Below are positions 1 to 64,000 of a DNA stretch of 64,000 nt, in pieces. Source of the DNA: Nitrospira sp. (GTDB taxonomy: Bacteria; Nitrospirota; Nitrospiria; Nitrospirales; Nitrospiraceae); the NCBI GenBank assembly GCA_036984305.1, contig BQWY01000001.1, forward strand, positions 3,121,501 to 3,185,500. Direction: 5' to 3'. The notes below the pieces were generated by a model that ran no database searches, had not been told where the DNA came from, and saw nothing but the letters and a program-made list of their open reading frames with translations. Within the stretch, counting starts at the first letter, position 1, and each line of letters begins with the position of its first letter. The position numbers and the translations under genes are program-made.

Positions 1-1
1 A

Positions 2-1072
2 CTTCGCTCGATCAGGAAGATGTTTGGCGACGTACGTGTCCTCGACGACATTACGATTCGTGTGCCGGACGGCAGCTTTACGATTCTGCTTGGCTCATCC
101 GGATGCGGCAAATCGACGCTGTTGCGAACGATCGCGGGACTCGAACTTCAGACGTCCGGCCACGTGGTCATCGACGGGCGGATCGTGGACGACCTCCCCC
201 CGAGAGATCGGGACATCGCCATGGTCTTTCAGCAGTACGCCCTCTATCCGCACCTATCGGTCCGCGAGAACATGGCCTTCGGCCTCCGCATGCACGGCAC
301 GCCACAGAACGAGATCGAGGCCCGCACCGCTGACGCCGCCCGGCTCCTTGGAATCGAACCCCTGCTCGACCGCAAGCCGAAAGCGCTGTCCGGAGGACAA
401 CGGCAGCGAGTGGCGATGGGACGGGCCATCGTCCGAAAGCCCAAATTATTCTTGTTCGATGAGCCGCTTTCCAATCTGGACGCTCAGCTTCGCAGCGCCA
501 TGCGGCTCGAACTGAAGCGCCTGCACGAGCGGTTGAAAGCCACCATGATCTACGTGACGCACGATCAGGTGGAGGCCATGACACTGGGCGACACGATCGC
601 ACTCCTTGACCGTGGCCATCTCCGCCAGTGCGACACCCCGCAACGGCTGTATCGGGAGCCGGCCGATCCCTTCGTCGCCGGTTTTCTCGGCACCCCTCCA
701 ATGAACCTCTGGAAAGGCACCGTAGCCCATGAGACCGGACGCTGGCACTTCCGATCAGATTCATTAGATCTCACCCTTCCCCCCTTGAATGGAACGGACA
801 CGACGTCGCAGGTGCCGGCGACTTTCGGCATTCGCCCGGAACACGTCCTCCTCGAACGCCCCCCCACGGATTCGCTCGCGCTTGACGCGGAACCCGAAGT
901 CGTCGAAGATCTCGGATCGGACGTGGTCATCCACTGCCTTGTCAGAGGGCACCGTCTGGTCGTGCGCCTCTCTCCGGGCCAGAACGTCGAAGTCGGGCGA
1001 CGCGTGCCGGTTTTTTTGCCCCATGACAAACTCCATCTTTTCATCGACCACCGTCGAGTCGGGTGGGCCTAG
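2..1072 (+). CDS. ABC transporter ATP-binding protein, MalK/UgpC type (5' end outside window)
   Basis: Nucleotide-binding subunit of an ABC importer, probably for a sugar or glycerol-phosphate-like solute. The frame is open from base 2, and the residues before the first ATG at 20 (LRSIRK, then MFGDVRVLDD) already belong to the usual N-terminal strand of the family, so the true start lies upstream of the window. Visible motifs are Walker A GSSGCGKST (about residue 25 of the visible part), Q-loop FQQYALYPH, signature ALSGGQRQRVAMGRA, Walker B LFLFDEPLSNLD and the H-loop THDQVEAMTL. The last ~115 residues form a TOBE-type regulatory region as in MalK and UgpC. Permease and binding-protein genes are not in view, so the substrate cannot be named. 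The nitrilase gene starts inside its 3' end. Confidence 0.93.
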   Translation, partial: LRSIRKMFGDVRVLDDITIRVPDGSFTILLGSSGCGKSTLLRTIAGLELQTSGHVVIDGRIVDDLPPRDRDIAMVFQQYALYPHLSVRENMAFGLRMHGTPQNEIEARTADAARLLGIEPLLDRKPKALSGGQRQRVAMGRAIVRKPKLFLFDEPLSNLDAQLRSAMRLELKRLHERLKATMIYVTHDQVEAMTLGDTIALLDRGHLRQCDTPQRLYREPADPFVAGFLGTPPMNLWKGTVAHETGRWHFRSDSLDLTLPPLNGTDTTSQVPATFGIRPEHVLLERPPTDSLALDAEPEVVEDLGSDVVIHCLVRGHRLVVRLSPGQNVEVGRRVPVFLPHDKLHLFIDHRRVGWA

Positions 1073-1871
1073 GACCCAAGCGGGGGCTGCCACGCAGCGA
1101 CGCATCGCGGTGGCGCAGCTGGACATTCGCGCCGGCCAGATGTCGGCCAATCTGGCTAAGGTCCGCCGCACGATACGGGAGCATCGATCCGCCGATCTGC
1201 TCGTGTTCCCGGAATTGGTCCTGCAGGGCCACCTCTACAGCACGGCCCCTCGTCACGAGATCATACGAGCGATCCAACGCACGCGCTCGGACGTGAACAA
1301 AAAGATGTACGCGTACGCCAGGCGGTTCGATTGCCGGTTGATCTTCGGCGAACTCTTCCAGGAGGGCGAACGCCTCTATAATTCAGCCGCCTACATCGAT
1401 CGCACACACATCCAGCGTTACCACAAAACTCATGTGCACTGGACGGAACCATTCGATCCGGGCGACACGCTTCCCGTATTCGGGCAGGGATCTGACGCCC
1501 TGGGCATCCTGATTTGCTTCGATTCGGCGTTTCCCGAAGCCGCGCGAGTCTTGGCCTTGTCGGGTGCTCAGACCATCGTCGTGATTGCGGCCATACCCCG
1601 TCAGTTTCCCTGGCGATACGTGCTTCGCCGACTCACTTCAATTGCGCTCGACAATCAAGTGTTCGTCATCTTTGCCAATCGAGCGGGACGCGACTACTAC
1701 GGGAATAGCATCGTGATCGATCCATACGGTGATGTGGTGGCCTGCGCCGGCGAAGAGGAGAAGGTCCTCCAAGCGACGATCGATCTCGAAGCCGTGACGA
1801 CCTGGAGAAACAACGAACCATTGTCTCGTCACCGGCGCCCTGAACTGTATCGATCGCTGACCGTACGGTAG
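1023..1871 (+). CDS. carbon-nitrogen hydrolase (nitrilase superfamily)
   Basis: Predicted cytoplasmic amidase or carbamoylase-like enzyme of 282 residues. The Glu-Lys-Cys catalytic triad is visible: Glu in LVFPELVLQG, Lys in RYHKTHVHW and Cys in GILICFDSAFPEAARVLA. The ATG at 1023 is chosen because the family's first strand (RRIAVAQLD) lies before the only alternative start, a GTG at 1110. This start lies 50 nt inside the preceding ABC ATPase gene, which implies translational coupling, although the 29 residues before the first strand could be non-native. The specific substrate cannot be told from sequence: nitrilase-family members include N-carbamoylputrescine amidases, omega-amidases and NAD synthetase glutaminase domains. 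Its coupling to an importer gene suggests breakdown of an imported nitrogen compound, which is inference. Confidence 0.85.
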   Translation: MTNSIFSSTTVESGGPRTQAGAATQRRIAVAQLDIRAGQMSANLAKVRRTIREHRSADLLVFPELVLQGHLYSTAPRHEIIRAIQRTRSDVNKKMYAYARRFDCRLIFGELFQEGERLYNSAAYIDRTHIQRYHKTHVHWTEPFDPGDTLPVFGQGSDALGILICFDSAFPEAARVLALSGAQTIVVIAAIPRQFPWRYVLRRLTSIALDNQVFVIFANRAGRDYYGNSIVIDPYGDVVACAGEEEKVLQATIDLEAVTTWRNNEPLSRHRRPELYRSLTVR

Positions 1872-2008
1872 CCCATCTTCCCCGTCTCCGCCGCTTCAGC
1901 GGGCACGCCCCGCATCGCTCCCGATCGGAAATTCTCTCGATGGCTTGCACTGCAGCTGCGGAGTTCGTAGACTGAGAGCACATTGGAAACTTCTGCTCTA
2001 TAGACCCT

Positions 2009-2995
2009 ATGGCTACCTCGCAGCGTGATTATTACGAAGTTCTGGGTGTGCCCCGTACGGCCAGCGCGGACGACCTGAAAAAAGCCTACCGCCGTCTCGC
2101 CCGTCAATACCATCCGGATCTCCATACAGGATCCAAGAAAACCGAAATGGAGCGGAAGTTCAAGGAACTGAACGAGGCCCATGAGGTATTGCGTAATCCG
2201 GATACGCGAAAAAAATATGACCGGTACGGTCATCGGTGGAGCGAAGCGGAGGCATTCGAACAAGCCCGCCAACAAGCCGGTGCACGGGGCCGATCGCCCT
2301 TCGGCGAGGTGCACCAGCCGGAAGACGTCGAGTTTCACGTCGGCGGAGACTTTGGCGACATTTTCGAGTCCTTCTTCGGCCGAGGGGGACGGAATGCCCG
2401 TGCCGGTCGCGCTTCTCCCATGCACGGCCAGGACGCGGAAACTGAAATCACGCTGGCACTGCAGGACGTGCTCGCCGGCACGGTGACCAGAATCCAAGTG
2501 GCAGAGCAGAACGCCAGCGGACGGCTCGAGCTCAAAACGATCGACGTGAAGATTCCCGCCGGTGTCCAGGACGGCACCAGAGTGCGCGTGCCGGGGAAGG
2601 GGCATCCGGGCATGAACGGAGGCAAGCGCGGCGATCTCTACTTAAAGGTCAATATCGGCGACGATCCGGTTTTCCGTAGGCAAGGGAGCGACCTCCATGT
2701 GACACTCCCGGTCTGGCCATGGGAGGCCGCCTTGGGCGCCGAAGTGACGGGTCCCACGCTGGCCGATCCCGTCAAGGTGCGTGTGCCGGCCGGCAGCCGG
2801 GCCGACAGCAAGCTGCGCCTAAAAGGCAAGGGGCTCCCAATGGCATCAGGCGGGCGTGGAGACCTGTTCTACACGCTTCAGGTCGTCATGCCGGCATCGT
2901 ATTCCGATGATGACCGGAAGCTCTACGAACAGCTCAGCCGAACCTCACATGTCGATCCCCGAGCCGAACTGCTGCGCGGTCCTCGCCGAGGCTGA
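2009..2995 (+). CDS. DnaJ-family co-chaperone, CbpA-like
   Basis: A 328-residue type II (class B) J-domain protein. The J domain occupies residues ~6-70 with the HPD tripeptide in QYHPDLHT, which stimulates DnaK ATPase activity. A Gly/Phe-rich linker follows ([14 protein letters not shown]), then the two C-terminal beta-barrel substrate-binding domains ([32 protein letters not shown]). The cysteine-rich zinc domain of true DnaJ (four CxxCxGxG repeats) is absent, so CbpA is the closest comparison. No DnaK or GrpE gene lies nearby. The MarC gene begins 14 nt after its stop, so the two may be co-transcribed. Confidence 0.92.
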
Positions 2996-3009
2996 TCACC
3001 ACACCACTG

Positions 3010-3645
3010 ATGGACCCGATCGAATTCGCCCTTTTCTCCTTCGGCACGCTCTTTGTCATCGTCGATCCCGTTGCCGCAGTGCCGGCCTTCGTCGCGATGA
3101 CCGCGCACAGTCCGGTTGACGATCGAATCCGAACCGCTCGGCTGGCCTCGACCGTGACAGTCGGCATGCTGGCTACCTTTTCTCTGGTCGGTCAGCATTT
3201 CTTCCGCGTGATCGGTGTCAGCCTGCCGGCCCTCCAGGTGGCGGGTGGATTGTTGCTCTTGCTAGTGTCACTCGACATGCTGCGGGCACAGCGGTCCGCC
3301 GTGCAGGAAACTGCGGAAGAAACGGCGGCCGGGGTCGAGAAACACGACGTGGCGATTACTCCGTTGGCCATCCCCATGATGGCGGGGCCTGCGGCCATTT
3401 CCAGCGTCATCTTGCTCGGCGCACAAGCCGAGGGGTGGATCCACCGGATTATACTTCTTGGCTGCGTGGCGGCCGTAGGAATCGTGAGTTATCTCATCCT
3501 GGCTCTTGCGGCTCGCGGCACCCAGTGGCTCAGTCCCATTGCCGAGAAGATTCTCACCCGCGTGATGGGACTGTTGTTGGCGGCATTGGCTGTACAGTTT
3601 ATTTTCAATGCGTTCACCGAGGTGGGGCTGATGGCGAAACCCTAG
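3010..3645 (+). CDS. MarC-family integral membrane protein
   Basis: A 211-residue inner-membrane protein with about six hydrophobic segments and the family's conserved opening (FGTLFVIVDPVAAVPAFVAM) and mid-protein AITPLAIPMMAGPAAIS signature. MarC/YchE/YhgN proteins have no settled biochemical function; the old link to multiple antibiotic resistance in E. coli was not upheld, so no role is assigned. Length matches the family. It begins 14 nt after the CbpA-like gene without a strong ribosome binding site of its own, suggesting translation coupled to that gene. Confidence 0.9.
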   Translation: MDPIEFALFSFGTLFVIVDPVAAVPAFVAMTAHSPVDDRIRTARLASTVTVGMLATFSLVGQHFFRVIGVSLPALQVAGGLLLLLVSLDMLRAQRSAVQETAEETAAGVEKHDVAITPLAIPMMAGPAAISSVILLGAQAEGWIHRIILLGCVAAVGIVSYLILALAARGTQWLSPIAEKILTRVMGLLLAALAVQFIFNAFTEVGLMAKP

Positions 3646-3999
3646 CAGGCCGATCGCGGAATCTGACATGTGGTACGTTGACGACTCACGGACCAGGAAA
3701 GAGTTCGCAGGATGTTGAGAATGTCGCTGTTCGCACTTGCCCGACCTGAGTACGCGGGGTCGTGGCCGTTTCCGTCCGCGACCACAGCGAGCGAAGTGGC
3801 GAAGAGGTACATTCCACACTTCGTGTGATCCGCTCGCCGTCACACTTGTTCATCGCGAGCGGAAAAGTCCCTCAGGCTGCTGATCTCTTTCCTGACGGTG
3901 GAGCCTCGAGCGACACGAACAACACCCTGCTACGGGGCGGCACCCGTTCACGGACCGTGGTAACATAGTTCATACTCACTTTCTTACGAGGAGGTCACG
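3646..3999 (+). other. intergenic region, no convincing gene
   Basis: About 350 bp between marC and the Spy-like gene. A 68-codon frame at 3762-3968 has no ribosome binding site and no recognisable protein character. The last 40 bases carry the leader and a strong ribosome binding site (ACGAGGAGG, 7 nt before the ATG at 4000), so the promoter of the 4000-4959 gene pair should lie here. I could not pick -35/-10 elements with confidence. Confidence 0.5.
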
Positions 4000-4557
4000 A
4001 TGAAGAGAGGATTCGCGCAGGGATGCATGGCAGTAGCATTTGTCGCAGTACTCGGTATCAGCGGAGCCTGGGCCGACTCGGACGGCAAGGAGTACGGTCA
4101 CGGGAAGGAAGGCTCCTCCCATCGAGGCGGTTACGGCAGCCACATGGGCATGATGCACGGCGGAACAGGCCATTTCATCAAGCACCTCCTCAAACACGAA
4201 AAGGAAATCGGCTTGTCCAGCGAACAGGTGGACAAGCTGAAGGGCATCCAGGACCGTCTTGAGAAAACACGGACCAAGGCCGAATCCGACGTGCAGGCCG
4301 TCGAACGCGAGTTGCGAGCAATGGTCAAGGACGAAAAGGCCGAGATGGGGGACATCGAAAAGAAGCTCAAAGAAAGTGCCGGAATGCAAACCGACTTACG
4401 GCTCGCGGCTATTAAGGCCCGGCGCGAGGCTCTCGCCCTTCTGACCCCGGAGCAGCGAGAGAAGGAAAAAGCCGAGCACGACCGCGCCATGGAGGAGCAT
4501 CGCAAGAAGAAGAAAGAGTACAAGGACAATCCCCATAGTGGCGACATGCCTCACTAA
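4000..4557 (+). CDS. periplasmic Spy/CpxP-like (LTxxQ) protein
   Basis: A 185-residue exported, strongly helical and charged protein. Residues 1-25 form a Sec signal peptide (KR, a hydrophobic core, cleavage near AWA-DS). A His/Gly-rich stretch (HGKEGSSHRGGYGSHMGMMHGG) follows, then a long helix region containing LSSEQVDKLKGIQ and LLTPEQREKEK, the two LTxxQ-like motifs that define the Spy/CpxP/heavy-metal-sensor family. Such proteins act as periplasmic chaperones or as inhibitors or sensors in envelope-stress and metal responses. The His/Met-rich N-terminus would suit metal binding, but that is inference. A strong RBS (GAGGAGG) precedes the ATG. The PepSY gene follows 42 nt downstream in the same direction. 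Confidence 0.8.
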   Translation: MKRGFAQGCMAVAFVAVLGISGAWADSDGKEYGHGKEGSSHRGGYGSHMGMMHGGTGHFIKHLLKHEKEIGLSSEQVDKLKGIQDRLEKTRTKAESDVQAVERELRAMVKDEKAEMGDIEKKLKESAGMQTDLRLAAIKARREALALLTPEQREKEKAEHDRAMEEHRKKKKEYKDNPHSGDMPH

Positions 4558-4599
4558 TTTGGAACCCACTTTGGAACCCACCAGCGCGGGAGGTGAACG

Positions 4600-4959
4600 A
4601 TGAAGACGATGACCATGCATGCAACCGCATCCACAGTGGCCTTGTGTGTGGGACTCGTGTTGATCTCCGCTCCAGTTGCCTATAGCGATCAAAAAGGCAA
4701 GAAGGGAAAAGAGCACCACGTGTCGGAATTGGCCAAGGACGCCAAGGTCACCATCGAGCAAGCCATCAAGACCGCGACCGACAAGATGTCGGGCACCGTC
4801 GTCGAGGCCGAACTGGAGAAAGAGCACGGGAAAACCGTATGGGAGGTCGAGATCCTCGGCAGCGACGGCTCCGTCACTGAGGTCCACATCGACGCCGCCG
4901 ACGGCTCGGTGATCGACATGGAGAAAAAGGGCGACAAGAAGGGCCGGAAGAAGGACTGA
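4600..4959 (+). CDS. exported PepSY-domain protein
   Basis: A 119-residue protein with a signal peptide (residues ~1-29, cleavage near APVAYS-DQ), a short Lys-rich stretch and one PepSY domain (residues ~45-108: VTIEQAIKTATDKMSGTVVE, then KTVWEVEILGSDGSVTEV and IDAADGSVIDME). PepSY domains are small alpha/beta modules found in protease inhibitors and in envelope proteins linked to metal or redox functions; none of these can be chosen here. The C-terminus is a basic Lys/Arg/Asp tail. It has an RBS (GGGAGGTGAACG) and lies 42 nt behind the Spy-like gene, so the pair is probably one envelope-stress transcription unit ended by the terminator at 5021-5056. Confidence 0.8.
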   Translation: MKTMTMHATASTVALCVGLVLISAPVAYSDQKGKKGKEHHVSELAKDAKVTIEQAIKTATDKMSGTVVEAELEKEHGKTVWEVEILGSDGSVTEVHIDAADGSVIDMEKKGDKKGRKKD

Positions 4960-5020
4960 GTCGGCTCCCACGTCCGGACCCGTCCGTCGGGAACCGGGTG
5001 AGACACGATCGTGCGGAAAG

Positions 5021-5056
5021 AGGCGCGTTCCGTCATTTCGCGGGACGCGCCTTTTT
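5021..5056 (+). terminator. rho-independent terminator after the PepSY gene
   Basis: A 12-bp stem (AGGCGCGTTCCG, 5021-5032, with CGGGACGCGCCT, 5041-5052; one G-T pair) with an 8-base loop runs into TTTTT at 5052-5056. It closes the 4000-4959 transcription unit and insulates ilvD, which starts 100 bp further on. Confidence 0.85.
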
Positions 5057-5157
5057 GCGTTCGATCCTCCTCCCCCGGATTGCAGTCGAGCCCCCTTCCC
5101 GTGCACAATTGGGCACCAAGAGAGGCCTAGTCAATTTCGAGAGAGCGAGGAGCCAGC

Positions 5158-6831
5158 ATGCCCAAAGAGATCGCACTGAAGAGCCGTGACTTATTGGATG
5201 GCCCAGGCCGTGCCCCCGCCCGAGCCATGCTCAAGGCCGTGGGCTTTACGGACGAAGACCTGGCCAAACCGATCGTAGGCGTCGCCAATACGTGGATCGA
5301 GGTCATGCCCTGTAACTATCATTTGCGTCGTCTGTCGGACCGCGTGAAGGCCGGCATTCGAGCGGCCGGCGGCACCCCGATCGAATACAACACGATCGCG
5401 GTGTCGGACGGCATCTCGATGGGCACGGAAGGCATGAAGGCCTCATTAATCAGCCGGGAGGTGATCGCGGACTCGATCGAGCTCGTCGCACGCGGACATC
5501 TCTTCGATGCGGTCGTGGCGTTATCGGGATGCGATAAGACCATTCCTGGGACCGTGATGGCACTGGCCAGGCTCAACCGCCCCTCGCTCATGTTGTACGG
5601 CGGGAGCATCATGCCGGGGACGTTCCAGGGGCACGATGTCACGATTCAGGACGTGTTCGAAGCCGTCGGCAAACATGCAACCGGTAAAATGTCCGATGCC
5701 GAGTTAAAAGATCTCGAAGATCACGCCTGTCCCGGACCCGGAGCCTGCGGAGGACAGTTCACCGCCAATACCATGGCTATCGCCTTTGAATTTCTTGGCA
5801 TGTCGCCGATGGGGCGCAACGGCGTGCCTGCGATGGATACGCAGAAGGACGACGTGGCCTTCGAGTGCGGCAAGATGGTCATGGAGTTGATTAAACAAGA
5901 TGTACGCCCGCGTCAAATCATCACGCGCAAGTCTCTCGAAAACGCCATCGCGGCGGTCGCCACCACAGGCGGCTCGACCAACGCCGTGTTGCACCTGCTC
6001 GCAATCGCGCGCGAGGCCGGCGTGCGCCTCACCATCGACGACTTCGATCGCATCAATCGGAAAGTCCCGCTCTTGGCGGATTTGAAGCCCGGTGGGCACT
6101 ACACGGCGGCGGATCTCTACGCCGCCGGGGGAACCACCTTGGTCGCAAAGCGGTTACTCGACGCCGGCCTGCTGCACGCACACCAACCCACCGTGACGGG
6201 CCGGACGATCGGGGAGGAAGCCTCTCACGGACGTGAGACGCCCGGCCAAGTCGTGATACGACCGTTCGCCAATCCCATTAAGCCGACGGGCGGGTTGGTT
6301 ATTCTCAAGGGCAACTTGGCTCCAGAAGGCTGCGTTGTGAAAGTGGCCGGTCACTCGATGACCACATTCCGCGGACCGGCGAAAGTCTTTGATCGCGAAG
6401 AAGATGCCTTCGCGTCCGTCCAGTCAGGGCAGATCAAGGCGGGGGACGTCGTCGTCATTCGCTATGAAGGCCCGTCCGGCGGACCTGGCATGAGAGAAAT
6501 GCTCGGTGTGACCGCGGCGATCGTCGGTGCCGGACTCGGCGATCACGTCGCGCTCTTGACCGATGGGCGGTTTTCCGGGGCCACGCACGGTCTCATGGCC
6601 GGCCACGTCGCGCCAGAAGCGATCAAAGGTGGTCCCATCGCCGCCGTAAAAAACGGCGACATGATCGTGTTCGACATTAAGGGTCGCACGTTGTCGATGG
6701 AGGTCAGCAAGAAAGAGATCGCCGCTCGCTTGAAAAAGGTGAAACATCCGGAGCCAGCCTACACGTCCGGTGTCATGGGCAAGTATGCCCGACACGTATC
6801 GTCGGCCTCTGAAGGCGCCATTACCACCTAG
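5158..6831 (+). CDS. ilvD: dihydroxy-acid dehydratase
   Basis: Catalyses the dehydration of 2,3-dihydroxy-isovalerate and 2,3-dihydroxy-3-methylvalerate to the 2-keto acids in valine and isoleucine synthesis. At 557 residues it has the usual length. The iron-sulfur ligand cysteines can be seen in [19 protein letters not shown] and [17 protein letters not shown], with further family blocks [13 protein letters not shown] and [17 protein letters not shown]. An RBS (GAGCGAGGAG) stands before the ATG. It is a single-gene unit, preceded by a terminator and convergent with the TPR lipoprotein gene 37 bp downstream. No other ilv gene lies in the window. Confidence 0.97.
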
Positions 6832-6867
6832 ACGAGACGTGGCTCAGACACTGGTGGGGAAGCATCC

Positions 6868-8100
6868 CTATTCCAGGCCAGCCGTCGTTGACGCCTGCCC
6901 CGATCGGCTGGCTTGGCTCAGAATGCCGTTTGCGCGCTGCTCCAGCCGCTCCGCTTCCTCGGGCTTTTGCTGACGCTTGAGCAGCGTGGCATACCCTTTG
7001 AGCGCTTTGGCATAGGCAGCTTGGTACTGTCCCTTCGTCGACTCGTAGATCTGTATCGCCCGCTGATATTGTTCCTGCGCCTCGGACAGTTTGCCCTCCG
7101 CTTCGAAAACGCCTGCGAGGCTGGTACGAGTTCGGGCCACGTGCGGATGGCCTGGCCCTAAGGTCTTCTCGCGAATATCCAACGCCTGTCGATGGAGCGC
7201 CTCGGATTTGGTGTAGCGGCCTTGGAGTTCGTACACGCGGGCCAGATTGCTGAGGCTCGATGCCACGGCAGGGTCCTCCTCGCCCTTCTTTCGTTCGAGA
7301 ATTTCCACCACCCGCTGGTGGACCGAGACGGCGCCTTCATAGTGGCCCTCAGTGGCAAGGACCAGCCCGAGACTATTCAGCGTGGTGGCCACAGCCAGAT
7401 GGTCCGCCCCAAGAGCATGTTCTTGAATCACGAGCGCGCGCTGCAGGACCGGACGAGCTTCGCCGTAGTCACCCAGCGCCACATGCGATTCACCGATCAC
7501 GTTCAGCAATTCCGCCACCCGAACGTGCTCACTCCCGAGGGTCTCTTCAAGAATCGGAAGCGCCTGGACATACATCGTCCTCGCCTGCTCCCTCCGTCCG
7601 ATCTCTCGATAGAGATCCCCTAGCTGAACCATGGCATTGACGGTGTCCGGATTTCCCGGCCCCAAGGCCTCGACGCGGATCGCCAGCGCTCGCTTCAGCA
7701 ATTCCTCCGCTCTTGCATACCGTCGCTGCGCCTGGAGGACATTCGACAGGTGTATCAGGCTGGTCGCCGTGTCGGGATGTGTCGCTCCAGCCGTTTGCTC
7801 CCGAATGGTCAACGCCTGCCGGCACAGCGGCTCCGCATCGGTGTATTGGCCTTGGACAAAGTACAGGTGACACAGGCGGTCGATACTCACCGCCATGTAT
7901 GGTCCATCTTGGTCTGGCTCTAACCGCTGTGCTCCCTGCTGGGCTTTGAGAAAATCTTGGCGAGCCTCATCGTACCGGCCATCCTTCAAAGCCTTCTCCC
8001 CCGATGTCAACGCCTTGCGCCACTCACCGTCCTGGGCGCAACCGACCAGAAACACACTCATGAGAATTCCAACTCCCACCCGTATGTGTCTACCAACCAT
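6868..8100 (-). CDS. TPR (kinesin-light-chain-type) lipoprotein
   Basis: A 410-residue putative lipoprotein: an N-terminal hydrophobic segment ends in the lipobox FLVGC, so the mature protein would start at that Cys and be membrane anchored. The rest is an array of 42-residue TPR_12-type repeats (pattern EALCRQALTIREQ...GATHPDTATSLIHLSNVL, with GPGNPDTV, GSEHVRVA, GADHLAVA and GPGHPHVA at the unit borders), followed by two more TPR-like helices. Such arrays are protein-interaction scaffolds. The ATG at 8100 is preferred to the one at 8106 because the AAGGGAG ribosome binding site directly abuts the upstream ATG but sits 6 nt before the second. Partner unknown. Confidence 0.82.
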   Translation of the reverse strand: MVGRHIRVGVGILMSVFLVGCAQDGEWRKALTSGEKALKDGRYDEARQDFLKAQQGAQRLEPDQDGPYMAVSIDRLCHLYFVQGQYTDAEPLCRQALTIREQTAGATHPDTATSLIHLSNVLQAQRRYARAEELLKRALAIRVEALGPGNPDTVNAMVQLGDLYREIGRREQARTMYVQALPILEETLGSEHVRVAELLNVIGESHVALGDYGEARPVLQRALVIQEHALGADHLAVATTLNSLGLVLATEGHYEGAVSVHQRVVEILERKKGEEDPAVASSLSNLARVYELQGRYTKSEALHRQALDIREKTLGPGHPHVARTRTSLAGVFEAEGKLSEAQEQYQRAIQIYESTKGQYQAAYAKALKGYATLLKRQQKPEEAERLEQRANGILSQASRSGQASTTAGLE

Positions 8101-8287
8101 GCGCATCTCCCTTGCCCGCAGACGTGCGGATCTGTGCAGAGATACACTCTCCGGCAGACGAGTGCAACCTGGATGTTTTCCTTACATGAGAAGGCGAGGA
8201 ACGCGCATGGAGTGACAGGCTGGACATGGAAGACCGCCCCCGCTGGAGGCGGGTCCACCTGGAATCCCAAATTGCCCCGTGGAGATC

Positions 8288-8674
8288 TTACGGCGACGGA
8301 GGCACGAGGCCTTGCAGGATTGCAGTCAAAGCTTCCTCGTTGCGCGAAGCACGAAGACCTGTCCGGATGTCGTCGAACAGATGCTCGGCCTCAGGACCGA
8401 GTCCTCTGATAGTCGCCTCCAGATCCCCTCTCTGTAGTTCCTGGTGAATACGTGCGTCGTTCAACTGACCGTTGAGGATGGACTGTTGCAGTAGCTCGGC
8501 CAGCTGACGAATCTTGGGCAGCACATCCGGAGGTAGCGCAGCCAGCACATTCTCGTGCACCGCCGTTGCGGGCTCGACCTGTGCCATGGCCAAGTCCGAT
8601 TCGGACCAGGATCCGATACAAACGAGGAGCCAGAGCCAGAGACTCACCCGTGTCTTGTGCCAAGCCTTATTCAC
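8288..8674 (-). CDS. small exported protein downstream of response regulator
   Basis: A 128-residue protein starting at GTG 8674, whose first 8 nt overlap the end of the response-regulator gene (stop TAA inside GTGAATAAG), so translation is coupled. A strong RBS (GGGAGGAGGGAG) lies upstream. Residues 1-31 look like a signal peptide (basic start, WLWLLVCIG core, cleavage near AMA-QV). The mature part is alpha-helical and acidic (LPPDVLPKIRQLAELLQQS, RGLGPEAEHLFDDIRTGLR) with no recognisable family. As last gene of a kinase/regulator operon it may be a periplasmic partner of the sensor; that is inference. Confidence 0.7.
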   Translation of the reverse strand: MNKAWHKTRVSLWLWLLVCIGSWSESDLAMAQVEPATAVHENVLAALPPDVLPKIRQLAELLQQSILNGQLNDARIHQELQRGDLEATIRGLGPEAEHLFDDIRTGLRASRNEEALTAILQGLVPPSP

Positions 8675-9701
8675 GATCTCCCTCCTCCCGCCAGGGTTGC
8701 GAGCAGTCCGGCACGCGCTTCTGTTCCTTGGGGAAACAGCGGTCCAGACATTCCGGGCACAACCCCCCGTTGAACAATACCTCCGAATGTTCCGTCAGAT
8801 ACGTTTCCAGTTCGTACCACTCGCCGTCGGTGTCTGGAACACGCTTGCACCACGCACACAGATTGATGATCCCCTGCAGGCTGGTTCCTCCCTGAAATTC
8901 CTCGGAGGCTGGTGTGGGATCGCTATAGGGAGCCACCGCGCCTCCTTCCTCGACCGCATCGTGAAGTGTCAGAACCGCACCGAGGATTCCGCCGCTCTCG
9001 TTCGACACCGGCGCTGCGGTACCCTGCACCCGTCGACGAGAATAGTCGCGTCCTATCAAGACGACGCCTTCCAGCGGCACGACATTGCCTTCCGCCATGG
9101 CGCGGAAGGCAGGATTCTGTGACTCGTCCAGCTCAGCGTTGGGTTGCCCGACGAGCAGTGCCATGAGCCCCGCCCCAACGGCCTCCGCTTGAGTCCATCC
9201 GGTCAGCCGCTCCGCCGCGCTGTTCATATACGTGACTGTACCCGCCCGATTCGTCGTGATGATCGCATCATTGACGCAACACACCATCGTGACCAACCAT
9301 CGGATGCTTTCCCGCAAATGGCGATCTTCCCTGGCTCTCGACAATGCCAACTGAACCGTTCGCTGGAGATCGGTAGGCTGGAAAGGCTTCATGACATACC
9401 CAAGCGGGGCGGTCCCCTCTGCCCGTTGCACCGTCTGTTGATCTCCATACGCCGTCAGATAGACGACGGGGACGTCGAGCTGGCGTTGTAGGTACTGCGC
9501 CGTCGCGATGCCGTCCATGCTTCCCTTCAGGACGATGTCCATGAGGACGAGGTCGGGGCCACACTCTTTCGCGCGGCGGATCGCTTCCTCCCCGGATGAT
9601 GCGGTCGCAGGCACGCGATAGCCCAATCGTTCCAGGCTCAACTGGATGTCGCGGGCTACAATCGGTTCATCCTCCACAACTAAAATAGTCGACTGTTCCA
9701 T
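8667..9701 (-). CDS. response regulator with REC, PAS and Cys-motif C-terminal domain
   Basis: A 344-residue cytoplasmic signalling protein. Residues ~5-120 are a CheY-like receiver: acidic pair in VVEDEP, phospho-acceptor Asp in LVLMDIVL, Thr/Ala in YLTAYGD and Lys in YVMKPF. A short coiled helix leads to a PAS domain (residues ~140-255, NDAIITTNRAGTVTYMNSAA). The last ~70 residues hold paired cysteines, LCAWCKRV and LCPECLDRCF, separated by about 30 residues; this block is a recurrent C-terminal module in bacterial PAS and GAF signalling proteins and may bind metal. No DNA-binding or output enzyme domain is present. It starts 3 bp after the kinase stop with RBS AAGAAAGGA. Confidence 0.88.
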   Translation of the reverse strand: MEQSTILVVEDEPIVARDIQLSLERLGYRVPATASSGEEAIRRAKECGPDLVLMDIVLKGSMDGIATAQYLQRQLDVPVVYLTAYGDQQTVQRAEGTAPLGYVMKPFQPTDLQRTVQLALSRAREDRHLRESIRWLVTMVCCVNDAIITTNRAGTVTYMNSAAERLTGWTQAEAVGAGLMALLVGQPNAELDESQNPAFRAMAEGNVVPLEGVVLIGRDYSRRRVQGTAAPVSNESGGILGAVLTLHDAVEEGGAVAPYSDPTPASEEFQGGTSLQGIINLCAWCKRVPDTDGEWYELETYLTEHSEVLFNGGLCPECLDRCFPKEQKRVPDCSQPWREEGDRE

Positions 9702-9704
9702 ACG

Positions 9705-11513
9705 CTACATCCTTTCTTTATAGGCAGCACGAGAAAACGTGATCTGCCACTCCGTTCCGATTCCACTTTGTAGGACAGCTCGGCCGTCCAGCTTTTCTGC
9801 GAGGATCGCCACCAGATCGAGCCCCATCGAATCGGGGCTATGCAATTTCCCGTCCTGTGGGATGCCGTCCCCGTTGTCGCTGACGACCAAGCGGTAGGTC
9901 CCGTCCTCATTGGATCGTAGCTCGAGCCGAATTTCTCCAGTGTGTGCCCGGCAGAAGGCATGTTTCAGACAGTTGGAGACGAGCTCATCGATGATCAATC
10001 CGCACGTCAATCCGGTGTCTAGATCCAACTCAACCGGCTCGACCGAGACCAAGCAGCGGATTTGTGCTGGATCGACGCCATACGCTCGCAAAAGGTGCCC
10101 CATGAGCGTCCGGACGTATTCGTCCATCTGAATGACCGAGAGGTCGGGCGATCGATGCAGCGTATCGTGGAGCAGTGCGATCGAGGTGATCCTGATTTGG
10201 CACTCCCTGAATAGCTGCCCCATCTGAGGATCTTTGATCGTGGACGACTGCAGATTCAGCAGACTCGAGATCAGCTGGAGGTTATTTTTGACTCGGTGAT
10301 GCACCTCGCGCAGTAGACTCTCCTTTTCCTTGAGCGCCTTGCGCAACTGATCCTCTATCTCCTTTCGTTCTGTGAGGTCGAGCGCCGACCCGATGAATCC
10401 GACCACCGTTCCCACGGCGTCCACCCGCGGCACACCTGTGTTCAGCAACCACCGATACTGGCCATCCATCCGACGCAGACGGTATTCCATGCTGAAGGGT
10501 TGCGCGGTCTTCAGCGCGCTCAGGTACGTCTCGAGGCAGCGCGAGCGGTCGTGCCGGTGAACCCCCTCCAGCCAACCCTGCCCCAATTCTTCCGATAGCG
10601 GCCGGCCCGTGAATTCAAGCCACTGCTTGTTGACGAATGTCAGCCGCCCGTCGGCCGCCGCCGTCCACACCATCACCGGAGCCGAATCGGCCATCATGTG
10701 GAATCGCGCCTCGCTCTCACGGAGCGCTGATTCAATTCGTTTACGCTCCGTGATATCCCGAGCAATGGTAGAGGCACCGATGACCTGCCCGTCGTGGTCC
10801 TTCACCGGCGACAGCGTCAACGAGAGGTCGATCCGACGACCGTCTTTTCTCATGCCCATTGCTTCGATATTGCGCACATGGCCTCCCTCCGCAATCGTTG
10901 CTAACATCGCGGGCACCATATCGGGTCGTTCGGATAGAAGAAAACGGGCAATCGGTTGGCCAACGACCTCCGCCGCCGGGTAACCGAATATGGACTCGGC
11001 ACCGTCGTTCCAGCTCATGATGCGGCCGTCGAGCGATTTTCCGATGATCGCGTCATCCGACGACATCACGATGGCCGCCAGCTTGGCGACTGCGACCTGG
11101 TGGCAAGCGGCCAATTTGTCTCGAGCCAGGCCGAGCTCATAGGTTCGTTCGGCCACTTGGCGTTCGATTCGATCGGTGACGCGTCGAAGTTCCGCCTCAT
11201 AGTGATTTCGCCGCAAGCAGAGAACCGCGGTGGCCCAAATAACGACCAACGCCACAACTCGATCGGCTAGCGTGATCCAAAGCAAGCCGCCACCGGCCGA
11301 CAACGCCCATTTCGCAACCACCAGCACCGTGGCCGACGCTGCGACCCACCACGGAGCGCGGGGGCTTGGTAACCACAGACTGATAAGGACCGGAACCACG
11401 TAGAGGATCGGAACGGAGAATCGCGCAGGGGCAGAGGAATCAATGACTGCCACGGCGCCTAATAGAAGGACGATCGTGAGCAGCACGAGAACTGTCGACG
11501 AGGCGATCTTCAT
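9705..11513 (-). CDS. membrane sensor histidine kinase (PAS-PAS-HisKA_2)
   Basis: A 602-residue sensor kinase. The N-terminal ~110 residues contain about four hydrophobic segments ([19 protein letters not shown] onward) with little periplasmic sequence. Two PAS domains follow ([40 protein letters not shown]), each with PAC-like ends ([20 protein letters not shown]). The HisKA_2/HWE-type phosphoacceptor block is [19 protein letters not shown], and the ATPase domain shows the N box and VSDNGDGIP. An upstream extension to 11756 reads as basic, non-membrane sequence, so the ATG at 11513, preceded by AGGTGAAGG, is chosen. It forms an operon with the response regulator and a small exported protein, and is likely the regulator's cognate kinase. 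Confidence 0.9.
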
Positions 11514-11789
11514 GACCTTCACCTGACTCGAGTGAAGAGCAAGGGATATGCCCTTGGGAAAGTCGCGACGCCACGCTCCGTCGTCACGCGAGGCTCGCCG
11601 GTAGACTTTCGTAACGATTACGGCCCCTTTCGACCATGAAGTCGCTCTGTCGCCTGCTCGATCTGAAGCTGTCCAGCCCATACGGAAGGGGGGCCGGACA
11701 AGTGCACGCAGCCGCGTACAGTCCGTTCGCAACGGTGCACAGCAAGACGTGGTCACGACCAGGAGGAGCCGCCTAAAGGCCGTGAGGAT

Positions 11790-12554
11790 CTACTGGAAAT
11801 CTCGATTTTGGAATATCACGCTGGACAGAATCAGGAGCAGGCTCATATACGCCACCCCATAGGCGAGTGTGAGCGCCATGTCGGTAGCGGTGAAAGCGAT
11901 GTGGTGGATGACATGCCCTTTGAGATTGAAGCGATCGAGATTGGGCAGCACATAATACAGCGTATTCAGGATCCCTTGTCCGACCTCCCCCATAAATTTC
12001 TTGCCAAATAGCCTCAGGTCGGACGAAAGGTGGCCGATCACGTAGATGGCGAGCGTGAAGATCGCGCTCAAGGTGGCGCTGCTGAACGTCGAGAATAACA
12101 ACGCCACGGCTGTGACCACGAGACATTCGAGATAAATCAAGGCCACTGCCTTGAACAAGATCCCTTCTACGGGAACCTGCTTGAGCCACAGTACGAGCAA
12201 GAGACCTACGACCATCACGCATGTGTTGACCAATAATGTAATGGCCAGGCCACAGAATTTGCCCGTCAGAAACTCGTAGCGCGGAACGGGCTTGGAGACA
12301 ATCGTGTAGATGGTTTTCTTCTCGATCTCCTTGCTCACCAAGCCGATGCCCACGAAGATGGCGATCAACACACCGAAGATGTTGATACTTCCCAAGCCGA
12401 TATCGAGAATGAGCCGCTCATAGTCTCCCAACGTGAGCCTGGAGAGCACAATCGAACTCCCGATCATGAGCAAGGCAAAGATCAGCAAGTTATAGAGGAG
12501 CTTTTCGCGAAGGTTTTCCCGAAATGTATTGAGTGCGATGGAGAGGATTCTCAT
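11790..12554 (-). CDS. ABC-2 type permease, PilI-like
   Basis: A 254-residue inner-membrane permease with six hydrophobic segments and the ABC-2 opening MRILSIALNTFRENLREKLL. Its start overlaps the stop of the upstream ATPase gene by one base (TAATG), so the two are co-translated and surely form one transporter. In Myxococcus xanthus the genes pilG-pilH-pilI, next to pilA, encode an accessory protein, an ABC ATPase and its membrane partner, all needed for type IV pilus assembly; the order here is pilA, unknown, ATPase, permease. I therefore read it as PilI-like, but generic Nos/Ccm-type ABC-2 exporters look alike, so no gene symbol is given. Confidence 0.82.
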   Translation of the reverse strand: MRILSIALNTFRENLREKLLYNLLIFALLMIGSSIVLSRLTLGDYERLILDIGLGSINIFGVLIAIFVGIGLVSKEIEKKTIYTIVSKPVPRYEFLTGKFCGLAITLLVNTCVMVVGLLLVLWLKQVPVEGILFKAVALIYLECLVVTAVALLFSTFSSATLSAIFTLAIYVIGHLSSDLRLFGKKFMGEVGQGILNTLYYVLPNLDRFNLKGHVIHHIAFTATDMALTLAYGVAYMSLLLILSSVIFQNRDFQ

Positions 12555-13519
12555 TAGGCGGCTCGTTCAAGCACGCGGTGAGACTTCACTTGTTCCATGA
12601 ACAGATCTTCGAGCGAGCGCCGCTGCGGGACCAGGGAAATCAGATTGGCTTTCGCCGCACGGACGATCTCCAACGCACTGCCGACCTGATCCTGGCCCTT
12701 TAGCGCAATGAGGGTCTGTACACCCTGGACCACGACGCGATCCGAAAGCAAGCGGAGACGCGCCAGTCCTTCGGATTCGATGCCTTCGACGATCATTTCC
12801 ACCGACTCCGTCGCGCCGTTTTGAACCAGGTCGCTCACTCGGCCACAGGCCACCAGCCTTCCCTTCAGAATGATAGCCACCCGATCGCACAGCATTTCGG
12901 CGTCGTGCAGAATATGCGAACTAAAAAAGATGGTTTTCCCTGATCCTTTGAGATGCAGGATCAGATCTCGGATCTCCTTTCGACCGACGGGGTCGAGACC
13001 CGACATCGGCTCATCCAGCACGACCAACTCGGGATCGTTGATCAACGCCTGTGCAATGCCGACCCGCTGCAGCATCCCTTTCGAAAATTTCCGCAGCTGC
13101 AGATGCCGCACGTGTGACATGCCGACCATCTCCAAGAGGTCGGAGACCCGCCGTTCGAGGAGGTCGCCCCGCAAGCCGAACAGGTGTCCGTAGAAACGGA
13201 GGAACTCGGCACCGGTGAGATAGTCATAAAAATAAGGCGACTCCGGAAGAAATCCCAACCGGCGACGCGCATCGAGCGAACCGATTTGACGGCCGAACAG
13301 CCAGGCTGTGCCACTCGTGGGATAGATCAACCCCATCAACATCTTGAGGGTCGTCGTTTTCCCGGCACCATTTGGTCCGAGGAAACCGAATACTTCTCCT
13401 CGGCGGACCTCCAAATCCAATTGCTGGACGGCCGTGACTTTCCGGCCCCAAAAGCCCACCTTGAAGGTCTTGCTGAGCGCTTCCACTTTCAGCACACTCT
13501 CGGAAATCGTATCCCTCAT
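12554..13519 (-). CDS. ABC transporter ATP-binding protein, PilH-like
   Basis: A 321-residue ABC ATPase of the CcmA/DrrA class. Visible are Walker A GPNGAGKTTTLKMLMG (residue ~52), the Q-loop region LGFLPESPYFYDYLTG, the signature FSKGMLQRVGIAQAL, Walker B LVVLDEPMSGLDP and the switch His in FFSSHILHDAE. A C-terminal ~85-residue extension is typical for exporters with ABC-2 permeases. The start codon comes directly after the stop of the upstream gene (TGA-ATG) and its stop overlaps the permease start. Location directly downstream of pilA suggests the PilGHI-type pilus-assembly transporter. Confidence 0.87.
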   Translation of the reverse strand: MRDTISESVLKVEALSKTFKVGFWGRKVTAVQQLDLEVRRGEVFGFLGPNGAGKTTTLKMLMGLIYPTSGTAWLFGRQIGSLDARRRLGFLPESPYFYDYLTGAEFLRFYGHLFGLRGDLLERRVSDLLEMVGMSHVRHLQLRKFSKGMLQRVGIAQALINDPELVVLDEPMSGLDPVGRKEIRDLILHLKGSGKTIFFSSHILHDAEMLCDRVAIILKGRLVACGRVSDLVQNGATESVEMIVEGIESEGLARLRLLSDRVVVQGVQTLIALKGQDQVGSALEIVRAAKANLISLVPQRRSLEDLFMEQVKSHRVLERAA

Positions 13520-14461
13520 TCAGTCGGCCCTTTTCTTTGCTTCCGATCCAGGTTCGGCGAACATCTTCAATCGATGAGGATGTTCGCTGCTAGAAATCCG
13601 GCCGGTGCCTTCTTCCAAAAGGTATCTGCCGCCGAATGGTTCCTGCGGCAATTCCCTCACGTACCCTTTAGTGATGAGTTCGCCTAGTTGATCCGGATAG
13701 CGGTGCTCACGAGCACGAAACCGTGAGGTCGCCGCCTCCAACAAGCGAATGTCTCGCTCGAGCATAACCTCTTTGATGTGATGCTCCAAAGATTCTTTGA
13801 TTCTCTGGTCGTCGGTTTGATCGTGCATCTGGACGAGGAAACTCAGCGCAAACTCGGGATTGCCTGCCTGCGCCGACATATGTGAAACCATGTGCACGAC
13901 CCAGGGCGGGGGGTTCCCTTCCCCTTGTGCCGCTTGCCGTGCAGACTCGACAGCATGCTCCACGTCACCGAGGTGAAAATAGTAGTTGTAGGCCATCAGA
14001 TAGGGTAGGTACCAATGTTTCAGGCCTGCCCCGATGCCTTTTGCCAACAGACGATTACTTAGAGCAGGTTGATTGGCCAACTCTACCATCACGATCCCAC
14101 CGACTTTGAAAGCATACTCGTAATGGTCATCGAGGGTCGTAATCACATCGAACGCGTGATAAAGCCACTCGTATTCATCGCCGGTGTTGGTGGGCTTCCC
14201 GAGAACCTGGAGCGTCCGGAGCCACAACAGATCGGCGCCCAAATGATGGTAGCCCAGCAACACCGGCTTGAGGTACTCGCCCTTGGGAAGATGTGCGAGG
14301 TCCTCGATTTTTGACAGGACTGGATCTCGGCGTTGATCGAGGGATTCTTGAAGGCCATAGATTGCGACGAGCAGCAGCAGGCTCACACTGCACGTCGTCA
14401 CCCAAACCATCTGTTTTGAGAGATGCTGCGATAGCGCTGGCAGGCCTGGCACTGGATTCAT
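13520..14461 (-). CDS. membrane-anchored helical repeat protein, position of PilG
   Basis: A 313-residue protein with one N-terminal transmembrane segment (VWVTTCSVSLLLLVAIYGL, residues ~20-38); the rest would be periplasmic or cytoplasmic and is rich in amphipathic, TPR-like helices (YHHLGADLLWLRTLQVLG; YYFHLGDVEHAVESARQAA). I do not recognise a named domain. It lies between pilA and an ABC ATPase/permease pair and is translationally linked to them, matching the position of pilG in the Myxococcus pilGHI locus. A role in pilus assembly is inferred from place, not from sequence motifs. Confidence 0.75.
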   Translation of the reverse strand: MNPVPGLPALSQHLSKQMVWVTTCSVSLLLLVAIYGLQESLDQRRDPVLSKIEDLAHLPKGEYLKPVLLGYHHLGADLLWLRTLQVLGKPTNTGDEYEWLYHAFDVITTLDDHYEYAFKVGGIVMVELANQPALSNRLLAKGIGAGLKHWYLPYLMAYNYYFHLGDVEHAVESARQAAQGEGNPPPWVVHMVSHMSAQAGNPEFALSFLVQMHDQTDDQRIKESLEHHIKEVMLERDIRLLEAATSRFRAREHRYPDQLGELITKGYVRELPQEPFGGRYLLEEGTGRISSSEHPHRLKMFAEPGSEAKKRAD

Positions 14462-14476
14462 AAGTACAGTCCGTCT

Positions 14477-14512
14477 AAAAACGGTCCACCCCGACGACCG
14501 AGATCGTCGGGG
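14477..14512 (-). terminator. terminator between pilA and downstream genes
   Basis: On the minus strand a 9-bp perfect stem (CCCCGACGA with TCGTCGGGG, 14489-14512, 6-base loop) is followed after a few bases by TTTTT (complement of 14477-14481). It sits 26 bp after the pilA stop. Partial read-through would give abundant pilin mRNA and lower expression of the following transporter genes, a common arrangement for major pilins. Confidence 0.75.
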
Positions 14513-14537
14513 CGGAATGTGCGGTGCACTTACCGAG

Positions 14538-15158
14538 CTAGAACATGCTCGGTGAGGAACACTGCGTCACGCTCTGTGCATCGCTGACCCCGAAGAGGGA
14601 CCAGTTAGCATCGCCATCCAAATTGGACGCCGCCGTCGCAATGTAGGAAGGGGGCGAAGGAGCTCCAGCATTGGCGCCGGTGGCCATAACCTGCTGCCCA
14701 AGCTGGCAGGCCTGGGTCACAGCTGGCGGTACAGGCACAATGGTATCGATGGCATAGCTAAAGAATACGTTGCCCGTCGCTGCGAAGCCCAGATCGGGGA
14801 ATACGCCAATGCTTCCCGGACCGGCGGCCTGACACCACGTCACGCCGGCAGCGAGAGCAGTTGGGACCTGATTGACGTTGTTCCAGGCCACCGAGATCGC
14901 CTTAGTACCGGCAACCGGAACCGCAGCGCTTACTCCCGGATTGGGCAGAATCGCCATATAGCAACCAAACAACCCGTTGTGGGACGTTTCCGACGAGCGG
15001 ATACCGCCCAGGTTCGTCCGCGCCTCGGACTGGCGCGACTTCAACTGGTACGTCAAGAAGTTGGGAATCGCGATGGCCGCCAAGATACCGATGATGGCCA
15101 CCACGATCATCAACTCGATCAGGGTGAAGCCCTTCTTACTGTGCAACATCTTCAACAT
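14538..15158 (-). CDS. pilA: type IV pilin (major pilin PilA)
   Basis: A 206-residue prepilin. The short basic leader MLKMLHSKKG is cut by prepilin peptidase before the N-methylated Phe; the mature start FTLIELMIVVAIIGILAAIA carries the invariant Glu5 and the hydrophobic helix that packs the pilus core. The remaining globular part (~150 residues) has three cysteines (GLFGCYMA, VTWCQAAG, TQACQLG) plus a fourth near the C-terminus (VTQCSSPSMF), so one or two disulfides are possible. The ATG at 15158 has an excellent RBS (AAAGGAGGG). An upstream in-frame start at 15212 would add 18 residues before the leader and is rejected. Sigma-54-type promoter and own terminator are visible. Confidence 0.93.
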   Translation of the reverse strand: MLKMLHSKKGFTLIELMIVVAIIGILAAIAIPNFLTYQLKSRQSEARTNLGGIRSSETSHNGLFGCYMAILPNPGVSAAVPVAGTKAISVAWNNVNQVPTALAAGVTWCQAAGPGSIGVFPDLGFAATGNVFFSYAIDTIVPVPPAVTQACQLGQQVMATGANAGAPSPPSYIATAASNLDGDANWSLFGVSDAQSVTQCSSPSMF

Positions 15159-15283
15159 GGAACCCTCCTTTGTGTTGTGACTGAACCCGCAACCACCGAC
15201 GCGCTCTCTCACCGCTTCTCCGACGCGCTTGCCCCGTGAGCAAGTGGGCTAGCGAAGCGTTCGAATCCATTGCGTCGCAGTAA

Positions 15284-15300
15284 AAGCAGGTTCCGTGCCG
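15284..15300 (-). promoter_or_regulatory. sigma-54 (-24/-12) promoter of pilA
   Basis: On the minus strand the sequence CGGCACGGAACCTGCTT matches the sigma-54 consensus TGGCACG-N4-TTGCW, with the essential GG and GC dinucleotides spaced by exactly 10 bases. Transcription would start about 12 bp downstream, leaving a leader of ~115 nt before the pilA ATG at 15158. pilA genes in Myxococcus, Geobacter and Pseudomonas are driven by RpoN, so this is expected. An enhancer-binding regulator site should lie further upstream, in 15300-15600; I could not identify one. Confidence 0.72.
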
Positions 15301-15655
15301 TCTCCGCCTACAAACAGAACTCATTGAATTCCGGTCCTGTCTCGATGCTGATCAGGTCTGACTGGACCTGAGCTCCATGGTCAAACCTTCCGCTCCTCGC
15401 ACGTTTCAGGACCAAATTTTGTCACTCTCCTCCTCGCCTGACCAGGAAAACCGCTTTTTGTGATGGGCAAAATGCCCTACGGTGCCGCGAGACAAGCGAC
15501 GCAATCTACAAACCATCCTGAAATCGCGCTCATTGTTTTCTAGTAGGCACGTAAAGAGCGTGTTCCAAGCGTACGAACGCGTGGAGGACTGCTAGGAATT
15601 CAACTCGTGTGAATGAAACTAGTGCGGATCGGTGAGCAAGGATTGCGGGGGTAAG
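15301..15655 (-). other. pilA upstream region, no gene seen
   Basis: About 350 bp between the pilA promoter and the end of the TPR lipoprotein gene. It shows stretches of lower GC (15400-15560) and no frame with coding character on either strand. It is the expected place for activator binding sites of the sigma-54 promoter. Confidence 0.45.
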
Positions 15656-17548
15656 TTACTGCGCTATCGTCGTCGACGTGTGAGACGGAGCCGCGACGCT
15701 TTGCTGGGCTTTTCGCTTGGCTTGTTTGATCCGCTCCTCGGCGGATGCATCGTTCAGGCCCGAATCCCGAAAGCGTTCGAGCAGCTTCACATTGTTGGGA
15801 TCCAATTCCAATGAATGCAACCACGCCTCTTTGGCCTCGCCGCGATGATTCTGCATGAAGTAGATTTCGCCGAGGTGCTCGTAAATGACCGGGTCATCAC
15901 CGACTAGGGCCACAGCCTTCTTCAATTCGATCATGGCCTCGTCGAGTCGTCCCTTTTTGAAGAAGGCCCATCCCAAGCTGTCCACATAGTATCCGTTGTT
16001 GGGTTTGAGAGAGACCGCACGCTGAGTCAACGAGACCGCTTCGTCGATGTTGATTCCCCGCTCGGCATAACTGTATCCGAGGTAATTCAAGGCATCCGCA
16101 TGCTTGGGGTCCAACTGGAGAGCCTTTTCCATGGCACTGACAAGGTCGTCGAAACGATTGAGCTTGTCGTACGCCGTTCCTAGGTTGAAATGCAGGTCGG
16201 CATTTGCCGGATGGTTCGCAATCCCTTCTTGAAACGCACGCAAAGCGGGCTCGAACTGCTCGGCTTGCAGATAGGTGAGCCCCAACAACAGATATCCGTC
16301 CGGCTGCTTGGGATTCAACGCCACTGCTTCCTTGAGCTGCACGACCGCGTCCTGCCAGCGCTTTTGCCGATACAGCAAGAAACCATAGTGAAGCCGGCTG
16401 TCGAAATAGGTAGGATCGCGTCGCACATTCTCTTCGTATGCCCGTATCGCTTCGTCGAATTGCTTGTTTTCTTCGTACATCAAGGCTTGATAGTCGCGGA
16501 CGCGAAGTTCCCCCGGCCGCTCCTTCAAAATCGCATCGAGCTTTTCGATGGCCTTTTGATACTCCTTCATTTCGCCGAAGATCAGGCTCATGCGCAGTTG
16601 AGCATCGAGATCGCCCGGATCGAGCGCCGTCATTTCCTCGAGCTCGTGCAGCGCTTCGGGATACGAGCGCGATTGCAGATACAGTCGGATCAACTGCTGG
16701 CGTATTTCGCGACCGTTCGGATTCACCTGAGTCAGATACTTTCGATATACGGCGATGGCCCGGTCGACCTGGTGTCCTGCTTCATACACGGCCCCGAGCG
16801 ACAGGTAGGCTTGTTCGAATGACGGGTTGGCTTCGATCGCACGCTCGAATGAAGCAACCGCGCGTTCCGGCTGCCGACGTTCCAAGGCGAGGCGGCCGAG
16901 ATAGAAATGCGCCAGTGGCGACGAGGGCGATTCCTTGAGCCCCTCTTGAAAGGACGCTTCGGCCTCCTCAAACCGCTTTAGGTTCGTCAGCAGCAGGCCC
17001 TTCGCGAAATAGACGTCGGCACGAGTTGGATCCGCGCGATTGGCCATCTCATAAAGTTCGAGGGCCCTCTCGCGCTCCCCGGCTCCGGCATAAATTCCGG
17101 CGAGATGCGACAACGTTTGGGCATCGCCGACCTCTTCGGTACGTACCTGCCCCGCATAACGCATGGCCGCCGCCACATCCCCCATCGAGAAATACAACCC
17201 GGCAAGCCGGACTTTCAGGAAACTCGACGAGGCATCGATATTCAGCGAGGTTTGGTATTCACGAACCGCCGTGTCGAAGTCTTGCGACAGTTCGGCCAGG
17301 TAGCCTCGCATGAAATGGTAGGAGGCTCGCGCCTCCACCGGCTTGGTGGGCTGTGGCTGAGCCGCGGCCACCGGCGCCGAGTTGGCCGCTTCGAGACCAT
17401 CCAATGGCCCGGGAGCGCTTGCGGCACAGGCCGAGATCGTTACCGCTGCGACGGCGAGAAGGAGCACCGACCGGCGGGGGCGGCCGGTGCCCCATAATGC
17501 CGTACTCAACCGCTCTCGTGATTGGAATCGATTCACGGGTATGGACAT
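15656..17548 (-). CDS. large TPR lipoprotein
   Basis: A 630-residue protein with an N-terminal basic region, a hydrophobic segment and a lipobox-like VTISAC (Cys about residue 41), then a Pro/Ala linker and roughly fifteen 34-residue TPR motifs covering residues ~75-600 (examples: AHFYLGRLALERRQPERAVA; ADALNYLGYSYAERGINIDE). The FxxLGxxYxxxGxxxxA pattern repeats without obvious breaks. Such proteins act as envelope scaffolds, for example in outer-membrane assembly, polysaccharide export or peptidoglycan machinery; nothing here selects one. No clear ribosome binding site stands before the ATG at 17548, so the start is uncertain. It lies 69 bp downstream of dnaB and may be read with it. Confidence 0.85.
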   Translation of the reverse strand: MSIPVNRFQSRERLSTALWGTGRPRRSVLLLAVAAVTISACAASAPGPLDGLEAANSAPVAAAQPQPTKPVEARASYHFMRGYLAELSQDFDTAVREYQTSLNIDASSSFLKVRLAGLYFSMGDVAAAMRYAGQVRTEEVGDAQTLSHLAGIYAGAGERERALELYEMANRADPTRADVYFAKGLLLTNLKRFEEAEASFQEGLKESPSSPLAHFYLGRLALERRQPERAVASFERAIEANPSFEQAYLSLGAVYEAGHQVDRAIAVYRKYLTQVNPNGREIRQQLIRLYLQSRSYPEALHELEEMTALDPGDLDAQLRMSLIFGEMKEYQKAIEKLDAILKERPGELRVRDYQALMYEENKQFDEAIRAYEENVRRDPTYFDSRLHYGFLLYRQKRWQDAVVQLKEAVALNPKQPDGYLLLGLTYLQAEQFEPALRAFQEGIANHPANADLHFNLGTAYDKLNRFDDLVSAMEKALQLDPKHADALNYLGYSYAERGINIDEAVSLTQRAVSLKPNNGYYVDSLGWAFFKKGRLDEAMIELKKAVALVGDDPVIYEHLGEIYFMQNHRGEAKEAWLHSLELDPNNVKLLERFRDSGLNDASAEERIKQAKRKAQQSVAAPSHTSTTIAQ

Positions 17549-17617
17549 GGAGGAGGCGCAATGTCCTCGAAACAGGATTCGGCCTGCCTGGATTATAACG
17601 GGTCGAAGGAAGAGCGG

Positions 17618-18964
17618 TCAAAGGGCTTCGCGATTTTCGAGGTTGTCAAATTTCGCGTAGCGATCGTGGAAAAATAATTGTACCTCGCCAACGGGGCCAT
17701 TGCGATGCTTCCGGATGAGGATTTCGGCAATGCCCTTTTTCTCCGTATCGGGCTCATACATTTCCTCACGATAGATGAACATCACCACGTCCGCATCCTG
17801 TTCGATGGCACCTGACTCTCGAAGGTCGGCCAAAATGGGGATCGGCGGCTTGCGCGCCTCCACGGCACGACTCAGCTGCGATAACGCGATAACCGGGACG
17901 TTCAGTTCTTTGGCCAATCCCTTCAAAGAACGCGAAATATCGGAGATCTCTTGTTGACGCGACTCGGCGTCACTCCGTCCTTGCACGAGCTGAAGATAGT
18001 CCACCACCACCAGATCGAGGCCGCGCTCCGCCTTGAGACGCCGGGCTTTCGCGCGCATCTGCTGTACGGTCATGGCCCCGGAGTCGTCGATGAAAATCGG
18101 TGCCTGCTCGAGACGGCCGGCGGCCTCGGCCAGTCGCCACCAATCCTCCTTCCCCAAGCGGCCGATTCGTAGGCCGTGGGAGTCGACTCGAGCCTCGGAA
18201 CTCAACATACGAAGGACCAATTGGGGCTTGGACATTTCCAAGCTAAATACACCGACGACCGCGTTATGGTGAATGGCCGCATATTGAGCCATCCCAAGTG
18301 CGAGGCTGGTCTTCCCCATGCTCGGTCGCCCCGCGACCACGACGAGGTCGGAGGGTTGGAGCCCGGCCAGCATGCGATCCAGTTCATAGTATCCCGTCGG
18401 TACCCCGGTCACCTGCTCTTTACGTTTCGACAGACGATCAACCAGATCGAGGCTTTCTTTGATCACCTCTTTGAGCGGGACGAACGAGCGGCCGAGTTTC
18501 CCTTCCGCCAGACGGAACACCGCCCGTTCCGCCGAATCCAGAAGATCGTCGACCGGGGTTTCGCCTCCATAGCCCCGCTCAATGATCTCCGTCGAAGCCG
18601 CAATCAGGCCGCGCAACAACGACTTGTCTCGAACGATTTTCGAGTGATAGCGGACGTTGGCGGCACTGGGAATGGCCTGGACCAACTCGGCCAAGTAGGG
18701 CACCCCTCCGACGGCCTCCAGCTCACCTTTTGCACGCAATCGTTCGGCCAACGTAATCGTGTCGATTTCCTCGTTCACCTCCGACAAATCGAGCATCGCC
18801 GCGAAAATCTTTCGGTGCGCCGTGCGGTAGAAATCCTCATCGATCAGAATTTCCACAGCTTTGTTGAGCGCGTCCTTGTCGAGTAGGATCGCCCCGAGCA
18901 CGGATTGCTCTGCCTCGAGATTCTGCGGAGGTAATTTGGGATTGAGCACGTCTGTCGGACTCAT
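17618..18964 (-). CDS. dnaB: replicative DNA helicase
   Basis: Hexameric helicase that unwinds DNA at the replication fork. The 448-residue length is typical. The N-terminal DnaG-interaction domain begins LPPQNLEAEQSVLGAILLD; the RecA-like C-terminal domain shows Walker A AGRPSMGKTSLALG (residue ~205), Walker B LVVVDYLQLVQG and motif LSQLSRAVEAR, and the ending LRESGAIEQDADVVMFIYRE with RKHRNGPVGEVQLFF is diagnostic for DnaB. No intein interrupts the usual insertion sites. It lies in a minus-strand run behind hisZ (15 bp gap). Confidence 0.96.
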   Translation of the reverse strand: MSPTDVLNPKLPPQNLEAEQSVLGAILLDKDALNKAVEILIDEDFYRTAHRKIFAAMLDLSEVNEEIDTITLAERLRAKGELEAVGGVPYLAELVQAIPSAANVRYHSKIVRDKSLLRGLIAASTEIIERGYGGETPVDDLLDSAERAVFRLAEGKLGRSFVPLKEVIKESLDLVDRLSKRKEQVTGVPTGYYELDRMLAGLQPSDLVVVAGRPSMGKTSLALGMAQYAAIHHNAVVGVFSLEMSKPQLVLRMLSSEARVDSHGLRIGRLGKEDWWRLAEAAGRLEQAPIFIDDSGAMTVQQMRAKARRLKAERGLDLVVVDYLQLVQGRSDAESRQQEISDISRSLKGLAKELNVPVIALSQLSRAVEARKPPIPILADLRESGAIEQDADVVMFIYREEMYEPDTEKKGIAEILIRKHRNGPVGEVQLFFHDRYAKFDNLENREAL

Positions 18965-18979
18965 AGGCTATCCTGATGG

Positions 18980-20386
18980 TCAGCGATCTTGGCCTCTGGC
19001 CTTGAGCGCATCGGGCACTGTCTCCCGGCGGAATACCTCGGCGCCCTGTGCTCGGAGCGCCGCCACGCTCGGCGCGCGAAGCTTGCGGGCACGAACCACA
19101 TCGTGGACGACGAGGACCTCGTCATTTTTGATACCCGTGATGCCTAGGCACACCACCGCACGTGCGCGCACCCGTCCGGCTTCCGCCAATACTGAACGCA
19201 GGGCCGTTGTGCCTTGGATAGGCACCGTCCCGGGTACGACGCGCATCCCAACCAGCCTCAGTTGACGGGCCAATGTCATGGCGGCCCCCATGAGGTCCGA
19301 GGTCGTCGCCAGCAAATACTCGGGCCCATTCCTCGTTCGGACTGTGTCGACCGCTTCGACCACCCGGAAGAGCCGATCGACATCGAAAGCAAATCCGGTT
19401 GAAGGTAGGTCACGGCCAAATTGTCCGATCAATCGATCATACCGTCCGCCCCCTCCGATCTCGTATCCCACCCCGTCGGCGAACACGTCGAAGACGATCC
19501 CGTCGTAATATTCGAACCCGCGCAATTCACCGAGATCCAAGAGAATGTGTTCTCCGTGGCCGGTGAACTGGAGGATCCGATAGACGGCTGCCAGCCGATC
19601 GAGGGCCGCGCGCACGCCTCGGTCTCGTCCCGCTAGGGCACGGCCACGCGCGAGTACCTCTTCCCCCCCATAGAGTGCCGGGGCCTCCAGGATAGCCCGC
19701 ACATGCGGACGACAGAGTCGGCGCCCAGAGACGATGGATTCCAACTCAGGGACGTTGCGGCGGGCCGCAGCCTGTTCCGCCTGCTTCTGTTCGGACGATG
19801 ATAGTCCAGAGCCCCGAAGAAGGGCCTGTAGAAACCCGACATGCCCTAACGAGATACGGAACGCCTTGACCCCAAGACGAAGCAGACAATCCACCATGAG
19901 TGAGATGATTTCCGCATCACCTGCCGGCCCGGCAAGCCCGGCGAGTTCGGCCCCAATTTGGAGTTGTTCCCGATCCCGGCCCACATGTTCGGGTTCGTAG
20001 CGATATACCGAGGTGCGATAGGCCAACCGTAGAGGCACGCTATCACCCAGCATCCCCATGGCAATGGTCCGTGCAATCTGCGCGGTCGCGTCCGGACGCA
20101 GCACCAATGTGCGGCCCGTGGTCCGGTCGGTCAACTGGTATCCCTTTTCGATGATTTGCGTATGAAGCCCGGGCGTCAGTACGTCGAGATACTCAAAGGT
20201 GGGTAAAATGATTTCTCGATACCCCCAGGAGCTCAGCAGCTCGAGCACGATGCGCTCAAGCTCGCGCACCCGGCTTGCGGCGTCCGGTAGAATGGTCGTG
20301 ATGCCGACCGGCAAGAGCGCTCGATCGGTCGGAACCGCAGGAAGAGACGAGGAGGCGGGCCGAGACCTGCGTCGAGACACAGACAT
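18980..20386 (-). CDS. hisZ: ATP phosphoribosyltransferase regulatory subunit HisZ
   Basis: A 468-residue class II histidyl-tRNA-synthetase-like protein. HisZ lacks aminoacylation activity and forms the regulatory part of the short-form HisG enzyme, first step of histidine synthesis. Seen here: opening LLPVGITTILPDAASRVREL, motif 1 EIILPTFEYLDVL, motif 2 TSVYRYEPEHVGRDREQLQ (histidyl synthetases have RRERPQ here), and IGGGGRYDRLIGQFGRDLPS near the end of the catalytic fold. A ~110-residue C-terminal domain resembling the anticodon-binding fold remains (EYLLATTSDLMGAAMTLARQ onward), making the protein longer than many HisZ. The ATG at 20386, 21 bp after the serA stop, is chosen; the open frame upstream runs into serA. 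HisG is not in the window. Confidence 0.83.
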   Translation of the reverse strand: MSVSRRRSRPASSSLPAVPTDRALLPVGITTILPDAASRVRELERIVLELLSSWGYREIILPTFEYLDVLTPGLHTQIIEKGYQLTDRTTGRTLVLRPDATAQIARTIAMGMLGDSVPLRLAYRTSVYRYEPEHVGRDREQLQIGAELAGLAGPAGDAEIISLMVDCLLRLGVKAFRISLGHVGFLQALLRGSGLSSSEQKQAEQAAARRNVPELESIVSGRRLCRPHVRAILEAPALYGGEEVLARGRALAGRDRGVRAALDRLAAVYRILQFTGHGEHILLDLGELRGFEYYDGIVFDVFADGVGYEIGGGGRYDRLIGQFGRDLPSTGFAFDVDRLFRVVEAVDTVRTRNGPEYLLATTSDLMGAAMTLARQLRLVGMRVVPGTVPIQGTTALRSVLAEAGRVRARAVVCLGITGIKNDEVLVVHDVVRARKLRAPSVAALRAQGAEVFRRETVPDALKARGQDR

Positions 20387-20406
20387 GACCTGAACCCGGC
20401 CTCCGG

Positions 20407-22008
20407 TCACAGCCCGAATGAAAGGTCGGCCACTTTCACCGAGAGGATATTCTGGGCAGCCTTGATGCGCTCGACGACCGACGACGGAATGGGCGCATCC
20501 AATCCGATGATCAGCAAAGCATTCCCGCCACGTTCCTCGCGCGAGCACTGCATCCGGGCAATATTGATCTGGTCTTGCCCTAACGCCGAGGTCACGGCAC
20601 CGATGACACCGGGGCGATCGACGTTGAGAATGAGGAGCATATGCCCCTCCGGGAGTACTTCGACCTGAAACCGATCAATCTCGATGATCCGGGGCTCCTT
20701 CTTATGAAAGACCGTCCCCGCTACCTGATGGACTTTCTTCCCGGATTCAACCCGCACGCGAATCACGCTCGTAAAGTCCCCGGCGTCGCTGCTCTTGACC
20801 TCTTTGACTTCTATCCCACGCTCCTTCGCGAGGATGGGGGCGTTCACGTAGTTGACGTCGTTTCCAAGAATCGGCCGCAAGAGCCCACGCAGCACGGCGA
20901 TCGTCAACGGCGCGACGCTCAATCCCGCCACTTCCCCGTTGTACTCCACGGTGACGCGCTCGACTCCCCCTTCGTAGAGTTGTGCCTGGAGTAAACCGAC
21001 CTTTTCGGCCAGCGTGAGATACGGCTGCAACCGCGGCAACAACTCGGGCGGTACCGCCGGAATATTGACCGCGCCTCGCGCCACGCCTTTGCTGAAATAA
21101 TCGACGATCTGTTCGGCGATACTCACGGCCACATTTTCCTGTGCTTCCGTCGTCGACGCGCCGATGTGTGGAGAACAGATAAAGTTATCGAGCGCCAAGA
21201 GCGGATTGTCCGCTTTCACCGGCTCTTCCTCAAACACGTCGAACGCCGCGGCGGCGACGCGTTTTGTCTTGAGCGCCTCACAGAGATCCGCCTCATTCAC
21301 GATGCCGCCTCGAGCACAATTCACGATCATGACGGCCGGCTTCATTGCTGCGATCGCCTTCGCGTTGATCAGCGATTTGGTTTCCGGAGTCAACGGCGTG
21401 TGGACCGACATGATGTCGGCCCGTTTGAACAACTCGTCCAACTCCACCATTTCGACGCCCATCTTCTCCGCCCGCTCGGGCGCCAAATACGGATCGTAAG
21501 CGATGACATTCATTGAAAAGCCCTGGGCGAGTTTCGTGAGGTAGCCGCCGATTTGACCGACACCGACGATCCCCAACGTCTTGTTATAGAGTTCCACCCC
21601 CATGAACTTTTCTTTTTCCCACTTACCGCTCTTCGTCGAAGCTGTCGCCTGCGGAATGCGACGCGTCATCGCACAGATCATGGACATGGTATGTTCGGCC
21701 GTCGTGACCGTATTACCGCCTGGCGTGTTCATCACCACGATGCCCCGGCGGGTCGCGGCCTGACTGTCGACGTTATCGAGTCCGGACCCTGCCCGGCCGA
21801 TGACCTTCAAACGCTCGGCGGCAGCGATCACCTCGACCGTCACCTTTGTGCCCGAGCGCACGATCAGGCCGTCGACGTCACGCACTTCTTTCAAGAGTTC
21901 ATCCTTGGGAAGCTTCGTCTTCACGACGCACTGATGCCCGGCCTTCTCGAGGATTTCGATGCCCTGTTTCGACAAGCTATCGCTGATCAGGAACTTGAGG
22001 GGTGCCAT
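20407..22008 (-). CDS. serA: D-3-phosphoglycerate dehydrogenase
   Basis: Oxidises 3-phosphoglycerate to 3-phosphohydroxypyruvate with NAD, the first step of serine synthesis. At 533 residues it is the long form: substrate and NAD domains (GRAGSGLDNVD; Rossmann GVGQIGGYLTKLA; catalytic Arg in NCARGGIVNE, Glu in EEEPVKAD, His in CSPHIGASTTEAQENV), an intervening allosteric-substrate-binding domain (residues ~320-450) and a C-terminal ACT domain (LLILNVDRPGVIGAVTSALG) for serine feedback. It lies 28 bp behind the class V aminotransferase gene in the same direction, which would use its product. Confidence 0.95.
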   Translation of the reverse strand: MAPLKFLISDSLSKQGIEILEKAGHQCVVKTKLPKDELLKEVRDVDGLIVRSGTKVTVEVIAAAERLKVIGRAGSGLDNVDSQAATRRGIVVMNTPGGNTVTTAEHTMSMICAMTRRIPQATASTKSGKWEKEKFMGVELYNKTLGIVGVGQIGGYLTKLAQGFSMNVIAYDPYLAPERAEKMGVEMVELDELFKRADIMSVHTPLTPETKSLINAKAIAAMKPAVMIVNCARGGIVNEADLCEALKTKRVAAAAFDVFEEEPVKADNPLLALDNFICSPHIGASTTEAQENVAVSIAEQIVDYFSKGVARGAVNIPAVPPELLPRLQPYLTLAEKVGLLQAQLYEGGVERVTVEYNGEVAGLSVAPLTIAVLRGLLRPILGNDVNYVNAPILAKERGIEVKEVKSSDAGDFTSVIRVRVESGKKVHQVAGTVFHKKEPRIIEIDRFQVEVLPEGHMLLILNVDRPGVIGAVTSALGQDQINIARMQCSREERGGNALLIIGLDAPIPSSVVERIKAAQNILSVKVADLSFGL

Positions 22009-22036
22009 AATTGTCGGTCATGCCTTTGGTTGGTCG

Positions 22037-23182
22037 TTATGCCTTGGCCATCAGCAGTTCTTGAGCCTTGGCCACGCCGCTACCCAATTTGACCGGTCCA
22101 CCGAGACCTTTGATGACCATCTCGGTCGCCGCCAAGGCCGTGATGACGTCAAAGCGGTCGGCATAGCCCATATGTGACAGCCGGAAAACTTTTCCTTTCA
22201 AATGATCCTGTCCGCCGGCGGCCGTGATCCCATACTGCACCCGTAGATTCTTGTAGATAGCCTGGCCATCCACGCCCTCCGGCGCCGAAATAGTCGTGAG
22301 TGCGTCGCTCGGCGATTCCTTTGGAAACAAGGTAAGGCCCGCCGCCTTCGCGCCTTCGCGCATGGCCGTCGCGAGCATCGCGTGTCGAGCAAACACATTG
22401 GTGAGGCCTTCCGCCTTCAACATCCGGAACACCTCTTGAAGCCCAAAGATCATCGAAACGGCCGGGGTGTACGCCGTTTGATTTTTTTGCTGATTTTCCC
22501 GCTCCCGCTTGAAATTAAAGTAGAAGGCGCCGTTTTTCGCCTTGTCAGCCAAACGCCACGCCTTGTCGCTGACACTGACGAAGGCCAGCCCCGGAGGCAG
22601 CATGAGCGCCTTCTGGGAGCCTGTGACCACGACGTCGAGACCCCATTCATCGGTGCGCAAATCGAAGACGCCAAGTGCCGTGATGGCATCCACCACCAAG
22701 ATCGTGTCTTCGTACTGCTTGACAATCTGCGCCAGGGCTTTGCAATCGTGTGCGACCCCAGTGGAGGTCTCGCTCGCCTGGACATAGACCGCCTTGATCG
22801 CAGGATCCTTCTTCAGCGCATCCGCGACGGTGTGAGGGTCGATCGCCCGCCCCCATTCCACTTTGATTTCCTGGGCCTGGACCCCAAAAGTCTTACAGAT
22901 TTTCCCCCATCGCTCGCCGAACTTGCCACCATTGATACACAGCGCCTTGTCACCGGGAGAGAGAAAGTTAGCCACCGCGCCTTCCATCCCACCGGTTCCA
23001 GATGACGCCAGAATCAGCACATCCTGGCGGGTTTGGAACAACCACTTCAGCCCCTCTCGTACCTCGGCAAAGATCGGATCGAATTCGGGGGCCCGATGGT
23101 GAATGATTGGACGCGCCATCGCGAGGAGCACCTCCGGCGGAACAGGGGTCGGCCCCGGCGCGAGCAAATACCGTTTCAACAT
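22037..23182 (-). CDS. class V aminotransferase (serine/alanine-glyoxylate type)
   Basis: A 381-residue PLP enzyme of the alanine-glyoxylate / serine-pyruvate aminotransferase group. The Schiff-base Lys is in VVVTGSQKALMLPPGLAF; the preceding Asp block is ILVVDAITALGVFDL. The start MLKRYLLAPGPTPVPPEVL is typical, with HHRAPEFDPIFAEVREGLKW following. Being directly upstream of serA in one unit, it may act as the phosphoserine aminotransferase of this organism, since enzymes of this subfamily replace SerC in some deep-branching autotrophs; glyoxylate transamination is the alternative. No canonical serC is in the window. The choice cannot be settled from sequence alone. Confidence 0.88.
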   Translation of the reverse strand: MLKRYLLAPGPTPVPPEVLLAMARPIIHHRAPEFDPIFAEVREGLKWLFQTRQDVLILASSGTGGMEGAVANFLSPGDKALCINGGKFGERWGKICKTFGVQAQEIKVEWGRAIDPHTVADALKKDPAIKAVYVQASETSTGVAHDCKALAQIVKQYEDTILVVDAITALGVFDLRTDEWGLDVVVTGSQKALMLPPGLAFVSVSDKAWRLADKAKNGAFYFNFKRERENQQKNQTAYTPAVSMIFGLQEVFRMLKAEGLTNVFARHAMLATAMREGAKAAGLTLFPKESPSDALTTISAPEGVDGQAIYKNLRVQYGITAAGGQDHLKGKVFRLSHMGYADRFDVITALAATEMVIKGLGGPVKLGSGVAKAQELLMAKA

Positions 23183-23520
23183 GGTGTTCTTGCCTCCTCA
23201 GATCGAACGAAGGATCCAGCCTAGCGGAACGCGCACGCTATCATAGGGCTCAGAACTGAGTCAAGAAATGGGGCCACCAGCGGGTGTTTCAGAGGCGCTG
23301 CAAATGCGACCCACACCAATGGGTCATACCGGTATCGTCTGCGAACGACGCAATGCAGCACGACGCAACGGGATTCCGCTCAGCAGGGACGTCCTCACGG
23401 AGGTGCCGTGTGATCGCGCCGAATTCTTGACAACTGGAAGAGGCATGGGTAGTCTTATCGAATATGCACGTGATCCAGCCTACCAAGAGACCCGGATATG
23501 TCCCTTTGACGAGATGCTCC
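23183..23520. other. divergent intergenic region, no gene seen
   Basis: Lies between the divergent aminotransferase (minus) and MltD-like (plus) genes and must hold both promoters. A long frame at 23268-23591 on the plus strand has no recognisable protein character and overlaps the transglycosylase start; I take it as chance. An in-frame ATG at 23464 could extend the transglycosylase N-terminus but would place 19 residues before the signal peptide. Confidence 0.4.
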
Positions 23521-24927
23521 ATGCGAATAGGGCTGACAGGTATTCTCACCTGCACTCTGTTGATAGTCGGGGTCGAGGCCCACGCGGGTGAAGACTCCGT
23601 TGTCAGTCCACGCCAAGCCGACGAAAGCATTGTGACGCCAGCCGGCAAGGGCCCTCATCTCTCAACGGAGATACAAGCCCAACTGAGCCAAACTGGCCTC
23701 GAATTCAAGTTTAACCCCCCACCGGCTTCACGTAGCGAATATAAGCTGGACCTCGAAATCCCGGACGATTTCGTATCGATCCCGACCATCTCGCAGCCTG
23801 CGACGGTATCGGTTCGAGCCGAGGAGCCTACCGAGAATACTGACGCCACGGCCTCCGAGATGACCCCGGCACCATCGAATGCGGCGTCCGAGGCTCTTGC
23901 GTCTAGTCCCAAGAGCGTCGGACTCAAGGCCGTCGAACTCTATAATGTACCGATCGTCATGGACTCGAAGGTCGAGGGACATATTCGATTTTTCAATTCG
24001 ACCATTCGCGACAAGTTTGAAATGTGGCTCACGCGTCTGAGCCACTACCATCCGGCCGTCGAGCGAATTTTCACAGAGTTCGGCCTCCCGACCGACCTGG
24101 TGTATCTGTCCTTGGTGGAAAGCGGCTTTAACCCTCATGCCTATTCGCGCGCGAGGGCGACCGGCCCCTGGCAATTTATGAAGGGCACGGGCAAGCTCTA
24201 CGGCTTGCGCGTCGACAAGTATGTGGACGAGCGCCGCGACCCGATCAAATCGACCGTGGCGGCCGCACGATACCTCAGAGACTTGTATGATCTGTTCGGC
24301 TCGTGGCCATTGGCGATGGCGGCGTACAATGCCGGCGAAGGGAAAGTGATGCGGGCGTTGCGCAAAAGCCAGTCCGACAGCTTCTCCGCAATTGCCCAGA
24401 CCCGGCTCATACGGCGAGAAACCAAAGAATACGTCCCTCGTTTTATGGCGGCGACCGTGATTGCCAAGAATCCGGACCGCTATGGTTTCCAGATCGGAGA
24501 TGTAGACCCACATGAATTCGACGAAGTGATCGTCGGACGCTCCATGCACCTTCGAGCCATCGCCAGCGCGTCAGGCGTCAGTTACGACACGTTGCGCAAG
24601 CTGAATCCCGAGCTGCGACTGGAAGCGACGCCACCTGATGACACCCGCTATCACCTCAAGGTCCCTGTGGGCGCGAAAGAGAAGATCGAGAAAGCGCTGG
24701 ATCGTGTACCGACTTGGAAAGCCCCGCGGAAGCCGGCGCGCAGCCGTACCCTCAAGGCCAAATCCGGCATGAGCAGCAGCTCTCAAAAATGGTATCGCGT
24801 TCGGAGTGGCGACACGCTGATCGCGATCGCCAAGCGATTCCATCTGTCGGTCCGGGCGCTCAAGGAGCGCAACAACATCTTCTCGGCTCGACAACTTCGC
24901 GCCGGAGATCTTCTGTCTATCCGCTAG
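23521..24927 (+). CDS. MltD-like lytic transglycosylase with LysM
   Basis: A 468-residue exported murein hydrolase that cleaves the MurNAc-GlcNAc bond with 1,6-anhydro ring formation. Signal peptide residues 1-22 (MRIGLTGILTCTLLIVGVEA). After a ~130-residue linker the family 1E SLT domain spans ~residues 165-310: catalytic Glu in SLVESGFNPHAYSRARATG, then GPWQFMKGTGKLYGL, AARYLRDLYDLFGSWPLAMA and AYNAGEGKV. A degenerate LysM-like block (ASGVSYDTLRKLNPEL) and a clear C-terminal LysM (YRVRSGDTLIAIAKRFHLS) bind peptidoglycan. The ATG at 23521 is preferred because the signal peptide starts there. Likely outer-membrane or periplasmic cell-wall turnover enzyme. Confidence 0.92.
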   Translation: MRIGLTGILTCTLLIVGVEAHAGEDSVVSPRQADESIVTPAGKGPHLSTEIQAQLSQTGLEFKFNPPPASRSEYKLDLEIPDDFVSIPTISQPATVSVRAEEPTENTDATASEMTPAPSNAASEALASSPKSVGLKAVELYNVPIVMDSKVEGHIRFFNSTIRDKFEMWLTRLSHYHPAVERIFTEFGLPTDLVYLSLVESGFNPHAYSRARATGPWQFMKGTGKLYGLRVDKYVDERRDPIKSTVAAARYLRDLYDLFGSWPLAMAAYNAGEGKVMRALRKSQSDSFSAIAQTRLIRRETKEYVPRFMAATVIAKNPDRYGFQIGDVDPHEFDEVIVGRSMHLRAIASASGVSYDTLRKLNPELRLEATPPDDTRYHLKVPVGAKEKIEKALDRVPTWKAPRKPARSRTLKAKSGMSSSSQKWYRVRSGDTLIAIAKRFHLSVRALKERNNIFSARQLRAGDLLSIR

Positions 24928-25055
24928 TACTCGTCACCTCTTCGACCCTCCCCTCGACTCGAGATCGCCCGCAGGCCGATCGGCGACACATCCCATGCGG
25001 CGAATACACGCCCGACCACGCACCTAGCGCACTGGACTGGCTCACAGAGTCGTAT

Positions 25056-25841
25056 TTATTTGGCTTTTTGGGGATTGGCAGACTGAGCGGGTGTCGAGGG
25101 AGTGGGAGAGGGAGCGGGCGGGCTCTCGGCAGCCTTTTTGACTTCCATGGCCTTCATGCGCACGGTCGCTTCGCTCGCCAGAGGAGAATTGGGAAATGAT
25201 TTTCCTAGTTCTTGATAGTGAGCTATCGCCCCTTCTGGCCTTCCTTGCTGCTCTTCGATCCGCGCCAGTTCGAACAGCGCGTGATCCCGATTCATGGCGC
25301 CTGGAATTTCCGTCACTGCCGTGAACGCTTTGATGGCCGCCTCGCGATCTCCTTTAGTCAAATAGGCATATCCAAGCCGCTGCTGGACCAACCCCGTCAT
25401 CATCGGGTGTCCCGCAAAGGCAAGAAGCGCCTTTTGGTAGGCTTCGATCGCTCCGGGGATATCGTTTTGTTGCATCAAGGCGTTGCCGAGAGAATAAAAC
25501 CCCATGGACCCCGCTGGGGTCTTCGGGTATTGCTCCGTCAATTGCTTGAAGGTCGCAACGGCTCCCTTCAGATTCTGCTCAGCATCGGTTGGTTTATCGG
25601 GGGGCCGTTCGAGAAAGAGCCTGGTACCGTGATTGAACATTTCCAAGGAATTGGCCACGCGTTGATGGTCGGACCACAGCACCCCTCCCACGATGAAACC
25701 GGCCACCACCACGACCCCCGTGCCGACCATGAGCCCACGACGGTTGTCGTAGAGCGACATGAGAAGCCGGTCACCCCAGCTTCCCAGATGCGCTTCGTCC
25801 AAAGGGACGGACTTATCTGGAACGCGTATTCGATAGGACAT
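25056..25841 (-). CDS. YfgM-like membrane-anchored TPR protein
   Basis: A 261-residue protein with an N-terminal cytoplasmic tail, a single transmembrane helix (residues ~36-57, GLMVGTGVVVVAGFIVGGVLW) and a TPR-like periplasmic part (LKGAVATFKQLTEQYPKTPA; GNALMQQNDIPGAIEAYQKAL; QQRLGYAYLTKGDREAAIKA). The ending is a Pro/Ser/Lys-rich tail. Membrane anchor followed by ~200 residues of TPR matches the YfgM/Tol-Pal-associated arrangement, where E. coli YfgM works with SecYEG and periplasmic chaperones. In E. coli it is next to bamB; no bam gene is seen here, so function remains open. Confidence 0.75.
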   Translation of the reverse strand: MSYRIRVPDKSVPLDEAHLGSWGDRLLMSLYDNRRGLMVGTGVVVVAGFIVGGVLWSDHQRVANSLEMFNHGTRLFLERPPDKPTDAEQNLKGAVATFKQLTEQYPKTPAGSMGFYSLGNALMQQNDIPGAIEAYQKALLAFAGHPMMTGLVQQRLGYAYLTKGDREAAIKAFTAVTEIPGAMNRDHALFELARIEEQQGRPEGAIAHYQELGKSFPNSPLASEATVRMKAMEVKKAAESPPAPSPTPSTPAQSANPQKAK

Positions 25842-26150
25842 GGTGGCGTTGCTTGAGTAGCAGGATGGTCGGGTTGAGCAGACTCTCGAGAAGGTCCGTC
25901 AGTTTCACTCTGGCACCCCTACTGCCGAATCGGCAGGCAACTTGCCGATGCCACGGAGCGGGCACCATGGTGCGAGTTTAACGCCGCTTATAGCGAAGGA
26001 GGGCCGATGTTGTCAAACCGTTTCGCGCTGTATCGGGACACGCTCCATGCTTGCACGCCCCGCTTCATTGACACGCCCCTAAATCTTTTCTAGCCTACCG
26101 GTGACCCACAGAGAACTATACCAGAGATGCCGCGAGAGCGTTGACACCCC
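25842..26150. other. divergent intergenic region upstream of bioF
   Basis: About 310 bp between the divergent YfgM-like and bioF genes. It has a lower GC content than the genes around it and a TTGACA-like sequence at 26069 (TTGACACG) with TATACC some 45 bp on, too far for one promoter. No gene seen. Confidence 0.35.
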
Positions 26151-27329
26151 GTGACACCGATCGACATCGCTCTGCAGAGTGAACTCGCGCGACTCCAATC
26201 TGCTCACTTGTTGCGTCGGCTGCGTCGGATCGATTCCCCTTGCGGTCCCATCGTTTCAATCGGAGGCCGGGCCGTCATCCTCATGGCCTCGAACGACTAC
26301 TTGGGGCTGGCGAATGCGCCCGAACTGAAGCGCGCCGCCATCGATGCAATCGCCGCGTATGGAGTCGGGGCCGGTGCGGCCAGACTGATCTCCGGAACCC
26401 AGCCTCCGCATGAACACCTGGAATCCGCCCTCGCCCTATTCAAAGGGACCGACGCAGCCCTCTGCTTTGGATCCGGCTACCTGGCCAACATAGGGTTGCT
26501 GAGCGCACTCGTCAGATCGGGCGATCTCATCCTCGCCGATCGTCTGTGTCATGCCAGCCTATTCGAAGGATGTCGCCTCAGCCGTGCGACACTCCGCATT
26601 TACCAGCACGCCGATCTCGCGCAGCTCGAGCGGCTGCTCAAGCGCCGTGGACGCGTTCGGCGCACACTCATCGTGACGGACGGTCTCTTCAGCATGGACG
26701 GCGATCTCGCGCCGCTCAAAGAATTGGTCGACCTGGGGCAGCGCTACGATGCGCTTTTAATGGTCGATGATGCGCACGGAACGGGCGTACTGGGGCAGGA
26801 GGGGCGCGGCTCGCTGGAGGCCTGCGGCGTCGAGCGCGCCGTACCCTTTCACATGGGAACCCTTGGGAAGGCGCTTGGAAGCAGCGGTGCCTATGTGGTA
26901 GGCACGAAGGCGCTGATTCAGCTCCTCGTCAACACCGCGAGACCGTTCCTGTTTACCACGGCGCCCCCTGCGGCGCTCCCGGCTGCTGCGCTCACCGCTC
27001 TCCAACTCGTCCAGCAGGAGCCAGTACGGCGAAGCCGACTGTGGGCCAATCGCGAGCGCCTGTATACGCGGCTGTGTGGTCTTGGCTTCCACTTGACCGC
27101 CACCGTGAGCCCGATCCTACCCGTTCTGATCGGGGACGCCGACAAGGCCCTACACTTTTCAGAACGTCTCTTGGAAAGCGGGGTCTATGCACCGGCCATA
27201 CGCCCGCCAACCGTTCCGCGAGGCAGTAGTCGCATTCGGTTCACGGTCACCGCCGCTCATACGCCGGATCATCTCGACCACGTGATCGATGCCTGCGCTC
27301 GAGCGGGACGTGCTCTGCGTCTGATTTGA
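26151..27329 (+). CDS. bioF: 8-amino-7-oxononanoate synthase or related alpha-oxoamine synthase
   Basis: PLP enzyme that condenses pimeloyl-ACP/CoA with alanine in biotin synthesis. 392 residues; signature elements are ASNDYLGLANAPELKRAAID, GVGAGAARLISGTQPPHEHLE, the Asp/His pair in LLMVDDAHGTGVLGQEGRG and the PLP Lys in HMGTLGKALGSSGAYVVG. Start is GTG 26151, with only a weak RBS. KBL and serine palmitoyltransferase share the fold; the DAHGTGVLG and Ser-Gly-Ala motifs and the lack of other bio genes nearby leave some doubt, but the size and N-terminus fit BioF best. Confidence 0.85.
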   Translation: MTPIDIALQSELARLQSAHLLRRLRRIDSPCGPIVSIGGRAVILMASNDYLGLANAPELKRAAIDAIAAYGVGAGAARLISGTQPPHEHLESALALFKGTDAALCFGSGYLANIGLLSALVRSGDLILADRLCHASLFEGCRLSRATLRIYQHADLAQLERLLKRRGRVRRTLIVTDGLFSMDGDLAPLKELVDLGQRYDALLMVDDAHGTGVLGQEGRGSLEACGVERAVPFHMGTLGKALGSSGAYVVGTKALIQLLVNTARPFLFTTAPPAALPAAALTALQLVQQEPVRRSRLWANRERLYTRLCGLGFHLTATVSPILPVLIGDADKALHFSERLLESGVYAPAIRPPTVPRGSSRIRFTVTAAHTPDHLDHVIDACARAGRALRLI

Positions 27330-27509
27330 TAAGCTCCGCATACATCCTCCTCCCTCGTCTACATCTCTGTGGGATACGTCGATTTCCTTGCCTTCCAGGA
27401 CCTATATGGCATGATGATCGAGGCATCGCGATGAGACCGTTCCTACCATTCCGGCTCATAGACTGCGCTCGACTGAGTACGTCTTGATTCCCAAGGAGGG
27501 TGTGGCTTC

Positions 27510-28580
27510 ATGGACATTTCCCAGCTTCTCAGCTTCGGCGTCAAAGAAGGGGCGTCAGACTGTCACCTCAGCGCAGGCGAGCCCCCCATGCTCCGCCTCC
27601 ATGGCGACCTCAAAAAGGTCGACATGCCTCCCCTGACACAAGATCAAGTACACGGCCTCGTGTACGACATCATGAGCGACGCGCAGCGGAAGATTTTCGA
27701 GGAACATCTTGAGGCTGACTTTTCATTCGCACTCGGAGAAGTCGCTCGGTTTCGCGTGAACGTCTTCATGCAAAACCGGGGGCTCGCCGCAGTGTTTCGA
27801 ACGATTCCAACCGAAATCATCCCGCTGGAACGACTCGGCATGCCGCCGATGCTGCGGCAGCTCTGCGACCGTGAAAAAGGCTTGATCCTCGTGACCGGCC
27901 CGACGGGCTCCGGGAAGTCGACCACGCTCGCGGCCATGGTCGACTATCTCAACAGCACGTTCGAAGGACACGTCATCACCATCGAAGATCCGATCGAGTT
28001 CGTTCACCATTCGAAAAAATGCCTCGTCAATCAACGGGAACTTGGGGTACAGACCAAGTCGTTTTCAAACGCACTCCGATCAGCCTTGCGTGAAGATCCG
28101 GACATCATCCTGGTCGGCGAAATGCGAGACCTCGAGACCATTCAGTTGGCGCTCACCGCAGCCGAAACGGGTCACCTGGTGTTCGGCACCCTGCACACCT
28201 CCAGCGCGCCAAAAACGGTCGATCGCATCATCGATGCCTTTCCTCCCAACCAACAAGCTCAAGTGCGCACGCAGCTCTCGGAAGCTTTGGAGGCCATCCT
28301 GACGCAGAGTCTTGTCAAAAAGAAGAATGGCGGTCGTGTCGCGGCGGTGGAGATTCTGGTCGCTACGACGGCCATCCGCAATTTGATTCGCGAACAGAAA
28401 CTTCACCAAATTCCAGGTCTCATGCAGGCCAGCCAGAAGGAAGGCATGCAGACGATGGACATGGCATTGATGGACCTGGTGTCCCGTGGCCTCATTACGA
28501 AGAGCGAGGCGCAATCCCGCAGCATGAACCCTAATTTGTTCAACAATATCGTGGGAACGGGTGCCAGCGCGGCAGCCTGA
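27510..28580 (+). CDS. pilT: twitching motility ATPase PilT
   Basis: A 356-residue hexameric secretion ATPase that retracts type IV pili. Visible: N-terminal PAS-like region (MDISQLLSFGVKEGASDCHL), Walker A TGPTGSGKSTTLAAMVDYLN (residue ~130), Asp box ITIEDPIEFVH, Walker B DPDIILVGEMRDLETI, His box ETGHLVFGTLHTSSAPKTVD and the PilT-specific C-terminal AIRNLIREQKLHQIPGLMQ. RBS AAGGAGG. The second PilT paralogue starts 34 bp after its stop. With pilA-pilGHI at 11.8-15.2 kb it indicates functional twitching pili. Confidence 0.95.
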   Translation: MDISQLLSFGVKEGASDCHLSAGEPPMLRLHGDLKKVDMPPLTQDQVHGLVYDIMSDAQRKIFEEHLEADFSFALGEVARFRVNVFMQNRGLAAVFRTIPTEIIPLERLGMPPMLRQLCDREKGLILVTGPTGSGKSTTLAAMVDYLNSTFEGHVITIEDPIEFVHHSKKCLVNQRELGVQTKSFSNALRSALREDPDIILVGEMRDLETIQLALTAAETGHLVFGTLHTSSAPKTVDRIIDAFPPNQQAQVRTQLSEALEAILTQSLVKKKNGGRVAAVEILVATTAIRNLIREQKLHQIPGLMQASQKEGMQTMDMALMDLVSRGLITKSEAQSRSMNPNLFNNIVGTGASAAA

Positions 28581-28614
28581 GCCTCTCACGGACGCGCACG
28601 AAGGAATTCGCCGG

Positions 28615-29802
28615 ATGGAAATACGAGACCTCCTCAAGACCATGGTCGAGCGGGAAGGGTCGGACCTGTATCTGACGGTCGACTCTCCACCTGTGTACCG
28701 GGTGCATGGATCGACCCAACCGACGGGTGATCCTCCATTCAACAACGACCAATTGGAGGCGCTGGCACTGGCGCTCATGCGAGGCCCGCAGCGCAGCGAA
28801 TTCGAAGAGAAAATGGAAATGAACCTCGCCCTCTATTACAAGGAGTTGGGGCGTTTCCGAGTCAACATTTTCCGCCAGCGCGGCAACGTCGGTCTCGTCT
28901 TCCGTCACATCAAGGCCGATATCCAGGACGTGTCGGCCCTGGGTCTTCCGCCCATCATCAAGGATCTCGCCCTGACGAAGCGGGGACTCATCCTGGTCGT
29001 TGGAGCGACCGGCTCGGGAAAGTCCACGACGCTGGCGGCGATGGTCGACTACCGCAATTCAACCGCCCCGGGCCACATTATTTCGGTCGAGGACCCGATT
29101 GAATTCGTCCATCAGCACAAGAAGTGCCTCATTACCCAACGAGAGGTCGGCTTCGACACGCATTCCTTCCATAGCGCGCTCAAGAATACCCTTCGCCAGG
29201 CCCCCGACGTCATTCTCATCGGAGAAATCCGCGACACGGACACCATGGAAGCCGCCATCACCTTCGCTGAAACGGGCCATCTCTGCTTAGGGACCTTACA
29301 CTCGAACAACGCCAACCAGGCAATCGAACGCATCATGAACTTCTTTCCGGTGGAGCGACACCAGCAGATCTATCTGCAACTTTCCCTGAACCTCAGGGCC
29401 ATTATCTCCCAACGCCTCGTGCCGTCGCTCGACGGTCGACGCGCACCCGCCCTGGAAATCATGCTCGATACGCCACGAGTCAAGGATTTGATCAAGAAGG
29501 CTGAGGTGGATACGCTGAAGGAAGCCATGGAACAAGGCGTCGAGGAAGGTTGCCAGACATTCGACTATGTGTTGTTCAAACTCTACCGCGAAGGCATCAT
29601 CAGCTTGGAGCAGGCACTGATCAACGCGGACAGCGCCAACAACCTGCGCTTGCGCATCAAGCTGGAAGGTGTGCGGAGTGGAGACGAGCAACTGGCCAAA
29701 CTGCTCGAAGGGGACCCTAAGGAACAGGCATCACAACCAGGTAAGAAACCCAGCTTTTCAATCGTGGGCCAGGATCCAGGGCTCAAGCGCCGGATGCCGT
29801 AG
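28615..29802 (+). CDS. PilT-family ATPase, PilU-like
   Basis: A 395-residue paralogue of the preceding PilT with Walker A GATGSGKSTTLAAMVDYRN, Asp box SVEDPIEFVHQHKKCLITQ, Walker B DVILIGEIRDTDTMEAA and His box ETGHLCLGTLHSNNANQAI. The C-terminus is longer than in PilT (residues ~345-395, ending in a Lys/Pro-rich tail), and the ASNN-type His box plus the ending LRIKLEG fit PilU, the accessory retraction ATPase that depends on PilT. The ATG at 28615 follows AAGGA; an upstream in-frame GTG at 28561 overlaps pilT and is not favoured. Tandem pilT-pilU order is the usual one. Confidence 0.9.
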   Translation: MEIRDLLKTMVEREGSDLYLTVDSPPVYRVHGSTQPTGDPPFNNDQLEALALALMRGPQRSEFEEKMEMNLALYYKELGRFRVNIFRQRGNVGLVFRHIKADIQDVSALGLPPIIKDLALTKRGLILVVGATGSGKSTTLAAMVDYRNSTAPGHIISVEDPIEFVHQHKKCLITQREVGFDTHSFHSALKNTLRQAPDVILIGEIRDTDTMEAAITFAETGHLCLGTLHSNNANQAIERIMNFFPVERHQQIYLQLSLNLRAIISQRLVPSLDGRRAPALEIMLDTPRVKDLIKKAEVDTLKEAMEQGVEEGCQTFDYVLFKLYREGIISLEQALINADSANNLRLRIKLEGVRSGDEQLAKLLEGDPKEQASQPGKKPSFSIVGQDPGLKRRMP

Positions 29803-29812
29803 TCTCATATGG

Positions 29813-30385
29813 CTAGGGACCGGCGGCTTGCTTCCCGCTCTCCCCATCTTGAAGTTGCTCAAGGTAGCCCGCAATCTGATCCAACGCTGAAGCACTGAGC
29901 TTCTGCCCATACCACCGGGGCATGGCATGCGTGGGATACCCAGGCACGATATACGCCCCCGGATTGGTGATCGACTCCACGATATACTCCCGCACTGTCT
30001 TGGCCTGCCCTTTATATTCGGGGTCGGCCAGCCGTTGCGGCCCGGTTACACCGAGCCGCAAGGGAGGGCCCTCGCGTCCCTGGGCTCCCTCGATACCTGG
30101 AATCGTATGACAGACCGGGCAGCCCGCCTTCGTAAACATAGCCTGCAGTGACTCCTCTCCTGTCACGAGAGGGACCATGTCCGCCTTGAGCTGTGGTCCT
30201 GGCTTCGCGGGCTCGTTCGGGGCCGGCGGCCTCTCGGACGGTCGATTGAGCGAATAGAGGGCGAACAACAGGATGAGGCCGACGACGGTGGCCGTCACAC
30301 TGCGCTCACGCCGGCGATAGGCCGTCTCCTCAGGCGACAGGTCCTCCGCTGTCTGTTCCGGTGGGTCAGGAGGTGGAGTAGTCAT
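29813..30385 (-). CDS. membrane-anchored monoheme cytochrome c
   Basis: A 190-residue c-type cytochrome. A Pro/Glu-rich cytoplasmic N-terminus and one transmembrane helix (VTATVVGLILLFALYSLN, residues ~28-46) anchor it; the heme domain faces the periplasm. Heme c is attached at GCPVCHTIPG and the likely axial Met is in THAMPRWYG, with ALDQIAGYLEQLQ as the closing helix, the common small class I cytochrome layout. The ATG at 30385 is chosen over the longer frame from 30451 because the membrane anchor and acidic N-terminus follow it directly. Electron donor or acceptor cannot be inferred; it stands alone between pilU and a SUMF1-type gene. Confidence 0.87.
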   Translation of the reverse strand: MTTPPPDPPEQTAEDLSPEETAYRRRERSVTATVVGLILLFALYSLNRPSERPPAPNEPAKPGPQLKADMVPLVTGEESLQAMFTKAGCPVCHTIPGIEGAQGREGPPLRLGVTGPQRLADPEYKGQAKTVREYIVESITNPGAYIVPGYPTHAMPRWYGQKLSASALDQIAGYLEQLQDGESGKQAAGP

Positions 30386-30526
30386 TGGGTCACATCCGCT
30401 GGGGGGGCACACCACCATCGCGAACCGACTGTGCGCCCCTCGGCGACGCACATGCGTATATCTTGGATCGGGTGCGCGACGCGCATGTGCCCACGGGTTG
30501 TGGATGGCGGAAGACCACCGCGATGT

Positions 30527-31363
30527 CTATTGGGATGTACCTTCAGGAGGCGTGGCGGAAGCACAACGGAAGCCGATCGACCGCTCCCGAAAACTCGGTT
30601 CGGCCGACACTCGCGCAGATACGCGCAGCGCCGCCGGTAAGTCCGCCCAGGATCCGCCACGGATCACACGCTTCTCGCCTTCGGAAGGGCCAGGAGGATT
30701 CTTGTCCGGACTCTTAGCGTAGTAACCGCGATCATACCAATCGGCCACCCATTCTGACGCATTGCCAGCCATGTGAAAGAGGCCGAAGGGGCTTCGGCCA
30801 CCTTCCTTCAGACCGTGCCGGACGCTCATCCCTTCCACGCCGCTGTTCACCGGACTGAGCGTGATCGCTTCACTCACCCAGACGCCACGATTGTAGTTGG
30901 CGATGTCAACGAAGGGCTGCATGTGTCCCCAGGGATATCGCCGGCCGTCGGTTCCTCGGGCAGCCATCTCCCATTCGGCCTCGGTCGGCAGCCGCTCACC
31001 CGCCCACTTGCAGTAGGCGTCGGCATCGAACCAGTTGACGCCGACCACCGGTCGGTCGCCAGCTCCGGCGACGGCCTCTTCGTCCCAGGTGGGAGGTTCC
31101 TTGCGCTGGCTGGCCTCCAAGAACTTGGCGTAGAGCGTGATCGTCACTTCGTATAGGTCCATATAGAACGCGTCCAGCGTGACCCGATGTTCGGGGCGTT
31201 CGTTGGGCAGGCCATCGTTGCTGCCCATCGTAAACGTCCCTGCAGGGATCAAGACCATCGGCGCCCCATCCTTGCCGGTTACAGGGTCAGACGCCTGGAC
31301 TGGAAGCAGGTCGACCGCCATCAGGAACCATCCGCTCAGCACCACCATGAGCCATCGCCGCAT
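30527..31363 (-). CDS. exported SUMF1/FGE-fold protein
   Basis: A 278-residue protein with a signal peptide (residues 1-24, cleavage near VQA-SD) and a complete formylglycine-generating-enzyme-type fold: opening [20 protein letters not shown], then [55 protein letters not shown] and the ending [20 protein letters not shown] with GFRCA. The fold is used in bacteria for FGE, ergothioneine synthase (EgtB) and many exported proteins of unknown action; the catalytic Cys pair of true FGE is not evident, so sulfatase maturation is unlikely. The ATG at 31363 has RBS GGGGAGGA. Confidence 0.85.
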
Positions 31364-31632
31364 CGCGTCCTCCCCGTCCCCCCAAGATAGCCGAAGCACG
31401 GATACCCTGTGGCCGCAGTGTACCGTTCGACTGTCGTAAACTCAACGGCTGAGACTCGCCAGCAGCTTCCTGGCTTAGGGCCATGTGGGCTGGCAAGGCG
31501 CAAGAACATTCCGGCATGGCTTGTCTAGGGCATGCGGCCGCGCCAAGCCTCACCCAGATCGGGAGCACGCCGAGGACACGGTTGGACATCCATGGCAGGT
31601 GAAGAATGCTATTTGTTCATGATGCCCGATGG

Positions 31633-32375
31633 CTACTTTGCCGCCCCATATCCGAATCGAAATGAGAGCCCACCAAGGATCGCATGGTTCTGAATGGTGA
31701 GGTCATTTTGAATCGATGCACCAGGGAGGTTCGTGTCCACCGTCTTGATCTTGGCTTGGTACCAGAGGTAGCGGTACTCGACAAATACACCTATCGCAGG
31801 AGTTAGCATGGCTGTGACGCCGGCACCAACTTTCAGCCCGACTCTAGTATCGGTATCGTCCTGCCTCCCCGGTGAAAAATTATTTGTATCTTCCACCCGG
31901 GTGAACATGAGGGCGGGCCCCACACTCACGGTTGGTTGAATGCGGCCACCTGGATATTCTGGACTGGTATCGATTGGGGCACGTAGTTTCAGATCGATCC
32001 CAACTCCGATCGTTTCGATCTTGATCTCCTGGAGACGGCCCGTAACGAGCGCGGTCGAACCAAATCCGACCCCGCTGAACGTCGTAGTTTGGGATTTGAT
32101 CGAAGGCTCGACGTAAAAGGCATCCACGCCGACACCAAGCCAGGGTAAACGCTCAAACCAGACTGCCCCTCGAACCCCGCCCGTGAAGCCGGTCTTTGTG
32201 TCCAGGTCCCGGAATTCGAGGGTGCCCGATCCTCCCGGCAGGTTGACGGTTGTGTCGAGGTCCGCCTGGCCCTTTACCGACGCGCGCCCTAAAGATCCAG
32301 GGCCACCTCACCCAGTGCCGGCACAGCAGAACTTAGGACTGAAAGGAGTACTAGGGGGAATAAATTAAATCGCAC
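31633..32375 (-). pseudogene. outer-membrane beta-barrel protein gene with frameshift near its 5' end
   Basis: The minus strand encodes, from GTG 32375 (GGAG 8 nt upstream), a signal peptide VRFNLFPLVLLSVLSSAVPA, followed by LGEVALDL and a TAG at 32289-32291. One frame over, the reading continues without stop (GRASVKGQADLDTTVNLPGG, then TGFTGGVRGAVWFERLPWL) into a ~165-residue C-terminal part with alternating hydrophobic strands ending in LSFRFGYGAAK. A single-base loss in the TTT/GGG tract near 32287-32293 would restore one ORF of ~245 residues, typical of OmpW/OmpA-like 8-strand barrels. No ATG, GTG or TTG opens the second frame before 32127, so that inner start is an artefact. It is either a real pseudogene or a sequencing error. 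Confidence 0.7.
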
Positions 32376-32534
32376 GGGACACTCCAGCGCATAAGAAATT
32401 AAGCCGCGCGGCTGTCTCGCCGGAGTGTATTCTGCAAGATATCGAACTGCAAGAGAATGGCACAGAAATGCGCGTATTTCGCAGCGGTACGGTTAGACTG
32501 ATCGCAACACCCAATTGAGAGTGGAGATCCTCAA

Positions 32535-32693
32535 TTAGTTCGGGTCATGGATGCCGCACTTCTCTTCAACGACCTTGAGCCGTTCAGCCATCTGCAGCAG
32601 CAACGCCAGCAATCTCTCCGTGTCATTGGCCGTCAGCTTCTTATTCACTTCGAAATCTTTATAGATGATCGACAATTGGTCGAAGAGTGACAT
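32535..32693 (-). CDS. small helical protein of 52 residues
   Basis: A 52-codon gene starting at ATG 32693 with a good RBS (AAGGAG, 7 nt upstream). Sequence MSLFDQLSIIYKDFEVNKKL then an amphipathic helix (NDTERLLALLLQMAERLKVV) and a Cys near the end. No family recognised; it might be a small regulatory or antitoxin-like protein, but nothing proves it. It lies 45 bp outside the left island repeat, so it belongs to the chromosomal flank. Confidence 0.6.
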   Translation of the reverse strand: MSLFDQLSIIYKDFEVNKKLTANDTERLLALLLQMAERLKVVEEKCGIHDPN

Positions 32694-32737
32694 CGCTGTG
32701 CTCCTTGGGTCGACTGCTGATGGGGCATGCAAAAACG

Positions 32738-32754
32738 GTGGTGTCCCCAACGGG
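32738..32754 (+). repeat. left attachment-site repeat (attL)
   Basis: Sequence GTGGTGTCCCCAACGGG, identical to the 3' end of tRNA-Glu at 56869-56885. After this repeat the sequence diverges at once from tRNA (TACATCTC instead of ATTCGAAC), as expected for the island-borne half of an att site. Confidence 0.85.
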
Positions 32755-32818
32755 TACATCTCAAAGGGGAACCACCCCTTTCACCTTCGAGATCGACGTG
32801 ATTGTGAAAGTGGCGTGA
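32755..32818 (+). other. predicted displaced 3' end of the recombinase gene
   Basis: When the two island ends are joined at the 17-bp repeat, the recombinase frame (codon boundary at 56869) continues here for 21 codons, reading GTSQRGTTPFTFEIDVIVKVA before a TGA at 32816-32818. In the integrated state it has no start and is silent. This is a deduction from the frame, not a known annotation. Confidence 0.55.
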
Positions 32819-32864
32819 TGATGGCCAAACGATCTGCAATTGTCAATTACGTCCAGGAAATCCA

Positions 32865-33305
32865 ATGGATAACAGAATGGCTTCCAACAATAGCGAACGC
32901 AGACCGCATAAGATGAGCCCCCGTCTCACCCTTTCCCCACGGCGCAACCACATCACGCAGAAAGTGAAAATCGCCGGCCAGCGCACGCTCTACATCAGCG
33001 TGCATGACAATGGCCAGCCGGCAGAAATCTTTCTCCGACTCAAGGGACCGGACTGCTCGGCCGAATTGATCGGTCTCTACGACGTAATAGCCCGCCTGGC
33101 GAGCATCGCACTCCAACACGGCGCTTCCCTCGAGAAGGTCGGTGATCTCCTTAGAGGCGCCCAATTTGCTCCATCAGGCCCGGTCTCTGGCCATGAGCAC
33201 ATCAAACACTGTCTTAGCATTCCGGACATAATCGGGCGGCATCTCCTTGTCGAGTTCTGTGGACGAAATGATTTGGCTCACAGGGAGAGGCAAATGGCTC
33301 TATGA
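32865..33305 (+). CDS. stand-alone TSCPD-domain protein
   Basis: A 146-residue protein whose residues ~35-125 match the TSCPD domain, a module normally at the C-terminus of B12-dependent ribonucleotide reductase (NrdJ) and as small proteins in phages and mobile elements: LYISVHDNGQPAEIFLRLKG, ELIGLYDVIARLASIALQHG, LEKVGDLLRGAQFAP and IKHCLSIPDIIGRHLL. The two conserved Cys of NrdJ-type redox tails are not at the end here, so it is not simply a split reductase tail. RBS AGGA 7 nt before the ATG. First gene inside the island; its stop overlaps the next start (ATGA). Confidence 0.75.
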   Translation: MDNRMASNNSERRPHKMSPRLTLSPRRNHITQKVKIAGQRTLYISVHDNGQPAEIFLRLKGPDCSAELIGLYDVIARLASIALQHGASLEKVGDLLRGAQFAPSGPVSGHEHIKHCLSIPDIIGRHLLVEFCGRNDLAHRERQMAL

Positions 33306-33562
33306 ACTTCAGCGGCCGGGGACACATGACGCTTTCTTCCGAACTGAGTGCCTTGAGAGATCTGATATTCCTGAGGAAAATCCACAAGGTGATACCTCTG
33401 GAGTGTCCGATGAGTGATGAGTATTTACAACGAGTTACAGATTGCGTGTCCTATATAGGACAGCGTGTACCATCCCGCCGTTCGCGTTCTCTCAGCCATG
33501 CTGAAAATTGGCTTCCATCGCGTCGTGTGCCTCCTTCAACTCAAGGGGGAGCCTATGCCTGA
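33302..33562 (+). CDS. small unknown protein, uncertain
   Basis: An 86-codon frame starting in an ATGA overlap with the TSCPD gene. The N-terminal half (SELSALRDLIFLRKIHKVIP; SDEYLQRVTDCVSYIGQRV) reads as plausible helix; the second half is Arg/Ser-rich and low in protein character. The end overlaps the next gene by 8 nt. Could be real or a decayed gene. Confidence 0.35.
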   Translation: MNFSGRGHMTLSSELSALRDLIFLRKIHKVIPLECPMSDEYLQRVTDCVSYIGQRVPSRRSRSLSHAENWLPSRRVPPSTQGGAYA

Positions 33563-33758
33563 GTTTGAAACAGGCAACCGGGCGAGAGTTCGTCGCTACC
33601 GCACTCTCCATAAAAGAATCGACTATGTGCCGAGCCCTGATGTGCTGTCGATCATCGAATACCATCTTCAAACTGGGACAGACCCCTGTCTCGCTGGAGT
33701 TATAGATTTCTTAGTGAGATCCGGTCACGCAGCCATTACCGGAAATGGGGGGAAGTAA
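33555..33758 (+). CDS. small unknown protein (67 residues)
   Basis: Starts at ATG 33555 behind AAGGGGGA. Reads MPEFETGNRARVRRYRTLHK, then RIDYVPSPDVLSIIEYHLQT and a Cys/Gly end. The KRIDYxPS element is the most conserved-looking part; I have no family name. Its stop shares one base with the next start (TAATG), so it is co-translated with the zinc-ribbon protein gene. Confidence 0.6.
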   Translation: MPEFETGNRARVRRYRTLHKRIDYVPSPDVLSIIEYHLQTGTDPCLAGVIDFLVRSGHAAITGNGGK

Positions 33759-34540
33759 TGGGACGACGAAGAGGGTTTCTGCCACCTGTCCATTGTCAAA
33801 ATTGTGGCCAACCTCCTAACTTGGGAGATACGTTGTGGCCTGGGGAGAAGTGGGTCTGCAATTCCTGCCTACCGATGCGACTTTCGGGACAGGATGCCAT
33901 TACGAAGTCAATGATTCAGACAATCGAGCATGCAGACGACATCCATATGGCAATTCACCTTGATGCAGAGGGCGAGGCAAAGGAAGCAAAGGTACATCGT
34001 ACCCGTGCCGAATGGGCGCGAATGATGGCCGTGGAAATGCGGAAGCAAGCTGAGGCTCGTGCCAAAATGCCAGACACCCGCCTTGGTGAGGCAGTACCGG
34101 ATCCGCAGGAAACTAGCGGGCTGCGGGATACCCTAACTGTTCCGCACCTGGCCGCCGTCGAGGCATCCTTGGACAGGAGTCGGCTCCTGACGCAGGACGG
34201 GCTCGATGTGGCTGCGATGGCTCTTGATGCCGCCAATTCGATCCAAGCACAAAACAGTATCGAGAAGATGCTGGCTCACCAGCTCGCTGCAGTACATAAA
34301 CAAGCGATGCAACAGATGAGCCAAGCTCAGTTCGAGCAGTCCACGGATGCGCAAGCGAAACGGCTCCATTCAGCCACACGGTGTCTGGCTGCCTTTCGCG
34401 AAGGGCTTATTGCTCTCCACAGGGTGCGACAGGGCGGGAGACAGAACATTCGAGTTCAGTACGTGCATATGGGCAGCGGTGCCCAGGCCGTCATCAGCAA
34501 CATCGAGAGTAACGATTCCAGCAACAATGGCCATCAATAG
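33758..34540 (+). CDS. zinc-ribbon and coiled-coil accessory protein of unknown function
   Basis: A 260-residue protein. Residues ~13-40 hold two CxxC pairs (HCQNCGQPP, VCNSCLPM), a treble-clef or ribbon metal site. The remainder is strongly helical and Ala/Gln/Glu-rich (GEAKEAKVHRTRAEWARMMA; LAAVEASLDRSRLLTQDGLD; SIEKMLAHQLAAVHKQAMQQ), then LAAFREGLIALHRVRQGGRQ and a Ser/Asn tail. Pattern suggests an oligomeric structural or nucleic-acid-associated protein of a mobile element. It is linked by one-base overlap to the gene before and 14 bp to the gene after, so the plus-strand genes from 32865 to 34818 form one unit. Confidence 0.65.
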   Translation: MGRRRGFLPPVHCQNCGQPPNLGDTLWPGEKWVCNSCLPMRLSGQDAITKSMIQTIEHADDIHMAIHLDAEGEAKEAKVHRTRAEWARMMAVEMRKQAEARAKMPDTRLGEAVPDPQETSGLRDTLTVPHLAAVEASLDRSRLLTQDGLDVAAMALDAANSIQAQNSIEKMLAHQLAAVHKQAMQQMSQAQFEQSTDAQAKRLHSATRCLAAFREGLIALHRVRQGGRQNIRVQYVHMGSGAQAVISNIESNDSSNNGHQ

Positions 34541-34554
34541 AAAGGAGAATTCTC

Positions 34555-34818
34555 ATGGAGAACGAACAGAATAATATTGCCGATCAGCAGGAATTTCTTC
34601 GGGCTTTGGAAGCGCAACACCGATACCTGGCACAGCTCGAAGCCCAGCTAGATGCCTTTCCCGACGCGGCGCAGAACACTCCAGAGGTCCAGGAGTTACA
34701 GAAGGAATTCGCCCGGGTATTTGCCGACGCGATGTGCCGAGAAATGTTTATTGAGGAGCAACGGAAAAAGGGCGAGTGGGTTATTCCAACGATCAAGCGG
34801 CATTGCGGTGCGGCTTAA
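34555..34818 (+). CDS. small coiled-coil protein (87 residues)
   Basis: ATG 34555 with a near-perfect RBS (AAAGGAG, 7 nt upstream). The sequence is acidic and helical (QQEFLRALEAQHRYLAQLEA; VQELQKEFARVFADAMCREM) with a short basic end. No family recognised. Last gene of the left plus-strand unit of the island. Confidence 0.65.
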   Translation: MENEQNNIADQQEFLRALEAQHRYLAQLEAQLDAFPDAAQNTPEVQELQKEFARVFADAMCREMFIEEQRKKGEWVIPTIKRHCGAA

Positions 34819-34895
34819 CCCCGACTGCTTTGTGTTTAACAGCCCAACGGTTCCCGCAGTCGTCCGCGCCGCCCCTGATGGTATGTTGCGGCTCT

Positions 34896-35021
34896 TTACT
34901 CCCTCGGCGGATAAATCTGATGCCTCAAGAGCTCTCCGCTGGCCTCGAGTTCCGCCATCATCTTCGGGCGGTGCTCCCGCAGATGTCTCATCAAGTTGAA
35001 CCCGAGTGTCCCGATCTTCAT
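34896..35021 (-). CDS. 41-residue protein with TnpV-like motif
   Basis: A 41-codon gene at ATG 35021 with RBS AAGGGAG. The stretch LMRHLREHRPKMMAELEASG resembles the conserved core of TnpV and similar tiny transposon-encoded proteins (LKEHRPxxYxxLxxSGxL). It is short and the match is from memory, so the call is tentative. It lies 13 bp downstream of the 74-residue gene and is probably co-transcribed. Confidence 0.45.
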   Translation of the reverse strand: MKIGTLGFNLMRHLREHRPKMMAELEASGELLRHQIYPPRE

Positions 35022-35034
35022 GGCCACACTCCCT

Positions 35035-35259
35035 TCATAGAAAGAGAGATTCATAGGCTGGGGCTGGATCCCAATGAGGTGGGCGACATGCAACAGCTGC
35101 GGTGTAAATCCGCCGGGGGTCTAAGCCTTCCGCGGTTGCTTCCATAAGCCACATTTTCACAGTCTCGACATCCACAGGATTTTGCATCGCCACACAAATC
35201 CTGGAGAGAAAGGATTGCTCGGCCTGGGAAAAGGGTATGGAGAACAATGGCTTGTCCAT
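35035..35259 (-). CDS. small unknown protein (74 residues)
   Basis: ATG 35259 follows CAGGAGTGAG. Reads MDKPLFSIPFSQAEQSFLSR, then a helix with VDVETVKMWLMEATAEGLDP. No family recognised. Pairs with the 41-residue gene downstream. Confidence 0.5.
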   Translation of the reverse strand: MDKPLFSIPFSQAEQSFLSRICVAMQNPVDVETVKMWLMEATAEGLDPRRIYTAAVACRPPHWDPAPAYESLFL

Positions 35260-35552
35260 ATCGTCTCACTCCTGTAGGAGAATTCGCCCGAGCTCTACTC
35301 CAGCTTCAGAGTTAATCTCCGAACTTGGCAAAGGCTCGTGAGGGAGAAAGTACGCTGATGCGTAAGGTCGGGCCCGCGTGCGGGCCCCGCCTTCGTAGCA
35401 TCATCGAAGATGCCCTGGGAGGAAGTACGACACATTCATCCTGTACCGGATAGTCTATGGGCGAGGGGGGGGAAATCTCCCAGATGATCCGCCGCAACTG
35501 CTCGAGCAAATCGGGTCTCCCCCACTGGATATACACGATGCGTGAACCCCGC

Positions 35553-35942
35553 CTATTGGCAATTGGTGAACGTCGTCGATCCGATTCGATTGCTCGTGCA
35601 CGATCGTCCGTTACTGAAATGATGAAACGTCGTGTCCCCAATCGAGTTATGCGTGCTGGTGGTACCGTCCTGCCAGTTTCCAAAGGCAGATTCGCCAAGG
35701 TGATTCACCGTACCGTTCAGTCGAGGGGTCGAACTGGAATAGAATTCAACATCCCCGATGCGATTCCCCGTGGCGGTGGTCCCATCACTGAAGCGATAGA
35801 AGTTAATCTCGCCGATCGACTGTTTAGTTCCAGACAGGCCATCGAAGTGATAAAACGTCGTCTCACCGATTTCGTTACTGAAGCCTGATTGAGCGAACGC
35901 TGCGGAAGGGAGAACGAACAAGAGAAGAAGGTACGGGAGCAT
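35553..35942 (-). CDS. exported repeat protein (IG-x3-FY repeats)
   Basis: A 129-residue protein with a signal peptide (MLPYLLLLFVLPSAAFA) and, in the mature part, six tandem units of about 18-22 residues with the pattern N-x-IG-x-x-x-F-x-x-(x2-4)-G-x-x-x-T: IGETTFYHFDGLSG, IGEINFYRFSDGTTAT, IGDVEFYSSSTP, LGESAFGNWQDGTTST, IGDTTFHHFSNGRSCT, IGSTTFTNC. The spacing suggests a repeating beta structure. Two Cys occur only in the last two units and may form a disulfide. RBS AGGAGG precedes ATG 35942. Function unknown; a palindromic motif lies 109 bp upstream. Confidence 0.7.
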   Translation of the reverse strand: MLPYLLLLFVLPSAAFAQSGFSNEIGETTFYHFDGLSGTKQSIGEINFYRFSDGTTATGNRIGDVEFYSSSTPRLNGTVNHLGESAFGNWQDGTTSTHNSIGDTTFHHFSNGRSCTSNRIGSTTFTNCQ

Positions 35943-36362
35943 AGGGCACCTCCTGGGAAGAGGTTTTAGCGTAGTACCTCTTGACACGCCAATCAAGCGC
36001 AGCCAGAAGAAAAGGCGCTTTCCTGGCTGCCCTACCCCCTCCAAGGGTGTGCAATGACCGAGCGGTCACTACCCACCCCGCATATGCCACTATCGTGGCC
36101 GATCCGCTTTTTACTATGTGACTGCTTCACGTACCCTGGTGCCTTGTCGAGGACCGCAAAATCGGCATCTTATTCCTGGTCTGAACGACGATAGTTTTCG
36201 GGGCCGAAGTCGGCGGGACAGTGGGAGCTTACACGGAGATTGCTGAGCTGCTTACTGCTAACCTGGTAATGGCTTGTTCCTGATCACCTTCTGATTGGGA
36301 ATCATGCTGCTTTGCATATCTTCCTTATGCCCAGACGGCTGCGTGAGAGAACTGCTGCAACC
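35943..36362. other. intergenic region carrying the island palindrome
   Basis: About 420 bp between the repeat protein and the detached STAND tail. Holds one palindromic 22-bp motif (36051-36072) and the repeat-protein promoter; no gene seen. Confidence 0.4.
36051..36072 (-). repeat. island palindrome, copy 1
   Basis: GCAATGACCG, AG, CGGTCACTAC: a left arm identical to the consensus GCAAnGACCG and a right arm with two changes in the outer TTGC. The flank (CACCC after it, GTGT before it) matches copy 2 in reverse orientation. Confidence 0.65.
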
Positions 36363-36903
36363 CTACTGATCGAGAAGTTCAAATGGAGCGAGCACCATTT
36401 TTGTCTCTTCGTCAGACAACTGTAACGCACTGCAGATCCGCGTGGCCTGCTGCCGCGTGCCAGTAAGGTCGCCGATCTTGCTAGGATGTTTGTCGATTAC
36501 CCTCTGATATTGTAAGGCAACAGAGCTGAGGTTTCGTTGCAGTAGGTAAACCTCTCCCAAAGGTGCAGCTAGCCCAGAAATCTTTGCCGTCGCTGGCGGC
36601 CAGAACCAAGGGTAATACCTGTGCGGCTAGACTCTCTGCCTCTTGTGCCTCTCCCAAGAAAAGTGATTTGGCTGCGGCGTTGATGCCTGTGTAATAATCT
36701 CTGGGATCGGCTTGGAACGCGGTGCGGTACAATTCCCGCGATTTCCGAAGATGCATTGTTTTCCCAGATTGCTGGATCGCCCTGCTCCGAGACAACTGCT
36801 CTTGCTCCTCGGACAGGCGCATCGCCCCGTCTAGGTCGCCGCGATCTGAGAGAATCCCAGCCTGATACCCCAAGGCGGCTGATAGCCCCGCCGGATCACC
36901 CAA
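36363..36903 (-). pseudogene. detached 3' part of the STAND gene
   Basis: Directly after the TAG at 36904-36906 the same frame goes on with one more TPR unit (LGDPAGLSAALGYQAGILSD...) and then a different helical domain: KSRELYRTAFQADPRDYYTG, INAAAKSLFLGEAQEAESLA, SDGKDFWASC. One surplus T in the TTT tract (AAA at 36559-36561) breaks the frame; removing it gives CTLGEVYLLQRNLSSVALQY and on to a stop at 36363. The YYTGINAA and DFWA-x-x-TLGE elements resemble the TRAFs-binding/DUF4071-like TPR domain found at the end of STAND proteins. So two lesions separate this domain from its gene. Confidence 0.72.
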
Positions 36904-38583
36904 CTACCCGGACAGACATTCTTGCTCCTTGAACAATCGCATTGCCCCATCCAAATCGCCGCGCGCTAGGAGAATCTGGGCCTGGTTCCACAAGGACCGC
37001 CGCAACCCTTCCGGATCGCCCCGTTTCCGGCACAGCCGTTCTTGCTCTTTGAACGCTTGCAGCGCCCCATCCAGGTCGCCCCGCGCCTGGAGAATTTGAG
37101 CTTGGTTCCATAAGGACCGCCGCAGCCCCGCCGGATCGTCCAACTTCCGGCACAGCCGTTCTTGCTCCTTGAACAATACCAGCGCCACATCCAGCTCGCC
37201 CCGCGCCCGGAGAATAAGCGCCTGGTTCCCCAAGCATCGCTGCAGCCACGCTGGATCGCCCAACCCCCGGCACAACCGTTCTTGCTCCTTGAACAATCGC
37301 AGCGCCTCGTCGAGGTCGCCGCGCGCCTGGAGAATTACTGCCTGATTCCCCAAGGACGCCTGCAGCCCTTTCGGATAGCCCAACTTCCGGCACAGCCGTT
37401 CCACTTCCTTGAGCAATCGTAGCGCCCCATCCAGCTCGCCGCACTCTTGTAGAATCAGCGCTTGGTTCACCAACGAGTGTGATAGACCCTTCTGATCGCC
37501 CAGCTTCCGGCACAGTCGCTGTTCTTTCTTGTGAAGCTGCATCGCACCGTCCAGGTCGCCGCGCGCCCGCAGAATCAGCGCCTGGTTCCCCAAGCACCGC
37601 TGCAGCCCCGCCGGATGACCCAACTCCTGGCACAGCCGTTCCACTTCCTTGAGCAGTCGTAGCGCCCCATCCAGCTCGCCGCGCGCCTGGAGAATTACTG
37701 CCTGATTCCCCAAGGACGCCTGCAGCCCCACCGGATCGTCCAACTTCCGGCACAGCCGTTCTTGCTCCTTGCACAATCGCAGCGCCCCATCCAGCTCGCC
37801 GCGCGCCTGGAGAATCATCGCCTGATTTCCCAAGGACCGCGACAGCCATGCCGGATCGCCCAACTCCCGGCACAGCCGCTCTTCTTCCTTGTGAAGCTGC
37901 ATCGCCCCGTCTAGGTCGCCGCGCTCCTGGAGAATCAGCGCCTGGCTCCCCAAGGACACCTGCAGCCCCATCGGATCGCCTAACTCCCGGCATAGCCGTT
38001 CCTGCTCCTTGCACAATCGCATCGCCCCATCCAGCTCGCCGCGCGCCTGGAGAATCAGCGCCTGATTTCCCAAGGACCGCGACAGTCCCGCCGGATCGCC
38101 TAACTCCCGACACAGCCGCTCTTCTTCCTTGTGGACCTGCATCGCCCCGTCTAGGTCGCCGCGATCCTGGAGAATCAGCGCCTGGTTCCCCAAGGAACGC
38201 GACAGTCCCCCTGGATCGCCCAACTCCTGGCATAGCCGTTCTTGCTCCTTGCACAATCTCATCGCTCCATCCAAATCGCCGCGCGTCCGGAAAATCAGCA
38301 CCTGGTTCCCCAAGGACACCTGCTGCCCCGTTGGATCGCCCAACTTCTGACACAGGCGTTCTTGTTCCTTGAACAACCGCATTGCGCCATTCAGGTCGCC
38401 GCGAGCCCGGAGAATCAGGGCCTGGTTCCCCAAAGACGCCTGCAGCCCCGCCGGATCGTCCAAATTCCGGCACAGCCGTTCCACTTCCTTGAGCAATCGC
38501 ATCGCCCCTTCTAGGTCGCCCCGCGCCTGGTGAATCAGGGCCTGGTTCCCCAAGGGGCGCGACAGCCCTGCCGGATCGCCCAA
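36904..38583 (-). repeat. tandem 120-bp repeat array in the STAND gene (14 units)
   Basis: Each 120-bp unit encodes 40 residues with the pattern LGDPAGLSRSLGNQALILQA / RGDLDGAMRLCKEQERLCRE. Units differ at few positions and fall into a small number of subtypes (KEQERLC, KEEERLC, KEVERLC), which recur in mixed order, a sign of unequal crossing-over or gene conversion. A 15th unit lies past the amber codon. Confidence 0.9.
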
Positions 38584-40668
38584 CTCACGCGCGCAGCTCT
38601 GTAGGGTCTGGTAGATTGCGGCCGCTTCGTCGAGATGCCCGGTGGTCTGCAGCAGTATCCCGACAGAGTATAGGAAGATGGCACTCCTCCCCTCCCCGAC
38701 TTGTTGGCCGACCGACCGATAGGTCTCCGTCATCCGTTCGGAGGACTGCTGCTCCAGCCTGGCCCAATAACGCCGGACTTCATGCTGGTTGGCTGCCCAC
38801 GCCTTGATGAAAAACAACTCGCTGCCCAACAAGCGTGCCAACTGTCGCCATTGCTTCGCTTCGGCGAGCTGCCAAGGCCTTTCGTCGAGATGACGCGCCG
38901 TGAGCGGTTGCGCGGCAAAATAGGCGGCCAGCTTGCGATGAGCCACCTGCTGGTGCTTCGCTGTGGGTAAATAGGCCTCTTGCACCGCCTCGCGGAGGTA
39001 GTCATGGGCAAAGGTAACGAGCCCGGACCGGCTCACGAGGCCGAATTCCGCCGCGAGCAAAAACGGCGTGAAGATCGCCTGGGCAAGCGGGCCACCCTCG
39101 GACCCCAAGAGTTCGCGCCATTCGGTTTCCGACAAACCTCGCCGTGCGCCCCACAAGAGCGAGAGCGCCCCGCCCACCAGCTTTGTGTCTCCTTCATAGT
39201 CCTGTTCCCATCTTGCCAGCACCTTGCTGTACAACTCAGGAATCGATGGCGCGGCGAGATAATGTTCGATGGTCGGCTCCAGGGTCTCGTGCGAGCCGTG
39301 CAGCCGCAACTCGTCGAGCAGGATGCGCAGATAGAGTGGGTTGGCCGCTTGAGACGCTTTCGCGATTCTGGTTATCCGAGCCGGACTCAAGGACTTGGTA
39401 TATTGGGAAAGATACTGCGTAATGAGCGTACGGCGTTGGCTGTTTTCTAACGGCTGCACGGTGACGGTCGGCCAGCCCCGTTTCGTGAGATTATCCAGGG
39501 CGCGCCCGGGCAGTGTGGAGAACATCATGCGCACATTGGCCGGAATCATCGGGGGCAACCAGATCAGATCGGGGGCGCCGTCGCGATCCTCCAACTGATT
39601 GAGGGCATCGAGAATAAGGATAACCCTGCCCTTGGCCGCGGCGCGATGGAGCCAATTGGCAAAGGTACCGCGCAATGCCATCGGGTCGGTCGGGATCTCC
39701 TCGCGAATGTCATAGCGCCGTTTGAACTCGCCGAGGATGCGACGCAGCATGGCCGCCCAATCGGCGCTGTAGGGAGTGGCACCAATGAAATGGATGGCCA
39801 TACAGATATCGGGATGGGCTTTCTGAAAACGGAGGAACCAGTTGGCGAGCAGTGCGGATTTGCCGCTGCCAGATTCGCCCACGACGACCAGCGGCGGCCC
39901 ATCTCCGGCCACATGGGCGTCGAGCCGAGCGATATCGTCCTGCCGGCCGATATAGACCCTGGTTCGGCTTTGGGCGAACGCCTCGTGGTCTTGCGCATCC
40001 CGATCCAGCGGATCGAGGTCTGAGCCTTCGGGGAACACCCGATCGATCAGCGCGGTGAAGTCGTCGAGAATCCAGTCTCCGAGCGTTTGAGGATCGGGAT
40101 AGGGCTCGCGGACCCTGCACACGCCATCAACCTCGGCCTGCCGCAGCCGTTGCTTGAGAGTCTGCAGTTTGGCGTAGGCCTCTGGGGCCTCGCTCTCGAA
40201 CTCGCTGCGTGCGGCTCCCGGGGGCAACCGGCCCACATAGCCCGGATCCCGAAGGTAGAAGTATGCCTGTCCCGATTCAGGGTCCGACAAGCGCAGGCCT
40301 TGCAGGATTTCGAGCTCGGTGACCGAGCGGCCAGTCTGGTCCCGCACCCAGGGCTGTTGCTCCAGCAGAGCTTCAGGGATCGCATCCGGTATCCATCCGT
40401 AGCGCTCCCCGAGAAGCCCAATGAAGAACGGTCGGCAGCGTTCGACCTCGTCCAGGCAGATGGGTAACAACTTGTGTTCTGCCTGTTCCTCATCGGTCAC
40501 CCCCCAGCGAAGATCCACCTCGCCCCAGACCACGCCGCGCGATTCGCACCGCTTGCGCAACTGCGGAAACGTGACTTTGACAAGATAGTCTCGCTCGGCC
40601 TTCATGTCGCGGAAGGTGGACGAGACGAAGACGCGAATGTGGCGCTCGATGCGTGGCTGTTTGATCAT
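36904..40668 (-). CDS. DUF4062-NTPase-TPR (STAND) protein, C-terminally truncated
   Basis: A 1254-residue cytoplasmic protein. Residues ~10-95 are a DUF4062 domain (RVFVSSTFRDMKAERDYLV; PFFIGLLGERYGWIP), as in NPHP3/TEP1-type proteins. A P-loop NTPase follows: Walker A GESGSGKS at 264-271, Walker B VILILDALNQLED at ~349-361, then a helical/winged region to ~690. Fourteen near-identical 40-residue TPR units end at the stop. STAND proteins of this build act as oligomerising sensors in bacterial conflict and phage defence; DUF4062 would be the signalling module. The gene once continued to 36363; the fortieth codon of unit 14 is now TAG. It may still work without the last domain, or be decaying. 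Start ATG 40668. Confidence 0.85.
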   Translation of the reverse strand: MIKQPRIERHIRVFVSSTFRDMKAERDYLVKVTFPQLRKRCESRGVVWGEVDLRWGVTDEEQAEHKLLPICLDEVERCRPFFIGLLGERYGWIPDAIPEALLEQQPWVRDQTGRSVTELEILQGLRLSDPESGQAYFYLRDPGYVGRLPPGAARSEFESEAPEAYAKLQTLKQRLRQAEVDGVCRVREPYPDPQTLGDWILDDFTALIDRVFPEGSDLDPLDRDAQDHEAFAQSRTRVYIGRQDDIARLDAHVAGDGPPLVVVGESGSGKSALLANWFLRFQKAHPDICMAIHFIGATPYSADWAAMLRRILGEFKRRYDIREEIPTDPMALRGTFANWLHRAAAKGRVILILDALNQLEDRDGAPDLIWLPPMIPANVRMMFSTLPGRALDNLTKRGWPTVTVQPLENSQRRTLITQYLSQYTKSLSPARITRIAKASQAANPLYLRILLDELRLHGSHETLEPTIEHYLAAPSIPELYSKVLARWEQDYEGDTKLVGGALSLLWGARRGLSETEWRELLGSEGGPLAQAIFTPFLLAAEFGLVSRSGLVTFAHDYLREAVQEAYLPTAKHQQVAHRKLAAYFAAQPLTARHLDERPWQLAEAKQWRQLARLLGSELFFIKAWAANQHEVRRYWARLEQQSSERMTETYRSVGQQVGEGRSAIFLYSVGILLQTTGHLDEAAAIYQTLQSCARELGDPAGLSRPLGNQALIHQARGDLEGAMRLLKEVERLCRNLDDPAGLQASLGNQALILRARGDLNGAMRLFKEQERLCQKLGDPTGQQVSLGNQVLIFRTRGDLDGAMRLCKEQERLCQELGDPGGLSRSLGNQALILQDRGDLDGAMQVHKEEERLCRELGDPAGLSRSLGNQALILQARGELDGAMRLCKEQERLCRELGDPMGLQVSLGSQALILQERGDLDGAMQLHKEEERLCRELGDPAWLSRSLGNQAMILQARGELDGALRLCKEQERLCRKLDDPVGLQASLGNQAVILQARGELDGALRLLKEVERLCQELGHPAGLQRCLGNQALILRARGDLDGAMQLHKKEQRLCRKLGDQKGLSHSLVNQALILQECGELDGALRLLKEVERLCRKLGYPKGLQASLGNQAVILQARGDLDEALRLFKEQERLCRGLGDPAWLQRCLGNQALILRARGELDVALVLFKEQERLCRKLDDPAGLRRSLWNQAQILQARGDLDGALQAFKEQERLCRKRGDPEGLRRSLWNQAQILLARGDLDGAMRLFKEQECLSG

Positions 40669-41161
40669 GCTTTACCTCTCGGCTTCGGGGCATCTGACCG
40701 ATTCTCACCGCCGGTGCCGAGGCGATTTCAGCGAGCCTCACTCCCACCGGTGAATGTATCTACAAACTAGGCAAATCCCCGTTCTCTTGCGATTCCAGTC
40801 GAGGTGATCAAAACGCATGCGACGACTTTCTGCGATGCCCGGTCTTGTAAGAAACAATGCGGCTGTATTCGCGTATTGAGGACGACATCTCATTTATGAG
40901 CGTTCTCCGCTGTCATGAAGCGAAGGCCTAATCAGGCACTGCTAGCGCGCGGTAAGATTGGCCCTATATTTTTACTCTTGAGCTAGCCCAGGCTTGACGC
41001 ACACCTCTAGGAGACAGGCTGGACCCCGGGGGAGGTGCCCAATGGGACAACAACGTCGATTCACACCGGAGTCCTAAGTCTATCGTCATTCCTATTCCCT
41101 AGAGCGCCACGTCGCATCCGCCCTATATGACTAGAACGCTAATTGAAATATTCTCATTGAT
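40669..41161. other. intergenic region, no gene seen
   Basis: About 490 bp between two minus-strand genes. It is upstream of the STAND gene and downstream of the metalloprotease, with base composition falling toward the metalloprotease side. A short inverted stretch (CTAGCCCAGGCTTGACG) is not strong enough for a terminator. No coding frame of note. Confidence 0.4.
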
Positions 41162-44100
41162 TCAAAATCCGAACGAATTGATTTGCCCACAGAAGCGTGT
41201 ATCCATTCCCGTTAGATGCATGCAAATGCCTCGCTCCATGATTTGGAAATCGGATCCAGCTGAAAAGTTCAAATCAAATACCCCGTCCACATAAGGAAGA
41301 AATCCAATGGCCCCATTACTTTTGACTGCAGCCCCCTTTAAGTAGGGAAAGGCAGGATCGGAGTACAACACAAAACCACCTTCTTCGCCCTTTAACACTC
41401 CATACCAAGCATGGCCAAATCGTCCCGCTAACACTGTAGGGAACCGAAGGTGAAGATGAGGCGGGTGGTTAATGTCCACGATATCTGAAATCCAGATGGA
41501 TGCAACCTCCCCCTCATTATCGGCTCCGTAGACTAACGTAAACTCTCCTTTCAAGGGATGGAGAGGTCGACCGTTAGCAAGGAGGATCGGGTGGTAGGCA
41601 AACCCCATACGGGTGTGGATTAATCCTGTGGGACGAGTTCCAAAAATTACTGATGTCATATCACGCCAGAGATTTGCTTCGCGGTCATGTGTGTATATGC
41701 GTATGCGCGACTCATGGTCCGCCAGTGCTAACCAGCTTTGTTTGTTAGTGCTACTTGACGAATCCTCCCCCCAAAACGCCAAAGAGGGGGCAGTTCCATT
41801 GCCCCGGATGGCCCTTCCCGCAATATCATGAACCGTTACTGCGGAGGTGAAATCATTAGGTGTCCTGTCTAACTCAACCCGTGCGTTCATTAATTCTCTG
41901 GTCACTCGATCTGACCAAATGGCCAAAACCACCCGTGCAATACTTCCTTGAGTTCCATCTTGTGCATAGTGAAGATTTAACGTTGGGGCTTGATCAGCCC
42001 GACTTCCAGGAATGATCCCTTGGGGCTTCCATAAGGAAAGTCGGCCATTAGACAGCTGGCCCTCAGAGACGAGTACATGGATTCGATCAACATTCGGCTT
42101 CGTGTAAGTAACGTACATGCGGTTGTTTGCTGAAAAGACACTTACACTCTGTACGAAGCCAGTTTCAGGAATAGTTGAATCCGGTTCCCACTCAGTACAT
42201 CTCGCCTCCGGTCCCCCCCCGCCTTTAAACCCAAGTGGACATCCACTGGTGGGCCATTGTATGCCTTGTAAGCCCCAGCGATATTTGATTTGACCGGCTT
42301 CATTGATATAGAAGAGGTATAAGTAATCTCCCATTCGAGCTAGACTTGGGCTTTTCCCACTGGCGAGAACTTCAGCGTCACGACCATACCGCCCTTGTAT
42401 GTGTGTGTCACAACCCAGAGAACTCAGGTCACCGAACCAATTAACCCGAGCACGGACAGATTGAGAGCAAGCCTGAATAACACCATCTCGGTTCCAATCC
42501 ACCTGACTCCCTACGGTAGGAATGCCAAATCCAGCAAGATGGTCTACTTTGCCACCTGCTAATCCCGCAGCTTCGCACAGGTGTGTTGGGTTGATTACCA
42601 CCCCGGGAAATTCAGTTCCATCTGCAAATCCCACGTCACCCCAGGGGCCGGATGAAGATTGCCCGGCATAACTCATGATAGAAGGGTACACCGTGGAGCA
42701 GTTTATCCCGAGCGGCGCACTTGCACTCCCTCCCTCATGTACTAGCCCCAACACGTGCCCCAGTTCGTGCACAAACGTACGAACATTATTTCGAGGGGCC
42801 CCACCAGCTGGACTAGCTCCAAAAGCATCATTGCCCAATGACTGCCCACCTGTATGTAATATGGCATGGAAAAAGAGTTTTCTTCGTTCGGGAGAGTGAT
42901 ACAACCGTTTATTCGAGTCATTTTGGTCAATTCGGGTTGATCCACCCCAATCCCCGAATAAAGTTTGATTGCCTCTATTCTGTGGAGAAAACCCCATGTC
43001 CAAATGAATAGCAACTCCGCCACGATTATCTAGATTATGCAGGTCCCGCGCGCTCCCCGTTTTGAAGTAATCGCGAATCGCTTCCGCATCAGCTTCCGTC
43101 AAAGGCATATCTGGATACAGCGTTGTGTAATCTACTTCCACAAACACATCCTTGTGAATTGGGCTTGCTCCCCAGCGCGGCAAATATTGAGGAGGGTCCA
43201 CTTGGAGTCCGAACACCTCCCATAGGTCTAGAAGGCCATCTCGGTCTGAATCCTGAAGATTGTGAATGGTGACACACTGTGATTGAGCAAACCGTAAGTC
43301 ACAGGAACCCAGTTCACTTTCGAGTCCAAACCCCAGGCCATCCTTATCCTGATCATTGAATACATCGTTAGCATACAAAAGGCATTGGCCTGATTCTTGG
43401 GTAGCAGAACCAACAACAATTTGAGCGATCCCTGCTTTACTCGCTATCCTTGAGGAACTACCCACGCCCGAATTGTCGTCAAAGGCTATCAGACGTCCCT
43501 GGGAATCCAACCCGAGTATGCGGGTATCTGAAATTCCTCCCGAGCTAAGAGCGGTTTCGTACACGTAATTCGAACTCTGGCCAGAAGGAGGCACATTCAC
43601 AACCGTGCCGCCGACTTGAAAAGGCGAAACCATTTCACTAACTACTCCATCTTCTCGAATGATCAATTTAGCTTCCCCTGGTGAAGTAAATTGCTTGGTA
43701 TGAACAAACAATGTATGCCACCCCCCAGCCCTTTCCGGGACGGTATAGCGAAGTTCTGAATAGTTTCTATTCTGAGGTCCTCGATTGAAGGCCACATCCG
43801 CGCTCTTGCTCCTGTTCCATAAGTGCAATACAGGCGCAAGGCTTTCGCTTAATCCTGCTATTTGAAAAGAGTAGGTCTTCCCCCCTGCTAGCCAAACCCC
43901 CTTATGAATCATTGGGCTCACGAGTAACGGCCACCGATAAGGGCCATCTGCTGCATAAAGCCATCGTTGGTTGGGGCCGTCATGACACGACCAATGCTGT
44001 ATCCTCAGTCCATCAATTGGTTGGCCGCCTGGAACATCAAGGCATTTACCAGAGTGTCGGGAGACGATCCGCACGCCCCCTAAGGTGTCATTGATCGGTT

Positions 44101-44482
44101 CAAAACTAAACAACTGATTATCTTGTCCATGACATCGATACTGTTGAAGACCTCCGTCGTTTGCGCCTCCCACTCGAACATCGAGACAATGGTTACTGTT
44201 TTCATTGCGAATTAAGAAAAACCCAGGAACATTCGATCGTTCCTTTCGCCAACGCTGGTTTCCACCTCCATGACAACGGTATTGATTGACATCGGCTGCG
44301 GGTAATCCGCTCCCATCTGCAACATCCAAACATTTTTCCGTCGTCAGGCTTACGATCGGAGCACCGACATACCCCAAGGCGGGAAACGGGAAGAAGGAGA
44401 CGGAGCCAATCAGCCAAAGGACGAGCGTCCCCGCGAAAACTGCTTCAACTTCGTAAGCATTTCTCTCCTGTACACGAGGCAT
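41162..44482 (-). CDS. exported ricin-lectin zinc metalloprotease
   Basis: A 1106-residue secreted protein. Residues ~15-38 form a signal peptide or anchor (VFAGTLVLWLIGSVSFFPFPA). Residues ~40-170 are a ricin B-type lectin with three QxW-like repeats (NQRWRKE, NQLFSFE, NQRWLYA) and KCLDV motifs. A beta-rich segment follows, then DSDRDGLLDLWE (calcium-binding type) and a metzincin-like catalytic site HELGHVLGLVH (about residue 570) with a Met-turn candidate SIMSYAG. The last ~400 residues contain repeated beta-strand blocks like a propeller. GC is clearly lower (about 47% in a sampled 60 bp) than in neighbours. A longer start at 44572 lacks an RBS. Probably an extracellular glycan-binding protease. 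Confidence 0.82.
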   Translation of the reverse strand: MPRVQERNAYEVEAVFAGTLVLWLIGSVSFFPFPALGYVGAPIVSLTTEKCLDVADGSGLPAADVNQYRCHGGGNQRWRKERSNVPGFFLIRNENSNHCLDVRVGGANDGGLQQYRCHGQDNQLFSFEPINDTLGGVRIVSRHSGKCLDVPGGQPIDGLRIQHWSCHDGPNQRWLYAADGPYRWPLLVSPMIHKGVWLAGGKTYSFQIAGLSESLAPVLHLWNRSKSADVAFNRGPQNRNYSELRYTVPERAGGWHTLFVHTKQFTSPGEAKLIIREDGVVSEMVSPFQVGGTVVNVPPSGQSSNYVYETALSSGGISDTRILGLDSQGRLIAFDDNSGVGSSSRIASKAGIAQIVVGSATQESGQCLLYANDVFNDQDKDGLGFGLESELGSCDLRFAQSQCVTIHNLQDSDRDGLLDLWEVFGLQVDPPQYLPRWGASPIHKDVFVEVDYTTLYPDMPLTEADAEAIRDYFKTGSARDLHNLDNRGGVAIHLDMGFSPQNRGNQTLFGDWGGSTRIDQNDSNKRLYHSPERRKLFFHAILHTGGQSLGNDAFGASPAGGAPRNNVRTFVHELGHVLGLVHEGGSASAPLGINCSTVYPSIMSYAGQSSSGPWGDVGFADGTEFPGVVINPTHLCEAAGLAGGKVDHLAGFGIPTVGSQVDWNRDGVIQACSQSVRARVNWFGDLSSLGCDTHIQGRYGRDAEVLASGKSPSLARMGDYLYLFYINEAGQIKYRWGLQGIQWPTSGCPLGFKGGGGPEARCTEWEPDSTIPETGFVQSVSVFSANNRMYVTYTKPNVDRIHVLVSEGQLSNGRLSLWKPQGIIPGSRADQAPTLNLHYAQDGTQGSIARVVLAIWSDRVTRELMNARVELDRTPNDFTSAVTVHDIAGRAIRGNGTAPSLAFWGEDSSSSTNKQSWLALADHESRIRIYTHDREANLWRDMTSVIFGTRPTGLIHTRMGFAYHPILLANGRPLHPLKGEFTLVYGADNEGEVASIWISDIVDINHPPHLHLRFPTVLAGRFGHAWYGVLKGEEGGFVLYSDPAFPYLKGAAVKSNGAIGFLPYVDGVFDLNFSAGSDFQIMERGICMHLTGMDTRFCGQINSFGF

Positions 44483-45158
44483 GTTGAACCTCTTAACCAA
44501 AAGAAGGGATAGGTTTTGTTCCACAGAGGAGTCCGAGCACGTTGCCTCCTCCCTCGAGAAGGTCTTACTCAAATCAGCCCACGTCTTTCGCGATGGGGCT
44601 CGTCAAGACCAAAAAGGCACCCGGCTCACAGGTGCTCAAGGCATCGGTAAGGTCCGCAATATTGATGCCGTCTGCGCAACCTTGCGGCGAGCGACTAGCT
44701 GCTGGAGCGATGTGCTAGTAATGAGAAGGACATACGTTGACACGGCTGGGCGGAGGCATCGAGATCATGCTAGAAGAATGCCTAGGTACAGCGCGATACA
44801 GAGATGTATCTGACCGGATACGCACTGCGTTACAGTAGTATCCGATGAGATACATGGCTGCTTCCGTCGTTTCTGGGGGAGACGTCACAACCCAGCGTGC
44901 ATCTCGGCGATGGGCGATAAGATTGACTCGTAATTGAGTGGGCAGTCAGCCAATGCTGGTTCAATGGCCGCTTTAGAGCCGCACAGCGAACTGGACTGCA
45001 GAGGGACGAGCATGAGGGTCTTCGATGTGTAACTGGATCGATTGACGGATTCCTGCTCGATGAACGGCCCGCACTCCGCACCAGTAGTCTTTCAGCTATC
45101 GAGCCTCATCACGATCCCCTCCCCGCCGAAGAGACCATGGATGAAGATGAACAGGCTG
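44483..45158. other. intergenic region, no gene seen
   Basis: About 680 bp upstream of the metalloprotease and downstream of the membrane-protein gene. A 110-codon frame at 44481-44813 (plus) begins inside the metalloprotease start and has no coding character. The metalloprotease promoter should lie here. Confidence 0.4.
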
Positions 45159-46793
45159 TTAGGGCATCGATCCATGCCCAATCAGTCGTTGTAAGGATTC
45201 ATACAGGGCGGCGAGCTCTGTTGAGGATTGTCTGGCGAGGTGCCTGACCTGTAGCGGCTCGGCGTCAGCCTTTCCGCAAGATCGGGCTTGCTGCCGGATG
45301 GTTTCCTCAAGCAGCGACTTATTCGTGGTGTGATCGACGACCAAGAGGGTCCTTGCCAAAAGCTCCTGGGCAATGAGTTCTTGAAGCTCGAACGAGCATC
45401 CCGAATTGCTCTCGCTGAAGCCGCGCAGGTCCATCAGCACCAGATCGCTCCCCTCCAGCAACATGGTGAGCGTATGGCGCCAGGTATCTTCCCGGCAAAA
45501 GAATTTGGTTGTCCGATAACGGCCGTCCGGGTCCTGTAACCCGTCGATGGCGGCGGTTGCCTGCCGTCCCTGCTCTTCATCCGCGATGAAGCGGCTACTC
45601 AAGCGGCCGCTCACGAAACTGATGACGTCTCCGGGATTGACGGTCCGCATCGCGAGGTCACCGCCCGCGATCATCATGACCGGTCCCACAAACCGCCAGC
45701 GCTCGGCGACGGAGTCGAACAACACTTCAGTCCTGTGCTGAAAGCCGAACACACGCAACAGGAGAAGAGTCGGCCCGCGGTGGCCCCTCGGAAGCCGGAA
45801 GACGCGCAATCCCAGTTCCACGGTCCCGCGATAGCCGACAAAGGCGAGGAGGCCGGCCAGTCCAGCCCAGCCGAAATCACTTGCGAGCTGCGAGCTGAAC
45901 TGAAAGCTGACTATCAGCCACCATGAATCGATTACGAGCTGCACATCGCTGAAACGCTTCCGCTCGTACCAGGACGCCAGTTGGCGTAGACCAACCCAAC
46001 AGCCGTATCCGATCGGCAGCGCGGCGACGAGATACCAGAGGGCGTACGCCCGTGAGCCGCCAAACAGAAGCCATGCGGCCTTGGGATTGGCTTGGAGCGC
46101 GGCGAGATAGAGGTCGCGCGCGAACAGCGAGCCGAAACTAAACACGAGGAGTCCGGCCATGACGAGGGGCGAGACAGGACGGAGGCGCCGGTTGCCCGTC
46201 ACCAGGATGATGAGGTACGGGAGCCAGAACACTTGTCCCAGGAACTGAAGAAAGTATCGAGTGTTCTTCAGTGGCGAGGTATCGACATGCCCGAGAATGG
46301 AGGATGAGAACCATGACCATCCGCCGACGAGGACTGCTCCAAGAAGCAGGTAGAGCAGGAGAAACAGGATGTTGCGGTGCTGCGGCAGCGCGAGCAGGAT
46401 CACAGTAATTGGAACGACGGGCCAGGCATAGCTATACCAACTGACGAAGGCTCCCAGCAGGCTGAGATCGAACTTCATCGAGAGCGCGAACAGGAAGGCC
46501 ATGAGAAAGGCGGCGACAAGGCTCGCCAGCCCATAGACAAGAACCAAACGCCGCTTGGTTGCCGTGACTGACTCCGTGGGTGTGCCATCGGAGCTGTGCA
46601 TCAAGGCCCGGTTGTCGGCTTGTAATTCTGTCTTAGCTGCAACAAGCGGTCTGGCGATGCCGGCCCCAACCTGCCGCATGCTGCGCGAGACGGCCCGCCG
46701 GTATCCGGCAAGCAGGACCAGTGACGTTGGGACCGTAATCAGAATGGCCTCCAAAAAATACATCCATAATTTGCCGGGCGCTTGGCCTGTCAT
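45159..46793 (-). CDS. polytopic membrane protein with cytosolic effector-like C-terminal domain
   Basis: A 544-residue protein. The first ~350 residues hold about nine hydrophobic helices (YFLEAILITVPTSLVLLAGY; LASLVAAFLMAFLFALSM; FLLLYLLLGAVLVGGWSWF). The soluble last ~190 residues form an alpha/beta domain with ERWRFVGPVMMIAGGDLAMR, PGDVISFVSGRL, REDTWRHTLTMLLEGSDLVL and MDLRGFSESNSGCSFELQEL. The D-LVLMDLRGF...-G-x-x-FEL arrangement recalls TIR or nucleoside deoxyribosyltransferase-like Rossmann folds, but I cannot assign it. It starts at 46793, 104 bp from the divergent gene at 46898. A membrane-linked signalling or effector role is inferred. Upstream frame to 46955 overlaps that neighbour and is rejected. 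Confidence 0.7.
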   Translation of the reverse strand: MTGQAPGKLWMYFLEAILITVPTSLVLLAGYRRAVSRSMRQVGAGIARPLVAAKTELQADNRALMHSSDGTPTESVTATKRRLVLVYGLASLVAAFLMAFLFALSMKFDLSLLGAFVSWYSYAWPVVPITVILLALPQHRNILFLLLYLLLGAVLVGGWSWFSSSILGHVDTSPLKNTRYFLQFLGQVFWLPYLIILVTGNRRLRPVSPLVMAGLLVFSFGSLFARDLYLAALQANPKAAWLLFGGSRAYALWYLVAALPIGYGCWVGLRQLASWYERKRFSDVQLVIDSWWLIVSFQFSSQLASDFGWAGLAGLLAFVGYRGTVELGLRVFRLPRGHRGPTLLLLRVFGFQHRTEVLFDSVAERWRFVGPVMMIAGGDLAMRTVNPGDVISFVSGRLSSRFIADEEQGRQATAAIDGLQDPDGRYRTTKFFCREDTWRHTLTMLLEGSDLVLMDLRGFSESNSGCSFELQELIAQELLARTLLVVDHTTNKSLLEETIRQQARSCGKADAEPLQVRHLARQSSTELAALYESLQRLIGHGSMP

Positions 46794-46897
46794 GGCGTAT
46801 TCTCGAGTCAGATGAGGTACAGTCCGGTGATCATGTGCCTGCCAGAGGTTCGGATCGCCACAGTTGAAAGCCGTGCGATTCCCTTGCTGAGAGACTG

Positions 46898-47659
46898 ATG
46901 GCACCTTCGTCGACCATGAAGACCCGCATTCGTGGACTCTTCCTGTTTCTCGCAATCGTCTGGTCCATCGCGCTTGCCTTCCTGCTGCTCGAAAACTACA
47001 GCCAGGAGCTGGTGGATTGGGCCTTCAGGTCCGGCACAATTACAGCCGACCTCGGGATGCCAAGAGCGTCACCGGAGGTCGTGGCCAAGTGCGCCGCTGC
47101 GGTTCGAGCTGCGATCGAGTCGGAACAGGTGGATTTTGACCGTAGGGAGTTGCAACTGGCGAAGCTCGCAGCCTGGAAAATGGGATATGGCTTTGGTCTT
47201 GCCGTTGGGCTTGGACAGGCAGGAGCCCTAGACGTAGTGCAACGGAACGAATCCTTGCGCGTCATCGAACCCATGGTCCAGGCGCTGCGCGTGCCGGCTC
47301 CTTTGCCTCCGGCCTTGGCAACCTCAGTGACCGGACTACCCGAGTACGGACAATCGATTGAGGATGATGCGACCTGCACGGCTTTGTTCCTCGAAGAGCA
47401 GTATGGGGCGAGCGTCCGTCACATCTATCAACTCGGTGCGTTAACGAGTTTTGCCGCCGTGTACCGGATCGCCTGTCCCCAGTGCGGCGTGCTGTTCGTG
47501 CCGCAGATCAGCCACCATGCCAAAGCAGCTGGCCTCCCGGAAGAAGCGTGGCAGGCGTTCGCACAGTTCCCTCCGAACGTTCCGAACATGGAGGCGCGAC
47601 GCAAAAAAGCTACTGAGATCGCCCAAGGCCTGGAAGAGTTCATCAAACGAATGGAATGA
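46898..47659 (+). CDS. membrane-anchored protein of unknown function
   Basis: A 253-residue protein with an N-terminal transmembrane helix (LFLFLAIVWSIALAFLLLE, residues ~14-32) and an extracytoplasmic-looking helical domain. Cys residues occur as ATCTALF and IACPQCGVLF, the latter a CxxC. Much of the sequence is Ala/Leu-rich helix (VVAKCAAAVRAAIESEQVDF; GYGFGLAVGLGQAGALDVVQ). No family recognised. Divergent from and close to the large membrane protein gene, so shared regulation and joint function are likely. GAGAG precedes the ATG; the second ATG at 46916 is an alternative start. Confidence 0.6.
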   Translation: MAPSSTMKTRIRGLFLFLAIVWSIALAFLLLENYSQELVDWAFRSGTITADLGMPRASPEVVAKCAAAVRAAIESEQVDFDRRELQLAKLAAWKMGYGFGLAVGLGQAGALDVVQRNESLRVIEPMVQALRVPAPLPPALATSVTGLPEYGQSIEDDATCTALFLEEQYGASVRHIYQLGALTSFAAVYRIACPQCGVLFVPQISHHAKAAGLPEEAWQAFAQFPPNVPNMEARRKKATEIAQGLEEFIKRME

Positions 47660-48071
47660 GCAACGGGATGATGTGAGCGGAAGGCTAGGCAAGGAAGGGA
47701 AACGTGTCAAGTTGGGGCAGGGGGAATTGGAGTATTACCGGGTAAAGCTAGCAGGACGGGCCTGGACTCAAATGCGCGAGAGGATTGATGTAGTGCTCGA
47801 AAGGCGAGTTCCTCATTATATCCAACTTGCCTTCGAGCAACCTCCTAGACCTGGTGAGTGTCCAGGCTCGGGTGGGCAATGACCGACCGGTCGTTGCACG
47901 CAAAGATGCCAGGTTCAGCAGATGGCAAAGCTGAAGACACCCGATGAACCAATACCGTGCGTTGCGAAGTGCGCTACAGTTGAATTGTCTCGTCATGCCC
48001 GGGTGTCGGAGGTCCTGACCTCAAGCTGAGCGACAAAGTCTGTAGCCACATGGCTTCCTCAAGACGATCGC
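47660..48071. other. convergent intergenic region carrying palindrome copy 2
   Basis: About 410 bp between the ends of the 46898 gene and the FxsT-like gene. Apart from the palindrome at 47876-47897 I see nothing coding; a 143-codon frame over 47451-47882 mostly overlaps the previous gene and is a shadow. Confidence 0.4.
47876..47897 (+). repeat. island palindrome, copy 2
   Basis: GCAATGACCG, AC, CGGTCGTTGC: perfect inverted repeat apart from the central two bases and the fifth and eighteenth position. Flanked by GGTGG and ACGC. It lies downstream of two convergent genes, so it is not a promoter operator at this place. Confidence 0.72.
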
Positions 48072-51000
48072 CTAGGCTGAGCTCCTTGTATTCTCCATCA
48101 AGGAACGAACGGTGTCGATAATCTCGGACTCCGTCTTATCCAGTAATTGGAGAAGGTCCTTGTAGTTGTTCAGAACAGTCTGTGAACTCGGATGCTTGGT
48201 TCCCAAAGTCACAAGGAGCGAAGTTAGCGCCCGCTCGTAGAGCGGCTCGGCCTTCGGGTAGGCGCCCTGGGTGCGGTAGAGTTCCGCCAGGTTATTGAGA
48301 CTCCTCGCCACGTCGGGATGCTCGGGCCCCAGTGCGTGCTCGTAGATGGCGAGCGCCCGCTCGTAGAGCGGCTCGGCCTTCGGGTAGGCGCCCTGGGCGC
48401 GGTAGAGTTCCGCCAGGTTATTGAGACTCCTCGCCACGTCGGGATGCTCGGGTCCCAATGCCTGCTCGCAGATCGCCAGCGCCCGTTGGAGGAGCGGCTC
48501 GGCCTTCGGGTAGGCGCCCTGGGCGCGGTAGAGTTCCGCCAGGTTATTGAGACTCCTCGCCACGTCGGGATGCTCGGGCCCCAGTGCGTGCTCGTAGATG
48601 GCGAGCGCCCGCTCGTAGAGCGGCTCGGCCTTCGGGTAGGCGCCCTGGGCGCGGTAGAGTTCCGCCAGGTTATTGAGACTCCTCGCCACGTCGGGATGCT
48701 CGGGTCCCAATGCCTGCTCGCAGATCGCCAGCGCCCGGTGGTAGAGCGGTTCGGCCTTCGCATAGGCCCCCTGGGTGTGGTAGAGCAGTGCCAGGTTATT
48801 GAGACTCCTCGCCACGTTGGGATGCTCGGGTCCCAGTGCGTGCTCGTAGATGGCGAGCGCCCGGTGGTAGAGCGGTTCGGCCTTCACATAGGCCCCCTGG
48901 GTGTGGTAGAGCAGTGCCAGGTTATTGAGACTCCTCGCCACGTCGGGATGCTCGGGTCCCAATGCCTGCTCGCAGATCGCCAGCGCCCGTTGGAGGAGCG
49001 GCTCGGCCTCGGCATACTGACCCTTGGCATAAAGCAGCAACCCAGCTTGACTCATCAATAGAGCCGTGGGCTCTCTAATGCCTGCCGCATCAGCATGCGC
49101 AGAGACCGCTCGCACGTGCGGAAGCAAAGGGGCCAGCATTGGCCAGTCACCTGGATTCGTGGGATCGAATCCCGCGAACGCGGTATCGAGCCAGTGTAGA
49201 ACTTCGAAGAGCCCGTCCTGTTCGCGATCTTCACGCATGCTTCGACGCGTGACCTCCTGCACCAGCCGATGGACGGTAAAAGTGGGGCTGCCGACGGCGC
49301 GAGCTACCAGCGAATAGGACTCTAGTTCAGCCAGAGATTCGAATGGATCGACTTGTCCCTCGCCCCCGGGTATTGACACCTCCAACAGGGATTCGGGGAT
49401 TGGATCGGGCGCGATCCAGGCCAGACGTCGCAGTAGGTGCTTGGCTGAAGCCGTGAGCCTGTCAAATGATGTCTGCCAGCTAATCGCAATGGACTGGGGG
49501 TACTGCATGAGGCGCCCGTCATACCAGGTGAGTACCTTGTCGCGCTGGCTTTGCCAATGGACCAGATATTGATCAAAGCTCAGGCGCCGTTGTGCGATAT
49601 AAGCGCTGGCTTGTTCAAGTGCGAGAGCCAGGCAACCCAGTTTGTCCGCTAGCACTCGCGCGGTGTCGGGATCGGCGGGGTGTTTGCGCCGTTTCGCATC
49701 GGTGCGGGCAAGAAGGTAGTCAGTTGCAGCTTCGGGGGCTAGAAGATCCAGCGCCACCGGCGCAAGGCCGGCACTCCAATCAGCCAGCCGGCTTGTGATC
49801 AATAGATGGCCGCCAACGAGTTGCGGAAGCAGAGCTTCAACCGCGGCGGCAGCCGGTTTCGAATCGACTTGGTCGAAAATCAACAGCCAGCCAGAATGTT
49901 GCCGCAGCCAGTGCAGTACCGCCTCGTACTGTTTGACTTCTTCCCCTTCCAACTTCTCAGGGATATTCAAAACATTCGGAGCGCTTAGAGCCGCCACACC
50001 GCTCCGTAAGGCCTCTGCACTGTCGGCACGAACGAAAAGCAGCGCGGTGTAGTCATCGGCATGCCGCCAGGCATACTCAAGCGCGAGCCGCGTCTTGCCA
50101 ACACCACCTAGGCCGATCAAGACTCGGGCCTCGACGGAGGTGGTGTGGCTATCCGGGATCGGGCCGAGACTTTGGCCGAGGTCATTAAGCGTCGCCTCAC
50201 GGCCCTTGAAGAGCTCGCCGAGGCTGAGAAAGGGAAGATTAGCCGGCCTAGTTAGCGGAGTATCAAGCTCAAGGATATCTTGCAACTCGGAGCGCAAAAC
50301 CTCGATCGCCAGACTGTTGGATGAGGCAAAGCGAAACGGATAGCACTCTACCTCGGCGAGGCGCTGCAGATGCGCCTGCTGTGCGGCGCGCTGCTCCGGG
50401 ATCAGTTCGAAGCGCTCATCGCGCGGCGCATTGTTGTCCGGTGCACCGATGACGAGCGGTTTGCCGTGGTAGAGTGCCAGCCAGGCCTCCCATTGGGTGT
50501 AGGACAACGCCGGGGCCTGGGGGGCGAGGAAAGGCGCCACCGGCGCGAGTTTCTGTCCCAGGTCGGGATAATACTGCCGAATCACTGCCAGCGATGATGC
50601 CTGGGCCAGCGGGCCGGTCATATCTCCTACAATGTGGATGACCGCGTCGCACTGTCTGATATAGTCGTCCAGCAGGTCCAGCGTTTCTGTGCCAGTCACG
50701 ATGAAATCTTCCTGCACCGCGATCGAGATGTTTGGGCGTGTGAGGGTGCGACGCAGCACCTCGCGGTAGCTGCGGAACTCGGCGCTGACACAAGACAAGA
50801 ACATTTTTCTCTGCGCCTGGCTCGCATGCCGTTTGCTCCAGAAGTCTTCGCTGATCTTGATGAACTTTATCTCTTCAACTGTGAATAAAGGTGCGTGGGC
50901 AACGAGCAGTTGTTTAGCTTCCTGTGATACGGGGCGCGCAAGTAGCAGACTGTCGGGTCTGCCATTGCGTTGCCAGTGCTCGAATGCCGTCTGTATCCAA

Positions 51001-52412
51001 TCGCGCTGTTCCAAGACGACTTTTTCCTCAGCGGCCCAGTCATTGATCTGCCGCCAGCGCGCAAGCCAATCCCCGTCTGCTAGCTTCACCGCCAAGCTGC
51101 TGCTGCTCTCCTTAACTTGAACCTTGCGAAGAACACTGGCCCTAACGAAACGTTCCATTAAAGATCGCTCTTCTGCCGACACGTGCTGAAGTGGCAGCAG
51201 GAGGCGTTTGAGACCAGGCGCTTCTTGACCTCGAGGCACGCGCACCAGACGTAGCAGCAGGCGCTTAGCCAGGTCGAGTTGCTCCACAGTGAGCTGACCC
51301 AGGACCGTGTTGGCACCGCGCAGCAACGCGTCCATCTGGCTTTCCTCTATCTTGGGGGTCTGTGTGGTCGCGGCCGCCTCAGCCGACAGTTCCTCCACTT
51401 GCTCGTAAGCATGCACCAGTTGTTGCTTTTTATCGGGTGCGAGCGGCAAATCGTAGCGACTAATATCGCCATCCGTGACGTAGGAGGCTAGACGCAGGAC
51501 TGACACCATGGGCAGCTTTGGATCATCAGGATTAAAGATCAACGGCGAAAGTACTTCCTCGTAGTTCAAAAAGGCGTTATAGGGCACCTCCACACCGGCC
51601 CAATAAGCGTTATGCTCACTTTTCTGCAAATCTTCGAGCAGGGGAGCGAACAACTTCCGAGCAAAAGCCTGGCGCCGCTCGAGTTTAAGAACCTCGAAGG
51701 GGTCGGCTCGCGAGGGGACGGGAAATACTCGGAAAGTTTCGTTGGAGAATTGGCCATAGTCGCGCCTGCGTATTTCTATAGCTGACCGGGCGACCGCAAG
51801 AGCGCCGTGGATGCTCTGATTGTTATAGGTAAACATGATGACCAGGGTGTCGGGCATCTGCACGGTGCAGATACCTGCGGTGTCGCTCACCCCAGTGCGA
51901 CTATCAATAAGGACGTAGTCATAGTCTCGGCGCAGGCGCTTTTTGATCGCCTCGAGGAAGGCACCGCCTCCGAGGCGCTCGTAGAACGTATCCCAGTCGA
52001 AGGCGTGCAGTTTGGTGGCATAGGCAGGCCCTTGCCTGCCAGCTGGCACCAAATCAATGCGTCCTCCTTCGGGAAAGCCGTCAAAGTTAATACCCTGCAG
52101 ATAGGGAGAGAGATCGGTTAGCGACTGGTACCAATTATCCCCCTCGTCTCCCTCAGGCGGCTGGATTGCCTGGTCGGAGTAGTCCACCAGCAGGTCGATC
52201 AGGCCGCGGGAGGTGGCCAGTTCCTTGTCTGCCAGAAAGGGATGGAAGTAGCGGTGTAGCCCAGGTGCTTCCAGATCCCAGTCCACAATTAGGACGCGCC
52301 TTCGGTTCGCGGCCAGCACCCAAGCCAGATTGGCCAACGCCATGGAGCGGCCGGTGCCACCCTTGTACGAGTAGAAAGTGAAAATGCGGCCGCCACCGAT
52401 CGGACTACTCAT
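48072..52412 (-). CDS. FxsT-like multidomain STAND protein (ParA, nSTAND1-like tail, DUF4062-like, NB-ARC, TPR)
   Basis: A 1446-residue protein. Residues ~8-330: MinD/ParA-type ATPase with deviant Walker A YKGGTGRSMALAN, VDWDLEAPGLHRYF and DSRTGVSDTAG. Residues ~365-535: helical tail as after nSTAND1 NTPases (WLARWRQINDWAAEEK; AFEHWQRNGRPDSLLLARP). Residues ~535-715: DUF4062/TIR-like domain (RKMFLSCVSAEFRSYREVL; TLDLLDDYIRQCDAVIHIVG). Residues ~730-1100: NB-ARC NTPase with P-loop GLGGVGKT (767-774), Walker B LLIFDQVDS, then a helical/winged part. Residues ~1110-1420: kinesin-light-chain TPR array. This matches FxsT of actinobacterial FxSxx-COOH loci. Its ATG lies 8 nt inside the FxsC-like gene, so the two are made together. 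Likely a sensor/regulator for the TIR partner. Confidence 0.85.
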   Translation of the reverse strand: MSSPIGGGRIFTFYSYKGGTGRSMALANLAWVLAANRRRVLIVDWDLEAPGLHRYFHPFLADKELATSRGLIDLLVDYSDQAIQPPEGDEGDNWYQSLTDLSPYLQGINFDGFPEGGRIDLVPAGRQGPAYATKLHAFDWDTFYERLGGGAFLEAIKKRLRRDYDYVLIDSRTGVSDTAGICTVQMPDTLVIMFTYNNQSIHGALAVARSAIEIRRRDYGQFSNETFRVFPVPSRADPFEVLKLERRQAFARKLFAPLLEDLQKSEHNAYWAGVEVPYNAFLNYEEVLSPLIFNPDDPKLPMVSVLRLASYVTDGDISRYDLPLAPDKKQQLVHAYEQVEELSAEAAATTQTPKIEESQMDALLRGANTVLGQLTVEQLDLAKRLLLRLVRVPRGQEAPGLKRLLLPLQHVSAEERSLMERFVRASVLRKVQVKESSSSLAVKLADGDWLARWRQINDWAAEEKVVLEQRDWIQTAFEHWQRNGRPDSLLLARPVSQEAKQLLVAHAPLFTVEEIKFIKISEDFWSKRHASQAQRKMFLSCVSAEFRSYREVLRRTLTRPNISIAVQEDFIVTGTETLDLLDDYIRQCDAVIHIVGDMTGPLAQASSLAVIRQYYPDLGQKLAPVAPFLAPQAPALSYTQWEAWLALYHGKPLVIGAPDNNAPRDERFELIPEQRAAQQAHLQRLAEVECYPFRFASSNSLAIEVLRSELQDILELDTPLTRPANLPFLSLGELFKGREATLNDLGQSLGPIPDSHTTSVEARVLIGLGGVGKTRLALEYAWRHADDYTALLFVRADSAEALRSGVAALSAPNVLNIPEKLEGEEVKQYEAVLHWLRQHSGWLLIFDQVDSKPAAAAVEALLPQLVGGHLLITSRLADWSAGLAPVALDLLAPEAATDYLLARTDAKRRKHPADPDTARVLADKLGCLALALEQASAYIAQRRLSFDQYLVHWQSQRDKVLTWYDGRLMQYPQSIAISWQTSFDRLTASAKHLLRRLAWIAPDPIPESLLEVSIPGGEGQVDPFESLAELESYSLVARAVGSPTFTVHRLVQEVTRRSMREDREQDGLFEVLHWLDTAFAGFDPTNPGDWPMLAPLLPHVRAVSAHADAAGIREPTALLMSQAGLLLYAKGQYAEAEPLLQRALAICEQALGPEHPDVARSLNNLALLYHTQGAYVKAEPLYHRALAIYEHALGPEHPNVARSLNNLALLYHTQGAYAKAEPLYHRALAICEQALGPEHPDVARSLNNLAELYRAQGAYPKAEPLYERALAIYEHALGPEHPDVARSLNNLAELYRAQGAYPKAEPLLQRALAICEQALGPEHPDVARSLNNLAELYRAQGAYPKAEPLYERALAIYEHALGPEHPDVARSLNNLAELYRTQGAYPKAEPLYERALTSLLVTLGTKHPSSQTVLNNYKDLLQLLDKTESEIIDTVRSLMENTRSSA
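48210..49010 (-). repeat. tandem 126-bp (252-bp higher-order) repeat array in the FxsT-like gene
   Basis: Six to seven 42-residue TPR units (pattern GPEHPDVARSLNNLAELYRA / QGAYPKAEPLYERALAIYEH). They alternate between two subtypes, one with LAICEQAL and one with LAIYEHAL, so the nearly identical DNA period is 252 bp. The two halves are close to identical at base level, which points to recent duplication. The last unit is degenerate. Confidence 0.88.
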
Positions 52413-53697
52413 TTCGCGGCTCCCTCGCACCCGGTCCCATAATGATGGGACGGCCTATGCCGCCTGGTACGTTTCGTACCGGGGCGCTACGGCGCATCTC
52501 GGCCTGAATTTGGTTGAGCACCGTACGAAGTGTGTCACGCAGTTCATCCAACGAGGCTACGTCTCTACAGTAGTAGGGGGAGGACTGGGCGTACTGACAG
52601 CGGAAGCGCAGCACGTCGCGAATCACCTGATCGACTCTAGACTTGTTGGCAGCCAGCTCAGGGTCGCGCGGGTTCCAGGGTAGCAACACAGCACAGTTGT
52701 TGAAGTTCTGCTCGTCGAACTCACGGAATATTTCCTGATAATCTGGGCTAGCGTAGAGGGACCAGCGGTCTACAAACACAACCACTGGCTTACCTTCCTT
52801 GAAGGCAGCGCGGACTTCATCTGCCAGCCCCTTGGAAAACTGGGCCTGGTCACTGTCAAAGTCCAGGTCAGCGTCAGAAACGATGTGGGCGGCCAGCGCC
52901 CCGATGCGTCGCTGCAGGTCCGGGTAGAAAGGCTTCCAGTCTGGGCCACCAGCGTCCTGGTAGGGATTACGGTTGCGACCGTCCGATAGGTGCTCCGGAT
53001 GAAGGGCAGCGAAAACAAAGCGCACATGCCGACGGAAACCCTGCCGCGCGGAAGCGTGAACCGCCGGTCTAGTCGCTGGCAGTTCTAGAGGGAACGCAGG
53101 GGCGATTTCATTAAGTGTGGGCATCGGGTTCAGGTGTGGCAGCTCCATCCCATCGAGCGCGTCCGTTATTCCCTGGGCAAAGCCGCGGACGAAATCCCAA
53201 TAGAGGTCGTTGTAGTCGGCCTTCTTCCGCACCATGTGCTCCAGGCCCTGTTGGTTGATGTGCGAATCCTCTTCACGCCAGGTATATTGCACCATTCTCA
53301 CCGCCGCGCTGACATAGTTGGGCAGGGCAAGTTTCTTGTCCTTGCGAAGGGGGATCCAAACTACTGGTCGGATCACCGCCGGCTGGATCCCACCGTGCAG
53401 TTTGGCGTACGCCTCGCGGCGAAGTTGGAAGCTCTGCCATTCCTTTCCACAATACTCGCTATTGAAATAGGCTGGTGAGTACAGGGGTATGAGCACACGA
53501 CTCTCCTGCATCGCGGCCAACAAGGCGTCATCCCAGTTGTTGCCCGTCTCGATGCTTTCCTGGTCGAAAAACGACAGATTCTCGTATTTACCCAAACCGC
53601 GCAATTTGCGCACTTCCTCACCAAGGTCACTGAGGAACTCACGCATGAATGGGCCGAAATCACTGCGGCGGTAGCTGAAGAATATTTCGTAGGGCAT
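52405..53697 (-). CDS. TIR-domain protein with FxsC-type C-terminal domain
   Basis: A 430-residue protein. Residues 1-~135 form a TIR domain: opening EIFFSYRRSD, box 2-like SFFDQESIETGNNWDDALL, and SPAYFNSEYCGKEWQ, where Glu86 holds the position of the catalytic Glu of NAD-cleaving TIRs (WCxxE). Residues ~215-400 match the FxsC C-terminal domain (RRHVRFVFAALHPEHLSDGR; WKPFYPDLQRRIGALAAHIV; KPVVVFVDRWSLYASPDYQE; DEQNFNNCAVLLPWN). In Actinobacteria FxsC is encoded with FxsT. Here it starts the unit: its stop overlaps the FxsT-like start. Predicted NADase effector or NAD-derived signal producer held in check by its partner; activity is inference. Confidence 0.85.
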   Translation of the reverse strand: MPYEIFFSYRRSDFGPFMREFLSDLGEEVRKLRGLGKYENLSFFDQESIETGNNWDDALLAAMQESRVLIPLYSPAYFNSEYCGKEWQSFQLRREAYAKLHGGIQPAVIRPVVWIPLRKDKKLALPNYVSAAVRMVQYTWREEDSHINQQGLEHMVRKKADYNDLYWDFVRGFAQGITDALDGMELPHLNPMPTLNEIAPAFPLELPATRPAVHASARQGFRRHVRFVFAALHPEHLSDGRNRNPYQDAGGPDWKPFYPDLQRRIGALAAHIVSDADLDFDSDQAQFSKGLADEVRAAFKEGKPVVVFVDRWSLYASPDYQEIFREFDEQNFNNCAVLLPWNPRDPELAANKSRVDQVIRDVLRFRCQYAQSSPYYCRDVASLDELRDTLRTVLNQIQAEMRRSAPVRNVPGGIGRPIIMGPGAREPRNE

Positions 53698-54417
53698 TCG
53701 TCGCCCCTATTGTAGTGGCACCAGCCTATGCCATTCGGGATGAGGAACTGCACGACCGGCGCAGCCGGGATAGCATTGCCGGATGGCGGCTAGCGAAGTC
53801 GCGTTCACTAGATCGTCAGTTGACTGCCTACCATGCGGATGACCCCATCGAACTACCGGGTGTAGTCGTCCCGAATCTTACGCATTACCACACGGTATTG
53901 ACTGTGGAAAGTAAGACCTTCGCGTGCGCCACGGTCAGGCCACCACGGTAGCAACTAGGTTGCGGGGGTCATCCACCGAGGGATCACAATTGCCAGTTAC
54001 CGCCCGACCCTGGACCCCCGTTCGAGAGCCCAATCGCTGATCTAGGAAGACAGATAGGCCGCTGTACTACTGATTTGACTTGGCAGTATCCAATAGGGTG
54101 CATGTTGTGTCAACTGGCGGTGGTTCTGTCAGAGGTGGCCCATCTATAAAGATCCGTCAATGACACGTGTACCCCAAAATCCCGGAAACGGCTTGTCTGC
54201 GCCATGCCTGCTTCCCGAGGAAAAGAAAGCCATTAACGAGCTCACCTGTTCTTAATGTGGTGCGGCCTGACTCAACAGAAGTCGCTGTGTAACCCCCTCA
54301 GAGCAGCTTCTGATGTTTTTCGTCTGTCGTGCAAGGACCGGACGGTCGTTGCCCATGAAACCACGTATTCCTGATGACAACTATTGCCCGCGATTTGTTT
54401 TCCGCCTAGTAGGCCGA
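53698..54417. other. intergenic region upstream of the TIR gene, with palindrome copy 3
   Basis: About 700 bp between the start of the TIR gene and the broken gene at 54.4 kb. A 78-codon frame at 53715-53951 (plus) is weak; nothing else looks coding. The module's promoter should be here. Palindrome copy 3 lies 634 bp upstream of the TIR start. Confidence 0.4.
54331..54352 (-). repeat. island palindrome, copy 3
   Basis: GCAAGGACCG, GA, CGGTCGTTGC. Read on the minus strand it becomes GGGCAACGACCG...CGGTCCTTGCACG, matching copy 2 including flanking GGG and ACG. Copies 2 and 3 therefore lie in opposite orientation around the TIR/FxsT-like pair. Confidence 0.7.
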
Positions 54418-55127
54418 TTAGTTGTGCTGGATGGCCCGGCGCAACTGATCGACTTCTCGGTCAAGGCCAGCTTTCTGGAGCGCGTAGATGCATCCCAGAC
54501 AAGCCGCTCAAGCTGCTGGATCCTCGCTTCTCGTTGCGCAATCGCTGCATCATGACCAGCCCACTGCCGAATGATCGCCCAGGCCGCGCGATATTCATTC
54601 AGAAGTCTTGCGAGATACTGGTTGCCCGGCTGCTTTGGCTCTTGATTCCATCTCTGCCCCGTGGCTTCAACCCCAGTTAGAACTGTGCTGGGTTCGGCCG
54701 CACTAAACGCTGTTGCAATTGCCAGGGCATCGACGAAGGGAAGCGGGTGCGTTCCATGGCGGTCCTGATACGCTGCTGGGCTTATTGTCAGATTCTGGAG
54801 GCCAGCGCGGATTTTGATGCGATCCAGAGCTTCAGAACTAGCTGACAGCACTCCTTTGTAAAAACTCAATCCTGGTTCGCCCATTGACTCGAAAACCTGT
54901 GTGACGGCGTTGTCCAGCGGCGAATCCAGCTCATAGCCACGTTGTATATTGTCCTCGCGTTGACGCCCGGCTCGTTGCTCATCGAGCAGGATCGCCTTAC
55001 GCTCCTTCCACGGGCCGAGAAGGTCTCGCGATTCGACATACTCGACGAGTCCAGGATCGCACCTGCTCCAGCATTTGTTACTCCGTGGCCGCCAGAGATT
55101 TTCGATAACGTCACGGATCTGTTGGCT
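54418..55127 (-). pseudogene. degraded gene of unknown function
   Basis: The minus strand between 55127 and 54381 is open in one frame and reads like protein (RDVIENLWRPRSNKCWSRCD; EYVESRDLLGPWKERKAILL; DEQRAGRQREDNIQRGYELD; FVDALAIATAFSAAEPS; AQREARIQQLERLVWDA), but no ATG, GTG or TTG occurs before 54884, well inside it; a TAA at the top separates it from an ATG-led MAGTVVAH. Near 54490 the natural coiled-coil ending continues one frame over (IYALQKAGLDREVDQLRRAI, stop at 54418-54420). So the gene has lost its start and carries a late frameshift. Family unknown; it is divergent from the recombinase. Confidence 0.5.
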
Positions 55128-55242
55128 GAGGCATTAGTGAGCGACTACCGTGCCAGCCATGTAGGCAGTGGATCTGTCGTTGACTCTTATCCAGATCCCA
55201 AACATACTTCGCACCGGGCAGGCACTTGAGGAGAGTGGGCAT

Positions 55243-56910
55243 GTGATCGCCGCCATTTACGCCCGCAAATCCACTGAGCAGTACGGAGTCGCCGACGAGC
55301 AGAAGTCCGTCGCGCGGCAGATTGAACACGCGCACGCGTACGCCGCTCGCAAAGGCTGGACCGTGGGCGAGGCGTACGTGTATGCCGACGACGGCATCTC
55401 CGGAGCCGAATTCGTGAAACGGCCAGGTTTCTTTCGACTGATGAATGCCCTGAAGCCGTCACCTCCTTTTCAGGTTCTCGTCATGTCTGAGGAATCGCGG
55501 TTAGGCCGCGAATCCATCGAAACTGCCTACGCATTCAAGCAAATTATGGACGCCGGCGTGCGAGTGTTCTTCTACCTGGAGGACCGAGAACGCACACTCG
55601 ACAGCGCCATGGACAAAATGATGCTGTCCCTGGCTAATTTTGCCTCAGAGATGGAGCGAGAACGGGCCAAGCAGCGTACGTACGACGCGCTCTTGCGGAA
55701 GGCGAAGGCCGGCCAGGTTACCGGAGGGAAAGTCTACGGCTATAACAATCGTGACGTCCTCTCATCAGATGGGCACCGACTCTACGTCATGCGGGTGATC
55801 AACGAACAAGAAGCCGCGGTGGTTCGCCAAATCTTCGAATTCTACGCAGGTGGACTTGGGATTACGCGCATCGCGCGACAGTTAAACGATCAGCACCTGT
55901 CGGCCCCGCGACAGAGCCCGCGTGGATGGGCCCCGACGGCCATCCGGGAAATTCTTCACCGGACTCTCTATCGAGGCGAGGTTGTCTGGAACCAGTCACA
56001 GAAGATCATTCAAGGTGGAACCAAGAAGCGGCAGCGTCGGCCGGAGACAGAGTGGCTCCACGTCGAAGCGCCGGATCTGCAGATCATCCCTACACCGCTC
56101 TGGCAGACAGTCCAGGCTCGGCTCGCCCGCTGGAAAGGGCCTAGCTGCGACCGACAGAGACCGCGCCCAGCCCGCGATCTCGACTCCCCCTACCTACTCT
56201 CCGGGCTAGCCCGTTGCGCTCATTGCGGGGGACCGATTGAATCAATCGGACGGGACTACAGCCGACGCCAGGGTCGATTTTACGGTTGCGCATATCATCG
56301 CAAGCGTGGAAACGCAATCTGTTCACGAGCCTACCGTATAGACCAACAGCAGCTTGATCGCGTACTCCTCGAAGCGATCTGCCGAACCCTCGATGATCGA
56401 ATGTTGGAAGTGGCAGTAGAGAAGGCTCTGAGGGAGCTTAGGACGGGGCACAATGCACGCTGGGACCGGGAGACGGCCATTACACGGGAATTGTCCCTCA
56501 TTGAGGCCCACGAACGTAATTTGGTGAATGCCATTGCCGAAGGGCAGCGGGCAGCTCCCCTACTCGCCAAACTCCAGGAAGAAGAAGCACAAAAGGCAGC
56601 CCTCACGTGCGAGCTCGAACAGCTCACGCAAGGAGCAAAAGTGCTCCTATTAGACCAACGCCGACTGAAGCAGGAGCTGATGCAACGAGTCGCCGATCTA
56701 CGAGGGTTGCTTGAACGGCAACATGCTCAGGCCCGACGGATCCTGCAGACCTTGCTCGGGGGACCGTTGATGCTGGAGCTGACTGACGAGAAGGGAAAGA
56801 AAACCGTGCATGTAACAGGGGCAGGATCCTACCTCAAACTACTTTCTCCCTCCCTGGTTCCCCCAAGTGTGGTGTCCCCAACGGGATTCGAACCCGTGTT
56901 GCCGGCTTGA
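55243..56910 (+). CDS. large serine recombinase (island integrase)
   Basis: A 555-residue site-specific recombinase. Catalytic domain residues ~1-150: nucleophile Ser in YARKSTEQY, Arg-rich active site SEESRLGRESIE, and MMLSLANFASEMERERAKQR. Recombinase domain residues ~170-290 (GYNNRDVL; RQLNDQHLSAPRQSPRGWAP; REILHRTLYRGEVVWN). Zinc ribbon ~330-380 (LARCAHCGGPIES; RFYGCAYHRKRGNAICSRAY), then a coiled coil (residues ~430-510). GTG 55243 has RBS GAGGAGAG and begins the family's first strand; the frame upstream to 55168 is unlikely. The last ~14 codons are antisense to tRNA-Glu, so the C-terminus (VVSPTGFEPVLPA) is an integration product. Probably the enzyme that moved the island. Confidence 0.92.
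   Translation: MIAAIYARKSTEQYGVADEQKSVARQIEHAHAYAARKGWTVGEAYVYADDGISGAEFVKRPGFFRLMNALKPSPPFQVLVMSEESRLGRESIETAYAFKQIMDAGVRVFFYLEDRERTLDSAMDKMMLSLANFASEMERERAKQRTYDALLRKAKAGQVTGGKVYGYNNRDVLSSDGHRLYVMRVINEQEAAVVRQIFEFYAGGLGITRIARQLNDQHLSAPRQSPRGWAPTAIREILHRTLYRGEVVWNQSQKIIQGGTKKRQRRPETEWLHVEAPDLQIIPTPLWQTVQARLARWKGPSCDRQRPRPARDLDSPYLLSGLARCAHCGGPIESIGRDYSRRQGRFYGCAYHRKRGNAICSRAYRIDQQQLDRVLLEAICRTLDDRMLEVAVEKALRELRTGHNARWDRETAITRELSLIEAHERNLVNAIAEGQRAAPLLAKLQEEEAQKAALTCELEQLTQGAKVLLLDQRRLKQELMQRVADLRGLLERQHAQARRILQTLLGGPLMLELTDEKGKKTVHVTGAGSYLKLLSPSLVPPSVVSPTGFEPVLPA
56869..56885 (+). repeat. right attachment-site repeat (attR)
   Basis: GTGGTGTCCCCAACGGG, the reverse complement of the tRNA-Glu 3' end (CCA, discriminator A, acceptor strand and first T-arm bases), plus one base. 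Identical to 32738-32754. Confidence 0.85.
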
Positions 56911-56947
56911 AAGGCCGGCGTCCTAGGCCAGGCTAGACGATGGGGAC
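56870..56947 (-). tRNA. tRNA-Glu (anticodon UUC)
   Basis: On the minus strand: acceptor GTCCCCA pairs with TGGGGAC, D arm TCTAGCCTGGCCTAGGA, anticodon stem CCGGC/GCCGG around CTTTCAA with UUC at 56909-56911, T arm ACGGG-TTCGAAT-CCCGT, discriminator A and encoded CCA. Complete and apparently functional; its 3' end serves as the integration site of the island. Confidence 0.96.
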
Positions 56948-57132
56948 GGTCCCTGTGGTCGGACGGGCATGGTAACGGAATGGGGTTCGATGAGTCAACG
57001 GGATTGGAGCCAAGACAACCGTCCCTGGGTACCGGGCAGCCGCTTGTGTGCGCGACAACTCTCAGGCTATGCTGCACGATTGAGTGTCCTATTGAATGTT
57101 GAATGTCATGAGGTCACACAGCGGTGTGTGCG

Positions 57133-58143
57133 ATGCCAGGATTCCGTTGCATCTCCCGATCCCTCGCTCTATGCGCACTGATCACGAGTTTCGCGTTCGT
57201 CAGCACATGGGGAGCCGAGTACCAAATCGGAAGCATTGACCGCTCCAAGGCGGCCACGCTCGGAATCCTTCAACCCGGCGAGGACATCCGGAGCGGAGCC
57301 AGCAAAACCCACTTCACGATGCGCGGGTCGGGCGTGCATCTAGGAGACGGATACCTGGTCACAGCCCGGCACGTGGTGGAGCGGGATGAAGAAGGACGAA
57401 AGGTGGTCCCGCGCGCGATCACCGTGATGACGACCAACTTGGAAGAGGCGACGGCAGAATTGGTTGGGGGCAGCGCATTCCTCGACGTCGTCGTGTACCG
57501 TATGCCATCGGAGCTTGCCGCGCGCATACCGTCGGCGGCGTTCGACGAATCCGACGTGGTCTCCGGGAGCCGTGTCTATACGATTGGCTATCCGATGGGC
57601 TGGGGGCCCGCCATCATGTTCGGACATGTTGGCAACCCCAATACGTTTCTCCCGACGGCCGACACGCGATTGATGCAGCTCGATGTGGGCGCCTGCAGTG
57701 GGAACTCCGGGGGCGGCGTGTTTAATGAAAGCGGATCCCTGGTTGGCATCATGCACGCGATTATTCAAACCGACACGGTGGTCACGGGAGATCAACGTTG
57801 CAGCCGTTTTGGATTCGCGGTGCCCAGCTCGCTGGCAAAGAAAGTGGTCTCGGCTGTGATCGGCGGCAGTCAGCCGGCGTTCTCTCGACTCGGCGTCGGG
57901 CTGACAGCCGTCCGCGTGGAGCAGGCGTGGCGTATCGCGGTTGCCGATGTCAGCGGTCCTGCGAAAGACGGCGGCATGCGCAAGGGTGATGTCATTCTCG
58001 CCATCGACGGGACCGACATCGCCAACGGTGCTCAGCTGAAAAACTACCTGATCGAGCGCACCAATCCAGGCCAACAGATTTCAATCAAGGTCCTGCGCGA
58101 CGACCGTGAGGAATCGCTGACCGTGATACTGGGCACGTCCTAG
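57133..58143 (+). CDS. exported trypsin-like serine protease with PDZ domain
   Basis: A 336-residue periplasmic protease of the HtrA/DegP-like group. Signal peptide residues 1-~27 (LALCALITSFAFVSTWG). The catalytic triad is visible: His in LVTARHVVERDEEG, Asp in SAFLDVVVYRMPS and Ser in GACSGNSGGGVFNESG. One PDZ domain closes the protein (VSGPAKDGGMRKGDVILAID; GQQISIKVLRDDREESLTV). A single PDZ suits DegS-like or DegQ-like degradation of damaged envelope proteins, but substrate is unknown. The ATG at 57133 is preferred; a GTG at 57124 adds three residues. First gene right of the island. Confidence 0.9.
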   Translation: MPGFRCISRSLALCALITSFAFVSTWGAEYQIGSIDRSKAATLGILQPGEDIRSGASKTHFTMRGSGVHLGDGYLVTARHVVERDEEGRKVVPRAITVMTTNLEEATAELVGGSAFLDVVVYRMPSELAARIPSAAFDESDVVSGSRVYTIGYPMGWGPAIMFGHVGNPNTFLPTADTRLMQLDVGACSGNSGGGVFNESGSLVGIMHAIIQTDTVVTGDQRCSRFGFAVPSSLAKKVVSAVIGGSQPAFSRLGVGLTAVRVEQAWRIAVADVSGPAKDGGMRKGDVILAIDGTDIANGAQLKNYLIERTNPGQQISIKVLRDDREESLTVILGTS

Positions 58144-58194
58144 CGCGTTAGCGCGCTCCTTCTTCGAGGAAGACACAAAGGTCCATTACATCCT

Positions 58195-59076
58195 ATGCCT
58201 CATCCTGCATCACAATCCGGTCACCCCGCGGACCGCATCGCCACGCTAAGCGGCGAGGCCCGCAAGCTCCAGACCCGTCTCTGCCGGGTCGTCGGGCAAG
58301 CCATCGCCGACTACCACATGATTGAGGAAGGCGACCGCATCATGGTGTGCCTCTCCGGCGGCAAAGACAGTTATGCGCTGCTCGACGTCCTGTTGCTGCT
58401 CCAAAGCCGAGCCCCGATCTCATACGACATCGTGGCAGTCAATCTGGACCAGAAGCAACCTGGCTTTCCGGCACACGTGTTGCCGGAATACCTTTCTCGT
58501 CTCGGTGTGCCGTTTCGGATCGAAACGCGCGACACCTACACGACGGTCAAACGCGTGATCTCGGAGGGCGAGACGATGTGCTCGCTGTGTTCACGGTTGC
58601 GCCGGGCCATCCTCTACCACGTGGCCACGGAGATCGGCGCGACCAAAGTTGCATTGGGACATCATCGCGACGACGTGCTCGAGACCTTCTTGCTCAACGT
58701 CTTCTATAACGGCACGTTGAAGACCATGCCGCCCAAGCTGCGCTCCGACGATGGGCGGCACATCGTCATTCGTCCGCTTGTCTACGTGTCGGAGTCGGAC
58801 CTGTCACGATACGGCGAGGCACGGCGCTTCCCAATTATTCCGTGCGATCTGTGCGGATCTCAGGAACATTTGCAACGCAAAAAGGTGAAGGCGATGCTGC
58901 AGTCGTGGGAGCAGGAATCGCCGGGCCGTGCCGAGAGCATGCTGGCAGCACTTGGGAATATCGCGCCGTCGCATCTGTTGGACCGGCAAGCCTTCGACTT
59001 CTTGGCGATTCGCCCTCGCAGCCAAGACATCGCGAGTCTCCCTTCTCCTCAAGCGCTGACTTTGCTGCGACCCTGA
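58195..59076 (+). CDS. ttcA: tRNA 2-thiocytidine biosynthesis protein
   Basis: ATP-dependent enzyme that thiolates cytidine 32 of certain tRNAs. 293 residues. The PP-loop is [20 protein letters not shown] (residue ~51), and the CxxC pair that binds the Fe-S cluster is in [15 protein letters not shown], with a further Cys in [40 protein letters not shown] is the TtcA block. The fit over the whole length is good. TilS and CtaU share the PP-loop but not these Cys motifs. Starts 51 bp after the protease gene in the same direction. Confidence 0.94.
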
Positions 59077-59090
59077 TCCTGCCGGGAAGC

Positions 59091-59128
59091 AAAAAACGGG
59101 CGCGCCCCCGGTGGGGAACGCGCCCGTT
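59091..59128 (-). terminator. terminator of the 59165-59533 gene (possibly bidirectional)
   Basis: 10-bp perfect GC-rich stem (AACGGGCGCG, 59095-59104, with CGCGCCCGTT, 59119-59128). On the minus strand it runs into TTTTTT (complement of 59091-59096), 37 bp past the stop of the small exported protein gene. On the plus strand, where ttcA ends 15 bp before, no T-run follows, so termination there would be weaker. Confidence 0.8.
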
Positions 59129-59164
59129 CGTCAGCTCTTGTGATGGCCTCAGATCGACGTGCGG

Positions 59165-59533
59165 TTACGAGGTCGCTTTCTCGTATTGAAGCGCCAGGAG
59201 TTGCAACATGGCATCCACGCTCTCCCGCATCTCTGGACCCCACTTGGATCCGTCGGGCTTGTTCTGGACCTTGTAGATTTCCCGCATGACATTGTCTCGT
59301 GTCATCATGAGGTCCGCGACCACGGCAAATTTCTCTTTGTCCCCTTTAAGCTTATTGATGACCTGATCGACCTTAGCAAGGATCCCCTCGACCTTTGCCT
59401 TATAGGCCGCCGGTTCCTCTGGCAACCCTTCAACTTCAAGTTCATCCGCCCAACTGACACTGGCTCCCGTCCACGCTACGCCGAGGGCCAACAACAGCCC
59501 CACCAGCATCCATCGACCGACTCCCTTACGCAT
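59165..59533 (-). CDS. small exported protein, unknown
   Basis: A 122-residue protein with a signal peptide (residues ~1-29, RWMLVGLLLALGVAWTG, cleavage near WA-DE) and a helical, acidic mature part (AAYKAKVEGILAKVDQVINK; KFAVVADLMMTRDNVMREIY; SVDAMLQLLALQYEKATS). Spacing of leucines suggests a small helical bundle, perhaps like cytochrome c' or Spy-type bundles, but no heme motif is present. RBS GGAGGCG before ATG 59533. Function unknown. Confidence 0.72.
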   Translation of the reverse strand: MRKGVGRWMLVGLLLALGVAWTGASVSWADELEVEGLPEEPAAYKAKVEGILAKVDQVINKLKGDKEKFAVVADLMMTRDNVMREIYKVQNKPDGSKWGPEMRESVDAMLQLLALQYEKATS

Positions 59534-60345
59534 GCACGCCTCCTTTCATCGACCTCTTTCCTACGATTCCGTTGACGTACCCTGGTTACACTCTGTCGTG
59601 ATTTCACCAGCTTACGAGACTTCCGGTTTGGACAGGCCCTCTGACCCCGACCCAATACCGACGCGGGCGTCTATATCCCAAGCGACCACCAAAAGGCAAC
59701 CCCCCTGACGTGGCGCCCTCACGCCTCCTCACACTGGATGTCAAACGCGCGCTTTGCGCGCAGGATCGGGTACCTATTGCTCTCTTGACTAATGATTCGG
59801 ACCGGCGAGACTAGAACCTATCTCAACATTGTGTTGAGAGCCTGACACCGTGATAGAAGACTCCGAGCGGGGACAAGCTTTCGAGCGGTTGGTCCCCGCC
59901 CCCCTCTGCTCTCTTCTACGGCTCGAGGGGATGAGTCCGCCAGCCTTCGCCATGGCGGAGCCTGCAGGCCAGACCCGCTGCTGGTCGCCGATCCGACCTG
60001 CTCCTGGAGGTGACCAGCCAATCCGAGCACGTCAGCCGGCGTGCCCAACATCACCGCATCAGGGCGAGGCTGGCGCGGCTCACCACTCGCCAGCCGACCG
60101 ACTTTCACGAACACCGCCCCTGTCATGAGCGCAGGGAACTAAGGCCGTTAGACCTCATTCCTAGGGCAGAAAGAGTGTAGATAGTAACGTCTATGGCCTC
60201 TACCGAACACATGAGTATTTCGGTAGAACCCCTTCAGAGCGCCAGCGAGGCGTAGCTGTGGGAAAAACCTATAGTTTCTGCGAGTAACTCCGGTCGACTC
60301 GGTTAGAGGCCCGTTAATATTTCATAGCCAGAGTTACCCAGACCA
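59534..60345. other. long intergenic region, no gene seen
   Basis: About 810 bp. Frames at 59818-60126 (minus) and 59850-60128 (plus) overlap each other on opposite strands, lack ribosome binding sites and have poor protein character. An 8-bp perfect hairpin (TCTCAACA with TGTTGAGA, 59823-59841) is present without a T-run. The upstream region of the LuxR-type gene (60130-60345) is AT-richer and probably carries its promoter. Confidence 0.4.
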
Positions 60346-60591
60346 ATGCCAAAAACACCACCAGGCCACGCACGCTCCGATGTGGTGCGTTTGACGCCAC
60401 GCCAACAGGAAATTCTGTCGCTGATTTGGGATGGGTATACGACGGCAGAAATCGCCCACCGCCTCAAGGTCAGTGCGCGCACCGTGGAAGTACACCGCTT
60501 TCACATGATGAAGAAATTGCGGGTCTCGAACCTCGCCCAACTCCTTCGCTCGGGCCTTGAACGAGGCATGATCAAGCTGAGACGGTCCTGA
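60346..60591 (+). CDS. stand-alone LuxR/GerE-type helix-turn-helix protein
   Basis: An 81-residue protein consisting of a LuxR C-terminal DNA-binding domain only: RLTPRQQEILSLIWDGYTTA, EIAHRLKVSARTVEVHRFHM and MKKLRVSNLAQLLRSGLERG. The invariant Glu of LTxREx is replaced (RQQEIL keeps it), and the recognition helix SARTVEVHR is intact. Lacking a receiver or ligand domain it resembles GerE or small orphan regulators, possibly constitutive or controlled by dimerisation with another protein. Monocistronic as far as seen; target unknown. Confidence 0.88.
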   Translation: MPKTPPGHARSDVVRLTPRQQEILSLIWDGYTTAEIAHRLKVSARTVEVHRFHMMKKLRVSNLAQLLRSGLERGMIKLRRS

Positions 60592-60681
60592 GTGTCGGCT
60601 ACCGTCTTTCCGTTGAATAGGCAGCCACGGATTCCCAGCCCGCCGGCCTGACCGAGCAGCGTTCGCACCTACCCAGTGATT

Positions 60682-61230
60682 CTACAGACCGGGCTTGAGT
60701 TTGGAGGCAAACGCCTTCCGGAATTTTGCCACCTTTGGCGCCACGACGAATGAACAATAGGGCTGCGCCGGGTTATTGGCAAAATATTCTTGGTGATATG
60801 CTTCCGCCTCATAAAACTGGCCCGATGGAACGAGTTCCGTGACGACTGGCTTGGGGAAGACTTCTTCTTTCGCCAATTCGGCCATCACCGCTTCAGCTTC
60901 CGTTTTCTGTTCTGGCGAGTGATAGAAGATCACCGATCGATACTGTGTACCAACGTCGTTCCCCTGCCGGTTGAGCGTCGTCGGGTCATGGATGACAAAG
61001 AAGATGTTCAAGATGTCTCGAAACGACACGATCGCAGGATCGAACACGACTTGGACCACTTCGGCATGACCGGTCCGTCCCGAGCAGACCGCCTCATAAG
61101 TGGGTTGAGCAGTCTGCCCGCCCATATAGCCGGAAGCTACCGAATGTACCCCCTTCACCTGGTGATACACCGCCTCCAGGCACCAAAAACATCCCCCGCC
61201 CAGTGTGACCAAGTCATGTTGAGCCGTCAT
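60682..61230 (-). CDS. msrA: peptide methionine sulfoxide reductase MsrA
   Basis: Reduces methionine-S-sulfoxide in proteins, using thioredoxin. 182 residues; active-site motif [18 protein letters not shown] (Cys in GCFWC), [29 protein letters not shown] and [19 protein letters not shown] are all family signatures. It ends in a short basic tail. The ATG at 61230 follows GAGGATGTG; an in-frame GTG at 61233 adds one residue. Single-gene unit, oriented like hrpB upstream of it. Confidence 0.95.
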
Positions 61231-61350
61231 CACATCCTCACGATTCTCGTATCATTGCGCTTGTGAAGTGGACACGATGTGCTCCGGTCGACCTACTACG
61301 AGGGATCTTACACGGTTTTGCCACTTCCCTTCACCTCTCCCCCACCTCGG

Positions 61351-63915
61351 CTAACGATGCTCCCGCCCTGCCGTTCGCTTGGCGTGGCGGGTCGGCGGCG
61401 TCGATAGAGGATCGTCCGGCCACAGATGCTTCGGATACCGGCCACGAAGTTCCTTCCGAACCGCAAAATACGAAGACTTCCAGAATCCTGCCAAGTCCTG
61501 TGTGACTTGCACCGGCCGTCCAGCAGGAGACAACAAGTGCACGAGGACGGGTAAACGACCGTTCGCCACGGAAGGGGTCGTCCGGCATCCGAACATTTCC
61601 TGTAAGCGTACGGACAACACTGGGAGATCCCCCGCTGTATAGTCGAGACGCAGGCGCGTACCAGTCGGCGCGACGTAGTGCGTCGGCATGGAACGATCCA
61701 GTTCGTTCTGTTGCTGCCAGGTCAACAGTCGTCGCAACTCCGTCGCAGCGCTGACCCGACTCAACTGCTCCAACCGGGAGAGTCCCGTTAGCGACGGCCC
61801 CAACCACTGCTCCAGATGGTCCAGTAGGGCACGATCCGACGCGTCGGGCCACCCTGCATCGACGCCCTCGACCCGCCTTTGCAGCATCACACGAGCGCGC
61901 CACTGCTCGGCGTCCCCCGTCAAACGGAGACACGAGAGACCGGACCGTCGAATGCCATCCATCAGCGCCGCACGGACGGCCTCGGGATCCGGCTCCGGCA
62001 ACCCCCTATCCTCCAGCACGAGAGCACCCAGACGACGCTGCCGCCGAGTACACACGCTCAGTGTCCGTTCGTCCCACTCGATCAGATCGACATCATGGAC
62101 GAGCGTACCCGCGCAGAGATCGAGTTGTGAACGTGCGATCGGCGCCGAGAGCGCGATACGAGCCCACTCCCTATCCCCGTCGAGATCGGCCACCACGAGG
62201 TATTCCTCGGATTCCAACGCATCGCGCTCGGGGAAACAGGCTCCACGCCCATTCGCAAGTCGATAGCGGGTCGGCTCGCCCTTTGCGGCGAAGACCCTCT
62301 GAGCAATGCGATCCGGATAGGCCAGCGCCAACATCGATCCCACCCACGATCCACCGTCCCGGGAATCGGACGCGGCCTTCTGTGTCCGGTCGGCACGGAG
62401 AAGCCCCAACTGTCGCCGCCAATGTTCCGCGGCTTGCCGCACACGCGCTACCGCGTAGCCATCCGCTCTGTGGTCCTCCGCGTGTGAGCGAGTTCCAGTA
62501 AGCAGGTCCAGCCGAGTTCGAAGATCGGCGCCCCGACCCTTGACCGGACCACGCACGAAATCCCGCTCGCTCAGGAGCGCCGCCACCGCGCAGGCTTCCG
62601 AACCGCGATGCCACCCCATCGCCGTCAGTATCATATGGGCGAGCCTTGGATGCAGCCCCAACTCGCTCATGCGCCGTCCATGATCGGTCGCCACCCCATC
62701 ATAATCGACTGCACCGAGCTGCACGAGCAGACGGCGAGCCTCTGCGATAGCCCCGGAAGGAGGTGCGTCCATCCAGCTGAGTTCCTCCGGCTCCTTCACA
62801 CCCCACACGGCCAATTCCAATTGGAGTCCCGTCAGATCCGCATCAAGAATTTCGGGGGGGCGTCGAGGCAGGAGTCCGTGATGCTCCACGGACGTCCAGA
62901 GCCGGAGGCAGAGGCCTGGTGCCGTTCGACCGGCTCGTCCGCAACGTTGATCCGCGGAATCCTTGGTGACGCGGATAGTGTCCAGCCGAGTCAACCCGGT
63001 GCGCGGCGCATAACGCGGTACGCGTAGCCATCCCCCATCGATCACGACGCGCACGTCCTCGATCGTCAAGCTCGTCTCCGCGATCGACGTGGCCAGCACG
63101 ACCTTCCGACACCCGGAGGGTGCCGGAGCAATCGCTGCCTCCTGCTGCTCCTGCGGTAAATCGCCGTGCAGCGGGGCAATGATCGTGTCTGCGCCCAATT
63201 TGCACTCGTGTAAGCGTCGTTCCACGCGGCGAATCTCGCCCATGCCCGGCAGAAACACGAGCACGCTACCATGCTCCTGTCGCAACACACGCCGCACGGC
63301 GTCGGCCGCGACTTGATCGAGCGGCTCTGTTCGTGCTCGATCGAGGTATCGGACCTCGACCGGGAAACTTCGTCCCTCGCACGTCACCACGGGAGCATGT
63401 CCCAACAACGACGAGACACCGGTGCAATCCAACGTGGCTGACATGACAAGGATGCGAAGGTCGGGACGAAACAGTCGCTGGGTCTCACGAGTCAGCGCCA
63501 ATCCGAGATCGGCGTGGAGCGAGCGCTCATGAAATTCATCGAATACGACACACGCGTACTCAGCGAGCGACGGATCGTGCTGCAGGATACGTGTGAGGAT
63601 GCCCTCGGTGACCACCTCGAGTCGGGTCATTGGCCCAATTTTGGACTCGTGACGTATCCGAAACCCGACCGTCCGTCCGAGCGGCTCTCCCAACGCTCGT
63701 GCCATACGAGTCGCTGCCGCCCGCGCGGCGAGGCGACGAGGCTCCAGCAGGATGAGCCGCTTCGAGCTCAACCAGGACTCCTCAAGCAACGCCAGCGGCA
63801 CGCGTGTCGTCTTTCCGGCGCCCGGCGGCGCCGTCAGGACCGCCGCTTGATGGTCGGTCAGTACACGTGCGAGGTCGGGAAGCACCGCGTCGATCGGCAA
63901 GGCCGTCGTCTTCAT
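61351..63915 (-). CDS. hrpB: ATP-dependent RNA helicase HrpB
   Basis: A DEAH-box helicase of 854 residues, in the usual range. Motif I TAPPGAGKTTRVPLALL, motif II VFDEFHERSLHADLGLALT (DEFH), motif III VMSATLD, motif V ATSIAETSLTIEDVRVVID and motif VI DQRCGRAGRTAPGLCLRLW are clear. HrpB-specific C-terminal regions follow, ending ELRGRYPKHLWPDDPLSTPPT, a hallmark of the family. In bacteria HrpB is widespread and linked loosely to mRNA or ribosome processing. The ATG at 63915 begins the family's normal N-terminus; a longer frame to 63984 adds 23 unlikely residues. Its end lies 120 bp from msrA. Confidence 0.95.
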   Translation of the reverse strand: MKTTALPIDAVLPDLARVLTDHQAAVLTAPPGAGKTTRVPLALLEESWLSSKRLILLEPRRLAARAAATRMARALGEPLGRTVGFRIRHESKIGPMTRLEVVTEGILTRILQHDPSLAEYACVVFDEFHERSLHADLGLALTRETQRLFRPDLRILVMSATLDCTGVSSLLGHAPVVTCEGRSFPVEVRYLDRARTEPLDQVAADAVRRVLRQEHGSVLVFLPGMGEIRRVERRLHECKLGADTIIAPLHGDLPQEQQEAAIAPAPSGCRKVVLATSIAETSLTIEDVRVVIDGGWLRVPRYAPRTGLTRLDTIRVTKDSADQRCGRAGRTAPGLCLRLWTSVEHHGLLPRRPPEILDADLTGLQLELAVWGVKEPEELSWMDAPPSGAIAEARRLLVQLGAVDYDGVATDHGRRMSELGLHPRLAHMILTAMGWHRGSEACAVAALLSERDFVRGPVKGRGADLRTRLDLLTGTRSHAEDHRADGYAVARVRQAAEHWRRQLGLLRADRTQKAASDSRDGGSWVGSMLALAYPDRIAQRVFAAKGEPTRYRLANGRGACFPERDALESEEYLVVADLDGDREWARIALSAPIARSQLDLCAGTLVHDVDLIEWDERTLSVCTRRQRRLGALVLEDRGLPEPDPEAVRAALMDGIRRSGLSCLRLTGDAEQWRARVMLQRRVEGVDAGWPDASDRALLDHLEQWLGPSLTGLSRLEQLSRVSAATELRRLLTWQQQNELDRSMPTHYVAPTGTRLRLDYTAGDLPVLSVRLQEMFGCRTTPSVANGRLPVLVHLLSPAGRPVQVTQDLAGFWKSSYFAVRKELRGRYPKHLWPDDPLSTPPTRHAKRTAGREHR

Positions 63916-64000
63916 ACCATCTCGCTCTGGCTCGACTGTATCAGATTCGAGCGACAGTTGGCCCCGCCCGCGTCCTAAAGACACACGCGGGGAGTTCGTC

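What the first reader, a model, noticed from the sequence alone, without database searches (positions are those of the whole stretch)
48072..53697. FxsC/FxsT-like TIR-STAND pair without the FxSxx-COOH peptide machinery
A TIR protein with an FxsC-type C-terminal domain and a ParA-NB-ARC-TPR protein built like FxsT overlap by 8 nt. In Actinobacteria these two accompany a FxSxx-COOH precursor peptide (FxsA) and a radical SAM enzyme (FxsB). I searched the island and saw neither a CxxxCxxC radical SAM gene nor a short ORF ending F-x-S-x-x. Here the pair sits on a mobile island in a non-actinobacterial genome. I infer a self-contained sensing/effector system, with the TIR Glu86 as NADase residue and the STAND protein as trigger.
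Basis: partly seen in the sequence, partly recalled or inferred. Interest (0 to 1): 0.88.

Follow-up and report, generated by a model that had tools for sequence, protein, structure and literature searches.

The report
TIR enzyme paired with fused sensor
On a mobile piece of DNA sit two overlapping genes, an enzyme of the TIR family that probably destroys the cell fuel NAD and a large sensor protein that looks like two proteins fused end to end; the pair resembles a system of actinobacteria but lacks its signal peptide, and is probably a virus alarm.

Summary
The TIR gene (52405-53697) passes the FxsC C-terminal model (82.8 bits, cut-off 55) but misses the N-terminal one (105.8, cut-off 130); its neighbour passes FxSxx_TPR (371.7, cut-off 300). 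They overlap by 8 nt on a 24.1-kb island in tRNA-Glu (17-bp repeat, empty site in a relative). No FxsA or FxsB reaches its cut-off in the genome.

(1) The constant core is FxsC plus a KGGTGR ParA-like protein, adjacent in 64 of 68 loci; FxsB lies near in 56 of 63 actinobacterial loci and 0 of 5 others. (2) The second protein looks like a fusion: residues 7-533 are 69% identical to a Rhodocyclaceae KGGTGR protein; 536-1424 align with residues 2-904 of a free-standing 929-aa Methylobacterium protein. It carries a DUF4062 domain, a family recently reported (preprint) as TIR-like NADases. (3) The label FxsT is non-specific: five of five inspected plasmid loci with such NB-ARC-TPR proteins show no annotated FxsA, FxsB or FxsC within 8 kb.

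Best reading: a two-gene NADase alarm in which the KGGTGR module couples an interchangeable STAND sensor to a TIR effector. Linkage and modularity are shown; activity is inferred. Not an FxSxx-COOH system. New variant of a known kind.

The parts
52405..53697 (-). FxsC-like TIR protein, 430 aa: TIR domain (about residues 1-180) and an alpha/beta C-terminal domain (about 225-406)
   Evidence: low-confidence model: N-domain resembles TIR (best Z 10.0), C-domain flavodoxin-like
53440..53442 (-). codon of Glu86, candidate TIR catalytic glutamate in SEYCGKEW
   Evidence: invariant in 4 of 4; Glu in 65 of 68 FxsC rows
48072..52412 (-). composite KGGTGR / nSTAND1-like / DUF4062 / NB-ARC / TPR protein, 1446 aa, overlaps the TIR gene by 8 nt
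51414..52412 (-). KGGTGR ParA/MinD-like module (residues 1-333); Walker A reads KGGTGRS, Arg22 where ParA-type P-loops have Lys (recalled)
   Evidence: NF047398 160.5 bits; Arg22
50814..51332 (-). region similar to the C-terminal part of nSTAND1 (residues 361-533), shared with L002 and L003
   Evidence: PF20703 37.8 bits for the region alone; also in L002, L003
50808..50813 (-). apparent fusion junction (residues 534-535): L002 homology ends at residue 533, Methylobacterium homology begins at residue 536
50343..50807 (-). DUF4062 TIR-like domain (about residues 536-690); candidate Glu642 in SYTQWEAW
   Evidence: PF13271 28.1 bits when residues 525-735 are searched alone (cut-off 24.7), 24.0 in the whole protein; motif identical in the Methylobacterium protein
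49233..50210 (-). NB-ARC-type STAND NTPase region (about residues 735-1060) with P-loop GLGGVGKTR and DUF7779
   Evidence: NF040586 best stretch 735-1107; DUF7779 45.5 bits
48226..49009 (-). TPR array of near-identical 126-bp units (6.2 copies, 91% matches)
   Evidence: TPR_12
32738..32754 (.). left attachment-site copy, 17-bp direct repeat
56869..56885 (.). right attachment-site copy at the 3' end of tRNA-Glu
   Evidence: tRNA
56870..56947 (-). tRNA-Glu (ttc), integration target
   Evidence: same tRNA at the empty site of L166
55168..56910 (+). large serine recombinase of the island
   Evidence: Resolvase, Recombinase and Zn_ribbon_recom Pfam domains

Best explanation
A mobile two-gene NAD-depletion alarm. 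The conserved unit is a TIR enzyme (FxsC type, Glu86) with an overlapping gene for a ParA/MinD-like module whose P-loop Lys is Arg (KGGTGR). That module acts as a docking platform and is fused to an interchangeable sensor. Here the sensor is a complete DUF4062-NB-ARC-TPR protein of a kind that exists free-standing elsewhere. Steps: (1) shown: the two genes overlap, and KGGxGR proteins adjoin FxsC in most loci; (2) shown: between this locus and its nearest relative the sensor half is swapped at one protein boundary; (3) inferred: the TPR array binds an invader product and the NB-ARC domain oligomerises; (4) inferred: the oligomer, through its KGGTGR and TIR-like (DUF4062) parts, gathers FxsC TIR domains; (5) inferred: gathered TIRs, possibly with DUF4062, hydrolyse NAD and stop or kill the cell. 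The FxsA peptide and FxsB enzyme would be an actinobacterial add-on, not part of the core.
For: A KGGxGR domain begins within 241 nt downstream of FxsC on the same strand in 64 of 68 full-length FxsC loci; in the 4 without, FxsC is part of a protein of 1024-1566 aa. FxsB in the fetched stretch in 56 of 63 actinobacterial and 0 of 5 other loci. No FxsA/FxsB over cut-off in the window genome, G295, G296, G719 or plasmid records W01, W02, while both models pass in G297 and G1047 (in G296 only 150 of 428 FxsA candidates were scored). One DNA block of 70.6% identity between window and L002 runs from the FxsC start to about residue 480 of the second protein; protein identity of 69% runs to residue 533, then residues 536-1424 align with 2-904 of a free-standing 929-aa protein. 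Glu86: Glu in 65 of 68; the 3 exceptions (L077, L092, L094) each have an adjacent extra TIR that keeps it. In 57 FxsT-type partner rows the column that matches Glu86 never holds Glu (the column match is by eye and by one profile alignment), consistent with a scaffold role. DUF4062 is a TIR-like NADase with antiphage function in PMC13174449 (preprint; abstract, passages and part 1 of Results read). Related pairings in the own phylum: L217, a TIR-like gene (24.3 bits, under the cut-off of 28) overlapping a KGGTGR-TPR gene; L215, a DUF4062 protein adjoining a KGGVGR-TIR-nSTAND1-FGE protein.
Against: No activity, phage challenge or expression was measured. The FxsC model is poor (mean pLDDT 56.3). 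Only 5 non-actinobacterial loci were found, and loci are related. The profile match between FxsC TIR and partner TIR is weak (probability 41%), and an acidic residue (E 30, D 15 of 57) stands two columns on. The FxsC_Nterm model is missed; the DUF4062 match is marginal (24.0 whole, 28.1 alone), and that of the Methylobacterium protein is under cut-off (21.1). Matches to PADLOC models are weak or to candidate systems. Three loci of the G1047 family with a separate FxsC/KGG pair (L101, L106, L111) have no FxsB in the stretch, but L111 has one about 16 kb off, so distance does not prove independence there.
Confidence: 0.55

Rival explanations
1. It is a degraded FxSxx-COOH system: a transferred actinobacterial cluster that lost FxsA and FxsB and keeps the same peptide-gated logic, perhaps answering a peptide made elsewhere.
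For: FxsC_Cterm and FxSxx_TPR models pass; the non-actinobacterial FxsC rows group with a Frankia FxsC that has FxsB beside it, support 86 without star.
Against: No FxsA/FxsB over cut-off genome-wide; the sensor half is closer to free-standing proteins than to an FxsA/FxsB-cluster FxsT; all 5 non-actinobacterial loci lack FxsB in the stretch; the FxsC of window and L002 are sisters (100, starred), so the peptide-less form itself has spread.
Confidence: 0.2
2. The sensor half is an autonomous DUF4062-STAND defence protein (Swarozyc-like NADase) whose fusion to the KGGTGR module is incidental; FxsC is a separate effector.
For: Residues 536-1424 correspond to nearly a whole free-standing protein, from its residue 2; DUF4062 proteins act alone in PMC13174449.
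Against: A KGGxGR partner adjoins FxsC in 64 of 68 loci and is fused to several different tails, which speaks for coupling.
Confidence: 0.15
3. A developmental or physiological signalling module rather than defence.
For: FxsC_Cterm is common in one actinobacterial family (85 of 150 genomes, centre included), which I take for Streptomycetaceae (inferred), rich in developmental regulation (recalled).
Against: Rare elsewhere: without the centre genomes 0 of 294, 1 of 397 (under cut-off) and 1 of 246; carried on an integrase island and on 4 plasmid records.
Confidence: 0.1

Closest known systems
FxSxx-COOH (FxsA/FxsB/FxsC/FxsT) cluster; peptide-processing systems of Kaur et al. 2020 (PMC7159879, passages read)
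   Same: FxsC-type TIR and a downstream protein with a MinD/ParA-like domain, NB-ARC ATPase and TPRs; the paper describes, for stand-alone actinobacterial peptide-processing systems, an AP-ATPase with an inactive MinD/ParA-like domain.
   Different: No FxsA peptide and no FxsB radical SAM enzyme; the sensor half carries DUF4062 and an nSTAND1-type region and is closer to free-standing proteins.
Swarozyc (DUF4062 TIR-like NADase; preprint PMC13174449; abstract, passages and part 1 of Results read)
   Same: A DUF4062 domain that keeps a Glu in SYTQWE.
   Different: Here DUF4062 lies in the middle of a STAND-TPR fusion with an N-terminal KGGTGR module and a partner TIR gene; the Swarozyc studied there is one protein with an auxiliary domain.
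Free-standing protein of Methylobacterium indicum plasmid pVL1_5 (annotated fxsT, 929 aa)
   Same: 41.5% identity over residues 536-1424 of the window protein, starting at its residue 2.
   Different: No KGGTGR module; no FxsC gene annotated beside it; its DUF4062 match is under cut-off (21.1 against 24.7).
Rhodocyclaceae MAG locus L002
   Same: FxsC 68% identical and KGGTGR protein 69% over residues 7-533; the two genes also overlap (4 nt).
   Different: After that point a tail with a hydrophobic segment and TPRs instead, and a separate TIR-STAND-TPR gene follows.
PADLOC candidate PDC-M28B
   Same: The KGGxGR region matches its models (91.0 bits).
   Different: Only that region matches; the library describes no function.

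Membership tests
FxSxx-COOH system | FxsC C-terminal domain over curated cut-off | tested here: met
   82.8 bits, cut-off 55
FxSxx-COOH system | FxsC N-terminal (TIR) model over curated cut-off | tested here: not met
   105.8 bits, cut-off 130
FxSxx-COOH system | FxsT model over curated cut-off | tested here: met
   371.7 bits, cut-off 300; but the model also passes on 3 of 3 free-standing plasmid proteins tested with no Fxs genes annotated nearby
FxSxx-COOH system | FxsA precursor peptide (TIGR04268) | tested here: not met
   best in genome 18.6 bits, cut-off 28, 132 of 132 candidates scored; that frame does not end in FxSxx; no plausible ORF in the island
FxSxx-COOH system | FxsB radical SAM/SPASM enzyme (TIGR04269) | tested here: not met
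   best in genome 58.6 bits, cut-off 370
Swarozyc / DUF4062 NADases | DUF4062 domain | tested here: met
   28.1 bits for residues 525-735 alone (cut-off 24.7); 24.0 in the whole protein, just under
Swarozyc / DUF4062 NADases | conserved catalytic Glu | tested here: inconclusive
   SYTQWEAW is shared with the Methylobacterium protein; its equivalence to E97 of the preprint was not aligned, and an alignment with two other DUF4062 proteins did not place it
Swarozyc / DUF4062 NADases | C-terminal auxiliary winged domain that binds phage portal | not tested
   no search made; the tail here is NB-ARC-TPR
STAND NTPase sensors | NB-ARC/AP-ATPase core with repeats | tested here: met
   FxSxx_TPR stretch 735-1107, DUF7779, TPR arrays; Pfam NB-ARC is not among the 25 of 32 families shown
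Thoeris (TIR ThsB with ThsA) | ThsB-type TIR with a ThsA partner | tested here: inconclusive
   ThsB1 model E 0.0013 only; ThsA was not sought by itself

The most novel reading that the evidence does not exclude
The KGGxGR ParA-like module is a general coupling adaptor of bacterial immunity: it plugs otherwise autonomous sensors (STAND-TPR, nSTAND1, FGE-sulfatase, membrane-TPR) into TIR-family NADases, and the actinobacterial FxsA/FxsB peptide is a later layer on this core. The window protein catches such a plug-in as a fusion of a complete DUF4062-STAND protein, giving one system two NADase domains.
Probability: 0.3. Interest if true: 0.78.

Novelty: new variant of a known kind. Interest (0 to 1): 0.6.

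Why it matters
FxsC and FxsT are named after a peptide system, yet in the non-actinobacterial loci seen here they occur without the peptide. That makes a clean test possible: does the TIR plus KGGTGR core work alone? The fusion junction also marks where a sensor can be exchanged, and it links a newly described NADase family (DUF4062) to a TIR partner.

Tried and rejected
Rejected: FxsA/FxsB elsewhere in the genome (nothing over cut-off; the best FxsA-model frame, 72 residues, ends NAVQPLAH). Rejected: a long att repeat (searches found one copy of the tRNA end; the shorter 17-bp repeat was found). Led nowhere: viral contigs (37 pattern matches, 0 relatives); phages (no match); megablast of the island against plasmids (no match); structure models of FxsC and of residues 1-728 of the partner (mean pLDDT 56.3 and 52.0) are too weak for active-site claims, and the fold list for FxsC holds TIR, dehydroquinase, receiver and ParA-like entries. 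MAFFT of the DUF4062 region with two other DUF4062 proteins did not place the Glu. Considered: developmental role, incidental neighbour, decayed Fxs cluster (see rivals). Literature searches listed no paper that by title, abstract start or the passages I read describes an FxsC-KGGxGR core without the peptide; most subscription papers and the bioRxiv library are not held.

Limits of the counts. Survey counts include the centre genome, which was chosen because it carries FxsC. The 60 loci L069-L128 come from 58 genomes and were picked by me down the ranking out of more than 100 rows; L083 (3.9-kb contig) gave no full-length FxsC and was left out of the 68, L004 duplicates L037, and L039 (22.3 bits) was not counted. 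The family of G1047 is unnamed; I take it for Streptomycetaceae (inferred). The Fisher value (p about 5e-5) used 56 of 62 and left out the Streptomyces plasmid L006; with it the count is 56 of 63. Loci are related, so that p is only indicative. FxsA-like ORFs by a C-terminal pattern: 45 of 61 loci of that family; the pattern missed the Frankia FxsA that the model found. The 57 partner TIR rows are those KGGxGR proteins with the strict motif outside window, L002, L003, L004, L007; three loci give two rows each, at least one row (second L114) is misaligned, and I tested only L070, L038 and L101 against the Pfam TIR models.
Full report
What is there. The TIR protein passes the FxsC C-terminal model and misses the cut-off of the N-terminal one; the second protein passes FxSxx_TPR, and its first 200 residues pass the KGGVGR ATPase model. 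Pfam adds TIR_2 to the first, and nSTAND1 (C-terminal part), DUF4062 (marginal), DUF7779 and many TPRs to the second. Its P-loop reads KGGTGRS.

The island. In a relative (G250) the chromosome blocks that flank the island stand next to each other around the same tRNA-Glu: window 30561-31275, tRNA 56869-56948, window 57252 onward. A 17-bp repeat stands at 32738-32754 and at the tRNA end, 56869-56885; the longest match of the tRNA gene inside the region is 16 nt, while the largest in 300 block shuffles was 14. A large serine recombinase gene ends in the tRNA. Between the repeats the island is about 24.1 kb. About 1.4 kb left of the left repeat (31276-32737) has no good match in G250 either, so the left edge rests on the repeat.

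No peptide machinery. In the island 0 of 421 ORFs have CxxxCxxC, and the only F-x-S-x-x ending is an antisense 43-aa ORF. In the whole genome the best FxsB match has 58.6 bits against a cut-off of 370, the best FxsA match 18.6 against 28; G297 and G1047 gave both over cut-off in the same searches. G295, G296, G719 and the plasmid records W01 and W02 gave neither over cut-off; in G296 only 150 of 428 FxsA candidates were scored.

Survey. FxsC_Cterm at E 0.001, centre genome included: 1 of 295 genomes of the own phylum, the one being the window's own; 2 of 398 in the phylum of G295, only G295 itself over cut-off; 2 of 247 in that of G296, only G719 over cut-off; 3 of 149 in that of the Frankia genome G297; 85 of 150 in the family of G1047. 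I compared 68 loci with full-length FxsC: 61 of the G1047 family, Frankia L037, a Streptomyces plasmid L006, the window, L002 (Rhodocyclaceae MAG), L003 (Acidobacteriota MAG), L007 (Rhizobium plasmid) and L038 (G719). In 64 a KGGxGR domain begins within 241 nt downstream. In the other 4 (L006, L122, L123, L124) FxsC is part of a long protein. FxsB in the fetched stretch: 55 of 61, Frankia yes, L006 no (56 of 63), and 0 of 5 for window, L002, L003, L007 and L038. With wider flanks L111 has FxsB about 16 kb off; L101 and L106 have none within about 29 kb.

Modular partner. The KGGxGR protein continues in different ways: TIR-NB-ARC-TPR (L070, L038), nSTAND1-like region then hydrophobic segment and TPR (L002), nSTAND1-like region (L003), FGE-sulfatase (L007). 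Window and L002 share one DNA block (70.6%, window 53702 to 50972) and protein identity of 69% to residue 533. From residue 536 the window protein aligns instead with a free-standing Methylobacterium plasmid protein, from its residue 2 to 904 of 929, 41.5%. The two homologies meet within three residues. I read this as a fusion of two complete modules.

The name FxsT. A search with the whole partner protein matched 79 plasmid records (38 of them Streptomyces). I inspected five: Methylobacterium, Prosthecochloris, Acaryochloris and Streptomyces (annotated fxsT) and Sinorhizobium (not so annotated). None shows an fxsA, fxsB or fxsC annotation within 8 kb (the plasmid gene tables are incomplete). 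The Prosthecochloris stretch does hold a nif11-type peptide and its radical SAM maturase, a different peptide family. The FxsT model passes on 3 of 3 of these tested. So passing it does not show an FxSxx system.

Active sites. Glu86 is Glu in 65 of 68 FxsC. L077, L092 and L094 have His or Gln there, and each has a further TIR next door with WCxxEW. In 57 FxsT-type partner rows the matching column never holds Glu, though an acidic residue stands two columns on in 45. A profile alignment of the two TIR sets puts Glu86 opposite that column, with the following Trp opposite Trp, but its probability is only 41%. This fits an enzyme (FxsC) and a scaffold (partner TIR). In the window the partner has DUF4062 in that place; its SYTQWEAW motif is shared with the Methylobacterium protein. 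A preprint reports DUF4062 as a TIR-like NADase used against phages (PMC13174449; abstract, passages, part 1 of Results).

Wider kin. In the own phylum 9 of 290 genomes hold a KGGVGR domain over cut-off, 10 places. Of 9 further neighbourhoods fetched, L217 has a TIR-like gene (under the Pfam cut-off) overlapping a KGGTGR-TPR gene, and L215 a DUF4062 protein adjoining a KGGVGR-TIR-nSTAND1-FGE protein; in the other 7 my FxsC profile found nothing and I did not search the neighbours' families. So pairing with TIR-family proteins is probably not limited to FxsC.

History. The FxsC tree joins window and L002 (100, starred), although L002 is a Rhodocyclaceae MAG and G295 was not among the own-phylum genomes drawn; I infer transfer. 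The grouping of all non-actinobacterial rows with Frankia is weak (86, long branches) and cannot say whether the peptide was lost or never there.

Prior work. Kaur et al. 2020 (PMC7159879, passages read) describe FxSxx peptide-processing systems, some stand-alone in actinobacteria with an AP-ATPase carrying an inactive MinD/ParA-like domain. The passages I saw do not describe a peptide-less form, and my searches listed no other account.

Conclusion. It is a two-gene TIR/STAND alarm that may work like, but is not a member of, the FxSxx-COOH system. The new points are the constant FxsC plus KGGxGR core, the exchangeable sensor, and the DUF4062-STAND fusion. Function is inferred throughout.

Noticed in passing
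window 36904-40668 (-): A second DUF4062-AAA-TPR protein (1254 aa) on the same island, with about 15 copies of a 120-bp TPR unit (76% matches); likely another defence gene.
   Followed up: partly
window 41162-44572 (-): Large protein with ricin-type lectin and a reprolysin-like metallopeptidase match, in DNA of lower GC than its surroundings.
   Followed up: no
window 45159-46955 (-): 598-aa ORF that looks like a membrane protein, without a family match over cut-off; its start overlaps the opposite-strand ORF 46898-47659.
   Followed up: no
L215 4562-9924: Own-phylum locus with a DUF4062 protein adjoining a KGGVGR-TIR-nSTAND1-FGE-sulfatase protein, another TIR-family/KGG pairing.
   Followed up: partly
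L077, L092, L094: FxsC copies that lost the TIR glutamate sit beside an extra TIR that keeps it, as if one replaced the other.
   Followed up: partly
L219 818-3750: Diversity-generating retroelement (Avd, reverse transcriptase) with formylglycine-type proteins 4-7 kb from an fxsT-labelled gene on a Prosthecochloris plasmid.
   Followed up: no
L006 6416-11116: Streptomyces plasmid protein in which TPRs and FxsC are one 1566-aa chain, next to an AAA ATPase gene, without KGGxGR or FxsB in the stretch.
   Followed up: no

Follow-up and report, generated by a model that had tools for sequence, protein, structure and literature searches.

An island bounded by a tRNA-Glu repeat

The window analysed here, a stretch of 64,000 nucleotides from a Nitrospira sp. 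genome, contains an island of 24.1 kb that is bracketed at both ends by a 17-bp repeat, GTGGTGTCCCCAACGGG, identical to the 3' end of a tRNA-Glu gene (Table 1). No further copy of this repeat (allowing up to one mismatch) was found beyond these two in the whole 4.35-Mb genome. The gene at the tRNA end of the island encodes a recombinase with matches above cut-off to the Pfam families Resolvase, Recombinase and Zn_ribbon_recom, and a PHROG match annotated as integrase. With a serine resolvase N-terminal domain, a recombinase domain and a zinc ribbon in one protein, it is assigned by its sequence to the large serine recombinases (LSRs), for which catalysis of attP x attB recombination is presumed.

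As integrated, the recombinase ends in VVSPTGFEPVLPA, its last codons being antisense to the tRNA. When the two copies of the repeat are joined, the reading frame is kept and 21 codons are added, GTSQRGTTPFTFEIDVIVKVA, up to a stop at 32816-32818, and the rebuilt junction reads VVSPTG followed by TSQRGTTPFTFEIDVIVKVA and a stop. Both the antisense ending and the in-frame junction had been reported in a preliminary description of the locus and are confirmed here.

Table 1. Positions of the island, the recombinase gene, its attachment sites and the neighbouring ORF in the window
Feature	Position	Strand	Remarks
Island	32738-56885		24.1 kb
Large serine recombinase, integrated form	55243..56910	+	555 aa; GTG start, TGA stop within antisense of tRNA-Glu
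tRNA-derived end of integrated form, past repeat	56886..56910	+	…FEPVLPA, stop
tRNA-Glu (TTC)	56870..56947	-	Integration target, left intact
att core copy, recombinase end	56869..56885		17 bp
att core copy, distal end	32738..32754		17 bp
Orphan native C-terminal tail and stop	32753..32818	+	GTSQRGTTPFTFEIDVIVKVA; from joined repeats and match to relatives
Conserved part of orphan tail	32780-32815		FTFEIDVIVKVA
attP arm	56855..56863		TGGTTCCCC; 16-24 bp from core centre
attP arm, inverted partner	32766..32774		GGGGAACCA; partner of TGGTTCCCC
Predicted crossover dinucleotide AA	56880..56881, copy 32749-32750		Inferred from dyad centre common to relatives
Stand-alone TSCPD-domain ORF	32865..33305	+	Directly 3' of native tail

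Outside the island, the left flank (32690-32754) reads SLGRLLMGHAKTVVSPTG up to the repeat and resembles the 3' terminus of a different LSR gene, as a comparison with L133 (…MIGRLLTGRTKEVVSPTG) shows. Because of this resemblance, an older island probably once occupied the same tRNA.

Recombinase tails rebuilt in relatives

The preliminary description had considered a 21-codon extension in the right frame improbable by chance, an argument that does not hold. Given that 3 of the 64 codons are stops, about 38% of random frames would show no stop over 20 codons, and wrong frames in relatives can extend to about 60 codons before a stop. As judged by sequence comparison, what exceeds chance is the match of the tail to relatives, not the length of the extension. 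Homologues of the recombinase were sought in 396 genomes of the phylum and found in 27, most full-length homologues adjoining a tRNA-Glu, tRNA-Ala or tRNA-Met gene. Distal att copies were then located in these relatives and their flanks joined. At all 13 junctions available on a single contig (nine at tRNA-Glu and four at tRNA-Ala), reading on into the distal flank in the recombinase frame leads to a similar tail. Related islands of several bacterial groups share the arrangement. The tRNA-Glu tails so rebuilt are TSQRGTTPFTFEIDVIVKVA (G000), NRQTKEQPLGFTLDLIAMGA (G129), DRQTTERPLSFTIDLQVVAA (G123), IHQTTERPLSFTIDLLVVAA (G247), FSKEGNSNFCFSIDVLALAA (G141), VPSDKGALPEHPLRFTIELLVEAA (G277), DPSDKGASLEHPLSFKIELLVEAA (G321), FKEGWNTQTCFTINEFVAV (G253, whose recombinase has internal stops) and FKDFCNAAFGAWAIPFQGVVQAA (Nitrospira moscoviensis NSP M-1), and the tRNA-Ala tails, from islands of G129, G181 and G094 (two distal copies), follow the pattern SFKI.GVA.A.

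Pairs split over contigs in draft genomes (G181, G373 twice, G406 and G397) also fit, and are counted outside the 13; the Neisseriaceae and G398 cases were too weak and were left out of the counts. In G397, the sequence L192 was considered as a contiguous native gene and ruled out by an in-frame stop upstream; L192 is instead an orphan tail from a distal end, in frame with the L113 recombinase when joined to it. As a control, joining ends of different tandem islands, for example at the outer copy in G247, does not keep the frame. The tail motif is absent from candidate distal ends in G404 and G405, from the outer copy G321a and from the tRNA-Met group, in which the G135 island (L085-L087) has a 19-bp distal repeat and an in-frame continuation, VAGEGLGHYLTPKTLRISLRPNL, that ends at a stop.

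In several Nitrospira genomes (L044, L045, L062, L065, L041, L038), LSR islands are arrayed in tandem at a single tRNA-Glu, and at the between-island junctions of these arrays the frames of recombinase and tail are mismatched.

The tails are conserved as protein. Over their last 13 codons, the changes at first, second and third codon positions number 31, 23 and 71, and codon changes are synonymous in 51 cases and nonsynonymous in 44; the corresponding numbers for the linker are 31, 30 and 22, with 8 synonymous and 47 nonsynonymous. Being pairwise and linked by common ancestry, these counts are indicative. Similarity within the tRNA-Glu groups drops to about chance past the stop codon, and across tails it mostly ends at the stop. 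With a profile trained on the tRNA-Glu tails, all four tRNA-Ala tails score higher than every random ORF end, the window's own tail excepted. This pattern points to a tail under purifying selection, although it would be untranslated while the island is integrated. An in-frame tail arising by coincidence, or from a DNA-level constraint on attP alone, would be compatible with the frequency of open 21-codon stretches and with the first part of the tail being an attP half-site. We nonetheless regard such an origin as highly improbable, as the ~25-bp half-site does not reach the conserved motif, which has a third-position bias and ends at the stop, and relatives between them read into the tRNA-Glu core in all three frames, each leading to the tail.

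Contiguous homologues, attachment site and predicted structures

Contiguous forms of the gene were identified on virus contigs (L155-L160, L165) and in a Gemmatimonadetes MAG (L123), where they end in an xFxG...AA-like motif followed by the stop. The 1 kb downstream of them contains no tRNA gene, and several of these carry a tRNA-Glu-like core in the linker. The preliminary description expected homologues to end similarly to the rebuilt window protein, and the C-termini compared bear this out, including those of homologues without an adjoining tRNA gene. With a profile built from the contiguous natives the Nitrospira tails were not significant, and the resemblance is one seen by eye; the tails of N. 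moscoviensis (…IPFQGVVQAA) and G373 (…IPFQGFVKVA) link the Nitrospira and contiguous-native types. Single-protein scans of genome and viral contigs returned no match, alignment queries gave matches, and searches of plasmid and phage records yielded distant partial matches only. In one Nitrospira MAG (L009/L053, contig C48 of G317), the recombinase gene crosses the core without a break and enters a tail (VSPTGMNRICQQLSTAWEIPFKGIRR…) like that of N. moscoviensis; its end is apparently frameshifted, and there is no tRNA.

The putative attP has the layout expected of an LSR site, i.e., a length of about 50 bp and arms inverted around a short crossover, although the dyad centre is displaced by half a base in the window compared to most relatives. 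Inverted arms around a common core centre were recovered at 8 of 14 att sites. In the window the arms are 16-24 bp from the centre, a distance that matches the one reported for the LSR zinc-domain motif (PMC3783163).

Structure prediction covered relatives of the window's recombinase. Almost the entire length of these models can be matched to solved LSR integrases, including the LSR fold and a coiled coil between the zinc-ribbon parts. In the native L157 model, a disordered linker (558-570) is followed by a strand (574-581, pLDDT about 79), and the L156 model has a strand at 560-565 with low confidence; the alternating, strand-like ending guessed in the preliminary description fits both, weakly in L156 and better in L157. 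The flexible linker in these native models coincides with attP, with the terminal beta strand after it. Most solved LSR chains align only to about residue 555, i.e., to the hairpin before the tail, and on these models the C-terminal strand looks like an addition relative to solved LSRs, in a region barely probed by the structure search.

Consequences of integration and related systems

We propose that attP very probably lies inside the coding sequence of its own LSR, with integration replacing the native tail and excision expected to restore the native gene. The site would sit in the flexible linker ahead of the conserved C-terminal beta strand, and recombination with the 3' end of tRNA-Glu would keep the tRNA whole while exchanging the last ~20 native residues for a short antisense-tRNA peptide; the native tail would then be stranded at the far end of the island, lacking a start of its own, until excision returned it to the gene. 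The preliminary description had likewise suggested that the native enzyme would be the product of the excised circle and an altered one that of the integrated island, and the similar in-frame tails of relatives favour this. Alongside the att copies, the in-frame junction, the protein-level conservation of the tail and the contiguous native homologues, all read from the sequences themselves, we infer that a circle forms, and a tail that is conserved but untranslated is evidence that the islands have kept excising and moving.

Directly after the native tail lies a stand-alone TSCPD-domain ORF, a candidate accessory gene. In G247, G277, G321 and G373, four islands in all, its start and the native stop overlap in the sequence ATGA; in the window it begins 49 bp past the stop. 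This ORF would adjoin the recombinase only in the circle, and would be separated from it by integration. It is related to vitamin B12-dependent ribonucleotide reductase and looks like a fragment of it (also L215, 290-733).

Because the tail is conserved as protein, some state appears to need it, and we infer this to be the excised state, most simply for integration. One reading, which we find plausible at somewhat less than an even chance, is a switch or lock in which the native strand supports integration and its loss leaves an enzyme that is inactive or biased to excision. Selection on a tail that goes untranslated when integrated is consistent with such a role, as are the position of the modelled strand after the C-terminal hairpin, the parting of recombinase and TSCPD gene upon integration, and the setting of LSR direction by the coiled-coil arrangement on the zinc domain (PMC3783163); however, a separate directionality factor may sit among the small island genes. 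The other reading, rated about equally likely and itself close to an even chance, is that attP overlaps the gene end for compactness, a by-product tolerated because both forms would work about equally well. Integrated-form ends vary widely in length and frame among relatives, which argues that no particular replacement is selected, and the catalytic, recombinase and zinc domains remain intact; against this, the conservation of the native tail as protein implies a state that requires it. The hypothesis that tail loss lowers or redirects activity, so that integration stabilises or reverses itself, is evenly balanced in our view. It would be going further, and we think it unlikely, to regard the C-terminal strand as a built-in state sensor, whereby integration, in deleting the strand and parting the TSCPD gene, would impose a lock or excision bias without a separate directionality factor.

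Among known systems, the proposed exchange of the native tail resembles the archaeal suicidal (SSV-type) tyrosine integrases, in which the attachment site lies within the integrase gene, which is split into N and C parts that were inactive in tests (PMC8371274). As in these, the window recombinase has its att site in its own gene, which integration alters and excision would restore. The likeness is one of layout and not of membership, since its domains are those of a serine and not of an SSV-type tyrosine recombinase, and, unlike in the archaeal enzymes, the loss is confined to ~20 C-terminal residues, the catalytic and DNA-binding domains all being retained. With the phage large serine integrases (Listeria A118/LI, SPbeta, Bxb1, phiC31), it shares domains, fold and attP geometry. 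In those phages, attP is either located outside the coding sequence of the integrase or not known to alter it. In mycobacteriophage BPs, the system of integration-dependent immunity places attP in a protein-coding gene (PMC4557955). There too, integration changes the C-terminus of a protein. The gene concerned is reportedly the repressor, and the BPs integrase is said to be a tyrosine recombinase.

The arrangement looks like a new, bacterial serine-recombinase variant because a review describes recombinases that disrupt their own gene as exclusively archaeal, and no serine-recombinase precedent for attP exchange within its own gene was found in the literature covered, which was incomplete. Among bacterial serine recombinases, it would be a counterpart to the archaeal integrases that interrupt themselves. 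Recombinases of this LSR family, when sequenced from integrated islands, would also be expected to bear a wrong, tRNA-derived C-terminus, which matters for the cloning of these enzymes as tools, and the arrangement would offer natural isoform pairs for testing what sets serine-integrase direction.

Proteins encoded in the island's cargo (36904-53697) include two that are large, NTPase-like and TPR-containing, with DUF4062 regions, another that has a TIR domain, and one of the ricin-type-lectin kind that weakly matches a metallopeptidase. The cargo looks like that of a conflict or defence island, but PADLOC returned weak matches only for the cargo proteins tested.
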